A stretch of DNA of 45,041 bases from Oscillospiraceae bacterium (GTDB lineage: Bacteria > Bacillota > Clostridia > Oscillospirales > Oscillospiraceae), in assembly GCA_910575265.1 (NCBI GenBank), contig CAJTEA010000019.1, positions 1-45,041 on the forward strand. The letters run 5' to 3'. The notes under the pieces were generated by a model that saw only the letters and a list, made by a program, of their open reading frames with translations, did not search any database and was not told the origin of the DNA. The position numbers were made by a program, and so were the translations under genes. The number at the start of each line of letters is the position of its first letter. Position 1 is the first letter of the stretch. Of this stretch, positions 1 through 45,041 are shown piece by piece.

Positions 1-10
1 CCTCCTTCCG

Positions 11-33
11 GGAAGGATGTAAGAAGTCACATT
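11..33 (-). repeat. 23-bp boundary repeat, copy 1 (inverted relative to copies 2 and 3)
   Basis: This copy begins GGAAGGATGTAAGAAGT on the plus strand and is an exact reverse complement of 1380-1402. Positions 3-9 and 11-17 also form a small palindrome around its edge. Copies 1 and 2 together flank the RepA-like ATPase gene as inverted repeats. Confidence 0.85.
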
Positions 34-316
34 GTCCCGTAGAAGCGGGCGGTATCTCCCATCCCTCCGTGCGTGTTTGGAACGGACGTGTTCAAGACCG
101 GGCGGGGTCAGGTACACAACATTTGCGCCCGCAAAAAGATACCGCCATGCTTTGTTCGCTCCCGCTCTCAAAGCATAGCGGTATCTGGCGGCGGCTGTGC
201 CGCTCGCCCCGGCTCGCGCCACAACCGCCGCAGGCGCAAGTGTTGTGTAACCCACTACACCTTGCAAGCAAGGTGGTGGGCCAGAGGGCTTCCCTCTGGA
301 CTCCCTGACCAACGTA
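34..316. other. Non-coding stretch with three hairpins downstream of the RepA-like gene
   Basis: No convincing gene is seen. Three inverted repeats stand out: 137-154 with 169-186 (18 bp, one mismatch, 14-nt loop), 251-263 with 270-280 (11 bp with a two-base bulge), and 281-288 with 292-299 (8 bp, 3-nt loop). They lie just 3' of the minus-strand ATPase gene, so one or more may end or protect its transcript. None has a strong T-run after it. Confidence 0.5.
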
Positions 317-1300
317 TTACAGACCGTCCCCATCCGGCATCGACCACAGCCACACAGCCCCGGCCTTGACGGAGCGGACGCCCAAAAGCTGCTTCGCCTT
401 TTTCGCCGTACTCTCCCCAACGCCCGCCGCCCTCAGCTTCTCCATGACCTCCCGCTGGGGCTTCGGCCCGTCCGAGAGAAGCTGACTTATTACCTCCTTG
501 GCCTGCCGCATTTGGGTGTCAGGCCGGCCCAGGCTGGCGAACACGTTGCCCAGCACTTCATCCGCTGTCCTGGCGGTTTCCTCAAGCCACTGGACAGCGC
601 CGCCACCTACTGAAAAGACGATGGCGCTGCCGGTAGGCCCCACGTTACACTTCACCTGGGCCATGATACGCTCGTCCGGGTGTTCCCGGTCTGTCCGGGC
701 CACCAGCAGGACGCTCCGGGCAGCGCCCACAATGTCCACGGAGCCGACGGCCCGGTTGATGGCCTTCTGCCCGATAGCCTTGTTCATGTGATGGACGATG
801 AGGACGGCGCACCGCTGTTCCCTGGCAATCTCAATAAGGGGGCGGAACTGCCGCCGCACCTCGTTGGCGGCGTTGATACCTGTTTCCTCCCCGATGTAAG
901 CGGAGAGGGGGTCGAGGACGACAAGCCTTGCGCCCGTCTGCCTGACGGCTTGTATCAGCCGTTCATCGGAAAAGGAGAGATACCGCTCCTTCTCGCTGAT
1001 GAACAGCAGGCGCTCCGGGTCGCCCCCGGCGCTGATGAACCGGGGGACGATGGTATCATCGGCGTCGTCCTCGCTGGATTGGTAGATGATGTTGATGGGG
1101 GGCTGGCCTGTGCCGTCCGTGAAGGGCATGGGCTGGCCCTGGCTCAGCATGGCGGCGAGGTTGAGGACAAAGGTGCTTTTGCCGTCCCCGGCGTCCCCCT
1201 GCACCACCGTGATCTTGCCAAAGGGGATGTAGGGATACCACAGCCATTCGATCTCCCGTACCTTGACCTCGCTGGCCTTTGTGATTTCGATTTCTGTCAT
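317..1300 (-). CDS. RepA-like AAA/RecA-fold ATPase of the ICE
   Basis: This 327-residue protein belongs to the RepA/DnaB-type RecA-fold ATPases (AAA_25-like) often found among ICE and plasmid replication genes. Such proteins act as hexameric helicases or helicase-loading ATPases. The Walker A motif GDAGDGKS lies near residue 36, followed by FVLNLA. The Walker B-like strand RLVVLDPLSAYIG lies near residue 130, and an IVHH motif (sensor-like) follows near residue 166. The C-terminal 80 residues look like a winged-helix domain (PQREVMEKLRAAGVGESTAKKA). The ATG at 1298-1300 has a good ribosome site, GAAGGAG. A terminator-like hairpin stands just upstream, and the gene is enclosed by inverted 23-bp repeats. 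Family assignment is confident; the replication role is inferred from relatives. Confidence 0.8.
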   Translation of the reverse strand: MTEIEITKASEVKVREIEWLWYPYIPFGKITVVQGDAGDGKSTFVLNLAAMLSQGQPMPFTDGTGQPPINIIYQSSEDDADDTIVPRFISAGGDPERLLFISEKERYLSFSDERLIQAVRQTGARLVVLDPLSAYIGEETGINAANEVRRQFRPLIEIAREQRCAVLIVHHMNKAIGQKAINRAVGSVDIVGAARSVLLVARTDREHPDERIMAQVKCNVGPTGSAIVFSVGGGAVQWLEETARTADEVLGNVFASLGRPDTQMRQAKEVISQLLSDGPKPQREVMEKLRAAGVGESTAKKAKQLLGVRSVKAGAVWLWSMPDGDGL

Positions 1301-1334
1301 GTGACCGCTCCTTCCATTGGTTTGATTATGGCAT

Positions 1335-1363
1335 AAAAATAGGGCTGGGAGTTACCCGGCCCT
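1335..1363 (-). terminator. Terminator-like hairpin in the leader of the RepA-like gene
   Basis: Arms 1341-1349 and 1355-1363 form a 9-bp stem (one G.U pair) with a 5-nt loop. On the minus strand it is followed by five T residues (1339-1335). It ends only about 35 nt before the start codon of the ATPase gene, so it could end upstream transcription or act as an attenuator. Confidence 0.65.
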
Positions 1364-1379
1364 ATGTACGCAACGATAT

Positions 1380-1402
1380 AATGTGACTTCTTACATCCTT
1401 CC
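1380..1402 (+). repeat. 23-bp boundary repeat, copy 2
   Basis: Exact reverse complement of 11-33, and in direct orientation with 3711-3733 (21 of 23 identical). Weaker similarity between copies 2 and 3 extends leftward to about 1368. Copies 2 and 3 bracket the 2.3-kb cargo segment. Confidence 0.85.
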
Positions 1403-1420
1403 TTTGTCGCCATAAGTATG

Positions 1421-1449
1421 TTGAGTTTTTTGGTGGACACTGGTATAAT
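1421..1449 (+). promoter_or_regulatory. Promoter of the cargo gene pair
   Basis: TTGAGT (1421-1426), a 17-nt spacer and TATAAT (1444-1449), preceded by TGG just before the -10 box. It lies 58 nt upstream of the start at 1507 and immediately inside boundary repeat copy 2, so the cargo appears to bring its own promoter. Confidence 0.75.
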
Positions 1450-1506
1450 GACGATGGTAAAACTAACCGATAAATCGCAGTTTATTTTATGGAGGTATCT
1501 ATCTAA

Positions 1507-2112
1507 ATGAACCTACTTTATGAAAAATATAAAAACTTGAAGATAGATGGTAGCTGGATTGGTTTAGAGGCTGGAGCGCAAACGCCGTATTTTTGTACTC
1601 CCATTGGAGCGGAAATCATTGGCTGGGATAATGGCATACACTACTGCTTTATTAAGGACTTTGGAGATATGGTGTTCTGCGTCAACCCAGAAACTTGCTG
1701 CGATTACAATGTCTATCCGATTGCCCGTAATTTTTGCGATTTCTTGGGACTGATACTCGCCACTGGTAACACAAACATTTTGCAACAGATTATTTGGTGG
1801 GATAAAAAAAGGTTTGAGGATTTTGTTAATAGTCCAGAAGAACAGGAATGGAGAGTTCGGCCCGAAGTGCAAGGTGCCTTGAGTACAATTCGCAAAAAGA
1901 TAGATGTGGCACCGATAGATACTCCGTTTGAATATGTCAAGGCAATTCAAAAAGATTTTGATTACAGTAAAATACAGTACAGCGATGAATATTATGAAGT
2001 GACTGGCATAGAGAACCCTAACGGAACAAACACGTCGGATAAACCTTTACTTGAATTCGAGCCTGTCATTATTAAAGTTATTAAAGCTTACAGAAAAAAT
2101 GATAAAGATTAA
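1507..2112 (+). CDS. SUKH/SMI1-like cargo protein (tentative)
   Basis: This 201-residue soluble protein has no signal peptide or membrane segment. The central part (ARNFCDFLGLILATGNTN, then IIWWDKKRFEDFV, near residues 74-108) resembles the helix region of SUKH/SMI1-KNR4-type proteins, many of which are immunity proteins against toxins. Its codon use is clearly more AT-rich than its neighbours, suggesting recent transfer from a low-GC donor. The ATG has an upstream GGAGG and a near-consensus promoter. A DUF1835-like gene follows 30 nt later in the same direction, so the two are probably co-transcribed. No matching toxin is seen in the window. The family call rests on recall of pattern, not on an alignment. 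Confidence 0.5.
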   Translation: MNLLYEKYKNLKIDGSWIGLEAGAQTPYFCTPIGAEIIGWDNGIHYCFIKDFGDMVFCVNPETCCDYNVYPIARNFCDFLGLILATGNTNILQQIIWWDKKRFEDFVNSPEEQEWRVRPEVQGALSTIRKKIDVAPIDTPFEYVKAIQKDFDYSKIQYSDEYYEVTGIENPNGTNTSDKPLLEFEPVIIKVIKAYRKNDKD

Positions 2113-2142
2113 CAACTTCTGATTTGAAATGGAGTTTTTACC

Positions 2143-3090
2143 ATGTTACAGATAGTTTTTTCCGACAGTGAATGTGGGACATTGAAGATGGCCACGCATT
2201 GGGGGCCGTCCAGTTGGGATGATGGAGTGATTGGAGTTATTTTCGGCGAGGGAGAGAAGGAACCCACGCAGGAAGAAAAAAACCAAGCTATAGCCCAATT
2301 CAAGGCCCAGAGGGAGAAAGAGAACCGTCGGGCGCGGCCTTTGGGCGGCAATCCTGGAGATGTGCTATGCCTGTCTGTTGGATTGGACATCGGCCCCATA
2401 AGTGGCCCTGATGTGGAGAAGGCCCGGTTTGATTTGCTTACCGCTTGGCTGGGGGGCGATTTCCCACTCCCAGATTGCGCCCCGGACGATTATGCCCAGC
2501 GGGATATGCTTTGGGAACAACGCCAGCGGGACAGAGAGCGGCTTTTAGAGGGCGGAAAACATGGCGAGGCTGTGCGTATTTGGTATAGCAATGCGCCTTA
2601 CTCCCTGTGCGGATTTTATGATGTGCTTTGGCAACTGCGGGACTGCGATTGTCCCGTGACCGCTTTGGAGATGCCCCGGTGGATGCCGCTGGAAGATAAT
2701 ACGGTGCAGTCCTGTTTGAACTGGGGGGAACTGTCTCCGGGGGACTGGGCGGCGTATCTGCCGCTGGAGCGGGAAATCCCTGAAAATGTCCGCAGAGCTA
2801 TCGCTATGGAGTGGTCACAGCTTCGAGAGGAAAATTCACCCCTGCGTGCTGTTGTCAATGGCCGTTTGCACAGTGTAGGGGAGGATTTCTACGATCCATT
2901 CATTCGTGCCCAAATCCCTGATGGAATTTTCCGGGTGGCTCATCTCATCGGTGATGTATTGGGGCGGTATCAATTGGGTATCGGCGACTGGTGGATTGCC
3001 AAGCGTATTCAAGCTATGGAAACCCAAGGGGAACTGATTACAGTGTCCAAGGGTGACGGCTTCTACCGAAATGAAGTGCGCAGGGCTTGA
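2143..3090 (+). CDS. DUF1835/DUF3658-domain protein
   Basis: A 315-residue soluble protein matching the DUF1835-DUF3658 architecture. The N-terminus MLQIVFSDSECGTLKMA is typical of DUF1835. The C-terminal half has the DUF3658 pattern of a W-x2-L-x3-N-x-PLRA-x2-NGRL core near residues 225-245, then EDFYDPFIR near 249 and LGRYQLGIGDWW near 273-284. The biochemical function of the family is unknown. It lies 30 nt after the SUKH-like gene on the same strand, within the segment bounded by direct repeats. Its base composition is closer to the rest of the element than that of its AT-rich partner, so the two may have different origins. The ATG follows an ATGGAG ribosome site. Confidence 0.7.
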   Translation: MLQIVFSDSECGTLKMATHWGPSSWDDGVIGVIFGEGEKEPTQEEKNQAIAQFKAQREKENRRARPLGGNPGDVLCLSVGLDIGPISGPDVEKARFDLLTAWLGGDFPLPDCAPDDYAQRDMLWEQRQRDRERLLEGGKHGEAVRIWYSNAPYSLCGFYDVLWQLRDCDCPVTALEMPRWMPLEDNTVQSCLNWGELSPGDWAAYLPLEREIPENVRRAIAMEWSQLREENSPLRAVVNGRLHSVGEDFYDPFIRAQIPDGIFRVAHLIGDVLGRYQLGIGDWWIAKRIQAMETQGELITVSKGDGFYRNEVRRA

Positions 3091-3139
3091 TGAAGGAAAT
3101 CCGCATTTGTTGGAGAAATGGGGATGTTTTATGCGGCCA

Positions 3140-3226
3140 CAAGCCTATTTGTCCCCGACACCCCGGCCCGCAAAGGGAAGTCGTCAAGCGGCGGTGTGCC
3201 GCACCACCTCACGGGAGTTTCACCCC
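3140..3226. ncRNA. Repeated structured element, copy A
   Basis: This stretch aligns end to end with 24,001-24,088 (same orientation). The first 28 nt are nearly identical (AAGCCTATTTGTCC, CGACACCCCGGCC), as is the last block (CACGGGA/CTTTCACCCC). Between them a stem at 3191-3195/3203-3207 is retained although its bases differ: pair 3193-3205 is G-C here and T-A in copy B, and pair 3195-3203 is T-A here and G-C in copy B. Two compensatory changes point to a selected secondary structure. Which strand is transcribed is unknown. Flanking bases 3091-3139 and 3227-3470 show no gene. Confidence 0.5.
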
Positions 3227-3470
3227 AACTGCCGTTCTGACAGAGCCGCCCCCATTGTGTGAAGCTGTGGCTGGGCGGGAGTACCATTGTCATTCCGACT
3301 GTCATCGCCATGCCGGTGGCAAACCGGCACTTGCAGGGGGTATTCTCGCTCGGCCCGGTAGGTCGGGGGTCATGGTGCACCCCGCTGCTGTGGCTCATGC
3401 TTTCGCACATCGGAACTGATGTACTTGACGAATGTGTGTCCAGTTGTCAAGGAGCGTTGAGGACATATCC

Positions 3471-3644
3471 CTCAACCCCCTACTACAACTTTCAAAGCCC
3501 AAAACCGACCCTTGAATTTTTGAAAATTGCATAAAGTTTTGGCGGGAGTTTTTGTAGACGGTAATCAGTCCTCTCAACCCCCTACCACAACTTTTGAAGC
3601 CCGAAACGGAACTTTTATTTTTTGAGAAATTGCACAAAGTTTTT
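3471..3644. repeat. Two diverged ~102-bp tandem units
   Basis: The block CTCAACCCCCTACTACAACT at 3471 recurs with small changes at 3573 and is followed in both units by CAAAG/GAAGCCC, then a T/A-rich tract and TTGCA-AAAGTTTT. A fragment of a third unit (CTCTCAAC) is seen near 3674. No open frame spans the units. They could be binding sites or relics of duplication. Confidence 0.65.
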
Positions 3645-3710
3645 AGATGGCATTTATACAAAACGGTTGCACCTCTCAACAGGCATTGAATCAAGATACC
3701 CCAACGACAC

Positions 3711-3733
3711 AAAGTAACTTCTTACATCCTTCC
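3711..3733 (+). repeat. 23-bp boundary repeat, copy 3
   Basis: 21 of 23 bases match 1380-1402 in direct orientation. The stop codon of the truncated helicase (TAA, minus strand) lies inside this repeat, so the repeat marks the junction where the normal 3' end of that gene was lost. Confidence 0.8.
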
Positions 3734-6700
3734 TTGAAAAAGCGGAGACACCCAGGCAGGTGCCTCCGCTTTGGTATGTGTCCGCAAAGTCCGTCCATCA
3801 TCACTGGGCCTCCACGGGCAATCCAAATGGTGAAGTGCAATCAATTTGTGCTGGACGTTGGTGCCCGCCCCCATCTTCTGCGTGGAGCCGATCAGCACCC
3901 GTATCTGGCCGGAGCGCACCTTGCCGAACAGCTCTTTTTTCTTGGCCTCTGTGTTAGCGGAATGGACGTAGGCTATTTCTTCAGCCGGTATGCCCTTGGC
4001 GATCAGTTTGTCGCACAGATCATCGTACAAGTTTTGAAACGACGCCATCTCAAAAGCGCCCGGTTCAGTTTCCGCCATTTCAATGGGCCGCTCCTTTCCG
4101 GGGGTAGACAGGTCGCAGAATATCATCTGTGCGGAACGCTGATCGGCTGTGCGCTGCCATATCTCAAACACGTTGTCGGCGCAGGCGTTGACTTTGCCGG
4201 TTTCGCTGTCGGGGAGCAGGGGGTTGGTGAGCCGCTGGTCAAGGGCCAGCTTGCGCCCATCGTTGGTGATAAGCAGCATATTGTCCTGGTCGCTCCTTAC
4301 CTCCCTGTTGCGTACCTTTTCAGCCCGTTCCGCCAGCGCCGCTACCATTTGCCTCTGTAATTCAGAAGGTTTCAGGGAGATCGTGTGATAGACGGCCTTG
4401 GGGACGGGAAGATTGAGCATATCCGCCGTCTGGATGTCCGCCACTTCCTTGAACATAGCCATCAGCTCCGGGAGGTTGTGAAACCTGGCAAACCTGGTCT
4501 TGGCCCGGTAGCCGGTGCCCTCCGGGGCCAGCTCTATGGCGGTGACGGTTTCCCCGAACGTGGACGCCCATGCGTCAAAGTGTAAAAGACCGTTGCGGCG
4601 CAGCGTTTCATACTGCAAATACTTCTGCATGGTGTAAAGTTCCACCATTGTGTTGCTGATGGGCGTACCTGTGGCGAAAATAACGCCCCGGCCCTCGGTC
4701 AGCTCGTCCAGATAGCGGCACTTCATATAGAGGTCGCTGGACTTCTGCGCCTCCGTCTGGCTGATGCCGCCCACATTCCGCATTTTGGAAAATGAGGCGA
4801 GGTTTTTATAATAATGGGCCTCGTCAATGAAAATGCGGTCAACGCCCAATTCCTCAAACGTGACCACATCATCTTTCCGGCTTTGGTCGTTCAGTCTTGC
4901 CAGCTTTTCCCGAATGTCTTTCCGGGTTTTCGCCAACTGCTTAACGGAGAAATTCTCCCCCTTCTGCTCTTTCAATTCTGCGATGCCCAGGGCGATCTCG
5001 TCCAACTGCTGTTCCAGCGTAAACCGCTGGCGCTCTATGCTCATGGGTATCTTCTCGAACTGGCTGTGCCCGATGATGATGGCGTCGTAGTCCCCGGTGG
5101 CGATACGGCCACAAAACCGCTTTCGATTTTTCGTTTCAAAGTCCTTTTTAGTCGCCACAAGGATGTTTGCGGAGGGATAGAGTTGCAAATACTCCGCCGC
5201 CCACTGCTCCGTCAGATGGTTGGGCACCACGAACAGGCTCTTTTGACACAGGCCCAGCCGCTTGCTCTCCTGCGCCGCCGCTGCCATTTCCCACGTTTTC
5301 CCGGCCCCCACCACATGGCCTAACAGGGTGTTGCCGCCGTAGAGGATGCGGGCGATGGCGTCCCGCTGGTGCTTGCGTAGCGTGATCTCCGGGTTCATGC
5401 CCACAAAACTGATGTGGCTGCCGTCGTACTCACGGGGCCGCAAGCTGTTGAATTGCACATTATAGAGCGTTGTCAGCCGTTCTCTCCGGACCGGGTCTTT
5501 CCATATCCAGTCCTGGAACGCCTGCTTGATAAGCTCCTGCTTGCCCTGGGCGATGGCGGTTTCTTTCTTGTTCAGCACAGCGATTTTCTTTCCGTCCCTG
5601 TCCTGAATATAGTCAAAAATCCGCACATCCCGCAGGTTCAGGGTGTCCTCGATGATCTTGTAGGCATTGACGCGGGTGGTGCCGTAGGTGCTGTTGGCCT
5701 TGACGTTCACCCGGTCAACACTTTTCCCCTCCACGTTCCAGGCCCCCGTGTATCGGGAGAAATGGACGTGAATTTTTTCCTGGCAGCTTGCGGACGTGTC
5801 CAGCAGTTCAAAAACAAACTGCTCCACCACATCCGGGGGGAGCCAGGTGGAGCCGAGGCGTACAGAAATCTCACTGGCGTTCAGATCTGTCGGCTGTACC
5901 TGTTCCAGCGCCTCCACGTTGACTTGAAACGCCGGGTCGGTTTCCGCCGCCCGTTTTGCGTCGGCCAGCTTCTCCCTCACGTTGCCGGAGAGGTATTCGT
6001 CGGCGGTCTGCCAGCCCTTGTACCAATCCACCGCGTCACCGTCAATATCAAAGGAGCCGGTGTTGGGGTCTTTGAAAATGACGCCTTTCAAGTCCTCCAC
6101 GACCTGGGGTATCTTGTCCCCGCCGCCCATCAGGGAGGCCATAAAGCCTAAATCCACACACGCCCTTTCAGCCAGTGACACGGCCAGGGCCTCGGATGCG
6201 GTGTCCACGCTGGTGACAACAGTTTTCTGCTTGATGGTGCGCTTGGTGAACATATCCGCCTTGCGGACAAAGTTGCGCTCGTCGTCCAGCACTTCCAGGG
6301 AGGCCAGCAGGAAATAGGCGCTGTCCATTCTGAACGCGATACTGTTGCCACGGGAGTTGATGCGTCCGTGCTTCTCCACATAGGCGTCATAGAGGGCGTT
6401 CAGCTTCTTTTGTTCGGCCTGAATATCTTCGGCGGGCCAGTCCTCGGTCTGATAGTCAATGAGCGTCCGCACACAGTCCCGGATTTCAATAAGGCCCTTG
6501 ATGCGGTTCGCCGCCGTCACCGACACCTCCACCGGGTTCATCCGGCTGTTCTCCCGGTAGTAGATTTCGCCGTCCACTATGGTATAGCTGAAATTCCGTA
6601 CATTCGGGTCGGCGGGGATGGATTTGTCCTCGCCCTCCGCCTCCGGGTCGTCCATCACATACTCGGTAATGGTGCCCTGGATATTCTGGATGGCGGCGGT

Positions 6701-9700
6701 GAGCTGTTCGCCCAGGTCTTGCCCCTCGCGGGGCAGGCAGGCGGTTTCCGGCCCGTGGGGGCCGCTGACCTCCCGCATTTCGCCCATCACCATTTCCGGG
6801 TGGTCGATGAAATACTGATTCATTTTCAGCCCGTTTTCATTGGTGTTCAGGTGTACCCAATCCGGCTCCCCGCTGGCAAGGGCCTCCCGCTTCTGCAAAA
6901 ACAGGATGTCGCTGGTCACTTCCGTACCAGCAGCGGCCTTAAAAGTATTGTTTGGCAAACGGATGGCCCCCAGCAGGTCGGCCCGCTGTGCGATATACTT
7001 TCGGACGTTGGGGTTCTCCTTGTCCATGGTGCCCTTGCTGGTGACAAAGGCGATAATGCCGCCCGGTCTGACCTTATCCAGCGTCCGGGCAAAGAAATAG
7101 TCATGAATAAGAAAATTGTGCTTGTCGTACCTCTTGTCAGATACCTTGAACGCCCCAAAGGGCACGTTGCCAATGGCGGCGTCAAAAAAGCTGTCCGGGA
7201 GTTCTGTTGTCTCAAATCCCTGGACAGCGATGGAGGATTTCTGATAGAGCTGCTGGGCGATGCGTCCGCTGATACCGTCCAGCTCTATGCCGTAGATTTT
7301 GGAGTCGGCCAGATCATCCGGGCGCATACCGATGAAGTTGCCGATGCCGCAGGACGGCTCCAACAGATTGCCGGTCTTGAAGCCCATGTTCTCCAATGCC
7401 TGATAAATGGAGCGGATGACCACGGGCGGGGTGTAAAAGGTGGTGAGGGTGGATTCCCTGGCGGCGGCGTACTCGTCCTCGTCCAGCAGGGCTTTCAGCT
7501 CGGCGTACTTGCTGTGCCGCTCGTCAAAGCAGTCGGCCAGCCCGCCCCAGCCCACATACTGCGCCAACACCGCCTGTTCCTCCGGGGTGGCAAACCGTTC
7601 CTCCCGTTCCAGCTTTTTCAGCAGACGGATGGCCCGGATATTGTTGTTAAAACGTGTCCCCGGCGTTCCCACGCCGATGGCGTCATCGGTGATATGGTAT
7701 TCATGCCGGCCTGCGTTGGGGATTTCGGGATGGAGGACAAAGGGGGACACCTTGGCTCTGCGCCGGGGCGCGGGCGGGGGCAGGGGCAGCGGTTTTTCCT
7801 CCTGTTCAGCCGGTTCCTGGGCCGGGGGTGTATCGGCGGCGATCTGCTCCACATCGGCCATGACCTGCTGAATAAAGGGGTCTGCGGCCAGCTTGTCCGC
7901 GTCAACCACATGGCCGTCTACGATACCGTTCTCCGCAAGGGCAGCACGGACAGCAGCGGGGTCTACGTCCGAAAAATCATCAGTTTCCTGCTTGGTCTTT
8001 TCCCTGGGTTGTGCGGGGAACGAGGAAATAACACGCTGGTTATCTTTCAGCGCCGCCACAACAACGGAAAAGCCCTTGCCGGTCAGCCGTTTTACATAGT
8101 CCTCCAACTTGTGGACAGGAAAACCGCACATGGACACACGGCCATATTCGGGAATATTGCGCTTGGTCAGGGTCAGATCAAGGGCTGTCGCCGCGTTCCA
8201 TGCGTCGTCACCCTCAACCCCTCCGTACAGCTCAAAGAAGTCACCCACCTGATACAGCAGCATACTGTCGGGGCTACGCTCCTTGATAGAGTTGTAGGCA
8301 TCCCAAAACCTCCCGCTGTCAGGCCCCGGCTGCGGGGTGGGGCCACTCTGCGCCGCTTCCACCTCCTTGCGGACGGCCTCTTGCAGAATGGGGACAATCT
8401 CACGGTATGCGTCATACTGGCTGAGAAAATCCAGCACACCGCCGTCGCCGTCCCCAATGTCCTGACGCTCGGTGAATGTCCGTCCATCGGGCATGACAAG
8501 GGTAAACTTCACCTTATCATAGCTCAAAAATGCGTTATATTCCGGGTCGTCAGCGTCGTACCATTTCTGCCACGTCCCGTATTTCGCCATAGCAGCCGCT
8601 TTTTTGGCAACATATTCATCGTCCGTCTGCTTCATCAGCCGGTCAAATTCGGAGAGGGAGTAGGCCGTCTTATCTTGGAATACGGTGTTCTCGCTCCACT
8701 CGCAGAAAATATAGGGCAGCTCACGGGGCGGATAGGTCGGCTCACCGGCTTCGGCGGGGGCCACGGCAGGTTCCCGCACCAGCGGCGGGGTAGAGAACAC
8801 GGGGGCGTCCTGGGTGGCGGAGATGGTCATGGTGGAAGTAGCGGCAAATTGTTCAATCCGTGCCCTCACATCCCCCGGCAGATTGTCCACATAGAATTTA
8901 ACGGTTCGGTCAGGAGAGATATGGGCGATGATTTTATAGTCACCATCTTCCAGCTCCAAGCTATTCCAGACCGTCACACCGTTGCCCAGGTGCCCAAAGC
9001 CCAGGTCATAGCCAGGGGTGTCAGGCTCCGCAGGTTCGGCGGCGGATGCCGCTTCCTCTACCACCTGAAGCAGACTGTTGTTCAGGGGGTTCTCCGCCAG
9101 AAGGCGGTCAAATTCCTCGCGGGGCAGCTCCTTGTTGATGATGGGAAACGCCGGGTCAAAGAGCCGGACTGTCTGACCGTCAAAGGCCAGCAGTTCATAC
9201 CCCTGCGTCCCCAGGTAGACTGTGGCCCCCAGGGTCAGCCGGTACTCCTTCGGCGGTGCCGGGGGCTGATTCAGCTCGTCATGCTCCGGCTCCGGCGCTG
9301 CGGCCAGGGGGCCGGGAACACTCTCTTGACGTTGATACTCCTGGTATTTCTCCTTTTCAGCCGGTGACAGATAGCGGCCCGCCTCCACAAGCTGCCCAAT
9401 GCGTTTCGCCGCCTTTTTCCACGTCAGCCTAATCTCGGCCTCTGGCTTGGACAGATCACCGATGGAGATTTTCACACCACTACGGTCAAACCATGCGCGT
9501 ATTTTCTTGTCTGTGGCAACCGTAAAATAAGTGGTCGATTTGTATTCTTCTTTGAGAAAAGATGTGTTTTCGGTGGAGCTATGAGCCGTTTGAAATTGCT
9601 CAAAAATACGAAATTTCCCATCGGCTATGCCGCTGCCATGCAGGAGAATAGCGTCAATGTCCTCCTGGGAGATAGCAAAAGCGGAGGACTGTTCATCCTC

Positions 9701-10930
9701 CGCCGCTTGGATAGCCGCTTTTTGTTCTTCCTCCGTGGGGAGAGGGTCGGTCAGTTGGCGTACACGATCTCCGCCAGCGCCGCTTCCTCCGCCGCTGCCT
9801 TGATGTTGTTCATCAGGCCCACCCATTTCATCTGATCGGATGCTTTCAGGCTCTCGGTCACGCCCTGTTCCCGCGCCATTTGCTCCGTCAGCCGCTCCAC
9901 CATCTCGGTGGCCTGCCGGTCGATTTCCGCCAGATGGCTGTTCAGTTCCCCGGTCAACAGCATCCCGGTGTAAATCCCGTGCCGGTGATTGGCGAGGAAA
10001 CTGCGCCGCAGCATCCCATATTTTCCGACCTGCGGGGCCTCCGGCACGTCCAGGTTGGGCAGTTGATAGTCGCCCTCGGTTCTGTATGTCAGCTCCATGT
10101 TCAACGCTCCTTTCACGTTTCGTTCTGCCGTCATTATACTGCCTGTCAGGATTCCCGGCAAATGTGCGATTTTGTTTTTCTTCCTCCCAATATAAGGGCA
10201 GCACGGTGCTGGCGATCTCCCGCAGGGGCATCTCGGCTATATCGCTGGCCGCGGCCCCCAGGATGGCGAGGGTTTTCAGGGTATTAAAATCGTAGATGCG
10301 GGCAAAGTCCTCGCCGCTGAAATACTCCTGGGGGTCAATACCGCACCGGGTCAGCATGATATAGGCCACGCTGTTTTCCAATAGGCCCTTAAACCACACC
10401 TCGGTATTGAGATCGTCCAGTTCTTCCAGCAGGCTTCCCTCTTTGATGCGGCAAAGGTCGGCGTAGTAGTCGCCAAAGTTGTCCTCTACGATGACCTTTG
10501 CCGTTTCCAGTAAACAGGCGGCAAGGTCGGACTTGTCGGAAAATTCGCCATAGCTGTTTTCCAACGCCTCCACCACCGGCCCCTCATACTGCGACCTCAT
10601 CTGCCAGACGGGGACGGTGCGCCTCACACGGCTGTTGGTGTCGGACATATCAAAGACGTGCCGCAGCTTATAGCCCTTGTCGGTGTCCACCAGCAGGGCG
10701 ATCCCCGTGGTGCCCTTGTTCACCCACCGGCCATGCTTGTTCCAGAAGTCGGTTTGGGCACAGGCGGTGGCGTCCGGCTTTTGGGCGTAAATCAAAAGCT
10801 GGTCGCGGAAACTGTATTTGTAATTGTGGGCGGCGGTGGTCAGGAACGCCATATAGTTCCCGCTGTTGGCAAAAATCTGGCGGGCCGTCTGCGCCGCAAG
10901 CCGGACAATGGGTTCAGGTTTCTTTGCCAC
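3722..10930 (-). CDS. Giant methylase-helicase (DarB-like), C-terminally truncated
   Basis: A 2402-residue protein of the class carried by Tn1549-like ICEs and related to phage P1 DarB, which protects incoming DNA from restriction. The N-terminal region (1-270) is followed by a low-complexity Gly/Arg/Asp linker (about 278-394). A MutS domain I-like segment (FWDAYNSIKERSPDSMLLYQVGDFFELYG) lies near 875-960. An N6-adenine methylase domain follows, with SAM motif LEPSCGIGNF near 1187 and the catalytic-type loop GNVPFG near 1250. A superfamily 2 helicase has GAGKTWEMA near 1873, DEAH near 2033 and GTPISNT near 2090. The reading stops just after HHLDCPWRPSD (about 2370); motif VI, expected next, is missing and replaced by ~25 unrelated residues. 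The start is GTG at 10,928-10,930 after AAGGAGGG, 3 nt past the preceding stop. Methylase function may survive; helicase activity is doubtful. Confidence 0.85.
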   Translation of the reverse strand: MAKKPEPIVRLAAQTARQIFANSGNYMAFLTTAAHNYKYSFRDQLLIYAQKPDATACAQTDFWNKHGRWVNKGTTGIALLVDTDKGYKLRHVFDMSDTNSRVRRTVPVWQMRSQYEGPVVEALENSYGEFSDKSDLAACLLETAKVIVEDNFGDYYADLCRIKEGSLLEELDDLNTEVWFKGLLENSVAYIMLTRCGIDPQEYFSGEDFARIYDFNTLKTLAILGAAASDIAEMPLREIASTVLPLYWEEEKQNRTFAGNPDRQYNDGRTKRERSVEHGADIQNRGRLSTAQPGRAGGPAGRKIWDAAAQFPRQSPARDLHRDAVDRGTEQPSGGNRPAGHRDGGAADGANGAGTGRDREPESIRSDEMGGPDEQHQGSGGGSGAGGDRVRQLTDPLPTEEEQKAAIQAAEDEQSSAFAISQEDIDAILLHGSGIADGKFRIFEQFQTAHSSTENTSFLKEEYKSTTYFTVATDKKIRAWFDRSGVKISIGDLSKPEAEIRLTWKKAAKRIGQLVEAGRYLSPAEKEKYQEYQRQESVPGPLAAAPEPEHDELNQPPAPPKEYRLTLGATVYLGTQGYELLAFDGQTVRLFDPAFPIINKELPREEFDRLLAENPLNNSLLQVVEEAASAAEPAEPDTPGYDLGFGHLGNGVTVWNSLELEDGDYKIIAHISPDRTVKFYVDNLPGDVRARIEQFAATSTMTISATQDAPVFSTPPLVREPAVAPAEAGEPTYPPRELPYIFCEWSENTVFQDKTAYSLSEFDRLMKQTDDEYVAKKAAAMAKYGTWQKWYDADDPEYNAFLSYDKVKFTLVMPDGRTFTERQDIGDGDGGVLDFLSQYDAYREIVPILQEAVRKEVEAAQSGPTPQPGPDSGRFWDAYNSIKERSPDSMLLYQVGDFFELYGGVEGDDAWNAATALDLTLTKRNIPEYGRVSMCGFPVHKLEDYVKRLTGKGFSVVVAALKDNQRVISSFPAQPREKTKQETDDFSDVDPAAVRAALAENGIVDGHVVDADKLAADPFIQQVMADVEQIAADTPPAQEPAEQEEKPLPLPPPAPRRRAKVSPFVLHPEIPNAGRHEYHITDDAIGVGTPGTRFNNNIRAIRLLKKLEREERFATPEEQAVLAQYVGWGGLADCFDERHSKYAELKALLDEDEYAAARESTLTTFYTPPVVIRSIYQALENMGFKTGNLLEPSCGIGNFIGMRPDDLADSKIYGIELDGISGRIAQQLYQKSSIAVQGFETTELPDSFFDAAIGNVPFGAFKVSDKRYDKHNFLIHDYFFARTLDKVRPGGIIAFVTSKGTMDKENPNVRKYIAQRADLLGAIRLPNNTFKAAAGTEVTSDILFLQKREALASGEPDWVHLNTNENGLKMNQYFIDHPEMVMGEMREVSGPHGPETACLPREGQDLGEQLTAAIQNIQGTITEYVMDDPEAEGEDKSIPADPNVRNFSYTIVDGEIYYRENSRMNPVEVSVTAANRIKGLIEIRDCVRTLIDYQTEDWPAEDIQAEQKKLNALYDAYVEKHGRINSRGNSIAFRMDSAYFLLASLEVLDDERNFVRKADMFTKRTIKQKTVVTSVDTASEALAVSLAERACVDLGFMASLMGGGDKIPQVVEDLKGVIFKDPNTGSFDIDGDAVDWYKGWQTADEYLSGNVREKLADAKRAAETDPAFQVNVEALEQVQPTDLNASEISVRLGSTWLPPDVVEQFVFELLDTSASCQEKIHVHFSRYTGAWNVEGKSVDRVNVKANSTYGTTRVNAYKIIEDTLNLRDVRIFDYIQDRDGKKIAVLNKKETAIAQGKQELIKQAFQDWIWKDPVRRERLTTLYNVQFNSLRPREYDGSHISFVGMNPEITLRKHQRDAIARILYGGNTLLGHVVGAGKTWEMAAAAQESKRLGLCQKSLFVVPNHLTEQWAAEYLQLYPSANILVATKKDFETKNRKRFCGRIATGDYDAIIIGHSQFEKIPMSIERQRFTLEQQLDEIALGIAELKEQKGENFSVKQLAKTRKDIREKLARLNDQSRKDDVVTFEELGVDRIFIDEAHYYKNLASFSKMRNVGGISQTEAQKSSDLYMKCRYLDELTEGRGVIFATGTPISNTMVELYTMQKYLQYETLRRNGLLHFDAWASTFGETVTAIELAPEGTGYRAKTRFARFHNLPELMAMFKEVADIQTADMLNLPVPKAVYHTISLKPSELQRQMVAALAERAEKVRNREVRSDQDNMLLITNDGRKLALDQRLTNPLLPDSETGKVNACADNVFEIWQRTADQRSAQMIFCDLSTPGKERPIEMAETEPGAFEMASFQNLYDDLCDKLIAKGIPAEEIAYVHSANTEAKKKELFGKVRSGQIRVLIGSTQKMGAGTNVQHKLIALHHLDCPWRPSDDGRTLRTHTKAEAPAWVSPLFQGRM
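3736..3770 (-). terminator. Intrinsic terminator overlapping the 3' end of the helicase
   Basis: Arms 3741-3752 and 3759-3770 form a 12-bp stem with one mismatch and a 6-nt loop. On the minus strand the stem is followed by a run of T. It lies inside the last codons of the helicase reading frame, so the terminal ~25 residues are encoded by terminator sequence rather than by helicase sequence. Confidence 0.75.
9751..10098 (-). CDS. tnpV: TnpV-like protein nested out of frame inside the helicase gene
   Basis: This 115-residue protein starts MELTYRTEGDYQLPNL and contains KYGMLRRSFLANHRHGIYTGMLLTGELNSHL, then EIDRQATEMVERL and KWVGLMNN. These are hallmarks of TnpV, first described in the Tn4451/Tn4453 mobilisable transposons, where it was compared to excisionase-type proteins. 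It is read in a +1-shifted frame relative to the enclosing methylase-helicase, whose own product in this stretch is a low-complexity linker. It has its own ribosome site, AAAGGAG, 8 nt before the ATG at 10,096-10,098, so expression is plausible. The well-ordered composition of this frame against the disordered linker suggests TnpV is the older or more constrained frame. Function in this element is not known. Confidence 0.8.
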   Translation of the reverse strand: MELTYRTEGDYQLPNLDVPEAPQVGKYGMLRRSFLANHRHGIYTGMLLTGELNSHLAEIDRQATEMVERLTEQMAREQGVTESLKASDQMKWVGLMNNIKAAAEEAALAEIVYAN

Positions 10931-10933
10931 GAT

Positions 10934-11239
10934 CTATCCCTCCTTTTCCTCATAAGATTTCAGCAGCCCCTTGGTGGCGGCGGCAATTTTGGAAATGCGC
11001 CCGGTGAGCTGGGCAACGGTGGCCTGTATCTCCGACTGCCGCGCCGCATAGAAGTAGCCGGTGGCGTCGCTGCAAATGGGGTGGCCGTCACAGCGCAGGC
11101 GGTTGACGGCCCGCCGCAGCTCCGTCCCCTTGACGTGGAACGCGGCCTCCAGCTCCTTGCTGGAGGCCGCGCTTTCCTGTCCACGGCGGTATTGTTTCAG
11201 GTACTCACACAGGGCTTTGTCGATGGGTGCGCCTTTCAC
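10934..11239 (-). CDS. Small winged-helix-like ICE protein
   Basis: A 101-residue protein. The middle (SKELEAAFHVKGTELRRAVNRLRCDGHPICSDATGYFYA) fits a winged helix: a recognition helix (GTELRRAVNRLR) followed by a two-strand wing. The C-terminal third (QSEIQATVAQLTGRISKIAAATKGLLKSYEEKEG) is a likely coiled helix. Proteins of this shape are common next to the giant helicase in clostridial ICEs, but I do not recognise a named function. The GTG start overlaps the previous stop by 4 nt (GTGA), and the helicase start follows 3 nt after its stop, so translation is probably coupled. Confidence 0.7.
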   Translation of the reverse strand: MKGAPIDKALCEYLKQYRRGQESAASSKELEAAFHVKGTELRRAVNRLRCDGHPICSDATGYFYAARQSEIQATVAQLTGRISKIAAATKGLLKSYEEKEG

Positions 11240-11550
11240 CGGGTATCACCCTCGCCGCCCTCTTTCAGCTCCGCGCTGTACTCCTTTTCCACCTCGCAAG
11301 CCCCGATGCAGGCGTAGAGAAGCTGCCAGATCAGCTCGGAGGCTTCGCTCTCATACATCCGCATACTGACATAGGGCTTACCGCCCACACCGCAGAAGCG
11401 CCGGGAAAACCGCATACGTTTATCCATCAAGTCCTGGGCGCTGTTGCGGGTTGGCACATCCTCGGCGGCGGTGTTACGCTCCAGAACGGCCATCATCAGG
11501 TCAAACATGGAGGGGTGTACGTTCAATTTGACATTCGGTAATTGTGCCAT
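11236..11550 (-). CDS. Conserved ICE protein, unknown function
   Basis: A 104-residue soluble protein without a signal or membrane segment. It begins MAQLPNVKLNVHPSMFDLMMAVLERNTAAEDVP, includes a basic stretch (LMDKRMRFSRRFCG) and ends in an acidic tail. The ATG at 11,548-11,550 follows TAGGAG at a short spacing. Its stop overlaps the next start by 4 nt. No catalytic motif is recognisable. Placement between the other operon proteins is the main evidence that it is real, along with good coding composition. Confidence 0.7.
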   Translation of the reverse strand: MAQLPNVKLNVHPSMFDLMMAVLERNTAAEDVPTRNSAQDLMDKRMRFSRRFCGVGGKPYVSMRMYESEASELIWQLLYACIGACEVEKEYSAELKEGGEGDTR

Positions 11551-11557
11551 GATGCTC

Positions 11558-12112
11558 CTACCTTTCCACGGACACGGCCTGCCGCCCGCGCTGGGGGAAG
11601 TCCCAGCCGTAGACCTTGCCGATCTCGTCCCCCAGCCTGCGGGTGATCCGGGTAATATCGGCGCGGGTGGCCGTTCCGTAATAGAGTTTTTCTTTCAGCA
11701 GGTCGATTTGAGATTCCGACACTCCGGGTTTGTAGGTGCGGTAGAGCAGACGGTTTGTACCGTCGTGGTGGATGGCGTCACAGCGCAGGTCGCCCAGCTT
11801 GTCAACAAACCAGGTGGAGTAGTCAATGCCACGGTCGCTGTAAAGGCAGTCCCGGATGTTGCCGCTGGCGATCTCCTTATAGCCCATGTGCCGTCCAGTC
11901 CAGAGGCCCAGATCGGCAATAATGAGGATGGGCTGGTCAAGCTGGATGTTCAGATTCGCACGTTCATCATCCAGGTAGCCGCTGTTGATGTCGTACATCA
12001 GCATCATGCGCTCGTCCTCGGTTAATTCCGGGTACTGTTCCTCCAAATCTGTCCGCCAGTCCTCGTAGTCCAGATCAAAGTTGCTCCAAATAAGATGCTT
12101 CTGCTCGGTCAT
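11558..12112 (-). CDS. Conserved ICE/phage protein, unknown function
   Basis: A 184-residue soluble protein starting MTEQKHLIWSNFDLDYEDWRTDL. Conserved-looking blocks are LNIQLDQPILIIADLGLWTGRHMGYKEI (near 54-80), GDLRCDAIHHDGTNRLLYR (near 107-125) and RADITRITRRLGDEIGKVYGW near the C-terminus. Proteins with these blocks are frequent in conjugative elements and phages of gut Firmicutes, but no function has been assigned that I know of. The ATG at 12,110-12,112 overlaps the previous stop (ATGA), showing operon coupling; the next gene starts 8 nt after its stop. Confidence 0.75.
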   Translation of the reverse strand: MTEQKHLIWSNFDLDYEDWRTDLEEQYPELTEDERMMLMYDINSGYLDDERANLNIQLDQPILIIADLGLWTGRHMGYKEIASGNIRDCLYSDRGIDYSTWFVDKLGDLRCDAIHHDGTNRLLYRTYKPGVSESQIDLLKEKLYYGTATRADITRITRRLGDEIGKVYGWDFPQRGRQAVSVER

Positions 12113-13062
12113 CGGGCATCACCCCTGTCTCGGTTTCTGGATTTGATAGGCTGGCCCTGCTCATCGTAGTTCTTCGGGTCGGCGGCAGGGTCAGCCCAGC
12201 CCCGCATGGCCCCGGCCAGCATCGCCGCCGCCTGTGCCTTGCTCACACCCATCTCGCCGTTCAGCTCGTCCACCAGCTTCTGGCTGGTGCGACCTTTTGT
12301 CGCAAAAGACGCGGAGCGGTAGCCGTCAAAGCCCCGCTCAAACATCACGATGGCCCGCTTCTCCGGCACCTTGCCGTAGCATACCAGCGGGAGCGAATTT
12401 CTGAGGGGGATCACAGAGTTGCCGTTGCGCTCCATCATCTCGGCAAACTGGCAGATGTGAAAGAGATTGTCCCAGCCCTTGCCCACCTCCACATGGCACT
12501 CGTCGATATACCGGCATTCCCGGTCAAGCTGCCTTCCGTCCGGGCACCTGATCCGCACCATGTCGCCGTCCGCAATCCTGAACTTTTCCTCGTAGTGCGG
12601 AGTGATGAAGCGGATACCTTTTTCAGCCTGTTTCATGTGGCGTTCAAGCGAGTCCCGGCGATAGCAGTAGAGGGATAGGTTTTCTTCCTCCTTGTAGGGG
12701 TTCAGGCGGATCAGGTAGGAATACTGCGCCGTGTCCGCCCGGAAACCGAACGCGAAACCGTCATCAAAGCCGCTCTCCGGGTGTTCCTGGCAGAAGTCCC
12801 GCATAGCGTCACGGCTTTTCAAAAAACCGCCGTACTGCCCGTCGCCCACCAGGGCGTTCAGGACGCTCTCAAACTCCGCCTGAAATTCCTCGGTGTCCAG
12901 GTCTTGCCGGTGGCTCTGCCACGTTTTGAGAAACCCTTGGGCGTCCATGCCTGTTCCGGCCCGCAGGTGGCCGACGCACCCTGTCTGGCCTTTGAGCTGC
13001 ATACTCTGGCTGGCGGAGTAAAGCCGCTCGGCGGGGGTGGCTGTGCGAAACGTCAATTCCAT
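12109..13062 (-). CDS. Conserved ICE protein, paralog 1 of a flanking pair
   Basis: A 317-residue soluble protein, clearly homologous to the product of 14,628-15,575. Shared blocks include FRTATPAERLYS at the N-terminus, DGFAFGFRADTAQYSYLIR (near 125), a run ending HMKQAEKGIRFITP, then KFRIADGDMVRI, CRYIDECHVEV and a near-identical tail (AQAAAMLAGAM, PAADPKNYDEQGQPIK, RDRGDAR). Function is unknown. I chose the ATG at 13,060-13,062, three codons inside a longer GTG frame, because AAAGGAG is 10 nt upstream of it and only about 1 nt from the GTG. It starts 5 nt after the methyltransferase stop and overlaps the next gene by 4 nt. Confidence 0.75.
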   Translation of the reverse strand: MELTFRTATPAERLYSASQSMQLKGQTGCVGHLRAGTGMDAQGFLKTWQSHRQDLDTEEFQAEFESVLNALVGDGQYGGFLKSRDAMRDFCQEHPESGFDDGFAFGFRADTAQYSYLIRLNPYKEEENLSLYCYRRDSLERHMKQAEKGIRFITPHYEEKFRIADGDMVRIRCPDGRQLDRECRYIDECHVEVGKGWDNLFHICQFAEMMERNGNSVIPLRNSLPLVCYGKVPEKRAIVMFERGFDGYRSASFATKGRTSQKLVDELNGEMGVSKAQAAAMLAGAMRGWADPAADPKNYDEQGQPIKSRNRDRGDAR

Positions 13063-13067
13063 CAATG

Positions 13068-14543
13068 TCACACTCCTTTTTCATGCTCAAAAAAAGACCA
13101 CCATTCATCCTCCCGCACCTGAAAAGCGTCGCCTAATTGGATGGTGTCGGGGAAGTTTGTTTGGGTGGTCTTGATAGCGTATTTGTCGATCTCGGTGGCG
13201 TAGTAGCGGAGGATGGTGGCCCCCAGCTTATCCAGGGCCAGGTGTCCGCAGCTCATGCCGTCATACATGGACAGCACTTCCAGCGGTTCCACGGTGATAC
13301 CGGGGCAGTAGGAGAGGATATGGGCGATCACGTCCACCGTCCAGCCGTTGCCCAGCATTTTATACGCCTGGGTGTCGCTGACCGGGAACAGAAAGCCCTC
13401 TGGCACCGTTTGGAGCCGCATACACTCCCGCACCGTCAACTTGCGGATGATATAGTAGCCGTCCATCAGCTTGATGGGGTACTGCTGGCCCTTTATTGTG
13501 ATCTGGCCGTCGCGGACTTCGTAGATGGGTCTGTCCAGCGTTCCGCAATACTGATAATACTGGCAGGAGGTTGTCAGGCAATTCGCCTTTTCCCGCATGG
13601 CGCGGCCCCTGCGGGTCTTGCTGTTGGGCATGGTCAGGTCAACACACTCGCCGGGGAGGATGTCGGTGTAGCCTTTGACGGTGGCCTCCGCCACCCGTAG
13701 GGCGGGGCAGTCGGTGGGGGTGGTATAAAGCCCGGTTTTCGCCCCGGCCCCGCCGCCGTTCCCGCACAGGGTCTTGCTCTTGCCGTCCGCTGAATATACC
13801 CGGTGCCCCTGGCCCTCGGAGCCGGTGCTGCTCTCTATGGTGCCCACACGGATGGGGAACATGGGGATATGCCCGCCGCCCATGCCCGCCGATGCTGTCA
13901 GGCAGGGGACTTTCCCGCTCACATCGAACACACCCCAGCGGGTATGCTGGCCGTAAAGGCCGCCCAGCCGGTTGACGCTGACCGCTTCGGCCACACAGGT
14001 CTTGCGGTCTATGGTGTTGCCCACCATATTGCGGATGCCGTCTTTGTAGTAGGTGGCCCGCAGGCATTGGGCTTTCCCGTCGGCGGTAACATTCACCGGC
14101 TCTATCGCCATAGGTGCGGGGAAGTGCCCGCCATCCAGGGCGTTCACGGCGCTGGCCCTGCTGTAATTTGCTTTCAGCGTGTAGCCCTTTTCATGGAGCG
14201 GCAGACCGCTTTCCAGAACGTCCAACAGGATAAGGCCCCGATCCTCCGGCAGTTCTACGCCGGGAATGTTAGTCCAATACAACCTTTGACGGCTTTGGGC
14301 GGACACAAGGGCGGAGTTTATCAAAATGGGTTCCACGCCCAGCTCCGCCGTGATCTGCGCCCGTATCGCCGGGGCCATGCTCTTGTTGTTCTCGTATAAA
14401 TAGAAGTCCGGCCCATACCGCTCTCTGGCGATCAGGTAGTTGCGAAACAGCTCCCAGCCCAGGCCCTCCGGCTTTGTTTCCCGGTTCCGGGTCTGTGCTA
14501 TGCTCCAATGGGTGCAGGGGGAGCCGCCCAGCAGAAGTTTCAT
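13068..14543 (-). CDS. Circularly permuted cytosine-5 DNA methyltransferase
   Basis: A 491-residue C5-cytosine methyltransferase, expected to transfer a methyl group from SAM to cytosine in element or host DNA. Motif order is permuted. Motif IV with the catalytic cysteine (GGSPC, Cys10) is at the very N-terminus. Motif VI (ENN, near 50), motif VIII (SAQSRQRLYW, near 81), motif IX (RECMRLQTVPEGF, near 378) and motif X (YKMLGNGWTVDVIAHIL, near 400) follow. Only then come motif I (LSMYDGMSCG, near 424), II (ATEID, near 448) and III (IQLGDA, near 468). Between VIII and IX lies a ~280-residue region likely holding target recognition. All key residues seem intact. No cognate restriction enzyme is visible, so it is probably a solitary methylase protecting the ICE. 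It sits between two paralogous genes and has a terminator hairpin in its leader. Confidence 0.85.
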   Translation of the reverse strand: MKLLLGGSPCTHWSIAQTRNRETKPEGLGWELFRNYLIARERYGPDFYLYENNKSMAPAIRAQITAELGVEPILINSALVSAQSRQRLYWTNIPGVELPEDRGLILLDVLESGLPLHEKGYTLKANYSRASAVNALDGGHFPAPMAIEPVNVTADGKAQCLRATYYKDGIRNMVGNTIDRKTCVAEAVSVNRLGGLYGQHTRWGVFDVSGKVPCLTASAGMGGGHIPMFPIRVGTIESSTGSEGQGHRVYSADGKSKTLCGNGGGAGAKTGLYTTPTDCPALRVAEATVKGYTDILPGECVDLTMPNSKTRRGRAMREKANCLTTSCQYYQYCGTLDRPIYEVRDGQITIKGQQYPIKLMDGYYIIRKLTVRECMRLQTVPEGFLFPVSDTQAYKMLGNGWTVDVIAHILSYCPGITVEPLEVLSMYDGMSCGHLALDKLGATILRYYATEIDKYAIKTTQTNFPDTIQLGDAFQVREDEWWSFFEHEKGV

Positions 14544-14566
14544 TTACTATCACGCTCCCTCAAATG

Positions 14567-14604
14567 AAAAACGGCCTCCAGTTCATTCACTGGAAGCCGT
14601 TTTT
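14567..14604. terminator. Bidirectional terminator before the methyltransferase gene
   Basis: A 16-bp stem with one mismatch (14,567-14,582 with 14,589-14,604) and a 6-nt loop, flanked by five A and five T residues so that either strand ends in a T-run. It lies between the 315-residue protein gene and the methyltransferase start 24 nt later. No promoter fits between hairpin and start codon, so the methyltransferase may depend on read-through. Confidence 0.8.
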
Positions 14605-14627
14605 GCTGGTTGATTTCAAATGTCCTT

Positions 14628-15575
14628 TTACCGGGCGTCGCCCCGGTCATGGTGCTTGGGCTTGATGGGCTGGCCCTGCTCATCATAGTTTTTGGGGTCG
14701 GCGGCGGGAACTTCCCAACCAAACATGGAACCGGCCAACATCGCCGCCGCTTGTGCCTTTGTCACATTGATTTGTTCATTGTACTCGTCCACGATGGCCT
14801 GGGCATGGGCACGGTCATGGCCGTATTTGCCGGTATGGAAATAGCCGTCCTCGCCGTGCTTGATGGTAATGATCTCGTCACCGCTGGGCAGCACAGCATA
14901 ACACCTTTCCGGCAGGCCCGGACGCAGGGGGATCACCTTGCTGCTTCTCTCTCTCATCCATTCCGCAAACTCCCGGACATAGTAAAAGCTGCCGTCAATT
15001 TCAACGTGGCAATCGTCGATATACCGGGTCATGCAGTCAAGGTTTGCGCCCTCGCTGGTGATGATCCGCACCATATCGCCATCGGCCACCCTGAATTTCT
15101 CCTTGCCGTCCGGGGTGATGAAACGGATACCCTTTTCAGCCTGTTTCATGTGCTGGTCAAGCAAATCCCGGCGATAAGGGTAAATATAAACGTGATTATC
15201 ATCCCCGGTCGGGATACAGCGGATCAGGTAGGAATAGCCCTGGGTGTCGGCCCGGAACGCATATTCAAAGCCGTTGCGGAAACTCCCCTCTGCGTGGTCA
15301 AGGCAGTAGACGGTCATCGTGGCACGGTTTTTCAGCACATGGCCGTACCGCTCGTCAAAGCGGAGCATATCAAGCACCGTGTTGAACTCAGCCTTAAACT
15401 CCGGCGTGTTTTGGGAGCGCACAAAGGTTTGCCAGCTCTTGAGGAAGATAGAGCCGCTGTTGTCCAACTCCCCCCATAAATAACCCGGATTTCCGCACCG
15501 TTCGCTGATCTGAGCGCGCTGTTCATAGGCAAAAAGCCGCTCGGCGGGGGTCGCGGGCCGCAAAGACATATCCAT
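14628..15575 (-). CDS. Conserved ICE protein, paralog 2 of a flanking pair
   Basis: A 315-residue soluble protein homologous to 12,109-13,062 over its whole length, with the same N-terminal RPATPAERLF block, the EYAFRADTQGYSYLIR block, HMKQAEKGIRFITPDGKEKFRVADGDMVRI, TRYIDDCHVEI and the tail AAADPKNYDEQGQPIK-type motif (here VPAADPKNYDEQGQPIK). Function is unknown. The ATG at 15,573-15,575 overlaps the preceding TAA by one base (TAATG), with AAGGAG 11 nt upstream. The pair probably arose by duplication and then diverged; the permuted methyltransferase now lies between the copies. Confidence 0.75.
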   Translation of the reverse strand: MDMSLRPATPAERLFAYEQRAQISERCGNPGYLWGELDNSGSIFLKSWQTFVRSQNTPEFKAEFNTVLDMLRFDERYGHVLKNRATMTVYCLDHAEGSFRNGFEYAFRADTQGYSYLIRCIPTGDDNHVYIYPYRRDLLDQHMKQAEKGIRFITPDGKEKFRVADGDMVRIITSEGANLDCMTRYIDDCHVEIDGSFYYVREFAEWMRERSSKVIPLRPGLPERCYAVLPSGDEIITIKHGEDGYFHTGKYGHDRAHAQAIVDEYNEQINVTKAQAAAMLAGSMFGWEVPAADPKNYDEQGQPIKPKHHDRGDAR

Positions 15576-15856
15576 TACCGTTCACACTCCTTATCCGGCT
15601 CCTTGGGCTGCCTTTCAGAAGCCCTCGCTCTCCGCTCCATCTGATACCTTACTTCATCATTGGCGCGGCCCAGCAGGTCTTTTTTCGCTTCCAGCAGGTC
15701 GGAGAAGTAGTGGCCCCAAAAATAGTTGTCCCCACCCTTGCAGGCCCAGGTCACATACATAGAGGGATTGCTGTCCATCTCGCCAAATACAAACTCCATT
15801 TCCCCGACCTGGATGGAATCGGTAATGACGTAGCCCTGGTTTATCCTGTCAGCCAT
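15575..15856 (-). CDS. Small ICE protein related to the N-terminus of its upstream neighbour
   Basis: A 93-residue soluble protein, MADRINQGYVITDSIQVG... The block YVITDSIQVGEMEFVFGE with a following YVTWAC and FSDLLEAKKDLLG resembles YVIIHAFHIGDREIVLGE, YMCAFC and VSDDYPELVKLFG in the N-terminal half of the 207-residue protein encoded just upstream. So this is probably a shortened paralog. The C-terminus is rich in Arg, Glu and Lys. A longer in-frame extension upstream exists but overlaps the preceding gene; the ATG at 15,854-15,856, one base past the neighbour's stop and preceded by GGAGGGA, is the likely start. Function unknown. Confidence 0.7.
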   Translation of the reverse strand: MADRINQGYVITDSIQVGEMEFVFGEMDSNPSMYVTWACKGGDNYFWGHYFSDLLEAKKDLLGRANDEVRYQMERRARASERQPKEPDKECER

Positions 15857-15857
15857 A

Positions 15858-16481
15858 TCAGCGTCCCTCCCTGTCCCTGACTTTCTTTTCAGCCTGTTGT
15901 TCCTGCCGGAGAATTTCCAGATAATGCTTTGCCCAATTGGGCAGCTTCTCAGGCTCAATAACGCCGAGAATATCACTCCGCTGAAAATAGGAAGTCTTGC
16001 CGGAGTACAGCTCTGTGCAGTGGCAGGCGGTGCCCCGGCTGTTGGGGGACGCGCCAAAGCCCCCGGTGCAAAGCTGAAGCTGGCTGGTGGCTCGGCGGTA
16101 TTCCGGGCGCAGCACCTCCTGTTTGATGACAACGATTTTCCCATGGAGGTCGTGCTGATAGCCGATGACCTCACAGCCCTCGGCGGTGATGGGGGCGTTG
16201 GGGATGCCCTGGATTTTCGGGCCGTTCAGGTCGATGCGGGTTTTCTCCGCCTGCTCCGCCACGCGCTCCCCAAACAGCTTTACAAGTTCCGGGTAATCAT
16301 CGCTGACCATGATCTCCGTGTAGCCAGCCATCAGGCCGTTACTCTGGCAGAAAGCGCACATATACCGTTCACCGCCGACATCATCCGGGTTTTCGCCCAG
16401 CACTATCTCCCGGTCGCCAATGTGAAACGCATGGATGATAACATAATCACCAGCCATGCGCTTCTCTCTGTTGCTGTCCAT
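15858..16481 (-). CDS. Conserved ICE protein with CTGGFGASPN motif, unknown function
   Basis: A 207-residue soluble protein. The N-terminal half contains GDYVIIHAFHIGDREIVLGE and YMCAFCQSNG. The C-terminal half carries the striking block QLQLCTGGFGASPNSRGTACHC followed by ELYSGK and LGVIEPEKLPNW. I have the impression this Cys/Gly block recurs in element proteins, but I cannot name a domain. Four cysteines (CAFC and CHC) could bind metal. The frame is open further upstream, but the ATG at 16,479-16,481 is preferred because AAGGAGGA lies 8 nt before it. A hairpin stands between this gene and the small gene upstream. The next gene begins 1 nt after its stop. Confidence 0.7.
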   Translation of the reverse strand: MDSNREKRMAGDYVIIHAFHIGDREIVLGENPDDVGGERYMCAFCQSNGLMAGYTEIMVSDDYPELVKLFGERVAEQAEKTRIDLNGPKIQGIPNAPITAEGCEVIGYQHDLHGKIVVIKQEVLRPEYRRATSQLQLCTGGFGASPNSRGTACHCTELYSGKTSYFQRSDILGVIEPEKLPNWAKHYLEILRQEQQAEKKVRDREGR

Positions 16482-16507
16482 ATTCGGTTCCTCCTTATCT
16501 ATAAATT

Positions 16508-16544
16508 TACGCCGCCCTGTGTCCATCAGACAAAGAGCGGCGTA
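16508..16544 (-). terminator. Terminator-like hairpin between the 52-residue and 207-residue genes
   Basis: A 37-nt perfect-length hairpin: 16-bp stem with one mismatch, 5-nt loop. On the minus strand it is followed by AATTTATA, a weak T-run, and then 27 nt later by the next start codon. It could attenuate transcription or be a processing site. Confidence 0.55.
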
Positions 16545-16558
16545 TGTAAGTGGTCGCC

Positions 16559-16717
16559 TTATCCGCAGGCCATCAGTTTTATCAGTAGCTCGTTTACCGG
16601 GGCGGCGTCCCGGCCCTGGGCGGTCAGCTTGTTCCGCCAGCCCAGCAGGTACTCCCTCAAACGCCGGTATTCCTTATCAGTCAGTTCAAGATAAATTTTC
16701 TTTTCCCGTTTGAACAT
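16559..16717 (-). CDS. 52-residue ICE protein, first gene of the operon
   Basis: A short protein beginning MFKREKKIYLELTDKEYRRL and ending ELLIKLMACG. It is strongly basic at the N-terminus and fully helical by pattern (KEYRRLREYLLGWRNKLTAQG). Small proteins with the KREKKIYLELT...EY motif are familiar from clostridial ICEs; the shape suits a small DNA-binding or regulatory protein, but the function is unknown. The ATG at 16,715-16,717 has AAAGGAG upstream. It lies directly after the promoter at 16,744-16,772 and so leads the operon that runs to the methylase-helicase. Confidence 0.7.
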   Translation of the reverse strand: MFKREKKIYLELTDKEYRRLREYLLGWRNKLTAQGRDAAPVNELLIKLMACG

Positions 16718-16743
16718 TTGAAACAGCTCCTTTCCTTATCCTC

Positions 16744-16772
16744 ATAGTACAAGAAAAAAGAAACGGTTTCAA
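16744..16772 (-). promoter_or_regulatory. Promoter of the ICE methyltransferase-helicase operon
   Basis: On the minus strand TTGAAA (16,767-16,772), a 17-nt spacer rich in T, and TACTAT (16,744-16,749). The predicted transcript starts about 20 nt before the 52-residue gene. It is the only good promoter seen between 10,930 and 16,850. Confidence 0.75.
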
Positions 16773-16814
16773 ATGTGCAAACAGCCGGGGGTATAGATTG
16801 ATAGCACTATGTAA

Positions 16815-16834
16815 GGACGGCTTTTCAGCCGTCC
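16815..16834 (-). terminator. Hairpin after the adhesin gene
   Basis: GGACGGCT (16,815-16,822) and AGCCGTCC (16,827-16,834) form an 8-bp stem with a 4-nt loop, 18 nt past the adhesin stop. The T-run is poor (TTAC), so termination may be partial. Confidence 0.55.
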
Positions 16835-16852
16835 CTTCCCGATTCGGGAGCT

Positions 16853-19800
16853 TTACTCAATATTCTCCTTCTTCTTATTCTTGAAATAGGCCACACCGCA
16901 GGCCGCAGTCCCCAAGACAGAAACGCCCATCAGCGTCGCCCACAGCGTGGGGTTGCTGTCGTCCCCGGTCTTAGGGGTGTCCCGCAGCTCATTGTGCATC
17001 TCCACTGTGGTGACGGAATTATTCAGCACACCGGCTGTCTTATCGGCGGGCAGCACATAGGCGGCGGATTTCTCATTCAGCACCTCGGACACCCGGTACT
17101 CCCCGATGCGTAGGCCCTCAATAACGATCTCTCCTGCCTCATTGGTGGTAAACACCTGCTCATAGCCGTTCGGCCCGGTGACACGGAAAGAAAAGCCCTC
17201 CACATTCTTGTCGGAGGAAGTCTTGACGATCTTCAAGCTGCCCACCTGGGCCGTGTTCGCAAAGCCTACTCCGGCCTTGTTCTCTACCGTGACCAGACTG
17301 CCATGCTCGGTAATCTCAAAATAATAGGCGTTCTCGTCCAGGCAGAAGCCCTCCGGCGCGGTGCGCTCCTTCACGAAATGCCCGCCGTACTCCACGCCGT
17401 TCATCTCGTACACGCCAACGCTGGTTTCGGTGAGCGTACCCACCAGCTTGTCCTCGGCGTCCAGCTCCTTGTTGCCGTTGATGTCCTGGTACACGTCAAA
17501 TTCCGCGCCGGACAGTTTGTTATCCGGGTAGTCCTCATCCACTTTGGTGAGCTGGACGGTGCCCCGGATGCGGGTGTTCTCCACCTCAACTTCGATTACC
17601 GCGCCATCCTCACTGATTTCCACGGGGTAGGACACTTCGGACAGCAGGAAGCCCATGGGACTGGCAATCTCGCGCACCAGCCAATTTCCGTAGGGCACAC
17701 GGTCAAACTGGAAACTGCCATCTTCCCCGGAAACAGCGGTCATGAGGGCGTTGTCGGCGGTAAACTCGCTTTCATCCGCACGGAACAGCCCCAGCAGCGC
17801 CCAATCCAGCGGCGTACCGTCATCGTCCTTTTTCAGCCCATGGACGCTTCCGTAAATCAGGTCATTGGTGATAGCCTTGCCGCCGTTGGCCTTGATCTCC
17901 ACCAGCGCCGTATCCTGACCGGCGTACTCAAACACCACGGGATATTTTTCATCGGACAGGATATAGTGGCTGTCGGTGGCTCGCTCTTTCAGATAGAAAC
18001 TACCCACGGGGAGGTCGGTGGCGGCGGTGCCGTGGCCGTTCTCATCCACGGAGATGATCTCAATAAGCCCATCGGCGGGAATCACGGAGCCGTCTGCGGC
18101 GGTCAGATTCGCGGCGGCGTACAGGCCAAAGGTGACGGCGGTGATCTCGCCGTTCATGCCGATGCCGAACAACTCATTTTGCTCCATGGCCTTTTCCAGC
18201 GACACGGCCACCTTCTGCCGCTGGTTGGTGATGCTGGCGGCGGTTTCAGTGACCTCCACCTCCTGTCCGGCGTAGGTCAGCTCCACCGCATGGGCCTCTT
18301 TGCTTACCACCATGCCAGTAGGTGCGGTCACTTCCCGGAGTTCAAACTTGCCCAGGTAAAGGGGCTTGCTCTCGGCGGTGCCCGCCGCCCCGGTGGTCAG
18401 GGTGTCCACCACCTCGCCAGCGGAATAGCGCAGGGTGCCGTCCGGGGTGTAGATGTCCTCGGCGGCGGTAATCTGGAACACAGCATCGGGAAGACCCTGG
18501 GCCGTGTAGACAGGCTGGTAGACACCCCCATTCTCGGTCACGGTGGAGAACACCTCGCCGGTTTTGCTGACCTTGATAACGCCCTTCTGAGCCATGTTCG
18601 CCTTGATAACTTCCACCAGGAATATGGGGCCTTCCTTGATGGCGTTTTCCTCGGTCACATCAAAAGAAACGGGGGTGCTGTCCAGCACATAGCCCAGGGG
18701 CGCGGCCACCTCCACCAGCGAATAGCCGGTGCCAAATTCCAGGGCTTCGGGGGTAATCAGACAGCCCTCGGCGTTGGTATAAAAGGTGTCGATGGAAGTC
18801 ACTTCGGGATAGGTGAAGGTCTGCGTCACCTTGGAACCGTCCGGGCGATAGAGCTGGAAGCCTGCCCCGGCATAGGGGATGGTTTTGCCGGTTTCGGCAT
18901 CCTTTTTGACGATCTTGATATAGCTCTCAAACATGGCGTTGTTTGCCAGATAACGGTACACCTGTCCGTCCCTGGCAATATACACGTCAAAGTCGGGCAG
19001 AAGCTCCCGTCCCTCCCAGCCGCGCACCTGATGGACGGTGTAAACGCCATAGGGCAGGGCCTTGGTCTGGGCAAAACCGTTGCCGTCACAGGTGAGATAG
19101 TCTCGCTCTGACGCCTTTGCCCCGTCATAGCTGCCGGAGGATTTCAGATAGACGGCAAACTCCGCCCCGGCCTCCGGGGTTTCCAACTGTGTCTCACCGC
19201 TGTCGGTGTGCTTGATGATGGCGATGCTGCCCTTGATGACCTGCTCGGTCACATCCATGGAAATGCTGTTGTATTCGGCGGTGTACCGCCGGGGTTCCGC
19301 ACCGACATGATGGCTGGCGCTGTCCAGCAGGCAGCCCTCGGAGGGGGTGATCTCACGGATACTCCAATCATCACCGTAGGGATAGTAATCGGTGGTAAAC
19401 TGGCCTGTGGCGTCGGTGGTGTAGGTGTCGATCAGTGTATCGCCTTGATACACGCCGTAGGTGGCACCGGCCAGGGAAGCGTCCCCTTGGGCGCTGCCAG
19501 TCTCGCCGTCCCGCTTGGTCACGGTGGCGTTCCATTTCTTGAGCTGGTTTTCAAAGGCCTTTCGTGTGACGGTTTTCCACTCGATGGCTACGCTCTGGCT
19601 GCTGGGGATCACATAGCGCCCTGGCACATCCACTTCCTCCAGGGTATAGCCGGTTCCGATCAGCACATTGCGGAAATAGGCCCGGCCCGAATCGTCCACC
19701 ACGGCATATTCGTCTACGATAGCGCCGGACAGGGACGTGCCGTAGAGATGGAATTTTGTGCCCTCGGCCAAACCGTCCTCGGCGGTCTTGTGAACAACAA

Positions 19801-21085
19801 CGTCGCCTCTGCGGAGGGTATTATTGAATGTGACCATTGTTGTCTGTCCAGAAATAACCGTGATCTGGCGGCTTTCCTGGGGCTTATATTGGTCAAAAAC
19901 CTGTTCGGAAACAGTGTAGACGCCGGGAGCAATGCTGTTAAGCTGGATTTCCCCGGCGCTGTTGGTGTAGACCGTCCTGTTAAGGCCGTTGCCGGTGACA
20001 TTGAACGCAATGCCCGCCACATTACCGTCCTCGGCAGTTTTTACGATCTTCATGCTGCCCAGGCTGATTTTCACATTGAGATAGCCTTTGATGGGGTCGG
20101 TGACAGACTGCGCATAGGTCACAAGGTCTTGCTTTGTCCCGTCCGGCCCAATATGGCCGTCCGTCCAGGTAACGATACCCCGGCGCTGGGCATTGTTTTT
20201 GGCGGCGGTAATGGTAACAGGGTCGTCCGTCGTTGTTTCGGCGGTGATGGTCAGCTTGTTGCCGCTGACGGAGCAGTAAATGCGGGGAGCGGAAGCGGAA
20301 AAGGTATAATTGCCCAGGACGTTGTTGGTGTCGGTCAGCGTGGCGCTATACCTTGCACCGTCCCAAATCAGCTCAACGTCCTGTGCCTTGCCGGTGCTGC
20401 GGGCAAAGAAGCTGGGCAGTTTGGAGTGGGTCTGAACATTGGCGGCAATGCTGTTGTAGTAGTTCATGATCTTGTCACGCAGAGGATGGTCGGCGCTGAT
20501 CTGGTCGATCACCGCAGCGTAACCGCCGGTGCTGACCTTGTTGAATGCGGCGTCGCGCTCACCGACGACCGTTTCCCAAATCAGGAGCTGGGTCGCCGTT
20601 GCGTGGGCCAGCTTATTGCCGCCCTCATTCTGAGAGAGCCAGCTGGTGGAAACGGTGTCCGTGTAGCCGTACTGCATAATGCGGCCAATGAGCAGCTTGA
20701 TGTCATCGGGTGTGATGGTCTTGTTGTAGCTGGCCGGGTAGTTGTCCCAAAAATCCTCGCCCCGGTCTACCAGCTTATCGCCCGTATCAAGACGGATACC
20801 GGGTTCGATGCAGTAGCAGACAGGCCCCGTGTAGGTTCCCACTGTGCGTACGATGGTCTGGCGGGACGAACTGGACGACCACCCGTTCATATAGGTCAGG
20901 TTCTCATGGCCCCAGGTGCCTTTGCGGTAGTTTACATCGCCGTCACGGGGGAAGCCGATCAGATAGACCTCCGATTCCGTCCCAGCGGCAGAGGCCGGGG
21001 TGACAATGGAGCTGGCAATGGTGGTGAAGTACAGCAGGAACGCCAGAAACAGCGCCGTACTCCGTTTGAAAATGCTGGTTTTCAT
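16853..21085 (-). CDS. Cell-wall-anchored thioester adhesin with Cna-B/SpaA repeats
   Basis: A 1410-residue surface protein. Residues 1-34 form a signal peptide (MKTSIFKRSTALFLAFLLYF... ending at an ASAAG-like cleavage site). A thioester domain follows: the cysteine is in CYCIEPG (Cys92) and the glutamine in TQLLIW (Gln165), the pair that forms an internal thioester able to bond host surface amines. About ten Cna-B/SpaA-like repeats come next, each with a K-x-G/D-type start such as GSMKIVKTAEDG, GDVVVHKTAEDG, SYIKIVKKDAETG, GTVQLTKVDEDY and GSLKIVKTSSDK. The C-terminus has a sorting signal, TPKTGD, then a hydrophobic span and KNKKKENIE. The ATG at 21,083-21,085 has AAGGAGG 9 nt upstream; the frame stays open 52 codons further but without a ribosome site. 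A strong terminator lies directly before it. Probably mediates cell contact, perhaps during mating. Confidence 0.88.
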   Translation of the reverse strand: MKTSIFKRSTALFLAFLLYFTTIASSIVTPASAAGTESEVYLIGFPRDGDVNYRKGTWGHENLTYMNGWSSSSSRQTIVRTVGTYTGPVCYCIEPGIRLDTGDKLVDRGEDFWDNYPASYNKTITPDDIKLLIGRIMQYGYTDTVSTSWLSQNEGGNKLAHATATQLLIWETVVGERDAAFNKVSTGGYAAVIDQISADHPLRDKIMNYYNSIAANVQTHSKLPSFFARSTGKAQDVELIWDGARYSATLTDTNNVLGNYTFSASAPRIYCSVSGNKLTITAETTTDDPVTITAAKNNAQRRGIVTWTDGHIGPDGTKQDLVTYAQSVTDPIKGYLNVKISLGSMKIVKTAEDGNVAGIAFNVTGNGLNRTVYTNSAGEIQLNSIAPGVYTVSEQVFDQYKPQESRQITVISGQTTMVTFNNTLRRGDVVVHKTAEDGLAEGTKFHLYGTSLSGAIVDEYAVVDDSGRAYFRNVLIGTGYTLEEVDVPGRYVIPSSQSVAIEWKTVTRKAFENQLKKWNATVTKRDGETGSAQGDASLAGATYGVYQGDTLIDTYTTDATGQFTTDYYPYGDDWSIREITPSEGCLLDSASHHVGAEPRRYTAEYNSISMDVTEQVIKGSIAIIKHTDSGETQLETPEAGAEFAVYLKSSGSYDGAKASERDYLTCDGNGFAQTKALPYGVYTVHQVRGWEGRELLPDFDVYIARDGQVYRYLANNAMFESYIKIVKKDAETGKTIPYAGAGFQLYRPDGSKVTQTFTYPEVTSIDTFYTNAEGCLITPEALEFGTGYSLVEVAAPLGYVLDSTPVSFDVTEENAIKEGPIFLVEVIKANMAQKGVIKVSKTGEVFSTVTENGGVYQPVYTAQGLPDAVFQITAAEDIYTPDGTLRYSAGEVVDTLTTGAAGTAESKPLYLGKFELREVTAPTGMVVSKEAHAVELTYAGQEVEVTETAASITNQRQKVAVSLEKAMEQNELFGIGMNGEITAVTFGLYAAANLTAADGSVIPADGLIEIISVDENGHGTAATDLPVGSFYLKERATDSHYILSDEKYPVVFEYAGQDTALVEIKANGGKAITNDLIYGSVHGLKKDDDGTPLDWALLGLFRADESEFTADNALMTAVSGEDGSFQFDRVPYGNWLVREIASPMGFLLSEVSYPVEISEDGAVIEVEVENTRIRGTVQLTKVDEDYPDNKLSGAEFDVYQDINGNKELDAEDKLVGTLTETSVGVYEMNGVEYGGHFVKERTAPEGFCLDENAYYFEITEHGSLVTVENKAGVGFANTAQVGSLKIVKTSSDKNVEGFSFRVTGPNGYEQVFTTNEAGEIVIEGLRIGEYRVSEVLNEKSAAYVLPADKTAGVLNNSVTTVEMHNELRDTPKTGDDSNPTLWATLMGVSVLGTAACGVAYFKNKKKENIE

Positions 21086-21110
21086 GTGGTAATTCCTCCT
21101 TTTTTGCACA

Positions 21111-21139
21111 AAAAAGACGCACCATTTGATAGGTGCGCC
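21111..21139 (-). terminator. Intrinsic terminator between lipoprotein and adhesin genes
   Basis: On the minus strand an 8-bp GC-rich stem (21,132-21,139 with 21,116-21,123, one G.U pair), an 8-nt loop and a T-run of five. Only about 25 nt separate it from the adhesin start, leaving no room for a separate promoter, so adhesin expression probably needs read-through. Confidence 0.85.
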
Positions 21140-21161
21140 CTTTGGGTGGGATGTTGATTTT

Positions 21162-21911
21162 TTAAGCGTAACCGATATAAAGGTCGTAGCTGCCGTCAGC
21201 GCGAGGCTCGGCCCAAATCCACACGTCTGTGATACTCTCATCCCTGACGTAGCGGTTCAGGCGGCTTTGGATGTCCCGTTCCAGGCAGGTGCAGTGAGCG
21301 CCCGCTGTGATGGGGTTGTCCCAGCAGTCCACGGCGGTGGCGTCCAGGTTCAAGCCCGTGTCCCTGGCATAGTTCTGAGCATAGCCGATCCAGTGGTCGA
21401 TGCTGAATGTGGATTCAGCAGATGCGGGCGGCGGGGTTTCTGCTGGCGGGGCGGGCGTTGGCGCAGGTTCCGGCTCCGGGACTGCGCTGGGCGTAGGGCT
21501 GGGGCTTTCCCCGGTGCCCTTCTGCGTGGTCACGTTGAATGTGATGGTGGTCTGCTTGGGTGGCGGGGTTTCCTCCACCGCAGGGGCCTGGGTTTCCCTG
21601 GGTGCCGGTGCCAGGGCTGTGTCCGGCACGGGGCTGGCGGACGGCTTGGCCGGAGGTTCCGGGCTGGGCGTGGGTTCCTCGCTGGCTGCGCTATCCTCCG
21701 GGCTATCGCCCACGGGCAATTTATTACTGGCTGAAAAAGAAACAGGTTCGCTTTCAATAGCCTTGGTGGAAAGTGCGGAAAGTTCTGGCGTGGTTACTGC
21801 CGCTGGTTGGGGCGGGCAGTTCTCTGACTGGACGGGGCCAGCGGTTCCGGCACAGCCGGTCAAGGTGAGAATGAGCGTAGCCGCTGTGATGCTCCACAAT
21901 ACTTTTTTCAT
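21162..21911 (-). CDS. Proline-rich ICE lipoprotein
   Basis: A 249-residue secreted lipoprotein. The signal peptide MKKVLWSITAATLILTLTGC has a lipobox (LTGC) with the acylated cysteine at residue 20. A long Pro/Ala/Ser/Glu-rich stalk (about 70-165, with repeated PSPEPP- and PAPTPAPP-like runs) follows, then an ~80-residue globular C-terminal domain (STFSIDHWIGYAQNYARDTGLNLD ... CWDNPI ... CTCLERDIQSRL ... DVWIWAE). The stalk suggests the C-terminal domain is held away from the membrane within the cell wall. I do not recognise that domain. The ATG at 21,909-21,911 has AAAGGAGG 8 nt upstream; a longer open frame upstream lacks these signals. It lies between parB and the adhesin, both on the same strand. 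Confidence 0.75.
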   Translation of the reverse strand: MKKVLWSITAATLILTLTGCAGTAGPVQSENCPPQPAAVTTPELSALSTKAIESEPVSFSASNKLPVGDSPEDSAASEEPTPSPEPPAKPSASPVPDTALAPAPRETQAPAVEETPPPKQTTITFNVTTQKGTGESPSPTPSAVPEPEPAPTPAPPAETPPPASAESTFSIDHWIGYAQNYARDTGLNLDATAVDCWDNPITAGAHCTCLERDIQSRLNRYVRDESITDVWIWAEPRADGSYDLYIGYA

Positions 21912-21933
21912 GGCTCTTGCCTCCTTTGGCCCC

Positions 21934-21962
21934 ATTTTAGGGTATGGGGCCAACTTTCGCAA
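21934..21962 (-). promoter_or_regulatory. Candidate promoter and hairpin before the lipoprotein gene
   Basis: TTGCGA (21,957-21,962), 17-nt spacer, TAAAAT (21,934-21,939). An inverted repeat, TTGGCCCC/GGGGCCAA (21,946-21,953 with 21,926-21,933), surrounds the -10 box and ends next to the ribosome site. It could be an operator, or a hairpin if transcription comes from parAB. Confidence 0.55.
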
Positions 21963-22096
21963 AGGTACAAGCCGCAAGTATCGCAGAGTGCTTTTTTCAG
22001 CAGGTACAGCAGGTTTGGAGGGGGAGAGTGCGAGAGGGGGAGGGCGTGGAAAGTGCCAGGGCCGCAAAAGGGCAGACTGCCCCCCAGGTGTAAAAT

Positions 22097-23059
22097 TCAT
22101 CGTTCCATCTCCCTTTGCCGCCTGCGGTACATCTCCAAAGCCTTCACAATGGTGTCCTCGATCTTCTGCGCGGGCGTCCCCGGTGAGAAAAACTTGCTGA
22201 TGCGGTCTTTGGGCATTTTGAATTGCTCAACCTGGTTGGGCTTTTCCTCCTGCATGATAGAGAGGATCACGTCTGCGTTCAGTTTGCCTTTTTCAGAAAA
22301 ATCACGCATTTTGATGGCCTGGGCGTGGGACGGAGTGCAATCATCAATGGTCATGGTTTCCAGCAAAGCCTTTTGCTCATCCTCGGTCAGATAGGACAGT
22401 TCCACAGCAGGACGTAATGCCATCTGCAACTTGTCTTTCTCTTTCAGCACAGAATTGTCTACCATGTCCAGCAGTTCCGGGATAAGGTTGGTCAAGCGGA
22501 TATATTTGCGGATTTGCTCATGGCTTTCACCTGATTGTTCCGCTAAAATATCTCTTGATTTCTTCCCATCCAACTTGTGCAACGGTGTTGCACAAGTTAA
22601 ATCCGTTCGCTGTCCCTGCCGCTTCATGGCGTCCAGCTTCATTTTGTAAGCAAATGCCTTTTCCGAGGGCAGAACGCGCTCCCGTTGGAGGTTGCTGTCC
22701 ACCATGATAATGATGGCTTCATCATCGGTCAGCTCCCGGACGATGCAGGGCACCGTGGGCAGCTCCGCCAGCTCTGACGCCAATTTGCGGCGGTGGCCGG
22801 ACACCATCTGATAACTGCCGTCCGGCATGGGACGCACCAGCACGGGGGAGAGGACGCCCCGCTCCCTGACGCTCTCCACCAGTTGTTCCATTTCCTCGTC
22901 CATCCGCACCTTAAACGGGTGGTCGGGAAAGTCGCTGATCTCGGTGGTGGGCAGGTCGATCACATAGCTGCGCTGGGCATTGTCCCGTTCTGCCTGGGTA
23001 GAGAACAGGTCGTTATAAGCCTCGTTCAGCCCCAGGTCGATTGCGGTTCCTTTGCTCAA
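22097..23059 (-). CDS. parB: ParB/Spo0J-family partition protein
   Basis: A 320-residue DNA-binding partition protein. The N-terminal ParB nuclease-like fold includes ISDFPDHPFKV, the VRERGVLSPVLVRP block and SGHRRKLASELA (about 88-98, the CTP-binding box region). A helix-turn-helix part (LAEQSGESHEQIRKYIRLTNLIPELLDMVD) lies near 170-200. With ParA it should segregate or stabilise the element when it replicates outside the chromosome. The start is TTG at 23,057-23,059, with GGAGGTG 8 nt before it; it overlaps parA by 47 nt, so the two are translationally coupled. The C-terminus is basic (RRRQREMER). No clear parS palindrome was found near it. Confidence 0.88.
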   Translation of the reverse strand: MSKGTAIDLGLNEAYNDLFSTQAERDNAQRSYVIDLPTTEISDFPDHPFKVRMDEEMEQLVESVRERGVLSPVLVRPMPDGSYQMVSGHRRKLASELAELPTVPCIVRELTDDEAIIIMVDSNLQRERVLPSEKAFAYKMKLDAMKRQGQRTDLTCATPLHKLDGKKSRDILAEQSGESHEQIRKYIRLTNLIPELLDMVDNSVLKEKDKLQMALRPAVELSYLTEDEQKALLETMTIDDCTPSHAQAIKMRDFSEKGKLNADVILSIMQEEKPNQVEQFKMPKDRISKFFSPGTPAQKIEDTIVKALEMYRRRQREMER

Positions 23060-23840
23060 GGGCGCTCACCTCCTCCACCAGCGCGGTATATGCCGCCGCT
23101 ACTTTCCCCTTGCCGTCGTGGGCAAAGATGCTCTTGCCCTCTACGCTGCACTCCGCCGCCCGGACGGAAAAGGGTATTTCCGTGTCCAACACCCGGAGAT
23201 TGCTCCCGGTCTGCCGCAGGGCGGCAATGATGCTTTTTGCGTTGTTGGTACGGCTGTCCACCATCGTCAGCAGGATGCCGTCGATCTTCAGCTCCGGGTT
23301 GATCTGCCGTCTGACCTTGGCAACCGACCCCATCAGCAGTTTCAAGCCCTTGGTGGACAGATAGTTAGCCTGACAGGGAATGAGAACGCAGTCCGCCGCT
23401 GCCAGGGCGTTGATGGTCAGCATACCCAGCGAGGGCATACAGTCAATGAGAACGTAGTCGTAATTCCGCTTGACCGCGCCCAGGTAGCTGCGCAGCACAA
23501 ATTCCCGGCTCATGGTGTTCACAAGGCTCACCTCAAAGCTGGACAGGCCAATGTTGGAGGGCACAAGATCAACACCCTCAATATCCTTCAAGATGCCCTT
23601 ATCCAGCGGCGAGAGGTTGCCATTGTCCACAACGACTTGCATCAGATCGGAGATGGTCGTATCCAGCTCGTCCGGGTTCTTTACGCCCAGGCTCACCGTA
23701 AGGCTCCCCTGGGGGTCTGTGTCCACCAGCAGTACCCTTTTCCCTTGCTGTGCCAGTCCCACGCCCAGGTTGACCGTCGTTGTTGTCTTGCCGACACCGC
23801 CCTTCTGGTTGGTGACAGCAATGACTTTGCACTTATTCAT
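23013..23840 (-). CDS. parA: ParA-family partition ATPase
   Basis: A 275-residue Walker-type ParA/Soj ATPase, partner of ParB in element maintenance. The deviant Walker A motif KGGVGKTT lies near residue 11-18, DTDPQGS near 40, and the Walker B-like strand YDYVLIDCMPSLG near 120. The frame runs 14 codons further upstream, but the ATG at 23,838-23,840 with GAAAGGAGG 9 nt before it is the natural start. It is the element gene nearest the tRNA end and overlaps parB by 47 nt. A 15-bp hairpin stands in its leader. Confidence 0.9.
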   Translation of the reverse strand: MNKCKVIAVTNQKGGVGKTTTTVNLGVGLAQQGKRVLLVDTDPQGSLTVSLGVKNPDELDTTISDLMQVVVDNGNLSPLDKGILKDIEGVDLVPSNIGLSSFEVSLVNTMSREFVLRSYLGAVKRNYDYVLIDCMPSLGMLTINALAAADCVLIPCQANYLSTKGLKLLMGSVAKVRRQINPELKIDGILLTMVDSRTNNAKSIIAALRQTGSNLRVLDTEIPFSVRAAECSVEGKSIFAHDGKGKVAAAYTALVEEVSALEQRNRNRPGAERGL

Positions 23841-23870
23841 GGGGGCCTTCCTCCTTTCTTGCATAAAATT

Positions 23871-23904
23871 ATAGCCGCCCATATCTTACGATACAGACGG
23901 CTAT
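23871..23904 (-). terminator. Hairpin with GTAA loop in the parA leader
   Basis: A 34-nt unit forms a continuous 15-bp stem (three G.U pairs) with a GTAA tetraloop on the minus strand, followed by AATTTTA and then the parA ribosome site. It is terminator-like and suggests attenuation of parAB. Confidence 0.6.
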
Positions 23905-24000
23905 GTAAAGGGCCGGACAGCGTGGCTCTATATGAGGTTGGCGAAGCATAAACGCTCCCCGTTTCGGTAAAACCATCACGCTGTCCGGCCTATATCAAAG

Positions 24001-24088
24001 CAAGCCTATTTGTCCTCGACACCCCGGCCTGCTATCGGGAAATTATCAGACGGCTGGCGGCATACCAGCTCCACGGGACTTTCACCCC
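24001..24088. ncRNA. Repeated structured element, copy B
   Basis: Aligns over its length with 3140-3226. A five-pair stem, 24,053-24,057 with 24,065-24,069 (GCTGG/CCAGC), is kept in copy A through two compensatory changes. It lies about 160 nt upstream of parA on the side from which parAB is transcribed, so it may belong to the parA leader or to a separate small RNA. Strand and function are unknown. Confidence 0.5.
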
Positions 24089-24515
24089 CGGCAGGTTCTC
24101 TGTCGGCTGCTCTCATTGCCTGCGACGGCTTCACGCTGGAAAACGCTATCACGCTCGGACTGTGACTGAACAGGAGTATCGCCCCATTGCCGGTCATGGC
24201 CTACCGGGAGCCGCCCGGAATTGATAGCCGCTGGTTTTCGCTCCGTGCCGGATAAGCGATCCTTGGGCCAAAATTGATAAAAGGTGGCCTTCAGTTCTCC
24301 GCCTTGTCCGGCACATCCTGGCGCAGCGGGTAAAGCAGCTTGCGGCAATGGGAATGTGTCTGATAAATGGGTATGAAATTTTCAAAGATCAGACCCATTC
24401 GCCGCACAAGCGGAGAACAGGTGAAGGGCTTTCCGTCGCCTTTCACCTAATGCACTGAAAACAGGGGGGTGTAGGGGTTAAAATCAAAATTTTTCAAAAA
24501 ATTTTTTCAAGGCGC

Positions 24516-24548
24516 AAAAAGGGAGCTGCCATCGCTGTCAGCTCCCTT
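24516..24548 (-). terminator. Terminator guarding the element end
   Basis: AAGGGAGCTG (24,519-24,528) and CAGCTCCCTT (24,539-24,548) form a perfect 10-bp stem. The minus strand ends in TTTTTG. It would stop transcription from the tRNA side entering the element. Confidence 0.75.
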
Positions 24549-24648
24549 GTGATTATTTTGATCTCTTTGAAGTAAGCGCAGAACTTGTCTGCCGCACTAC
24601 GGATGCACTTGCCCACTAATGTTGAACTGAAATCGTCCGCATTTGATA

Positions 24649-24843
24649 TTAGCAAAATTAAGGGGGTGCTTTTTTCTCGAATTAGCAGGAGGATGGTTTT
24701 TGGCCATGAAAAAGCAAAATCCCTGCTAATTTTATTAGCAGGGAGCCGGAAAGCGTTATTGTTGGCGAAACAGAGGGGACTTGCTCTTTTTTGATACGCT
24801 TATGGGTTGGGTGAGGTCTGCTAACAGGCTTGCTAATAAGCCT
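24649..24843. repeat. Cluster of TTAGCAGG-like motifs in both orientations
   Basis: TTAGCAA at 24,649, TTAGCAGG at 24,682, CCCTGCTAAT at 24,721 and ATTAGCAGGG at 24,734 (these last two form a perfect 10-bp palindrome with a 3-nt centre), CTGCTAA at 24,818 and TGCTAATAAG at 24,831. Repeated short sites close to an element end are typical of integrase arm or excisionase binding sites; this role is inferred. Confidence 0.55.
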
Positions 24844-24898
24844 TATCGTCAAAGTGCAGGTTTCATCCAAAATGCCAATCAATTTTCAGAAACAGAAA

Positions 24899-24947
24899 AG
24901 CGCCAATTTCCTGATTTTCAAACCGAAAATCGAACGAAATTGACGCT
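24899..24947 (-). terminator. Terminator of the tRNA-Arg transcript
   Basis: Long nested stem on the minus strand: outer arms 24,936-24,947 and 24,899-24,910 (12 bp, one G.U), inner arms 24,925-24,931 and 24,913-24,919 (7 bp), followed by CTTTTCTGTTT. It starts 5 nt after the tRNA CCA end. Confidence 0.75.
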
Positions 24948-24952
24948 CTATC

Positions 24953-25029
24953 TGGCACCCCGAACTGGATTCGAACCAGCGGCCTACCGCTTAGGAGGCG
25001 GTCGCTCTATCCATCTGAGCTATCGGGGC
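24953..25029 (-). tRNA. tRNA-Arg (anticodon CCU)
   Basis: 77 nt on the minus strand with encoded CCA. The acceptor arm pairs GCCCCGA with TCGGGGT (the first pair is G.U), discriminator G. The D arm contains AGCTCAGATGGATAGAGC, the anticodon loop reads CTCCTAA, and the T arm contains GGTTCGAATCC. It decodes AGG. No promoter lies directly before it; it is probably co-transcribed from the promoter at 25,172-25,200, through the truncated tRNA. Confidence 0.9.
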
Positions 25030-25127
25030 GTATTGACTTGTGCGAAATGACTTGAACCGGAGCAATCCACATCAGAGGGAAAAAGCGGGTGAACCTATGT
25101 GTGCTTAGGAGGCGGTCGCTCTATCCA
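24989..25127. repeat. 25-bp direct repeats within the two tRNA-Arg sequences
   Basis: GCTTAGGAGGCGGTCGCTCT followed by ATCCA occurs at 24,989-25,013 and again at 25,103-25,127, 114 bp apart. It covers the D-arm/anticodon part of tRNA-Arg, a common target of tyrosine recombinases, and is the best candidate for an attachment core. Confidence 0.7.
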
Positions 25128-25143
25128 GCTGAGCTACGCGGGC
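25103..25143 (-). pseudogene. Truncated tRNA-Arg 5' half
   Basis: From its 5' end (GCCCGCG) through the D arm and anticodon loop (CTCCTAAGC) this is a normal tRNA-Arg(CCU). The sequence then diverges, and no 3' half that would pair with GCCCGCG follows. Its acceptor differs from that of the intact copy, so it is not a simple tandem duplicate. It sits directly behind a consensus promoter, which suggests it is the original host gene broken by recombination. Confidence 0.75.
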
Positions 25144-25171
25144 TTATGAAACTGAAAGGGATACTTTTGTT

Positions 25172-25200
25172 ATTTTAGCCCAATTCGTTCCATCTGTCAA
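25172..25200 (-). promoter_or_regulatory. Promoter of the tRNA-Arg region
   Basis: Perfect TTGACA (25,195-25,200), 17-nt spacer and TAAAAT (25,172-25,177) on the minus strand. The start point would lie about 22 nt before the truncated tRNA. Confidence 0.85.
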
Positions 25201-25299
25201 CGGTAAAACGACCAACTATCCCGGAAAAATGACCGACTGTCTCAAATTGCTGGACAGGCCGGCAGGAAACCAGCTATACTGAGAGTGAGGGGGGGTTCC

Positions 25300-25767
25300 A
25301 TGGAGGTAGAAATCAGGATTGAACCGGAACGGAGAGAGCCCAGGGTGGTCATTCTGGCCGGGGAAGAGAGCGAGGAGCTGCGCCGTCTGGCGGAGAATCT
25401 GTCCAGGCTGGCTCTGGGGCCCATTCCTGTAAGCCGGGGAGAGGAGAAGCTGCTCCTGCCCCAGGGGGAGTTCCTCCGGTTTTACACTGATGGGAAGGGG
25501 GTGTCCGCCCAGACGGAGGCGGAGCTCTATACCGTCCATCTGCGGCTCTACGAGCTGGAGGAGCGGCTGGACGCCACCCGGTTTGTCCGCATCTCCAATG
25601 GAGAGATTATCAATCTGGACCGGGTCACGGCGGTGGACCTGTCTCTGTCAGGCACCATCCGCATGACCTTGGACGGGGCGGTGAATGCCTATGTGTCCAG
25701 GCGGTACGTGAAAAAAATCAAGGAGACGCTGAATCTGGGGAGGAGGAAGGAAAATGCGAAAAATTAA
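25300..25767 (+). CDS. LytTR-type DNA-binding regulator without receiver domain
   Basis: A 155-residue protein with a LytTR DNA-binding domain in its C-terminal half: FVRISNGEIINLDRVTAVDLSLSGTIRMTLDGAVNAYVSRRYVKKIKETL (about 95-145), matching the family's F-x-R-x-N/S...IN...I pattern. The N-terminal 70 residues replace the usual receiver and resemble those of stand-alone LytTR regulators that pair with membrane proteins. The ATG at 25,300 follows a G-rich ribosome site; a GTG five codons upstream is less likely. It overlaps the following membrane-protein gene by 14 nt, so the two form a unit. Target genes are unknown; autoregulation is usual for such pairs. Confidence 0.8.
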   Translation: MEVEIRIEPERREPRVVILAGEESEELRRLAENLSRLALGPIPVSRGEEKLLLPQGEFLRFYTDGKGVSAQTEAELYTVHLRLYELEERLDATRFVRISNGEIINLDRVTAVDLSLSGTIRMTLDGAVNAYVSRRYVKKIKETLNLGRRKENAKN

Positions 25768-26506
25768 ATGGGCCTGGGCGGCCAAGATTTTGGCGGGGGC
25801 CGTGGCGGGACTGCTGTGCGGCGTGGTGCTGGTGTCCTATTTTGTAGGTACGCGGGGACCGTCGCCAATAACGTGTCTGCTGTGCGCCGCCCTGGGAGCG
25901 GCGGCGGGGACGGCTACCTTGCCCTTTGCCGATGACGGCAGAATGCTGGTGCTTTGCTCCGCGGCCCATTTTGGAGTTACAGCCAGCCTGTTTGCCCTGC
26001 TGGCGGCTCAGCTTGGAGCGAGAGGGGGGAATTTACTGGTCTGGGAAGGCGTTCTGGCACTTCTCTATGCGGTGATTTGGCTGGGTCGATGGATTGGCTG
26101 GTATGTGGAGGTCATGCGGCTGCGCGCCCTGTTGGGGCTGGCTCCTGGGCCTACCCCTCTGAAATGGCGTGAGACTCTGCCCTATCTGCCCTTTGCTCTG
26201 TTGCTGTGCGACATTCTGCCCCTGATCCTGCGGTGGCTGGACGCGCCGGATGTGCCTGTCCTGTCCGGGCTGATTCTGCCCTATCTGCTGCTGCCGGCGG
26301 CGGGGTTTTCCTCCGGATTGTCCCTGGGTAAGCGGCAGGGGGTGTGCCCGCTGTACCCGGTGGCCTGCTTTGTGTGCTATCTGCCCATGGTCTATCTGCT
26401 GTTTAACGACACCGCCCTGTTCCACTGCTTCATGGTGGCGCTCCCCGCTCTGGCCGGCAATGTGCTGGGCTGGCTGTACCGCCGGGCGGTGCTAAAAACT
26501 CGATAA
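25754..26506 (+). CDS. Membrane protein paired with LytTR regulator (DUF3021-like N-terminus)
   Basis: A 250-residue hydrophobic protein with about seven to eight membrane spans, including KILAGAVAGLLCGVVLVSYFVG (10-31), ITCLLCAALGAAAGTATLPF (39-58), LCSAAHFGVTASLFALLAAQLG (66-87) and VWEGVLALLYAVIWLGRWIGWYV (95-117), then several more to LPALAGNVLGWLY near the C-terminus. The first ~120 residues and the overlap with a LytTR gene recall the LytTR-DUF3021 pairs, in which the membrane protein inhibits the regulator. It is longer than a typical DUF3021 protein, with a second hydrophobic half, so the match is only partial. The ATG at 25,754 follows AGGAGGAAGG. Confidence 0.65.
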   Translation: MRKIKWAWAAKILAGAVAGLLCGVVLVSYFVGTRGPSPITCLLCAALGAAAGTATLPFADDGRMLVLCSAAHFGVTASLFALLAAQLGARGGNLLVWEGVLALLYAVIWLGRWIGWYVEVMRLRALLGLAPGPTPLKWRETLPYLPFALLLCDILPLILRWLDAPDVPVLSGLILPYLLLPAAGFSSGLSLGKRQGVCPLYPVACFVCYLPMVYLLFNDTALFHCFMVALPALAGNVLGWLYRRAVLKTR

Positions 26507-26546
26507 CGTACAAGCGCCCCGCCGGTCAAGCGGGGCGCTTGTACGT
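26506..26546. terminator. Bidirectional hairpin between convergent genes
   Basis: A perfect 17-bp stem (26,506-26,522 with 26,530-26,546) and 7-nt loop fill the whole gap between two convergent genes. No long T-run follows on either side, but the GC-rich stem and position indicate a shared terminator. Confidence 0.8.
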
Positions 26547-28613
26547 TCAGGATAATTGAAACTGTCCAGTGTACAGCCGGTAGTACCGGCCCTGTTCCTC
26601 CAGGAGGCGCTCATGACTGCCCTTCTCCTCAATCTCGCCGTGCTCAATGACCACGATACAGTTGGAATTGCGCACGGTGGACAGGCGGTGGGCGATGACA
26701 AAGACCGTCCGGCCCTCCATCAGGGTGTCCATGCCCTTTTGAATCAGGGCCTCGGTCCGGGTGTCGATGGAGGAGGTAGCCTCGTCCAGGATCATCACCG
26801 GCGGGTCGGCCACGGCGGCCCGGGCGATGGCCAGAAGCTGCCGCTGGCCCTGAGACAGGTTGGCTCCGTCGCCGGTGACCATAGTCTGATAGCCATCGGG
26901 CAGGCGGCGGATGAAGGAGTGGGCGTTGGCGCTCTTGGCGGCGGCGACGCACTCCTCATCGGTGGCGTCCAGCCGGCCGTACCGGATGTTGTCCATGATG
27001 GTTCCGGTGAACAGGTGGGTGTCCTGAAGGACCGCCCCCAGGGAGCGGCGCAGGTCCTCTTTGCGGATAGCCTTTACCCGAATGCCGTCGTAGGTAATCA
27101 TGCCGCCCTCAATCTCATAGAAGCGGTTAATCAGGTTGGTGATGGTAGTCTTGCCCGCTCCGGTGGAGCCCACAAAGGCGATTTTCTGGCCCGGGTCGGC
27201 GTAGACCGACACATCCTTCAAGATTCGCTTGCCAGGGACATAGGAGAAGTCCACATGGCTGAACCGGACCGCTCCCCGCAGTTCGGTGAGGTAAAAGTCC
27301 TCCCCGGGGACGCCGCGTACGGTGCCCCGGATCAGGTGGAGACCCACCGTTCCGTCAGGGCCGGGATACTTCCACGCCCAGCCGTGGCTGGCCAGCATGG
27401 CCGGGTCGGGCACAGATTCCGGGTCAGTGATTTCGGTGAGGGCTTCATCCTCGCCCACGAACACCGGAACCAGCTCCATGCCGTTGTCCCGGGGGACCTT
27501 CCAGGCCCAGGTCCGGGGCCGGCCCTCGCCGGTAAAGAGGGAAAGGGTACCGTTGGCGTCCTTCTCCGCCGCCACCAGGGTGACCGAACCCTCGTTGATT
27601 TCAGAGGCGGTGTCCATCACCTCGAAAATGCGCTCCGCCCCCGCCACGGCGGACAGCAGGGTGGTCATTTGCTGAGAAATCTGGTTCAGAGGCTGGCCCA
27701 CCTGACGGGCGAAGTTGAGATAGACCACCAGTCCCCCCAGGTCGAAGCCCCGGAGGATGGACAGCAGCCCGCCAAAGGCGGCGGTGAGGGCGTAGCTGAT
27801 GTTCATCAGGTTGCCCGCCATGGGCATAATCATGGTGGAGTAGAAGTTGGCCCGCTGGGCGGTGTCCCGGTAGGCGTCGTTCAGCTCCTTGAACTTGGCC
27901 TTGGCCTCCGCCTCGTGGGTGAAGGCCTTTACCACCTTCAGCCCCTCGATGATCTCCTGAATTTCACCGTTCACCTTGCCCAGGGCGGCCTGCTGCTTCT
28001 GATAAAATTTCCGGCTGCGGCCCCCCAGGATTTTGAACAGGTTCATGGTGATGGCCAGAATCACGGCGGTGACCAGAAACAGCTGCCAGTTGATGAACAG
28101 CATCAGGGCCACCAGGCCCACAAACATCAGGCAGCTGGACAGCAGGGAGACCACGCTCTGCTGGAGGGCCATCTGCACGTTGTCCGCGTCGTTGGTAAAG
28201 CGGCTCATCAGTTCGCCGTGGGGGTGCTGGTCAAAATAGGAGAGGGGGAGCTTTTGCAGCTGGTCAAACAGGTCCTTGCGCAGCTTGTTGACCCCCCGCT
28301 CCGCCAGCTGGACCATGATGGCCGACTGTCCATAGGTAGCCAGGGCGCCCAGCAGATAAATCCAGATCAGGGCCAGGATGGACAGGGCCAGCCCGGAGAA
28401 GTCGGTACATCCTGACCAAATGAAATTGTTGATGATGGAACGTATCATATAGGACCCGCCCAAATTGGTCCCCACTGACACCAGCAGGCACAGCAGGACG
28501 AACAGCAGGGGCAGCTTGCTTCTGGTAAGGTAGCCCACCAGACGGATCATGGTTTTTTTCAGGTTTTTGGGCTTTACCGGCCCGGCCTTAAAGGCTTGAT
28601 TCGGCCCTGGCAT
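26547..28613 (-). CDS. ABC exporter half-transporter, catalytic-site subunit (LmrC/D-like)
   Basis: A 688-residue fused permease-ATPase of the heterodimeric multidrug exporter type. Six membrane spans lie in residues 25-325. The ATPase domain has Walker A GSTGAGKTT near 480, signature LSQGQRQ near 583, Walker B VMILDEATSSID with the catalytic Glu, and H-loop IAHRLSTV with His. Between membrane and ATPase domains (about 340-450) is an insertion carrying two WAWK motifs 44 residues apart (TWAWKVPRDNG and GWAWKYPGPDG), as seen in a clostridial subgroup. The ATG overlaps the stop of its partner gene by one base. With the partner it should export drugs or lipids out of the cell; the substrate is unknown. 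A MarR regulator heads the operon. Confidence 0.88.
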   Translation of the reverse strand: MPGPNQAFKAGPVKPKNLKKTMIRLVGYLTRSKLPLLFVLLCLLVSVGTNLGGSYMIRSIINNFIWSGCTDFSGLALSILALIWIYLLGALATYGQSAIMVQLAERGVNKLRKDLFDQLQKLPLSYFDQHPHGELMSRFTNDADNVQMALQQSVVSLLSSCLMFVGLVALMLFINWQLFLVTAVILAITMNLFKILGGRSRKFYQKQQAALGKVNGEIQEIIEGLKVVKAFTHEAEAKAKFKELNDAYRDTAQRANFYSTMIMPMAGNLMNISYALTAAFGGLLSILRGFDLGGLVVYLNFARQVGQPLNQISQQMTTLLSAVAGAERIFEVMDTASEINEGSVTLVAAEKDANGTLSLFTGEGRPRTWAWKVPRDNGMELVPVFVGEDEALTEITDPESVPDPAMLASHGWAWKYPGPDGTVGLHLIRGTVRGVPGEDFYLTELRGAVRFSHVDFSYVPGKRILKDVSVYADPGQKIAFVGSTGAGKTTITNLINRFYEIEGGMITYDGIRVKAIRKEDLRRSLGAVLQDTHLFTGTIMDNIRYGRLDATDEECVAAAKSANAHSFIRRLPDGYQTMVTGDGANLSQGQRQLLAIARAAVADPPVMILDEATSSIDTRTEALIQKGMDTLMEGRTVFVIAHRLSTVRNSNCIVVIEHGEIEEKGSHERLLEEQGRYYRLYTGQFQLS

Positions 28614-30346
28614 TATTCGCCCACCCCCTCTTGCTGAGATTGATAGATCTCCTGATAGATTTTGTTTTCCGCCAGCAGCTGGTCGTGGGAACCGCGGCCG
28701 GCGATGTGGTCATCGTCCAGAATGAGGATCTCATCGGCATACCGCACCGAGGAGATTCGCTGAGCGATGATGATAACGGTGGTGTCCTTGAGGTTCTTGT
28801 GGAAAGACTCACGGATCGCCGCCTCGGTGGCGGAATCCACAGCGGAGGTGGAGTCGTCCAAAATGAGGATGGCCGGCTTGCGCAGCATGGCCCGGGCGAT
28901 ACACAGCCGCTGCTTTTGTCCGCCGGAGACGTTGGTCCCCCCCTGGGTGAGCTGGGTGTCGAAGCCCTCGGGCAGGCCCATGATAAAGTCATAGGCCTGG
29001 GCGTCCCTGGCGGCCTGAATCATCTCCTCCTCCGTGGCGTCCAGCTTGCCCCACAGCAGATTTTCCCGGATGGTGCCGGTGAAGAGCACATTGGTCTGGA
29101 GCACCATACCGACGCGGGCGCGCAGCTCCTCCAGAGGATAGTCCCGCACGTCCACGCCGTCCACCAGGACGGAGCCGCCGGTGACGTCGTAGAACCGGGG
29201 AATCAGGTTGACCAGCGAGGACTTGCCCGTGCCGGTGCCGCCCACAATGGCCACAAACTGGCCGGGTTCCACCGTAAAGCTGACGTGGGACAGCACGTCG
29301 TCCCCGGCGCCCCCGGCGGCGTATTTAAAGGACACGTTCTGAAACTCCACCCGGCCCCTGGGAGCGGGCAGGGAAGCGGTCTCCTCTTTGCTCTGAACTG
29401 AGGGCACGGCGTCCAGCACCTCGTTAATACGCCGGGCGCAGGCCTGGGCCCGGGAGAGCTGGAGCAGTGACATGGCCACCATCATCACGCTCATCAGCAC
29501 CTGGGAGATGTAGGAAAGGAACGCGTTCAGGTCACCCAGCAGGAAGTCGGCCCCCATAACCATCCGTCCGCCGAAGTAGAGGACGGCCAGGGTGGCCCCG
29601 CTCATGCAGAGCATCATGATGGGCATAATGGCGATAATCCGCATACCCACGGTGAGTCCGGCGGTCATCAGCTCGTCGCTGGAGCGGTTGAACTTCTTCC
29701 GCTCGTGGTCCTCCCGGACGAAGGCCTTTACCACCCGGATGGCCACCAGATTCTCCTGAAGCACGTTGTTCAGTCCGTCAATCTTCTTCTGCATGGCGTC
29801 GAAGAGCTTGGTGCACACCTTCATGAGCACGGCGATAGCCAGCACCATCAGGGGGATAATGACCAGAAGAATCACGGCCAGCCGGGCGTTGAGATACAGG
29901 CTGACGCCCAGAGCGGCGATGAGCATGACCGGGGCCCGGACCAGCATCCGCAGGCCCATGGCCAGCATCATGGTCATAGCGTTCACGTCGTTGGTCATGC
30001 GGGTGATAAGGGAGGCGGAGGAGAAGCGGTCGATGTCGGCGAAGGAGAAGTCCTGTATCTTGTCGAACAGGCACTGCCGCAGGTTTCCGCCAAAGCCCTG
30101 GCTGGCGAAGGCGGCATATTTGGCGGCCAGCACACCGCAGGTCATGGAGAAGCCCGCCAGCACCAGCATGAGGGCTCCCAGCCGGAAGATGTAGCCCGTG
30201 TCTCCCGAGGGGATAGCTACGTCCACGATCTCCGCCATAACCAGGGGGAGCAGCAGCTCACAGATGACCTCTAAAATAATGAGGATGGGGGACTTTATGG
30301 CGTCTTTTTTATAGCCCTCCAGATGGGTCAGGAACAGGGAAAGCAA
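28613..30346 (-). CDS. ABC exporter half-transporter, degenerate-site subunit (LmrC/D-like)
   Basis: A 577-residue permease-ATPase fusion. Six membrane spans occupy about 15-300. Walker A is GGTGTGKSS near 368 and the signature is VSGGQKQR near 471. Walker B reads ILILDDSTSAVD, with Asp where the catalytic Glu is expected, and the H-loop reads IIAQRISSV, with Gln for His. These are the changes that mark the non-hydrolysing site in heterodimeric exporters such as TM287/288 and LmrCD. The start is TTG at 30,344-30,346 with AAAGGAG upstream, 8 nt after the MarR stop; its stop overlaps the next start (TAATG). Probably regulated by the MarR protein. Confidence 0.88.
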   Translation of the reverse strand: MLSLFLTHLEGYKKDAIKSPILIILEVICELLLPLVMAEIVDVAIPSGDTGYIFRLGALMLVLAGFSMTCGVLAAKYAAFASQGFGGNLRQCLFDKIQDFSFADIDRFSSASLITRMTNDVNAMTMMLAMGLRMLVRAPVMLIAALGVSLYLNARLAVILLVIIPLMVLAIAVLMKVCTKLFDAMQKKIDGLNNVLQENLVAIRVVKAFVREDHERKKFNRSSDELMTAGLTVGMRIIAIMPIMMLCMSGATLAVLYFGGRMVMGADFLLGDLNAFLSYISQVLMSVMMVAMSLLQLSRAQACARRINEVLDAVPSVQSKEETASLPAPRGRVEFQNVSFKYAAGGAGDDVLSHVSFTVEPGQFVAIVGGTGTGKSSLVNLIPRFYDVTGGSVLVDGVDVRDYPLEELRARVGMVLQTNVLFTGTIRENLLWGKLDATEEEMIQAARDAQAYDFIMGLPEGFDTQLTQGGTNVSGGQKQRLCIARAMLRKPAILILDDSTSAVDSATEAAIRESFHKNLKDTTVIIIAQRISSVRYADEILILDDDHIAGRGSHDQLLAENKIYQEIYQSQQEGVGE

Positions 30347-30353
30347 GTTGAAA

Positions 30354-30818
30354 TCACTCCTTTATTTGAGAATCCGCGGATGAGAGAAGGTTTTGCAGCA
30401 TCTTTTCCATGAATTTCATCAGCTGTTGGCACTCCTCTGGAGAAAAATCCGCCATCATTCGGTCGGATACCCGTTGAAAGCTGGCCCGGCAGCCCGCCAC
30501 CGCCCGGGTCCCCTTTTCTGTGAGGAGCACCCGGTTGCGTCGGGCGTCCCGCTGACCCGGTTCCCGGCGAATGTAGCCGCTCTTTTCCAGGGATTTCAGC
30601 GAGTTCGCCACCGCGGCGGGGGAGATGTGAAGCAGCTCCGCCAGGTCCCGCTGGGCGTGGCAGGGGGCGTCCTCCTCCCCGGACTCCAGAATGGTGAGCA
30701 GCATGGGGTGGCCTACCTCCCGCAGGCCGGCGGCGTTCAGTTCCCACTGCACCGCCGAGCGGTGGGCCTGATTCAACTGACGGGACAGCAGGTCCAGCTC
30801 GTGAAACATGTCTTTCAC
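30354..30818 (-). CDS. MarR-family repressor of the ABC exporter operon
   Basis: A 154-residue winged-helix regulator. The HTH lies at DLAELLHISPAAVANSLKSLEKSGYIRREPGQRDARRNRVLLTEKG, with the DxR-type wing motif QRDARRNRV, as in MarR. Long helices on both sides form the dimer. I chose the GTG at 30,816-30,818 because AGGAGG lies 7 nt before it; an upstream GTG precedes the ribosome site itself, and an ATG three codons later is possible. It heads the operon with the two exporter subunits. A palindrome just upstream, next to the promoter, indicates autorepression. The inducing ligand is unknown. Confidence 0.85.
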   Translation of the reverse strand: MKDMFHELDLLSRQLNQAHRSAVQWELNAAGLREVGHPMLLTILESGEEDAPCHAQRDLAELLHISPAAVANSLKSLEKSGYIRREPGQRDARRNRVLLTEKGTRAVAGCRASFQRVSDRMMADFSPEECQQLMKFMEKMLQNLLSSADSQIKE

Positions 30819-30842
30819 GAGGAAACCTCCTTTCAGCACAAT

Positions 30843-30901
30843 CGTTAACCCGTTAATGATTAACGTGTTGACTATTTTACTCCCGTGGAAGGAATTGTCA
30901 A
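30843..30901 (-). promoter_or_regulatory. Promoter and MarR-type operator
   Basis: TTGACA (30,896-30,901), 16-nt spacer, TAAAAT (30,874-30,879) on the minus strand. At the predicted start point lies CGTTAA-TGA-TTAACG (30,851-30,865), and another CGTTAA half-site follows at 30,843-30,848. A palindrome of this kind over +1 fits repression by the adjacent MarR protein. Confidence 0.75.
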
Positions 30902-30954
30902 GGGCTTTTGATAAGGGTTCAAAAATTGTTCACAGAATGAAAGCCCGCGGCTGC

Positions 30955-32232
30955 TTATAAGCCGCCTCTTACTTGAATGGAGGCTTTCACGCAGGCCCCG
31001 CTGGGCGATTGGTTTGACAGCTCCAGGGTTCCCCCATGCTTCTGGCACAGCACCCGGCTTACAGCCAGTCCCAGGCCAAGGTGCTTGCCGGAGGGATCCT
31101 CAGAGTAAAACAGGGCGGTTTTCTTCCGCAGCATCGTTTCCGAAAAACCCGGCCCATCATCGGTCACGGTGACTGACAGCGTTCCATGCTCCAGGCAAAA
31201 GGAAAGCTGAATTTGCCGCCGCGCAAAACGCAGAGCGTTGGAGATCAGATTTTCCAGAACGCGGTACAACAGCTCCCCGTCAAAGACAGCTTTTCCCTCC
31301 GGCACCTGGAAGTCGCAGGAAAACCGCGTCTCGGTGTTCTGGAACAGGACGGATAAGGAATCCGCCATGTGCTGTAAAAAAACAGGAAGCTCTGCCTCCG
31401 CGCGGTGGATTTCTGTCTCCTCAATCGCCCCCAGGTCACGCATGGTATCGGTATAACGTCCCATACGCTCCGCGGTAGTGCCGAGGTTGGACAGTGACTG
31501 TTCCAATTTTTCATCCGTTAAAGTCCCGCCCTGGAGGTTCTCCCGCAAATACTCCACATAGCCCTTTATGATAGCGATGGGATTGCGCAGGTCATGGGCC
31601 ACGGATGCCTGTAACGCGCGGCGTTCCTCCAGCATACTCCATAGCTGGCGGTTATTTTCATACAGGGTCCGCCGCGTTTTCTCAAACGCGGTACACAGCT
31701 GGCCTAGCTCGTCCTGCCGGTCAAAGCCAATCCGGAAGCCCAAATCCTGATTCTGGATGCGCGTTGTGGCGTCCATAAGGACTGAGATCGGCGGTTCCAG
31801 TATCTTGTGATAAAACCACCATGCGCACAGGGTAATTCCAATCACAGCAAACAGGAGCGGCAGCAGCACTATCGAGATCTGTGAAACGCGGTAGACCGCT
31901 TTCGCTCGTGACGAGAGCATGGAATAGCTGGATTCAATGCGCTCTATGACGTAACTTGTTTCTTCCTCCTCATGCTCCTGACCGTCCGCCTCCAGCCGGA
32001 TGAAGGGGGAAGGCTGGTCCAGATGATATCGCTGCTTCGCTTCGGTTACTGTGCCATCTGGCGCGGTTGTCCGCTGTGTCAGCCAAACCTCATTGGAATC
32101 GGGAAGAATGTGCTTTTGGAGCTGGTAGCCAAGGAAAATCGTAAGAGCGCCGCACAGGAACACAATCAGCATCGTAATCGCCACAGCCCCCATAAAGGAG
32201 CGTTTCAAGGATTGCCCTTTTACTTTTCCCAT
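30955..32232 (-). CDS. Sensor histidine kinase
   Basis: A 425-residue membrane kinase. Two membrane spans (about 14-34 and 118-140) enclose an ~80-residue extracellular sensor part. A HAMP-like linker follows (ILEPPISVLMDATTRIQNQDLGFRI). The phosphoacceptor H-box is SVAHDLRNPIAIIKGYVEYL, His near 212. The ATPase domain has N-box LENLISNALRFA near 330, G1 DDGPGFSE and G2 GLGLAVSRVL. The ATG lies inside the end of the response regulator gene (13-nt overlap), so both are made from one message. The signal is unknown; the architecture is shared with kinases that sense cell-envelope stress or peptides. Confidence 0.88.
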   Translation of the reverse strand: MGKVKGQSLKRSFMGAVAITMLIVFLCGALTIFLGYQLQKHILPDSNEVWLTQRTTAPDGTVTEAKQRYHLDQPSPFIRLEADGQEHEEEETSYVIERIESSYSMLSSRAKAVYRVSQISIVLLPLLFAVIGITLCAWWFYHKILEPPISVLMDATTRIQNQDLGFRIGFDRQDELGQLCTAFEKTRRTLYENNRQLWSMLEERRALQASVAHDLRNPIAIIKGYVEYLRENLQGGTLTDEKLEQSLSNLGTTAERMGRYTDTMRDLGAIEETEIHRAEAELPVFLQHMADSLSVLFQNTETRFSCDFQVPEGKAVFDGELLYRVLENLISNALRFARRQIQLSFCLEHGTLSVTVTDDGPGFSETMLRKKTALFYSEDPSGKHLGLGLAVSRVLCQKHGGTLELSNQSPSGACVKASIQVRGGL

Positions 32233-32894
32233 CGGTAGCCCATCCCCCAGACTGTTTCAATATACCCGCTCCCGCTGGCCCGCATGAGCTTGGCGCGAAT
32301 TTTGCGGATATGCTCCTTTATCACATTGCTGTCGCCCTGGGCGTCATAGCCCCATACCGCCTCATAGATACGCTCTTTGTCAAAGACCTGATTCGGATTA
32401 GAGGACAGAAATTCGATGATATCAAATTCTCTCTTTGAAAAAGAGAGCTCCCGCTCATTCCAAAATACTTTTCGGTCAGAGAGGTTGATAATCAGCCCTT
32501 GGGAGGTCACAACCTCCGGAGGGCGGTTGTTCCGTTCGTCCCGGCGCAGATGCGCCTCAATACGGGCAATCAATTCCCGCAAGCTGAAGGGCTTGGTAAT
32601 GTAGTCGTCTCCTCCGGCCCGTAAGCCGTTGACCTTATCCTGTTCGGTGATCCGCGCTGTCAGGAACAGGATGGGACAAACAATATGGTTCCGAATGATC
32701 TTGCACAGCTCCAGTCCATCCATCCCCGGCATATTGATGTCCAGAAGAATGAGATTCGGCTTGGTATTCAGTTTGGCCAGGGCCTCGTCGCTGCTGTTGG
32801 CGGTAAACGTCATATATCCGTGATCCTGTAAATGATTGGAAAGCAGCTCTGTCAGCATCGCCTCATCATCAACAATCAGTATTTTATACCCCAT
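32220..32894 (-). CDS. OmpR/PhoB-family response regulator
   Basis: A 224-residue two-domain regulator. The receiver has the acidic pocket (DDE at 9-11), phosphorylated Asp52 in LLDINMPGMDG and the conserved Lys in YITKPFS. The C-terminal winged-helix domain contains LSFSKREFDIIEFLSSNPNQVFDKERIYEAVWG and VIKEHIRKIRAKL, ending in GYIETVWGMGYRWEK. An open frame continues 75 codons upstream, but the ATG at 32,892-32,894 begins the canonical receiver MGYKILIVDDE and has GGGGGT before it. It overlaps the kinase gene by 13 nt. Confidence 0.9.
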   Translation of the reverse strand: MGYKILIVDDEAMLTELLSNHLQDHGYMTFTANSSDEALAKLNTKPNLILLDINMPGMDGLELCKIIRNHIVCPILFLTARITEQDKVNGLRAGGDDYITKPFSLRELIARIEAHLRRDERNNRPPEVVTSQGLIINLSDRKVFWNERELSFSKREFDIIEFLSSNPNQVFDKERIYEAVWGYDAQGDSNVIKEHIRKIRAKLMRASGSGYIETVWGMGYRWEK

Positions 32895-33152
32895 TGTGAT
32901 ACCCCCTTTTTCATTAGCATAAGGGTCAAAAGTCAAGAAATGGTCAAAACCATCCAATTTATGCGCGATGGTTAACCAGGATTCCCGATTCCCTTTCGCA
33001 TTATAACCGAGCGGCTCGCGCAACGCAATCGTCTCGGCGCGGATGGCGGCGCTCTGACGCGCGGTCCATATTTCACTCGCGCGATTCCCCGCGGGAAAAC
33101 GGGGGTGGAAAACGGACAAGCGGAGCGCGATGATCCCATCATGCGGAAAATG

Positions 33153-33181
33153 AACATCCCGCCTCCCGGCGGGATGTTTTT
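33153..33181. terminator. Terminator downstream of the LysR gene; 32,895-33,152 otherwise empty
   Basis: AACATCCCGCC (33,153-33,163) and GGCGGGATGTT (33,168-33,178), perfect 11-bp stem and 4-nt loop, with T residues on both sides. It ends the minus-strand LysR gene. Between it and the response regulator start I see no gene and no clear promoter. Confidence 0.85.
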
Positions 33182-33197
33182 AAAGGTGGCTTGGCCG

Positions 33198-34115
33198 CTA
33201 TGGAATTCCAGGAGTAATACGCGCGCCGTGGTGTCTGACCATCCATTTGTTGCGAATAAAATCCTTCACCTGCTGAATGAAAGCGAGGGCGGCCGGTGAC
33301 ATGTGCTTAAAGGATTTCGCGCAGATGCCCAGTGTGCGGAAATATGGCTTTGTCAGTGGGCGTGTCACGATATTGGGATAAATCGGGATAATGGCCAGCT
33401 CAGGAATCAGGGACACCCCCAGATTCCGCGCGACCATGGAGACGGTAGCGATGTCGCCCTTGATGGTAAAGCGGACATTGGGTTCCAGATGTTCCGACTG
33501 CAGGACATGCTGGATTGTTTCGTTCGCGCCCTGATTTGGCACGATAAAAGGAAACTGAATCAACTCCTGAAGGTCAATAAACTCATGATGGGCCAGAGGA
33601 TTTTCGCTGGAGAGTACCGCGAGGGTCGGGTCCTCCCAAAGAGGAAGGAAGTGAAAGCCGTTGGGTTGTGGATAAGAGATGATGGCAATGTCAATTTTTC
33701 CATCCGTCAGCCAGCTCTGAACCTCTCCATAGGTCCCCTCAAAGATGCGCAGGTCAATCCCGGGGTGCCGCGCCAGGTAGGTGGATACAATATCAGGAAA
33801 CCATTGGGTGCAGACACTCATAAAGCCCCCTACCTTCAGTTCGCCCATCTCAATTCCCTTCAGCTGGCAGGACATCTCCTGCAGCGTATTTTCCGCCGAT
33901 ACGATCTGCTGCATGTAGGGCTGAAGGCGCAGCGCCTCTGCCGTGGGGGAGACCCCGTTTTTCCCGCGGAACAGGAGCTGGAGCCCCAGCTCCTGTTCCA
34001 GGGAGGAGATCATGAGACTGATTCCGGGTTGCGTATAACCAAGAATGTTAGCGGCCTTTGTCAAACTTTTTTGTTCCGAAGCGGTAAGAAAAGCGCGGTA
34101 TTTTTGAATACTCAT
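33198..34115 (-). CDS. LysR-family transcription regulator, divergent from the transporter operon
   Basis: A 305-residue LysR-type regulator. The N-terminal winged helix-turn-helix is KSLTKAANILGYTQPGISLMISSLEQELGLQLLFR (about 16-50). The effector domain is a periplasmic-binding-protein-like fold with typical blocks (GELKVGGFMSV, HPGIDLRIFEGTYGEVQSWLTDGKIDIAI near 120-148, VARNLGVSLIPELA near 235). It is read away from the binding-protein gene at 34,347, with a shared 231-nt region holding a T-N11-A palindrome. By the usual logic of this family it should activate the divergent operon in response to the imported compound or a breakdown product. Confidence 0.9.
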   Translation of the reverse strand: MSIQKYRAFLTASEQKSLTKAANILGYTQPGISLMISSLEQELGLQLLFRGKNGVSPTAEALRLQPYMQQIVSAENTLQEMSCQLKGIEMGELKVGGFMSVCTQWFPDIVSTYLARHPGIDLRIFEGTYGEVQSWLTDGKIDIAIISYPQPNGFHFLPLWEDPTLAVLSSENPLAHHEFIDLQELIQFPFIVPNQGANETIQHVLQSEHLEPNVRFTIKGDIATVSMVARNLGVSLIPELAIIPIYPNIVTRPLTKPYFRTLGICAKSFKHMSPAALAFIQQVKDFIRNKWMVRHHGARITPGIP

Positions 34116-34166
34116 AATTTTTTTGGCCTCATAATGAAATGAAATGAATGATGTAAAACATATTTA

Positions 34167-34196
34167 ATTGTAAAATACAATGCTCGGGGGTATAAT
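34167..34196 (+). promoter_or_regulatory. Operon promoter with LysR-type palindrome
   Basis: ATTGTA-AAA-TACAAT (34,167-34,181) is a perfect palindrome of the LysR T-N11-A kind. It overlaps a -35-like TTGTAA (34,168-34,173), which stands 17 nt before a perfect TATAAT (34,191-34,196). The predicted leader is about 145 nt. LysR could bind here both to control the operon and itself. Confidence 0.7.
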
Positions 34197-34346
34197 GTCA
34201 ATGGAATTATTCCTGATTTTTCGACAAAATTCTTCCGGAATTTTGGCAATTTGCCGAGCGGTTTCGGGAACAGAAAAACGGGATATATTTGGCCCGTGAG
34301 CAGCGGGGCAATTATATAAAAATTTTTTAGAAAAGGGGTACAAGAA

Positions 34347-35603
34347 ATGAAAAGACGTATGGCATGGTTCCTGGCTGTTGTAATGGCGGTATCCTGTCTG
34401 GCTGGCTGCGCCCAACAGGGCGCGCCCAGCTCCAGCGGTTCCGGACAGCCGCAGGGAAATGTGTCCGGCGGTGGGGATGAGGGCTTTACCGGAACAATCA
34501 AGTTCGGTATTGGCTGTCCGCTGACCGGCACCAGCGCCTCCTATGGTGAGCTGATGCTCCTGGGCGCCAATATGGCGGCGGAGGAGCTGAACGAGGCCGG
34601 GGGAATTCAGGGGATGAAGGTAGAAATCGTGGCCTACGACGACAAGCAGGACCCCAACGAGGCCGCTCTGGTCGCCCAGCGTTTTTGTGACAACGAGGAG
34701 ATCTATGCCGTCATCTCTCACGGCGGAAGCGGCTTGACGATGGCGGCCGCCCCCATCTATGAGGAGGCCAAGCTGACCAATATGGCCCCCAGTTCCAGCG
34801 CCTCCCTGGTGACAGAGCAGGGCCATCAGTATCTGGTCCGCCACGTGATCCGTGAGGACCGGCAGGCCCCCCAGGTCATTGCCTTCCTGGCCAACAACAT
34901 GGGCTGCGAGAAGATCGCCGTGATTTATGCCAATAACGACCATGGCCAGGGCAACCTGGAAACCTCCCTGGAAGTGGCGAAAGAGCTGGATCTTGAGGTT
35001 GTAGCGACAGAAACATATACCCCCGGCACTGAGCGCGATTTCTCTGCGCTGCTGACCAAGGTGAAGCGGGCCAACCCGGACGGCATCGCGATTTACGCCG
35101 ACTACGCCGAGGGCGGCATGATTTTGGGACAGGCCTATCAGCAGGGCATGACGGATATCCCCTGGGTGGGGCAGAGCTCACTGACCTATAACACGCTGAT
35201 TGAGCTGGCCGGTGTAGAGGCCCTCCAGAACCTCTATATGACCATCACCTTCAACCCCTACTCCGAGCGTCCCGTGGTCAAAAGCTTTATGGAGCGTTTC
35301 CAGGCCCAGCGCGGCGAGGGGGAGATTCCTTCCGAGCCCTGCGCGTTCTCCTATGACATTATCAAGGTCTATGCCCAGGCGATCGAGGCCGGTGCGGCCA
35401 AGGACAACCTGGCCCTGTGGATCAAAAATCTTGTGCCCGGACAGGAGCCTTTCGTAGCTTATGATATTTTGCTGGGCGATGAGGTCCAGTGGGACAGTAA
35501 GGGCGACGTGCTGCCTCGAGGCGTTGATATTCTGAAGGTCAGCCCGGAGGGCAGGTTTGTGGACACGGACCTGGCGGTGGATGTCAGCGGCTTGGATATG
35601 TAA
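34347..35603 (+). CDS. Substrate-binding lipoprotein of a branched-chain-amino-acid-type ABC transporter
   Basis: A 418-residue LivJ/LivK-type binding protein (periplasmic binding fold type I). The signal peptide MKRRMAWFLAVVMAVSCLAGC has its lipobox cysteine at residue 21, followed by a Ser/Gly-rich linker. The mature domain starts TIKFGIGCPLTGTSASYGE and includes KVEIVAYDDKQDPNEAALVAQRF and GSGLTMAAAPIYEEAKL, typical of the Leu/Ile/Val family. This family also binds amides, urea, aromatic and other small compounds, so the ligand cannot be told from the sequence. It is the first gene of the operon, preceded by AAAAGGGG and followed by a strong hairpin likely to raise its level over downstream genes. 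Confidence 0.88.
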   Translation: MKRRMAWFLAVVMAVSCLAGCAQQGAPSSSGSGQPQGNVSGGGDEGFTGTIKFGIGCPLTGTSASYGELMLLGANMAAEELNEAGGIQGMKVEIVAYDDKQDPNEAALVAQRFCDNEEIYAVISHGGSGLTMAAAPIYEEAKLTNMAPSSSASLVTEQGHQYLVRHVIREDRQAPQVIAFLANNMGCEKIAVIYANNDHGQGNLETSLEVAKELDLEVVATETYTPGTERDFSALLTKVKRANPDGIAIYADYAEGGMILGQAYQQGMTDIPWVGQSSLTYNTLIELAGVEALQNLYMTITFNPYSERPVVKSFMERFQAQRGEGEIPSEPCAFSYDIIKVYAQAIEAGAAKDNLALWIKNLVPGQEPFVAYDILLGDEVQWDSKGDVLPRGVDILKVSPEGRFVDTDLAVDVSGLDM

Positions 35604-35613
35604 CGGACGTTCT

Positions 35614-35641
35614 GGTCCCCGTCCCTCCCGGGGCGGGGACC
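35614..35641 (+). terminator. Hairpin after the binding-protein gene
   Basis: A 12-bp stem with one G.U (35,614-35,625 with 35,630-35,641) and 4-nt loop, 10 nt after the stop codon, with no T-run. Such hairpins often stabilise the binding-protein message. A smaller one (35,652-35,657 with 35,663-35,668) follows. Confidence 0.65.
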
Positions 35642-35732
35642 GGCGCGGGGGAATTCGAAAAACGAATTGAGCTGAAGAAAATGGGCGTTGTTGCCCGCGC
35701 GCCGGAACAATGCCCCGGAAAGGAATGAGACT

Positions 35733-36185
35733 ATGAGTAAACCCGCTTTTTATATGCGGTGGCCGGAGTTCAATATCCAGGTCCGCTGCGTACCGATTCA
35801 CCATAACAGGGAGCTGTTTGACTGGTTTATGCGGAATCTCCCGACAAAATGTGTGCAGACGGTGACCGTATGCGCCGGCCTCCAGCTGTATATGCAGAAC
35901 GTGAAGATGGAAAAGGTGGAGTGCGACTGGATCCAGGAGGACCAGCCCCAGGAACTGATGGCGGAATACCCGGTGGGACGCTTTATGTTTTTTATGACGG
36001 CCGGCCATGTAGCCAATTTTACGATCAAAGCCGGCTATGCCACAGAACCCATGCCCTATCCCACCTGGGCGGATGTGGCGGAGGAGGATATGGATACCTT
36101 TGTCTCAGTGGCGAATGAGATATGGGAGAGTATCCTTCAGGACAAAAAGACCTTTCATGTCGAATTTTTTGCGGCGGAGGAATGA
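35733..36185 (+). CDS. Cyclophilin-like small protein A1 (DUF3830/cucumopine-synthase-like), module 1
   Basis: A 150-residue soluble protein. It begins FYMRWPEFNIQVRC and shows LFDWFMRNLPTKCVQT, PVGRFMFFMTAGHVANF and ADVAEEDMDTF...IWES...FHVEF. This beta-rich pattern with the MRWP start fits the cyclophilin-like DUF3830 fold, the N-terminal half of cucumopine-synthase-like proteins. Assignment is from pattern recall. It is about 45-50% identical by eye to 39,682-40,134 and more distantly related to 36,729-37,175. A CDWIQE block is shared only with its module-2 twin and could carry catalytic or binding residues. The ATG at 35,733 has AAGGA upstream. It is the first of four alternating genes between binding protein and permeases. 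Confidence 0.6.
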   Translation: MSKPAFYMRWPEFNIQVRCVPIHHNRELFDWFMRNLPTKCVQTVTVCAGLQLYMQNVKMEKVECDWIQEDQPQELMAEYPVGRFMFFMTAGHVANFTIKAGYATEPMPYPTWADVAEEDMDTFVSVANEIWESILQDKKTFHVEFFAAEE

Positions 36186-36187
36186 GT

Positions 36188-36709
36188 ATGGATTGGAAAG
36201 CGCTGAAGAAGGAAATCGAGGATATCGCCGCCGCCAGTGTGGAGAACTGCCCGGAGGATATCCTGCGCGTGTTTGAGTATGAGATCGCCCCGGAGGGGTG
36301 TGGCACAGGCGGCCTGATGCTGGGGCCGTGGTATGAGGGGGCTACGGCCAGCCGGTATCTGATCCCCTACTACATGTATAACATTGTCAAACTGACCAAG
36401 GATCTGAATCTGTCTGTGGAGCGGATTCGCCAGCACATGCGCCTGACCATGACCAAGGCCCTGGGGACCGCGGAACTCTCCGGGATGCTGGTTCTGGCCG
36501 ACCTGACCCGCCGTACCATGGCCTGTGTGGATGAAATGGAAAACCGGGAGGAAGTTCTGGAGCTGCTGAACGCGCTGTATCTATACGGCTCCAGCATCAA
36601 CGCGTGGCAGAACTACCGGGTGAAGTGGGGTCTGAACCAGGCCTTTGTTATCCCGACCGGACATGAACTGGTTGAGATGGGAAAACGGGCCGAAGAAAGC
36701 TATATTTAA
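36188..36709 (+). CDS. Helical-bundle protein B1 (cucumopine-synthase C-terminal-like), module 1
   Basis: A 173-residue, almost all-helical soluble protein. Key blocks are GGLMLGPWYEGATASRYLIPYYMYNIVKL (near 43-71), a repeated acidic/Leu helix, LLNALYLYGSSINAW (near 127-141) and KWGLNQAFVIPTGHELVEMG near the C-terminus. These are kept in its twin at 40,139-40,663. Position after a cyclophilin-like gene and helical content suggest it is the detached C-terminal helical bundle of a cucumopine-synthase-like enzyme; I am moderately sure of this. The ATG at 36,188 is 7 nt past GGAGG, better than the ATG two codons earlier that overlaps the previous stop. Confidence 0.55.
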   Translation: MDWKALKKEIEDIAAASVENCPEDILRVFEYEIAPEGCGTGGLMLGPWYEGATASRYLIPYYMYNIVKLTKDLNLSVERIRQHMRLTMTKALGTAELSGMLVLADLTRRTMACVDEMENREEVLELLNALYLYGSSINAWQNYRVKWGLNQAFVIPTGHELVEMGKRAEESYI

Positions 36710-36728
36710 ACCGGAAGGATGAGAACTG

Positions 36729-37175
36729 ATGTTGCACTTTACAATGCGCTGGCCCGGCCTGGGACTCAGCGTGGCCTGTGAGTCCTGCGGCGAGAACGAG
36801 GAGGCGCTGCGGATCTTCATGGACAATATGCCCATAAAGACGGTCCAGGGACACGAGATGGTAGGCGGCTGGATGCTCCGGGATCGTTCCGTGGTCATGA
36901 ACCAGCGTTTTTTTGATATCCCTGCCTCCAAACTCAGCCTGGAGACCATGAAAGACGCGCCGGTAGGGCGGATCAGCATGCTGTTTCCACAGGGGCGGAT
37001 GACAGAACTGCTGGTAAAATACGACAACTGCGATGATTTCCGAAGCTATGTGCCGGTGGCGAAGGTTGCCGAACAGGATCTGGAAACGCTGAAGGAAGCT
37101 GGCAGGTTACAGTGGCGGAGCGCCACACGCTCCAAAGAGGTCATCGCCGTTGAGTTTGTTGTGGAGGATCACTGA
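36729..37175 (+). CDS. Cyclophilin-like small protein A2, module 1
   Basis: A 148-residue soluble protein of the same fold as A1, starting LHFTMRWPGLGLSVAC. Distinct features are VQGHEMVGG (near 40-48), DAPVGRISML, ELLVKYDNCDD and LQWRSATRSKEVIAVEF. These are retained in 40,683-41,126 but not in the A1 proteins, so A1 and A2 are separate lines that diverged before the module was duplicated. The histidine and glutamate of GHEMVGG are candidate active-site residues, by conservation only. Ribosome site GGAAGGATGAG; 19 nt after B1. Likely works with B2. Confidence 0.6.
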   Translation: MLHFTMRWPGLGLSVACESCGENEEALRIFMDNMPIKTVQGHEMVGGWMLRDRSVVMNQRFFDIPASKLSLETMKDAPVGRISMLFPQGRMTELLVKYDNCDDFRSYVPVAKVAEQDLETLKEAGRLQWRSATRSKEVIAVEFVVEDH

Positions 37176-37176
37176 T

Positions 37177-37689
37177 ATGAAAACATTTGCGCAACTGAAA
37201 GCGGAAATTGACGAGCAGGTCGCCGCCACAACACTGGACCCGGACCGTGATGTCAGGGACCTGGTGCGGTTTTCCATCAGCAAGGCGGGCTGCGGTTATC
37301 CCCAGGACAACCAGATCTTCACCACCTGGTTTTACGGTACACCGGACTGCGGGTATATCACTGACTGGTGTTATTTTCTGATTGAGCTGTCCTATGACCC
37401 GTCCTACTCAATGGAGGCGCTGTGCCGTATTGCCCGGTTCTGGTTTTTGCAGCCCTCCCATTTCGCGCAGTACGCGGGCCTGTTCAAGCAGTATTATTTC
37501 ACCAAACAGATTGACCGAATCATGGATACCCTTACCCGGCAGGAGTTTGTGGAGCTGCTTTCCGCGTTCCGCGCGTATATCGCGAACATTAATGTTTGGG
37601 TATACCACTACTTCCCCTGGGGCGTCGGGTACGCGTTTCCGCGTAAGGATACCAGATATTATGAAGAGGCGCTGGCTCTATGTGAGTAG
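37177..37689 (+). CDS. Helical-bundle protein B2, module 1
   Basis: A 170-residue soluble helical protein. Conserved with its twin at 41,129-41,647 are FSISKAGCG, DNQIFTTWFYG, YITDWC, a RFWFLQPSHF block and WVYHYFPWGVGYAFPRKDTRYY near the C-terminus. It shares with B1 the general plan of an N-terminal amphipathic helix, a central Tyr/Trp-rich segment and a C-terminal WG motif, so B1 and B2 are probably distant paralogs. Two-base spacing from the A2 stop and GGAGG upstream of the ATG at 37,177 indicate coupled expression with A2. Confidence 0.55.
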   Translation: MKTFAQLKAEIDEQVAATTLDPDRDVRDLVRFSISKAGCGYPQDNQIFTTWFYGTPDCGYITDWCYFLIELSYDPSYSMEALCRIARFWFLQPSHFAQYAGLFKQYYFTKQIDRIMDTLTRQEFVELLSAFRAYIANINVWVYHYFPWGVGYAFPRKDTRYYEEALALCE

Positions 37690-37740
37690 GCGGGGCGGCC
37701 TGAGGAGGCTTCCCCAATCAGTCAGGAAAGGGATGAAACT

Positions 37741-38631
37741 ATGAGCGCGGAGTTGGAATATTTTTTGAGCCAGCTGATCAATGGGCTCGCCTTGGGCAGT
37801 ATGTACGCCATGATTGCTGTGGGCTACAGCATGGTGTACAGCCTGCTTTACCAGGTCAATTTCGCCCACGGCGATCTGTATGTCTTTGGCACCTTTATTG
37901 TCCTGTCCTTCATCACCGCCGGCCTGCCGATGATTCTGGCGATCATACTTGGCGCCGTCGCCGCGGGGATCATTGGCATGTTGATTGAGCGCGCCGTCTA
38001 CAGACCGGTCCGGGGGGCGAACCGTATTGTTCCCATGATAAGCGCCCTGGGCGCGGCCTTTGTGCTGCGGACCATCGCGCAGGTCACCTGGGGACCGGAA
38101 ATGCTGTCGTTCCCGGCCCTGATTTCCCGGAACGCCGCCTTTAACATTGGCGGCTTCCGGGTACAGTACCAGCAGCTGCTGGTGCTGGGCGTGGCTGCCG
38201 TATCAATGCTTCTGCTGACCTTTGTGATGGAGCGGACAAAGCTGGGCCGTGCGACCCAGTGCATTATGCAGGACATCAATACCGCCTCCCTGATGGGCAT
38301 ACCGGTCAATAAAATCATTCCCTTAGTCTATGCCATGGGTGGATTCCTAGGCGTTATTGGCGGGGTGCTGTACTGTTCCTACTACAATAACATCTCCATC
38401 AGCATGGGCATGTGGGGAACGATCAAGGCCTGGGCCGCCGCGATGCTGGGCGGCGTGGGGACCTTCTATGGGTCCTTCTTCGGCGGTATCCTCTTCGGTC
38501 TGGCGGAAACCCTGGCGGGCGGCTATATCAGCACCGGGTTTAAAGAAGCCATCGGTTATATCATCATTGTGATCATCCTGCTCATCAAGCCGACCGGCCT
38601 GTTTGGCAGGAAGAAGGCAAAGAAGGTGTGA
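37741..38631 (+). CDS. livH: Branched-chain-type ABC permease LivH-like
   Basis: A 296-residue inner-membrane permease with about eight spans. It opens FLSQLINGLALGSMYAMIAVGYSMVYSLLYQVNFAHGDLYVFGTF, the classic LivH start, and includes AVYRPVRGANRIVPMISALGAAFVLR, TQCIMQDINTASLMGIPVNKI (the ATPase-contact loop region) and MLGGVGTFYGSFFGGILFGLAE. With LivM it forms the channel for the compound bound by the 34,347 lipoprotein. The ATG follows AGGAAAGGG. It overlaps the LivM gene by one base at the TGATG junction. Confidence 0.9.
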   Translation: MSAELEYFLSQLINGLALGSMYAMIAVGYSMVYSLLYQVNFAHGDLYVFGTFIVLSFITAGLPMILAIILGAVAAGIIGMLIERAVYRPVRGANRIVPMISALGAAFVLRTIAQVTWGPEMLSFPALISRNAAFNIGGFRVQYQQLLVLGVAAVSMLLLTFVMERTKLGRATQCIMQDINTASLMGIPVNKIIPLVYAMGGFLGVIGGVLYCSYYNNISISMGMWGTIKAWAAAMLGGVGTFYGSFFGGILFGLAETLAGGYISTGFKEAIGYIIIVIILLIKPTGLFGRKKAKKV

Positions 38632-39659
38632 TGATCGTGACAATAAAAATGTTGAAAGAAAACGCCGCTGTACACAAAAGGAGCCTTCTGGCGGTTTTCC
38701 TGGGCCTCCTGCTGGTTTTTCCCCAGGTATCTGGCGGGATCATTGTCCGTGTGGGCACAAATATAATGATTTATGCCATTCTCACAATGGGCGAGCAGCT
38801 TATCTGTGGCTACACCGGTATGCTGAATCAGGGCATGGCCGCCTTCTATGGTGTGGGGGCCTACGCCTCCGCGCTGCTGTCGCTGAATCTGAACCTGCCA
38901 TGGTTCGCGTGTTTTCTGGGCGGCGGGCTGATCGCCGCGCTGGTAGGGGTGTTGATCGCGATCCCGTGCCTGCGGGTGGAGACAGACTTCCTCAGCCTGA
39001 TTACGATCGCCTTCGCCAATATTTTCACCGCGATTTTGAACAACTGGACCGGACTGACCCGGGGGGCGGCCGGTATCCCCAGCATTCCCGCCGCCAGCCT
39101 GTTCGGCTTTCAATTCCAATCCGCCGCCAGCAGCTTTTATTTGATCCTGGGCGTCACCATCCTGGTCTATGTCTTTTTGAATAACCTGATTCATTCCAAG
39201 GTCGGCCGCGCCTTTATGGCGGTTCGGGACAATGAAATCGGAGCCAGCTCGGTGGGGATCAAAATCAACCGCTGCAAAGTGCTGTCCTTTGGCATCGGCA
39301 CCTTCTGCGCAGGTCTGGCGGGCAGTTTGATGGCGCACTACATTGGATTTGTCGGGCCAACCAATTTCACCTTTGATGTGTCCCTGCTTATCCTCCAAAT
39401 GTGCATTATCGGCGGACTGGGAAGTATGCCGGGCGCGATCGTTGGCGCGGCGTTCTTCACCATCATGCCGGAGGTCATCCGGCCCCTGGCGGTGTACCGC
39501 GTAGGCGTTGGCGGCGTCATCATGATCCTGTTCATGCTGTTCCGGCCCCAGGGGCTGCTTGGCTCCAAGGCTTACGCGGGCAAGGGCGGCTTTGAGGCGC
39601 AGATGAAGGAGTTTATGCGCCGCCGGAAAGAAAAGAAAGCAAAAGCCGCTCCGCGGTAA
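38631..39659 (+). CDS. livM: Branched-chain-type ABC permease LivM-like
   Basis: A 342-residue permease, partner of LivH. After a short cytoplasmic start it has about nine to ten spans, with GYTGMLNQGMAAFYGVGAYASALL (typical LivM), PCLRVETDFLSLITIAFANIF, FMAVRDNEIGASSVGIKINRCKV (ATPase contact) and IGGLGSMPGAIVGAAFFTIMPE. The basic tail (RRRKEKKAKAA) is cytoplasmic. The ATG at 38,631 overlaps the LivH stop. It is followed after 22 nt by the second cyclophilin-like module. Confidence 0.9.
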   Translation: MIVTIKMLKENAAVHKRSLLAVFLGLLLVFPQVSGGIIVRVGTNIMIYAILTMGEQLICGYTGMLNQGMAAFYGVGAYASALLSLNLNLPWFACFLGGGLIAALVGVLIAIPCLRVETDFLSLITIAFANIFTAILNNWTGLTRGAAGIPSIPAASLFGFQFQSAASSFYLILGVTILVYVFLNNLIHSKVGRAFMAVRDNEIGASSVGIKINRCKVLSFGIGTFCAGLAGSLMAHYIGFVGPTNFTFDVSLLILQMCIIGGLGSMPGAIVGAAFFTIMPEVIRPLAVYRVGVGGVIMILFMLFRPQGLLGSKAYAGKGGFEAQMKEFMRRRKEKKAKAAPR

Positions 39660-39681
39660 GCGAAACAGAGGAGGTAAATTT

Positions 39682-40134
39682 ATGCTTGAGAGGCAATTTA
39701 TTATGAGATGGAAGGCCCTGGGAAAACAAGTCCGGGTCAGGCCGGTGGACCATAATCAGGAAGTATTTTCCTGGTTTATGAAAAATCTGCCTACCGCCTG
39801 CCTCCAGACTGAGACGGTGGTGGCCGGCAAGTCCCTATTTATGCTGAATGTGCCTATGAGGAAAGCGGCCTGCGACTGGATCCAGGAGGAACGCCAGGTG
39901 GAGGATGTGGTACAAATGCCCATCGGCCGGATGACATTTTTCATGACCACCGGCAATGTAGCGGATATCAGCTGTAAGTTTGGCCAGATGACTGAGCCGA
40001 TGTCTTATGTCACCTGGGCTGAGGTGGTGGAAGAGGATAAAGCCACACTGGTCGAGGTAGGCGAGCGGCTGTGGGAGAACACCATGTGCGAAAAAGAGCC
40101 GGTTATCGTGGAATTTTTGAGTGAGGAGGAATAG
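39682..40134 (+). CDS. Cyclophilin-like small protein A1', module 2
   Basis: A 150-residue protein, same length as its twin at 35,733-36,185, with shared MRW, FSWFMKNLPTACLQT, the CDWIQEE block, PIGRMTFFMTTGNVADI and TEPMSYVTWAEVVEED. Divergence is well past the point of recent duplication, so both copies have been kept under selection. Inferred to be the cyclophilin-like half of a cucumopine-synthase-type enzyme. The ATG has GAGGAGG upstream. It begins the second four-gene module, placed between permease and ATPase genes. Confidence 0.6.
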   Translation: MLERQFIMRWKALGKQVRVRPVDHNQEVFSWFMKNLPTACLQTETVVAGKSLFMLNVPMRKAACDWIQEERQVEDVVQMPIGRMTFFMTTGNVADISCKFGQMTEPMSYVTWAEVVEEDKATLVEVGERLWENTMCEKEPVIVEFLSEEE

Positions 40135-40138
40135 ACGC

Positions 40139-40663
40139 ATGGGCTGGGAAGAATTGCGGGCTGCCATTGAGGCGGAGAACGCCCGCGTTTTGGATACGCC
40201 GCCAGAGGACGTCCTGCGCGTATTCAAATTTGATATCCTGAATACTGGGGCGGGCACCGAAGGATTGATGCTGGGCCCGGATTTTGAGGGGGCCACCGCC
40301 ATCCGCTATATCGGCGGCTACTACATTTATAACATCATCAAGCTGGGCGGGCTTCCATCCTATACGGCGGAGCAGATCAAAGAGCTGGCGTTTACTCTGC
40401 TTCCCAAAGCGGTGGGTACGGTGAGGTTGTGCGGTATGAAGACCTACGCTGATTTCACCCAGGGGGTGTTGGAACGGCTGAGGACGATGGACGATAAACG
40501 GGATATTCTAAGCCTTTTAAACGCCCTCTATCTCTATGGCTCCAGTATGAACGGCTGGTATCACCACTACATGAAGTGGGGGCTGGGCCAGGCGTTCCGT
40601 ATTCCCACCGGTGAGGAGCTTTTGGAGATGGGCAGCCGGAATACAGAAAGCTTTGTCCGTTAG
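40139..40663 (+). CDS. Helical-bundle protein B1', module 2
   Basis: A 174-residue helical protein, twin of 36,188-36,709: it keeps PPEDVLRVFKFDI, GTEGLMLGPDFEGATAIRYIGGYYIYNIIKL, SLLNALYLYGSSMNGW and KWGLGQAFRIPTGEELLEMG. Conservation of the Gly/Tyr-rich segment and of the C-terminal IPTG-x-EL-x-EMG block suggests they form the functional surface. The ATG at 40,139 lies 5 nt after the A1' stop with GAGGAGG upstream. Function inferred as for B1. Confidence 0.55.
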   Translation: MGWEELRAAIEAENARVLDTPPEDVLRVFKFDILNTGAGTEGLMLGPDFEGATAIRYIGGYYIYNIIKLGGLPSYTAEQIKELAFTLLPKAVGTVRLCGMKTYADFTQGVLERLRTMDDKRDILSLLNALYLYGSSMNGWYHHYMKWGLGQAFRIPTGEELLEMGSRNTESFVR

Positions 40664-40682
40664 TGGAAGGGGGATGACAGCG

Positions 40683-41126
40683 ATGAAGAGCTTTAAAATG
40701 CGTTGGCCTGTCCTGAACTGTGAGGTGCTGTGTGACAGCATCCCGGAGAATCAGGCTGTTTTGGACGCGCTGCTGGAAAACATGCCGGGAAAGGCGTTAC
40801 AGGGCCACGAGATGGTAGGCGGTCGGATCCTCCGCTGCCGCGCGCTCCAGTTGAAAAAGCGTCCTCTGGACTTTGAGGACGGGGAGCTGACGATGGAGAG
40901 CCTGGAACAGGCCCCAGTGGGACGCGTCAGCCTGCTCGGGTCCCTTGGTTCGGCGGTCGAACTGCTGGTGAAGTATGACGACTGTGTGGATGACCGTGAT
41001 TACATCCCAGTGGCCCAGGTTCGCCCCGAATGCCTGTCTGAGCTGCGTAAAGCGGCAAAGCTGCAGTGGCGGAGCGCCACCCGGGAGCAAAAGACCATTG
41101 TCGCGGAGTTTATGGAGGTGGACTGA
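40683..41126 (+). CDS. Cyclophilin-like small protein A2', module 2
   Basis: A 147-residue twin of 36,729-37,175: MRWPVLNCEVLC, LQGHEMVGG, QAPVGRVSLL, ELLVKYDDCVDDRDYIPVAQV and LQWRSATREQKTIVAEF. GHEMVGG is invariant between the twins. An ATG three codons earlier (40,674) is possible, but the one at 40,683 is 9 nt after AAGGGGG and begins at the conserved region. The gene is 20 nt after B1' and 3 nt before B2'. Confidence 0.6.
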   Translation: MKSFKMRWPVLNCEVLCDSIPENQAVLDALLENMPGKALQGHEMVGGRILRCRALQLKKRPLDFEDGELTMESLEQAPVGRVSLLGSLGSAVELLVKYDDCVDDRDYIPVAQVRPECLSELRKAAKLQWRSATREQKTIVAEFMEVD

Positions 41127-41128
41127 AC

Positions 41129-41647
41129 ATGAAGCCCTGGCAGGAATTAAAAAAGAAAATTGATCTGGAGACCGAGCTGACTACCCTGGAGCCGGCCCAG
41201 GACGTGCTGGATGTGTTCCGCTACTCCATCTCCAAAGCGGGGGCTGGTGTGGCCAACGATGGGCAGATTTTCACAACCTGGTTTTTCGGCGGCGCCGATG
41301 TCAGCTACATCGCGGACTGGTGCGGTTTTATTCTGCGCGTGGGAAAAGGCGGGAACTTTACCAGGGAGCAGCTGTGCCAAATGGTGCGGTTTTGGATCCA
41401 GCAGCCCTCTGAATTTGGACATTTCTGCGGTTTGTACCGGCAGTATGAGTTCAGTCAGGCGATCATCGCCATGATGGACGAACTGGAACAGGATGAGCTG
41501 ACAGCGCTGCTGGACAGCTACCGCGGCTATCTGATGAATCTGAACGCCTGGATCTATCAGTATATGCCCTGGGGGGTAGGCCGAGCCATCCACAGAAAAG
41601 ATAAGGCCTATTTTCAGGCCGGCCTTGCCCTGGCTCGGGGACTTTGA
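41129..41647 (+). CDS. Helical-bundle protein B2', module 2
   Basis: A 172-residue twin of 37,177-37,689: YSISKAGAGVANDGQIFTTWFFG, YIADWCGF, RFWIQQPSEF, GLYRQYEFSQAI and WIYQYMPWGVGRAIHRKDKAYF. Invariant Trp, Tyr and the SISKAG and PWGVG blocks suggest a shared binding pocket. The ATG at 41,129 follows GGAGG within the end of A2'. It closes the second module; the LivG-like ATPase follows 50 nt later. Confidence 0.55.
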   Translation: MKPWQELKKKIDLETELTTLEPAQDVLDVFRYSISKAGAGVANDGQIFTTWFFGGADVSYIADWCGFILRVGKGGNFTREQLCQMVRFWIQQPSEFGHFCGLYRQYEFSQAIIAMMDELEQDELTALLDSYRGYLMNLNAWIYQYMPWGVGRAIHRKDKAYFQAGLALARGL

Positions 41648-41697
41648 GCGGTCCGGCGGACAGGCCGGAACAATACCGACACGAGGAGGAGGTTTTT

Positions 41698-42459
41698 GTG
41701 GAACATATTTTAGAGGCCCAGGATATCAAAATGTACTTTGGCGGCGTACATGCGGTGGACGGTGTCTCGCTGTATGTGGATGACAACCAGACCCTGGGCA
41801 TTATTGGTCCAAATGGGTCGGGGAAAACCACATTTTTTAATGTGCTTACCGGTATTTATAAGCCAACAGGGGGCACGTTCCACTACTGTGGGCAGAATAT
41901 AACCAACCGGGAGCTGGATGAAATGGCCGGACTGGGAATCGCCAGGACCTTTCAGAACCTTCGGGTGTTTCACGCCCTGACGGTGAAGGAAAACGCGATG
42001 ATCGGACAGGACCACAACATCAAAACATCGTTTCTTGACAATCTATTTCATACCAGGCGGTTTCAGGAGGAGGAGCGAAAGGCGGAGGAACAGGTGGCGG
42101 AGGCGCTGAAAATTGTCGGTCTGGAGGGCTATGAAAACGAGATCGTCGGCAGCATGCCCTACGGCCAGCAAAAACGGGTGGAGCTGGCCCGGGCGCTGAT
42201 GTGCCAGCCCAAGCTTCTGCTGTTGGACGAACCGCTGGCCGGTATGAACAGCGTGGAAGCGCAGGAGCTGATGGAGCTGGTGCAACAGATCAAGACCGAG
42301 AAACGTCTGTCCATTATCCTGATCGAGCACAACATGAAGGTGATGATGCGGGTGTCCGACCGGATCGTGGTGATGGACCATGGCCGCAAAATTGCCGAGG
42401 GCCTTCCGGAAGAGGTCCAGACGGACAAGCAGGTCATTGAGGCGTATTTGGGGGGATGA
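41698..42459 (+). CDS. livG: Branched-chain-type ABC transporter ATPase LivG-like
   Basis: A 253-residue ATPase. Walker A GPNGSGKTT near 36-44, Q-loop in ARTFQNLRVF, signature YGQQKRVELARAL (LivG-type, in place of LSGGQ), Walker B LLLDEPLAGMN and the H-loop IEHNMKV. The family's long insertion with HNIKTSFLDNLFHTRRFQEEERKAEE is present. The GTG at 41,698 is preferred because GAGGAGG ends 5 nt before it; a TTG 18 codons earlier lacks a ribosome site. It energises import together with LivF. Confidence 0.9.
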   Translation: MEHILEAQDIKMYFGGVHAVDGVSLYVDDNQTLGIIGPNGSGKTTFFNVLTGIYKPTGGTFHYCGQNITNRELDEMAGLGIARTFQNLRVFHALTVKENAMIGQDHNIKTSFLDNLFHTRRFQEEERKAEEQVAEALKIVGLEGYENEIVGSMPYGQQKRVELARALMCQPKLLLLDEPLAGMNSVEAQELMELVQQIKTEKRLSIILIEHNMKVMMRVSDRIVVMDHGRKIAEGLPEEVQTDKQVIEAYLGG

Positions 42460-42463
42460 GAGA

Positions 42464-43171
42464 ATGTTAATTTCGATCCGGAATCTTGACGTCTACTATG
42501 GCCCGATCCAAGCGCTTCACGATGTTGAAATTAATGTAGACCAGGGGGAAATCGTTGCGATCATCGGGAACAATGGGGCGGGAAAATCCACTTTGCTGAA
42601 GACGATTTCCGGGCTGGTGACGCCGCAAAGGGGACAGATCCTCTTTGAGGGGAAGTCCATTGGGGGCGCCCCGGCGGACGCTATTGTCAAAACGGGAATT
42701 GCCCATACGCCGGAGGGACGCATGGTTTTCCCGGACCTGTCTGTGGAGATGAACCTGATGGCCGGGGCCTATACCCGGACGGACCGGGCGGCGATTCGGG
42801 CTGACCTTCAGAAATACTATAAGAAGTTTCCCATTCTGGAGGAGCGGAAGGGCCAGAAAGCCGGCCTGATGAGCGGCGGCGAACAGCAAATGCTGGCCAT
42901 TGCCCGCTCGCTGATGTCCCGGCCCAAGCTGCTGATGCTGGATGAGCCGTCGCTTGGCCTGGCTCCCGTGGTGGTGGACGACGTCTATAAGATTATTACT
43001 GAGATCGCCGCCGAAGGGACCACCATCCTGCTTGTGGAGCAAAATGCCACCCGCGCCCTTCATGTGGCGGATCACGCCTATATCCTGGCTAACGGCGGGG
43101 TGGAGCTGTCGGATACCGGCGAGGCACTGGCCGCGAACGACGAGGTCCGCAAGGCTTATTTGGGTGTTTGA
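42464..43171 (+). CDS. livF: Branched-chain-type ABC transporter ATPase LivF-like
   Basis: A 235-residue ATPase, partner of LivG. Walker A is GNNGAGKST near 36-44, signature MSGGEQQMLAIARSL, Walker B LLMLDEPSLGLAP and H-loop VEQNATRALHVADH. It is of normal LivF length. The ATG at 42,464 is 4 nt after the LivG stop with GGGGGATGAG upstream. It is the last transporter gene; DhaK follows after 95 nt. Confidence 0.9.
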   Translation: MLISIRNLDVYYGPIQALHDVEINVDQGEIVAIIGNNGAGKSTLLKTISGLVTPQRGQILFEGKSIGGAPADAIVKTGIAHTPEGRMVFPDLSVEMNLMAGAYTRTDRAAIRADLQKYYKKFPILEERKGQKAGLMSGGEQQMLAIARSLMSRPKLLMLDEPSLGLAPVVVDDVYKIITEIAAEGTTILLVEQNATRALHVADHAYILANGGVELSDTGEALAANDEVRKAYLGV

Positions 43172-43213
43172 GCTGGAAATAGGAACACATTTTAGGAAAG
43201 GAGTTTGCGATTC

Positions 43214-43254
43214 GGTTCTGGCGGGCGGGAGGGGAAAACCGGTCCGCCGGAACC
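43214..43254 (+). other. Hairpin between livF-like and dhaK genes
   Basis: A 12-bp stem with two G.U pairs (43,214-43,225 with 43,243-43,254) and a 17-nt loop that contains a purine-rich GGGAGGGG. A good AAAGGAG (43,197-43,203 region) stands before the hairpin but far from the dhaK ATG. It may tune translation or protect the message; no T-run follows. Confidence 0.5.
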
Positions 43255-43266
43255 CGCGCGTCAAAA

Positions 43267-44256
43267 ATGGCTATGAAAAAAATTATCAATCAACCGGAAA
43301 ATGTAGTAACAGAAATGCTTCAGGGCATTGCCAAAGCGCACCCCGCTCTGGTCTATACGCCTGGCGCGGAAGTCATCAGCCGCCGGGATCCCGGCAGTCA
43401 GGTAGGCTTGGTATCCGGCGGAGGAAGCGGTCATGAGCCGGCCCACGCGGGCTATGTTGGCATGGGTATGCTCAGCGCCGCCGTCTCTGGAAATGTCTTT
43501 GCCTCTCCCAGCCCGGACCGGGTATTAGAGGGGATCCGCCTGGCTAACACCGGAAAGGGCGTCCTGCTCATCATCAAAAACTACTCTGGAGACATCATGA
43601 ATTTTACCATGGCGCAGGAACTGGCGGAGATGGAGGGCATTCCCGTGCGCGCTGTGGTGGTACGGGATGATGTGGCGGTGCCGGACAGCACCTTTTCCAC
43701 TGGGCGCAGGGGCATTGCTGGTACTGTGTTCGTACATAAGTGCGCGGGAGCGAAGGCGGCGGCTGGCGGCAGCCTGGACGAAGTAGCCCGGGTTGCCCAA
43801 AAAACAGCGGACAATGTCCGCGGCATGGGGTTTGCCATGACGCCCTGCGTTCTTCCCGGAGTAGGAAAGCCCGGCTTTGCGCTGGCCGAGGACGAGATTG
43901 AGATCGGGATGGGGATTCACGGAGAACCCGGCGTAGAACGCGCGACTGTGCGGTCTTCCCGGGAAATTGCCAGGACATTGCTGGATAAAATTTTGGAGGA
44001 CTATGACTTCACGGGCAGCGAAGTGGCTTTGATGGTCAACGGCCTGGGCGGAACACCTTTAATGGAGCTGTACATTTTGGAAAATGATGTCCAAAATTAC
44101 CTTGCGGAAAAGGGCGTCAAGGTGTCCTCTGTTTTTGTGGGCAATTTTATGACCTCACTGGAGATGGCCGGTGGATCGGTCAGTTTACTGAAGCTGGACG
44201 ACGAGCTGAAAACGCTGCTGGACGCGCCCTGCGATACCCCAGCGCTGAAGCGCTGA
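43267..44256 (+). CDS. dhaK: Dihydroxyacetone kinase subunit DhaK
   Basis: A 329-residue DhaK, which binds dihydroxyacetone covalently through a histidine and, with DhaL, phosphorylates it. The key residues fall at the same numbers as in E. coli DhaK: GGGSGH with Gly53 and His56, Asp109 in NYSGD, and the substrate-binding His218 in GMGIHGEPG. All catalytic residues are therefore intact. Position behind an import system and ammonia-lyase suggests it may act on a small keto compound released by the pathway; the true substrate could differ from dihydroxyacetone. No usual ribosome site is seen close to the ATG at 43,267 or the ATG two codons later. DhaL follows 19 nt later. Confidence 0.9.
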   Translation: MAMKKIINQPENVVTEMLQGIAKAHPALVYTPGAEVISRRDPGSQVGLVSGGGSGHEPAHAGYVGMGMLSAAVSGNVFASPSPDRVLEGIRLANTGKGVLLIIKNYSGDIMNFTMAQELAEMEGIPVRAVVVRDDVAVPDSTFSTGRRGIAGTVFVHKCAGAKAAAGGSLDEVARVAQKTADNVRGMGFAMTPCVLPGVGKPGFALAEDEIEIGMGIHGEPGVERATVRSSREIARTLLDKILEDYDFTGSEVALMVNGLGGTPLMELYILENDVQNYLAEKGVKVSSVFVGNFMTSLEMAGGSVSLLKLDDELKTLLDAPCDTPALKR

Positions 44257-44275
44257 TAAAAAGAGGGGGACAGCC

Positions 44276-44914
44276 ATGACATTTTCGGTTAATGACTATG
44301 TGGATTATTGTGTATGTGCCGCGGCACTGATTTCAGAAAACAAGGACTATATTACCGAGTTGGATGCCGCCACAGGGGATGGCGATCACTGGGCCAACAT
44401 GAATTTGGGGTTCCAAAAGCTGGTGGACAGCAATCAGGCGCTGAGAGGGGAATCTTATTCCGGCCTGTTTAAAAAAATCGGTATGACATTGATGGGTACC
44501 ATTGGAGGTTCCTCTGGCGTCCTGTATGGAAGCGCCTATCTCAGCGCGGCCAAGGTGGTGGGGGACACGGATGAGATGGATGTGCGGATCCTCAACCAGG
44601 TGCTTTCCGCGATGATTGAAGGTATTTGCGAACGGGGGAACTCCGGGCCAGGTATGAAAACCATGATTGACACATTGGACGCGGCGGCAGGTGAGCTGAA
44701 GGCCGCCCTGGCCGAGGGCTTAGATGAGGAGGGGGCGCTGCGGCGTATGGAGCGGGGCGCCAAACGGGGGATGGAAAGTACTGCGCGGATGGCGGCGGTA
44801 CGCGGCCGGGCTTATTACCAAGCCGATAAAGGTGTAGGACATCTCGACCCCGGAGCGGTCACGATGTACTATCAGTTAAAAACTCTGGCGGAGTGTATGC
44901 TGAAAAAGCGCTGA
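44276..44914 (+). CDS. dhaL: Dihydroxyacetone kinase ADP-binding subunit DhaL
   Basis: A 212-residue all-helical DhaL, which carries the nucleotide used to phosphorylate the substrate on DhaK. Asp30, Asp35 and Asp37 in LDAATGDGDH match the magnesium-binding aspartates of the family. Further matches are GTIGGSSGVLYG near 74-86, NSGPGMKTMIDTL and the C-terminal GRAYYQADKGVGHLDPGA. In PTS-type systems DhaM re-phosphorylates the bound ADP; no DhaM is visible here, though it may lie past the window. The ATG follows GAGGGGGACA. Confidence 0.9.
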   Translation: MTFSVNDYVDYCVCAAALISENKDYITELDAATGDGDHWANMNLGFQKLVDSNQALRGESYSGLFKKIGMTLMGTIGGSSGVLYGSAYLSAAKVVGDTDEMDVRILNQVLSAMIEGICERGNSGPGMKTMIDTLDAAAGELKAALAEGLDEEGALRRMERGAKRGMESTARMAAVRGRAYYQADKGVGHLDPGAVTMYYQLKTLAECMLKKR

Positions 44915-44934
44915 TAAAAAGGAGGACAAAACAT

Positions 44935-45041
44935 ATGAACAAAGTAATCTTAAACGGCGTAGATCTGAGCATAGAGGACGTGGTAAAGGTAGCGCGTGAG
45001 GGGTATCAGGTGGAGATTGACGCGGCGTGCATGGCCCGGAT
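44935..45041 (+). CDS. Histidine/aromatic amino acid ammonia-lyase, N-terminal fragment (cut by window end)
   Basis: The first 35 codons are visible: MNKVILNGVDLSIEDVVKVA followed by REGYQVEID. The pattern of a short strand, then LT/S-x-EDVV-x-VAR-x-G...V-x-I, is that of the N-terminus of HAL/PAL-family lyases, such as histidine ammonia-lyase, which removes ammonia from histidine to give urocanate. The diagnostic Ala-Ser-Gly (MIO) site lies outside the window, so histidine, tyrosine or another amino acid as substrate cannot be told apart. GGAGG lies 9 nt before the ATG, and the gene continues the operon 20 nt after dhaL. Confidence 0.65.
   Translation, partial: MNKVILNGVDLSIEDVVKVAREGYQVEIDAACMAR

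Follow-up and report, generated by a model that had tools for sequence, protein, structure and literature searches.

A predicted catabolic cassette with split, duplicated Pictet-Spenglerase-like genes inside an import operon of an Oscillospiraceae bacterium

An operon of an Oscillospiraceae bacterium interleaves the genes of a Liv-type importer with two copies of a four-gene set, whose products are homologous to the two halves of Pictet-Spenglerases (A, cyclophilin-like; B, helical-bundle), and continues into DhaK, DhaL and the start of a histidine ammonia-lyase (HAL) gene. On balance we favour the view that it is a catabolic cassette, predicted to import a histidine-derived ring compound and to break it down by retro-Pictet-Spengler cleavage. 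In more general terms, the operon probably takes up and takes apart amino acid-carbonyl ring compounds as food. The combination of importer, A/B genes and HAL in Oscillospiraceae-type MAGs, Alphaproteobacteria and Gammaproteobacteria points to the breakdown of histidine-derived rings. Pictet-Spenglerases have so far been studied as alkaloid builders. If the prediction is true, genes for a catabolic, split and duplicated form next to HAL would be candidates for enzymatic ring opening, would tie gut anaerobes to the kind of opine-like chemistry familiar from plant tumours, and would put small two-part enzymes on offer for synthesis work.

Gene order of the operon and the two enzyme halves

The window, that is, the whole stretch of 45,041 nucleotides analysed here, is contig C19 of a 3.6 Mb genome in 111 contigs (96% complete), and the contig ends at 45041. 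The operon starts at 34347 and is listed in Table 1. A first-pass annotation had described eight small genes as two A1-B1-A2-B2 quartets, one between the binding protein and the permeases and the other between the permeases and the ATPases. The ORF coordinates and starts agreed with this description, all eight genes lie on the + strand, and the gene order was as claimed. Spacing was 1-19 bases inside each quartet and 1 to 129 bases across the operon genes measured. The closest solved relatives of the solute-binding protein (SBP) are amino-acid, leucine and Leu-Ile-Val binding proteins, and the transporter is read as an importer because a substrate-binding protein is present. No exporter was seen among the ORFs of the cassette, and no hydantoinase/oxoprolinase A/B or hutC was found among the ORFs identified in 33198-45041, where the contig ends.

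Table 1. Features of the operon and its divergent regulator in the window
Feature	Coordinates	Strand	Remarks
LysR-type regulator	33198..34115	-	PF00126, PF03466; divergent from operon
SBP, Liv/HAAT-type ABC importer	34347..35603	+	PF13458 7.7e-55
A1, cyclophilin-like half	35733..36185	+	Glu retained at residue 105 (McbB E97 column)
B1, helical-bundle half	36188..36709	+	
A2, second cyclophilin-like half	36729..37175	+	Asp at catalytic-acid column
B2, second helical-bundle half	37177..37689	+	PF18631 33.3 bits
LivH-type permease	37741..38631	+	PF02653; LivH-like, under curated cut-off
LivM-type permease	38628..39659	+	PF02653; LivM-like, under curated cut-off
A1', second quartet	39682..40134	+	Glu retained
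B1', second quartet	40139..40663	+	PF18631 31.0 bits
A2', second quartet	40683..41126	+	Asp
B2', second quartet	41129..41647	+	PF18631 31.2 bits
LivG-type ATPase	41644..42459	+	PF00005, PF12399; whole ORF, exact start uncertain
LivF-type ATPase	42464..43171	+	PF00005; LivF-like, under curated cut-off; start picked by eye
DhaK	43267..44256	+	TIGR02363 463 bits, equivalog cut-off 406
DhaL	44276..44914	+	TIGR02365 179 bits, equivalog cut-off 138
HAL homologue, first 35 codons	44935..45041	+	contig end cuts gene

All four window B proteins matched PF18631 (Cucumopine_C) above its cut-off of 27 bits (27.1-33.3 bits; E 5.3e-6, 6.5e-8, 3.3e-7 and 2.8e-7), confirming the earlier assignment of these proteins to the helical-bundle part of cucumopine synthase. 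Weak rows given by a B profile, namely three proteasome sequences and a spike chain (E 0.003-0.99), were disregarded. The window A proteins reached no Pfam or NCBIfam cut-off and gave only weak rows to unrelated families (E 0.012-0.2). A profile built from seven A proteins, four of them from the window, matched solved Pictet-Spenglerases with E values down to 8.5e-32, in keeping with the first-pass view that they are the cyclophilin-like part. The A proteins carry the cyclophilin-like domain of the McbB/KslB type, and both halves share fold and homology with Pictet-Spenglerases. No single polypeptide with both domains is present here, A and B being separate ORFs, whereas McbB (3x27) and KslB (9ns6, 9nst) are each one polypeptide; the window differs from these two also in its duplicated A1B1A2B2 sets, which share an import operon with the HAL and DhaKL genes. 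The A proteins had also been put forward for comparison with DUF3830, and this identity was rejected, as PF12903 had no match in any of the four at E up to 1, which likewise separates them from the cyclophilin-like protein 3kop. DUF3830 was found in none of the A proteins tested from host contig C20; sub-threshold rows appeared for a Sodalis A protein (24.7 versus 26 bits), three fused plasmid proteins, L053 and P0127.

Related cassettes in other bacteria and in the host genome

Three MAG contigs (L023, L024 and L025, titled Lawsonibacter, Oscillibacter and uncultured Oscillospiraceae) carry LysR, SBP, both quartets, LivHMGF, DhaK, DhaL and then HAL, so the arrangement is the same for 8/8 A/B genes and for the 8 other operon genes tested. 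In L023/L024 an MFS gene lies between DhaL and HAL. Over 15,211 bases L023 and L024 share 99.99% identity; they count once, and the three contigs therefore hold two distinct sequences. A1 and B1 also have close relatives filed under Pseudoflavonifractor sp. AF19-9AC. The quartets thus co-occur with a Liv transporter, dhaKL and HAL outside the window, as the first-pass annotation had anticipated.

Its ammonia-lyase stood as a HAL homologue on the evidence of these relatives, the window itself holding just the start of the gene. The L023 HAL matched PF00221 at 2.7e-163 and scored 490.5 against a hutH cut-off of 539 bits, on a truncated copy. Its best solved relatives were histidine ammonia-lyases (286 bits), and a reading as ergothionase was rejected, 6s7j scoring 164 bits. 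It retains residues that we take to be typical of HAL. At the MIO site both the L023 and L025 enzymes have Ala-Cys-Gly, and the other HALs seen have Ser-Ser-Gly or Ala-Ser-Gly. A search of the host genome for DhaM (TIGR02364) gave 0 matches, with 3 of 14 control genomes positive.

HAL was present in 14 of the 20 A/B-bearing stretches examined (13 of 19 without L024), the Agrobacterium/Rhizobium stretches among them being closely related to each other. In G084, from another genus, an A-B pair adjoins urocanase, a HutI-like amidohydrolase, HAL and a Pot-type importer. HAL was absent from L045, L053, L054, L056, L057 and L058. In two of these six (L045 and L054) the sequence starts at the end of a contig, and a third (L056) comes from the T-DNA side of a plasmid. 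Instead of HAL, L053 and L054 have an asparaginase, and L053 also carries a TRAP/TAXI transporter.

In a plasmid collection, the B and A queries each matched 17 records. HAL adjoins an A/B gene in six of the nine records examined (pAtAG67, pTiAg57, pAvCG412, pRi_26-59, the CG957 plasmid and Sodalis pHS1), being found as two pieces on pTiAg57; none was seen in the other three stretches, from the T-DNA side of pRi2659, Paraburkholderia and Rhodococcus. The Rhodococcus relative adjoins peptide-transport genes. On pAtAG67, pAvCG412, pRi_26-59 and the CG957 plasmid a fused A-B gene lies directly 5' of hutH, and five plasmids have two distinct fused genes next to each other, one in B-A and one in A-B order, together with hydantoinase. 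The available text of PMC10745273 names part of pAtAg67 a cucumopine-catabolic region. Regions of this type resemble the window in having A/B-type genes, HAL and ABC importers, but differ in their fused genes, hydantoinase A/B and hutC or other hut genes, and lack both quartets and DhaKL in the stretches examined. Sodalis praecaptivus pHS1 is like the window in its split A and B genes, hutH and an ABC importer, annotated for amine transport; unlike the window it has a single pair, an RpiR regulator and hydantoinase A/B, and no DhaKL in the stretch examined.

The host genome encodes 12 Cucumopine_C proteins, all above cut-off, on four contigs: C19 (4), C20 (5), C9 (2) and C47 (1). C9 carries SBP, LivFGMH, a GntR regulator, one quartet, DhaK and DhaL. 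On C20 an A-B-A-B set precedes an Opp-type importer, two further pairs are present, and yet another pair adjoins an NhaC-type carrier; C47 has one pair, an NhaC-type carrier and LysR. All four contigs terminate in the same HAL 5' sequence. The terminal 117 bases of the window recur at five places with 100% identity (101-117 bases each), at the ends of C19, C9 and C47 and at both ends of C20, and each of these contigs therefore breaks at, or shortly beyond, the start of one and the same HAL sequence. No HAL was found beyond the contig ends, PF00221 giving C21, C23 and a piece on C20. An assembly artefact is a possible source of the common ends, but it would not account for HAL in the MAG contigs or plasmids. 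Urocanase and a HutI-like amidohydrolase are encoded on C5. Of three DhaK genes (C19, C9 and C3), the one on C3 is on a contig without a Cucumopine_C match.

Active-site columns, proposed breakdown and alternatives

We take R72, H87 and E97 as active-site residues of McbB, placed on 3x27 with an offset of 21, and the residue identities fit the 3x27 alignment. The E97 column was acidic in 30/30 A domains: the 7 quartet A2 proteins have Asp there, and the other 23 domains have Glu. At the H87 column, 12 of the 30 have Lys, among them all four Agrobacterium/Rhizobium sequences used. In the quartets this column was Asn or Asp in 7/7 A1 types and Glu in 7/7 A2 types, and the remaining four domains had Arg, Asp, Phe and His. 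Read from these columns, the enzymes may share one chemistry but act on a different carbonyl partner. Because Lys is replaced by Asn, Asp or Glu in 14/14 quartet A proteins, cucumopine itself is an unlikely substrate of the window cassette.

We propose the following route. The Liv-type importer would take up a histidine-derived ring compound of the opine or Pictet-Spengler type. The A and B polypeptides would rebuild the two-domain enzyme of the cucumopine synthase/McbB/KslB kind, A1B1 and A2B2 probably forming an asymmetric heterotetramer in place of the McbB homodimer (so described in the title of a cited paper), and the second quartet would be a later copy. Working backwards in the cell, this enzyme would release free histidine and a carbonyl compound by retro-Pictet-Spengler cleavage. 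HAL would convert the histidine to urocanate, to be passed to HutU and HutI encoded elsewhere, and DhaKL would take the carbonyl part if it is dihydroxyacetone or a similar small ketose, a step we hold less firmly than the reversed A/B reaction. The first-pass annotation had likewise proposed importer-linked uptake and conversion of an opine-like or other cyclic amino acid-derived compound, and this was partly supported: gene order, homology, fold, conservation and the HAL association are observed, and for the substrate, direction, complex formation and role of DhaKL we infer the scheme above. A more specific version is tentative, and we would not lean on it: the split heterotetramer would be a dedicated retro-Pictet-Spengler lyase, plug-in cassettes, each an importer and A/B set with its own HAL, would open different histidine-carbonyl rings, and the window's carbonyl would be a neutral triose, either dihydroxyacetone or glyceraldehyde, that DhaKL phosphorylates. 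An uncharged partner of this kind would account for the absence from the quartets of the Lys seen in 2-oxoglutarate-type enzymes.

Ring formation is usually favoured, which counts against the breakdown reading, and so do several observations, namely the absence of HAL from 6/20 stretches, a window HAL of 35 codons together with a truncated L023 HAL under the hutH cut-off, and the lack of any hutU or hutI seen within the window operon. The ring-forming direction of characterised McbB and KslB also counts against it, and so does the Paraburkholderia plasmid relative, which adjoins the histidine biosynthesis genes hisG and hisC and fits synthesis. Both would suit A/B proteins that act as synthases, joining an imported amino acid and a carbonyl compound into a ring product like McbB, KslB and cucumopine synthase; characterised relatives are synthases according to the available text of PMC12513458 and PMC7024544. 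We regard such a role as improbable, because SBP, ATPases, DhaKL and lyase form a catabolic set, HAL would destroy a histidine substrate, and none of the window cassette's ORFs was seen to encode an exporter, though L023/L024 have the MFS gene.

The A/B proteins could instead serve the breakdown of histidine-derived, opine-like compounds by other chemistry, for example as an epimerase, in lactam or imine processing, or by preparing the ring for a HAL-like lyase that opens the Calpha-N bond. This is unlikely in our estimation: the acid at the E97 column throughout the A domains argues against it, and the known reaction of the fold, or its reverse, is the simplest use. It does accommodate the HAL association, the missing Lys of cucumopine-type enzymes and the Ala-Cys-Gly motif of the L023 and L025 HALs, and the five plasmids with B-A and A-B fused genes and hydantoinase imply that more than one step exists. 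It is highly improbable that the ring derives from another aromatic amino acid (tryptophan or tyrosine) and that the HAL-like enzyme is an aromatic lyase of different specificity. L-tryptophan is the substrate of McbB and KslB, and the HAL-like sequence falls under the curated hutH cut-off, but among solved structures the L023 HAL comes closest to histidine ammonia-lyases rather than to 6s7j, labelled ergothionase, and the neighbours elsewhere are urocanase, hutI or hutC.

For the preferred reading, retro-Pictet-Spengler breakdown, the available text of PMC7024544 mentions a putative fungal activity and names no enzyme. The literature searched, which left most subscription papers outside its scope, yielded no paper matching the operon layout, none on PF18631, cucumopine synthase-like proteins or DUF3830, and no relevant one on HAL, opines and the gut. 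As speculation, plasmids with such genes beside hutH and on the T-DNA side lead one to ask whether the synthases arose from catabolic enzymes.

Descent, selection and occurrence

Trees were compared for 30 A and 30 B sequences. This set, which also served for the active-site columns, excludes L024 (identical in DNA to L023), one of the two A genes in L053 (the second), additional pTiAg57 copies, those from L064, L065 and L067, and the Sodalis pair. The trees mirror each other (distance correlation r 0.87 versus a maximum of 0.24 in 2000 label permutations), a correlation that adjacency and shared descent also raise. The two trees largely agree. They place the A1B1/A2B2 split early and the doubling of the whole quartet later, in the window-type cluster before the lineages of the window, L023 and L025 parted. 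For B1, A2 and B2 the single quartet of C9 lies outside this doubling (supports 0.64-0.87), but its A1 groups with A1' (0.83), at odds with the other three on the order of doubling.

Between the window and L023, NG86 dN/dS was 0.028-0.122 in 8/8 A/B genes, which speaks against chance or decaying repeats. Against L025 it was 0.077-0.221 for six genes, dS being saturated for A1 and A2; dS exceeded 1 throughout, and the ratios are therefore rough. Because the arrangement recurs in three MAG contigs and dN/dS is low, we conclude that the gene set is not a chance one.

A search for wider occurrence found PF18631 in 2/200 genomes of the family and 3/398 of the phylum, and the A2 profile in 3/400 of the family and 1/391 of the class, all four counts including the window's own genome; the A2 profile was also found in 2/9 genomes of the genus of G084. 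In searches that find only proteins with exact words in common, A1 had 12 relatives in a set of 5.77 billion proteins, and the B profile had 119, with 1394 candidates scored.

Mobile-element-like block and flanking genes

The stretch at 317-23882 of the window resembles an integrated element of the conjugative or mobile type. It encodes a 2402-aa protein with LPD25, MutS_I, ResIII and N6-methylase domains, together with a C5 cytosine methylase, ParA, ParB and an AAA_25 ATPase, and a tRNA-Arg (24953-25029) lies close to its end. A 1462-aa protein is surface-protein-like. Exporter-type and regulatory genes on the minus strand are situated between the block and the import operon.

Minus-strand features of the window outside the import operon
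Feature	Position	Strand	Remarks
1462-aa protein	16853-21241	-	thioester domain and five SpaA-type stretches
Two ABC exporter-type genes	within 26547-33119	-	one tested, the other assigned by eye
MarR-like gene	within 26547-33119	-	assigned by eye
Sensor kinase/response regulator pair	within 26547-33119	-	

Divergent HAL and DhaK motifs

MIO lyases normally carry an Ala-Ser-Gly motif. The cassette histidine ammonia-lyase homologues (HAL) of two MAG contigs with the same arrangement, L023 (17349-18767) and L025 (17965-19362), have Ala-Cys-Gly at this position.

DhaK of the cassette on C9, another contig of the same genome (L005:18201-19199), is divergent, with GGGYGHLP replacing GGGSGHEP, and its score of 340.5 bits is below the dhaK1 cut-off. 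This sequence divergence suggests that its substrate may differ.

Cyclophilin-like (A) and helical-bundle (B) genes in other settings

In a different family of the same phylum, A-B-A genes occur together with a TRAP/TAXI transporter, an asparaginase and a GntR-like gene (L053:6837-12340), and HAL is absent from this stretch. On a Paraburkholderia symbiotic plasmid (L057:3616-9927), a fused B-A gene has hisG, hisC, an ATP phosphoribosyltransferase regulatory gene and an MFS gene as neighbours, and together these genes are perhaps a synthesis cluster.
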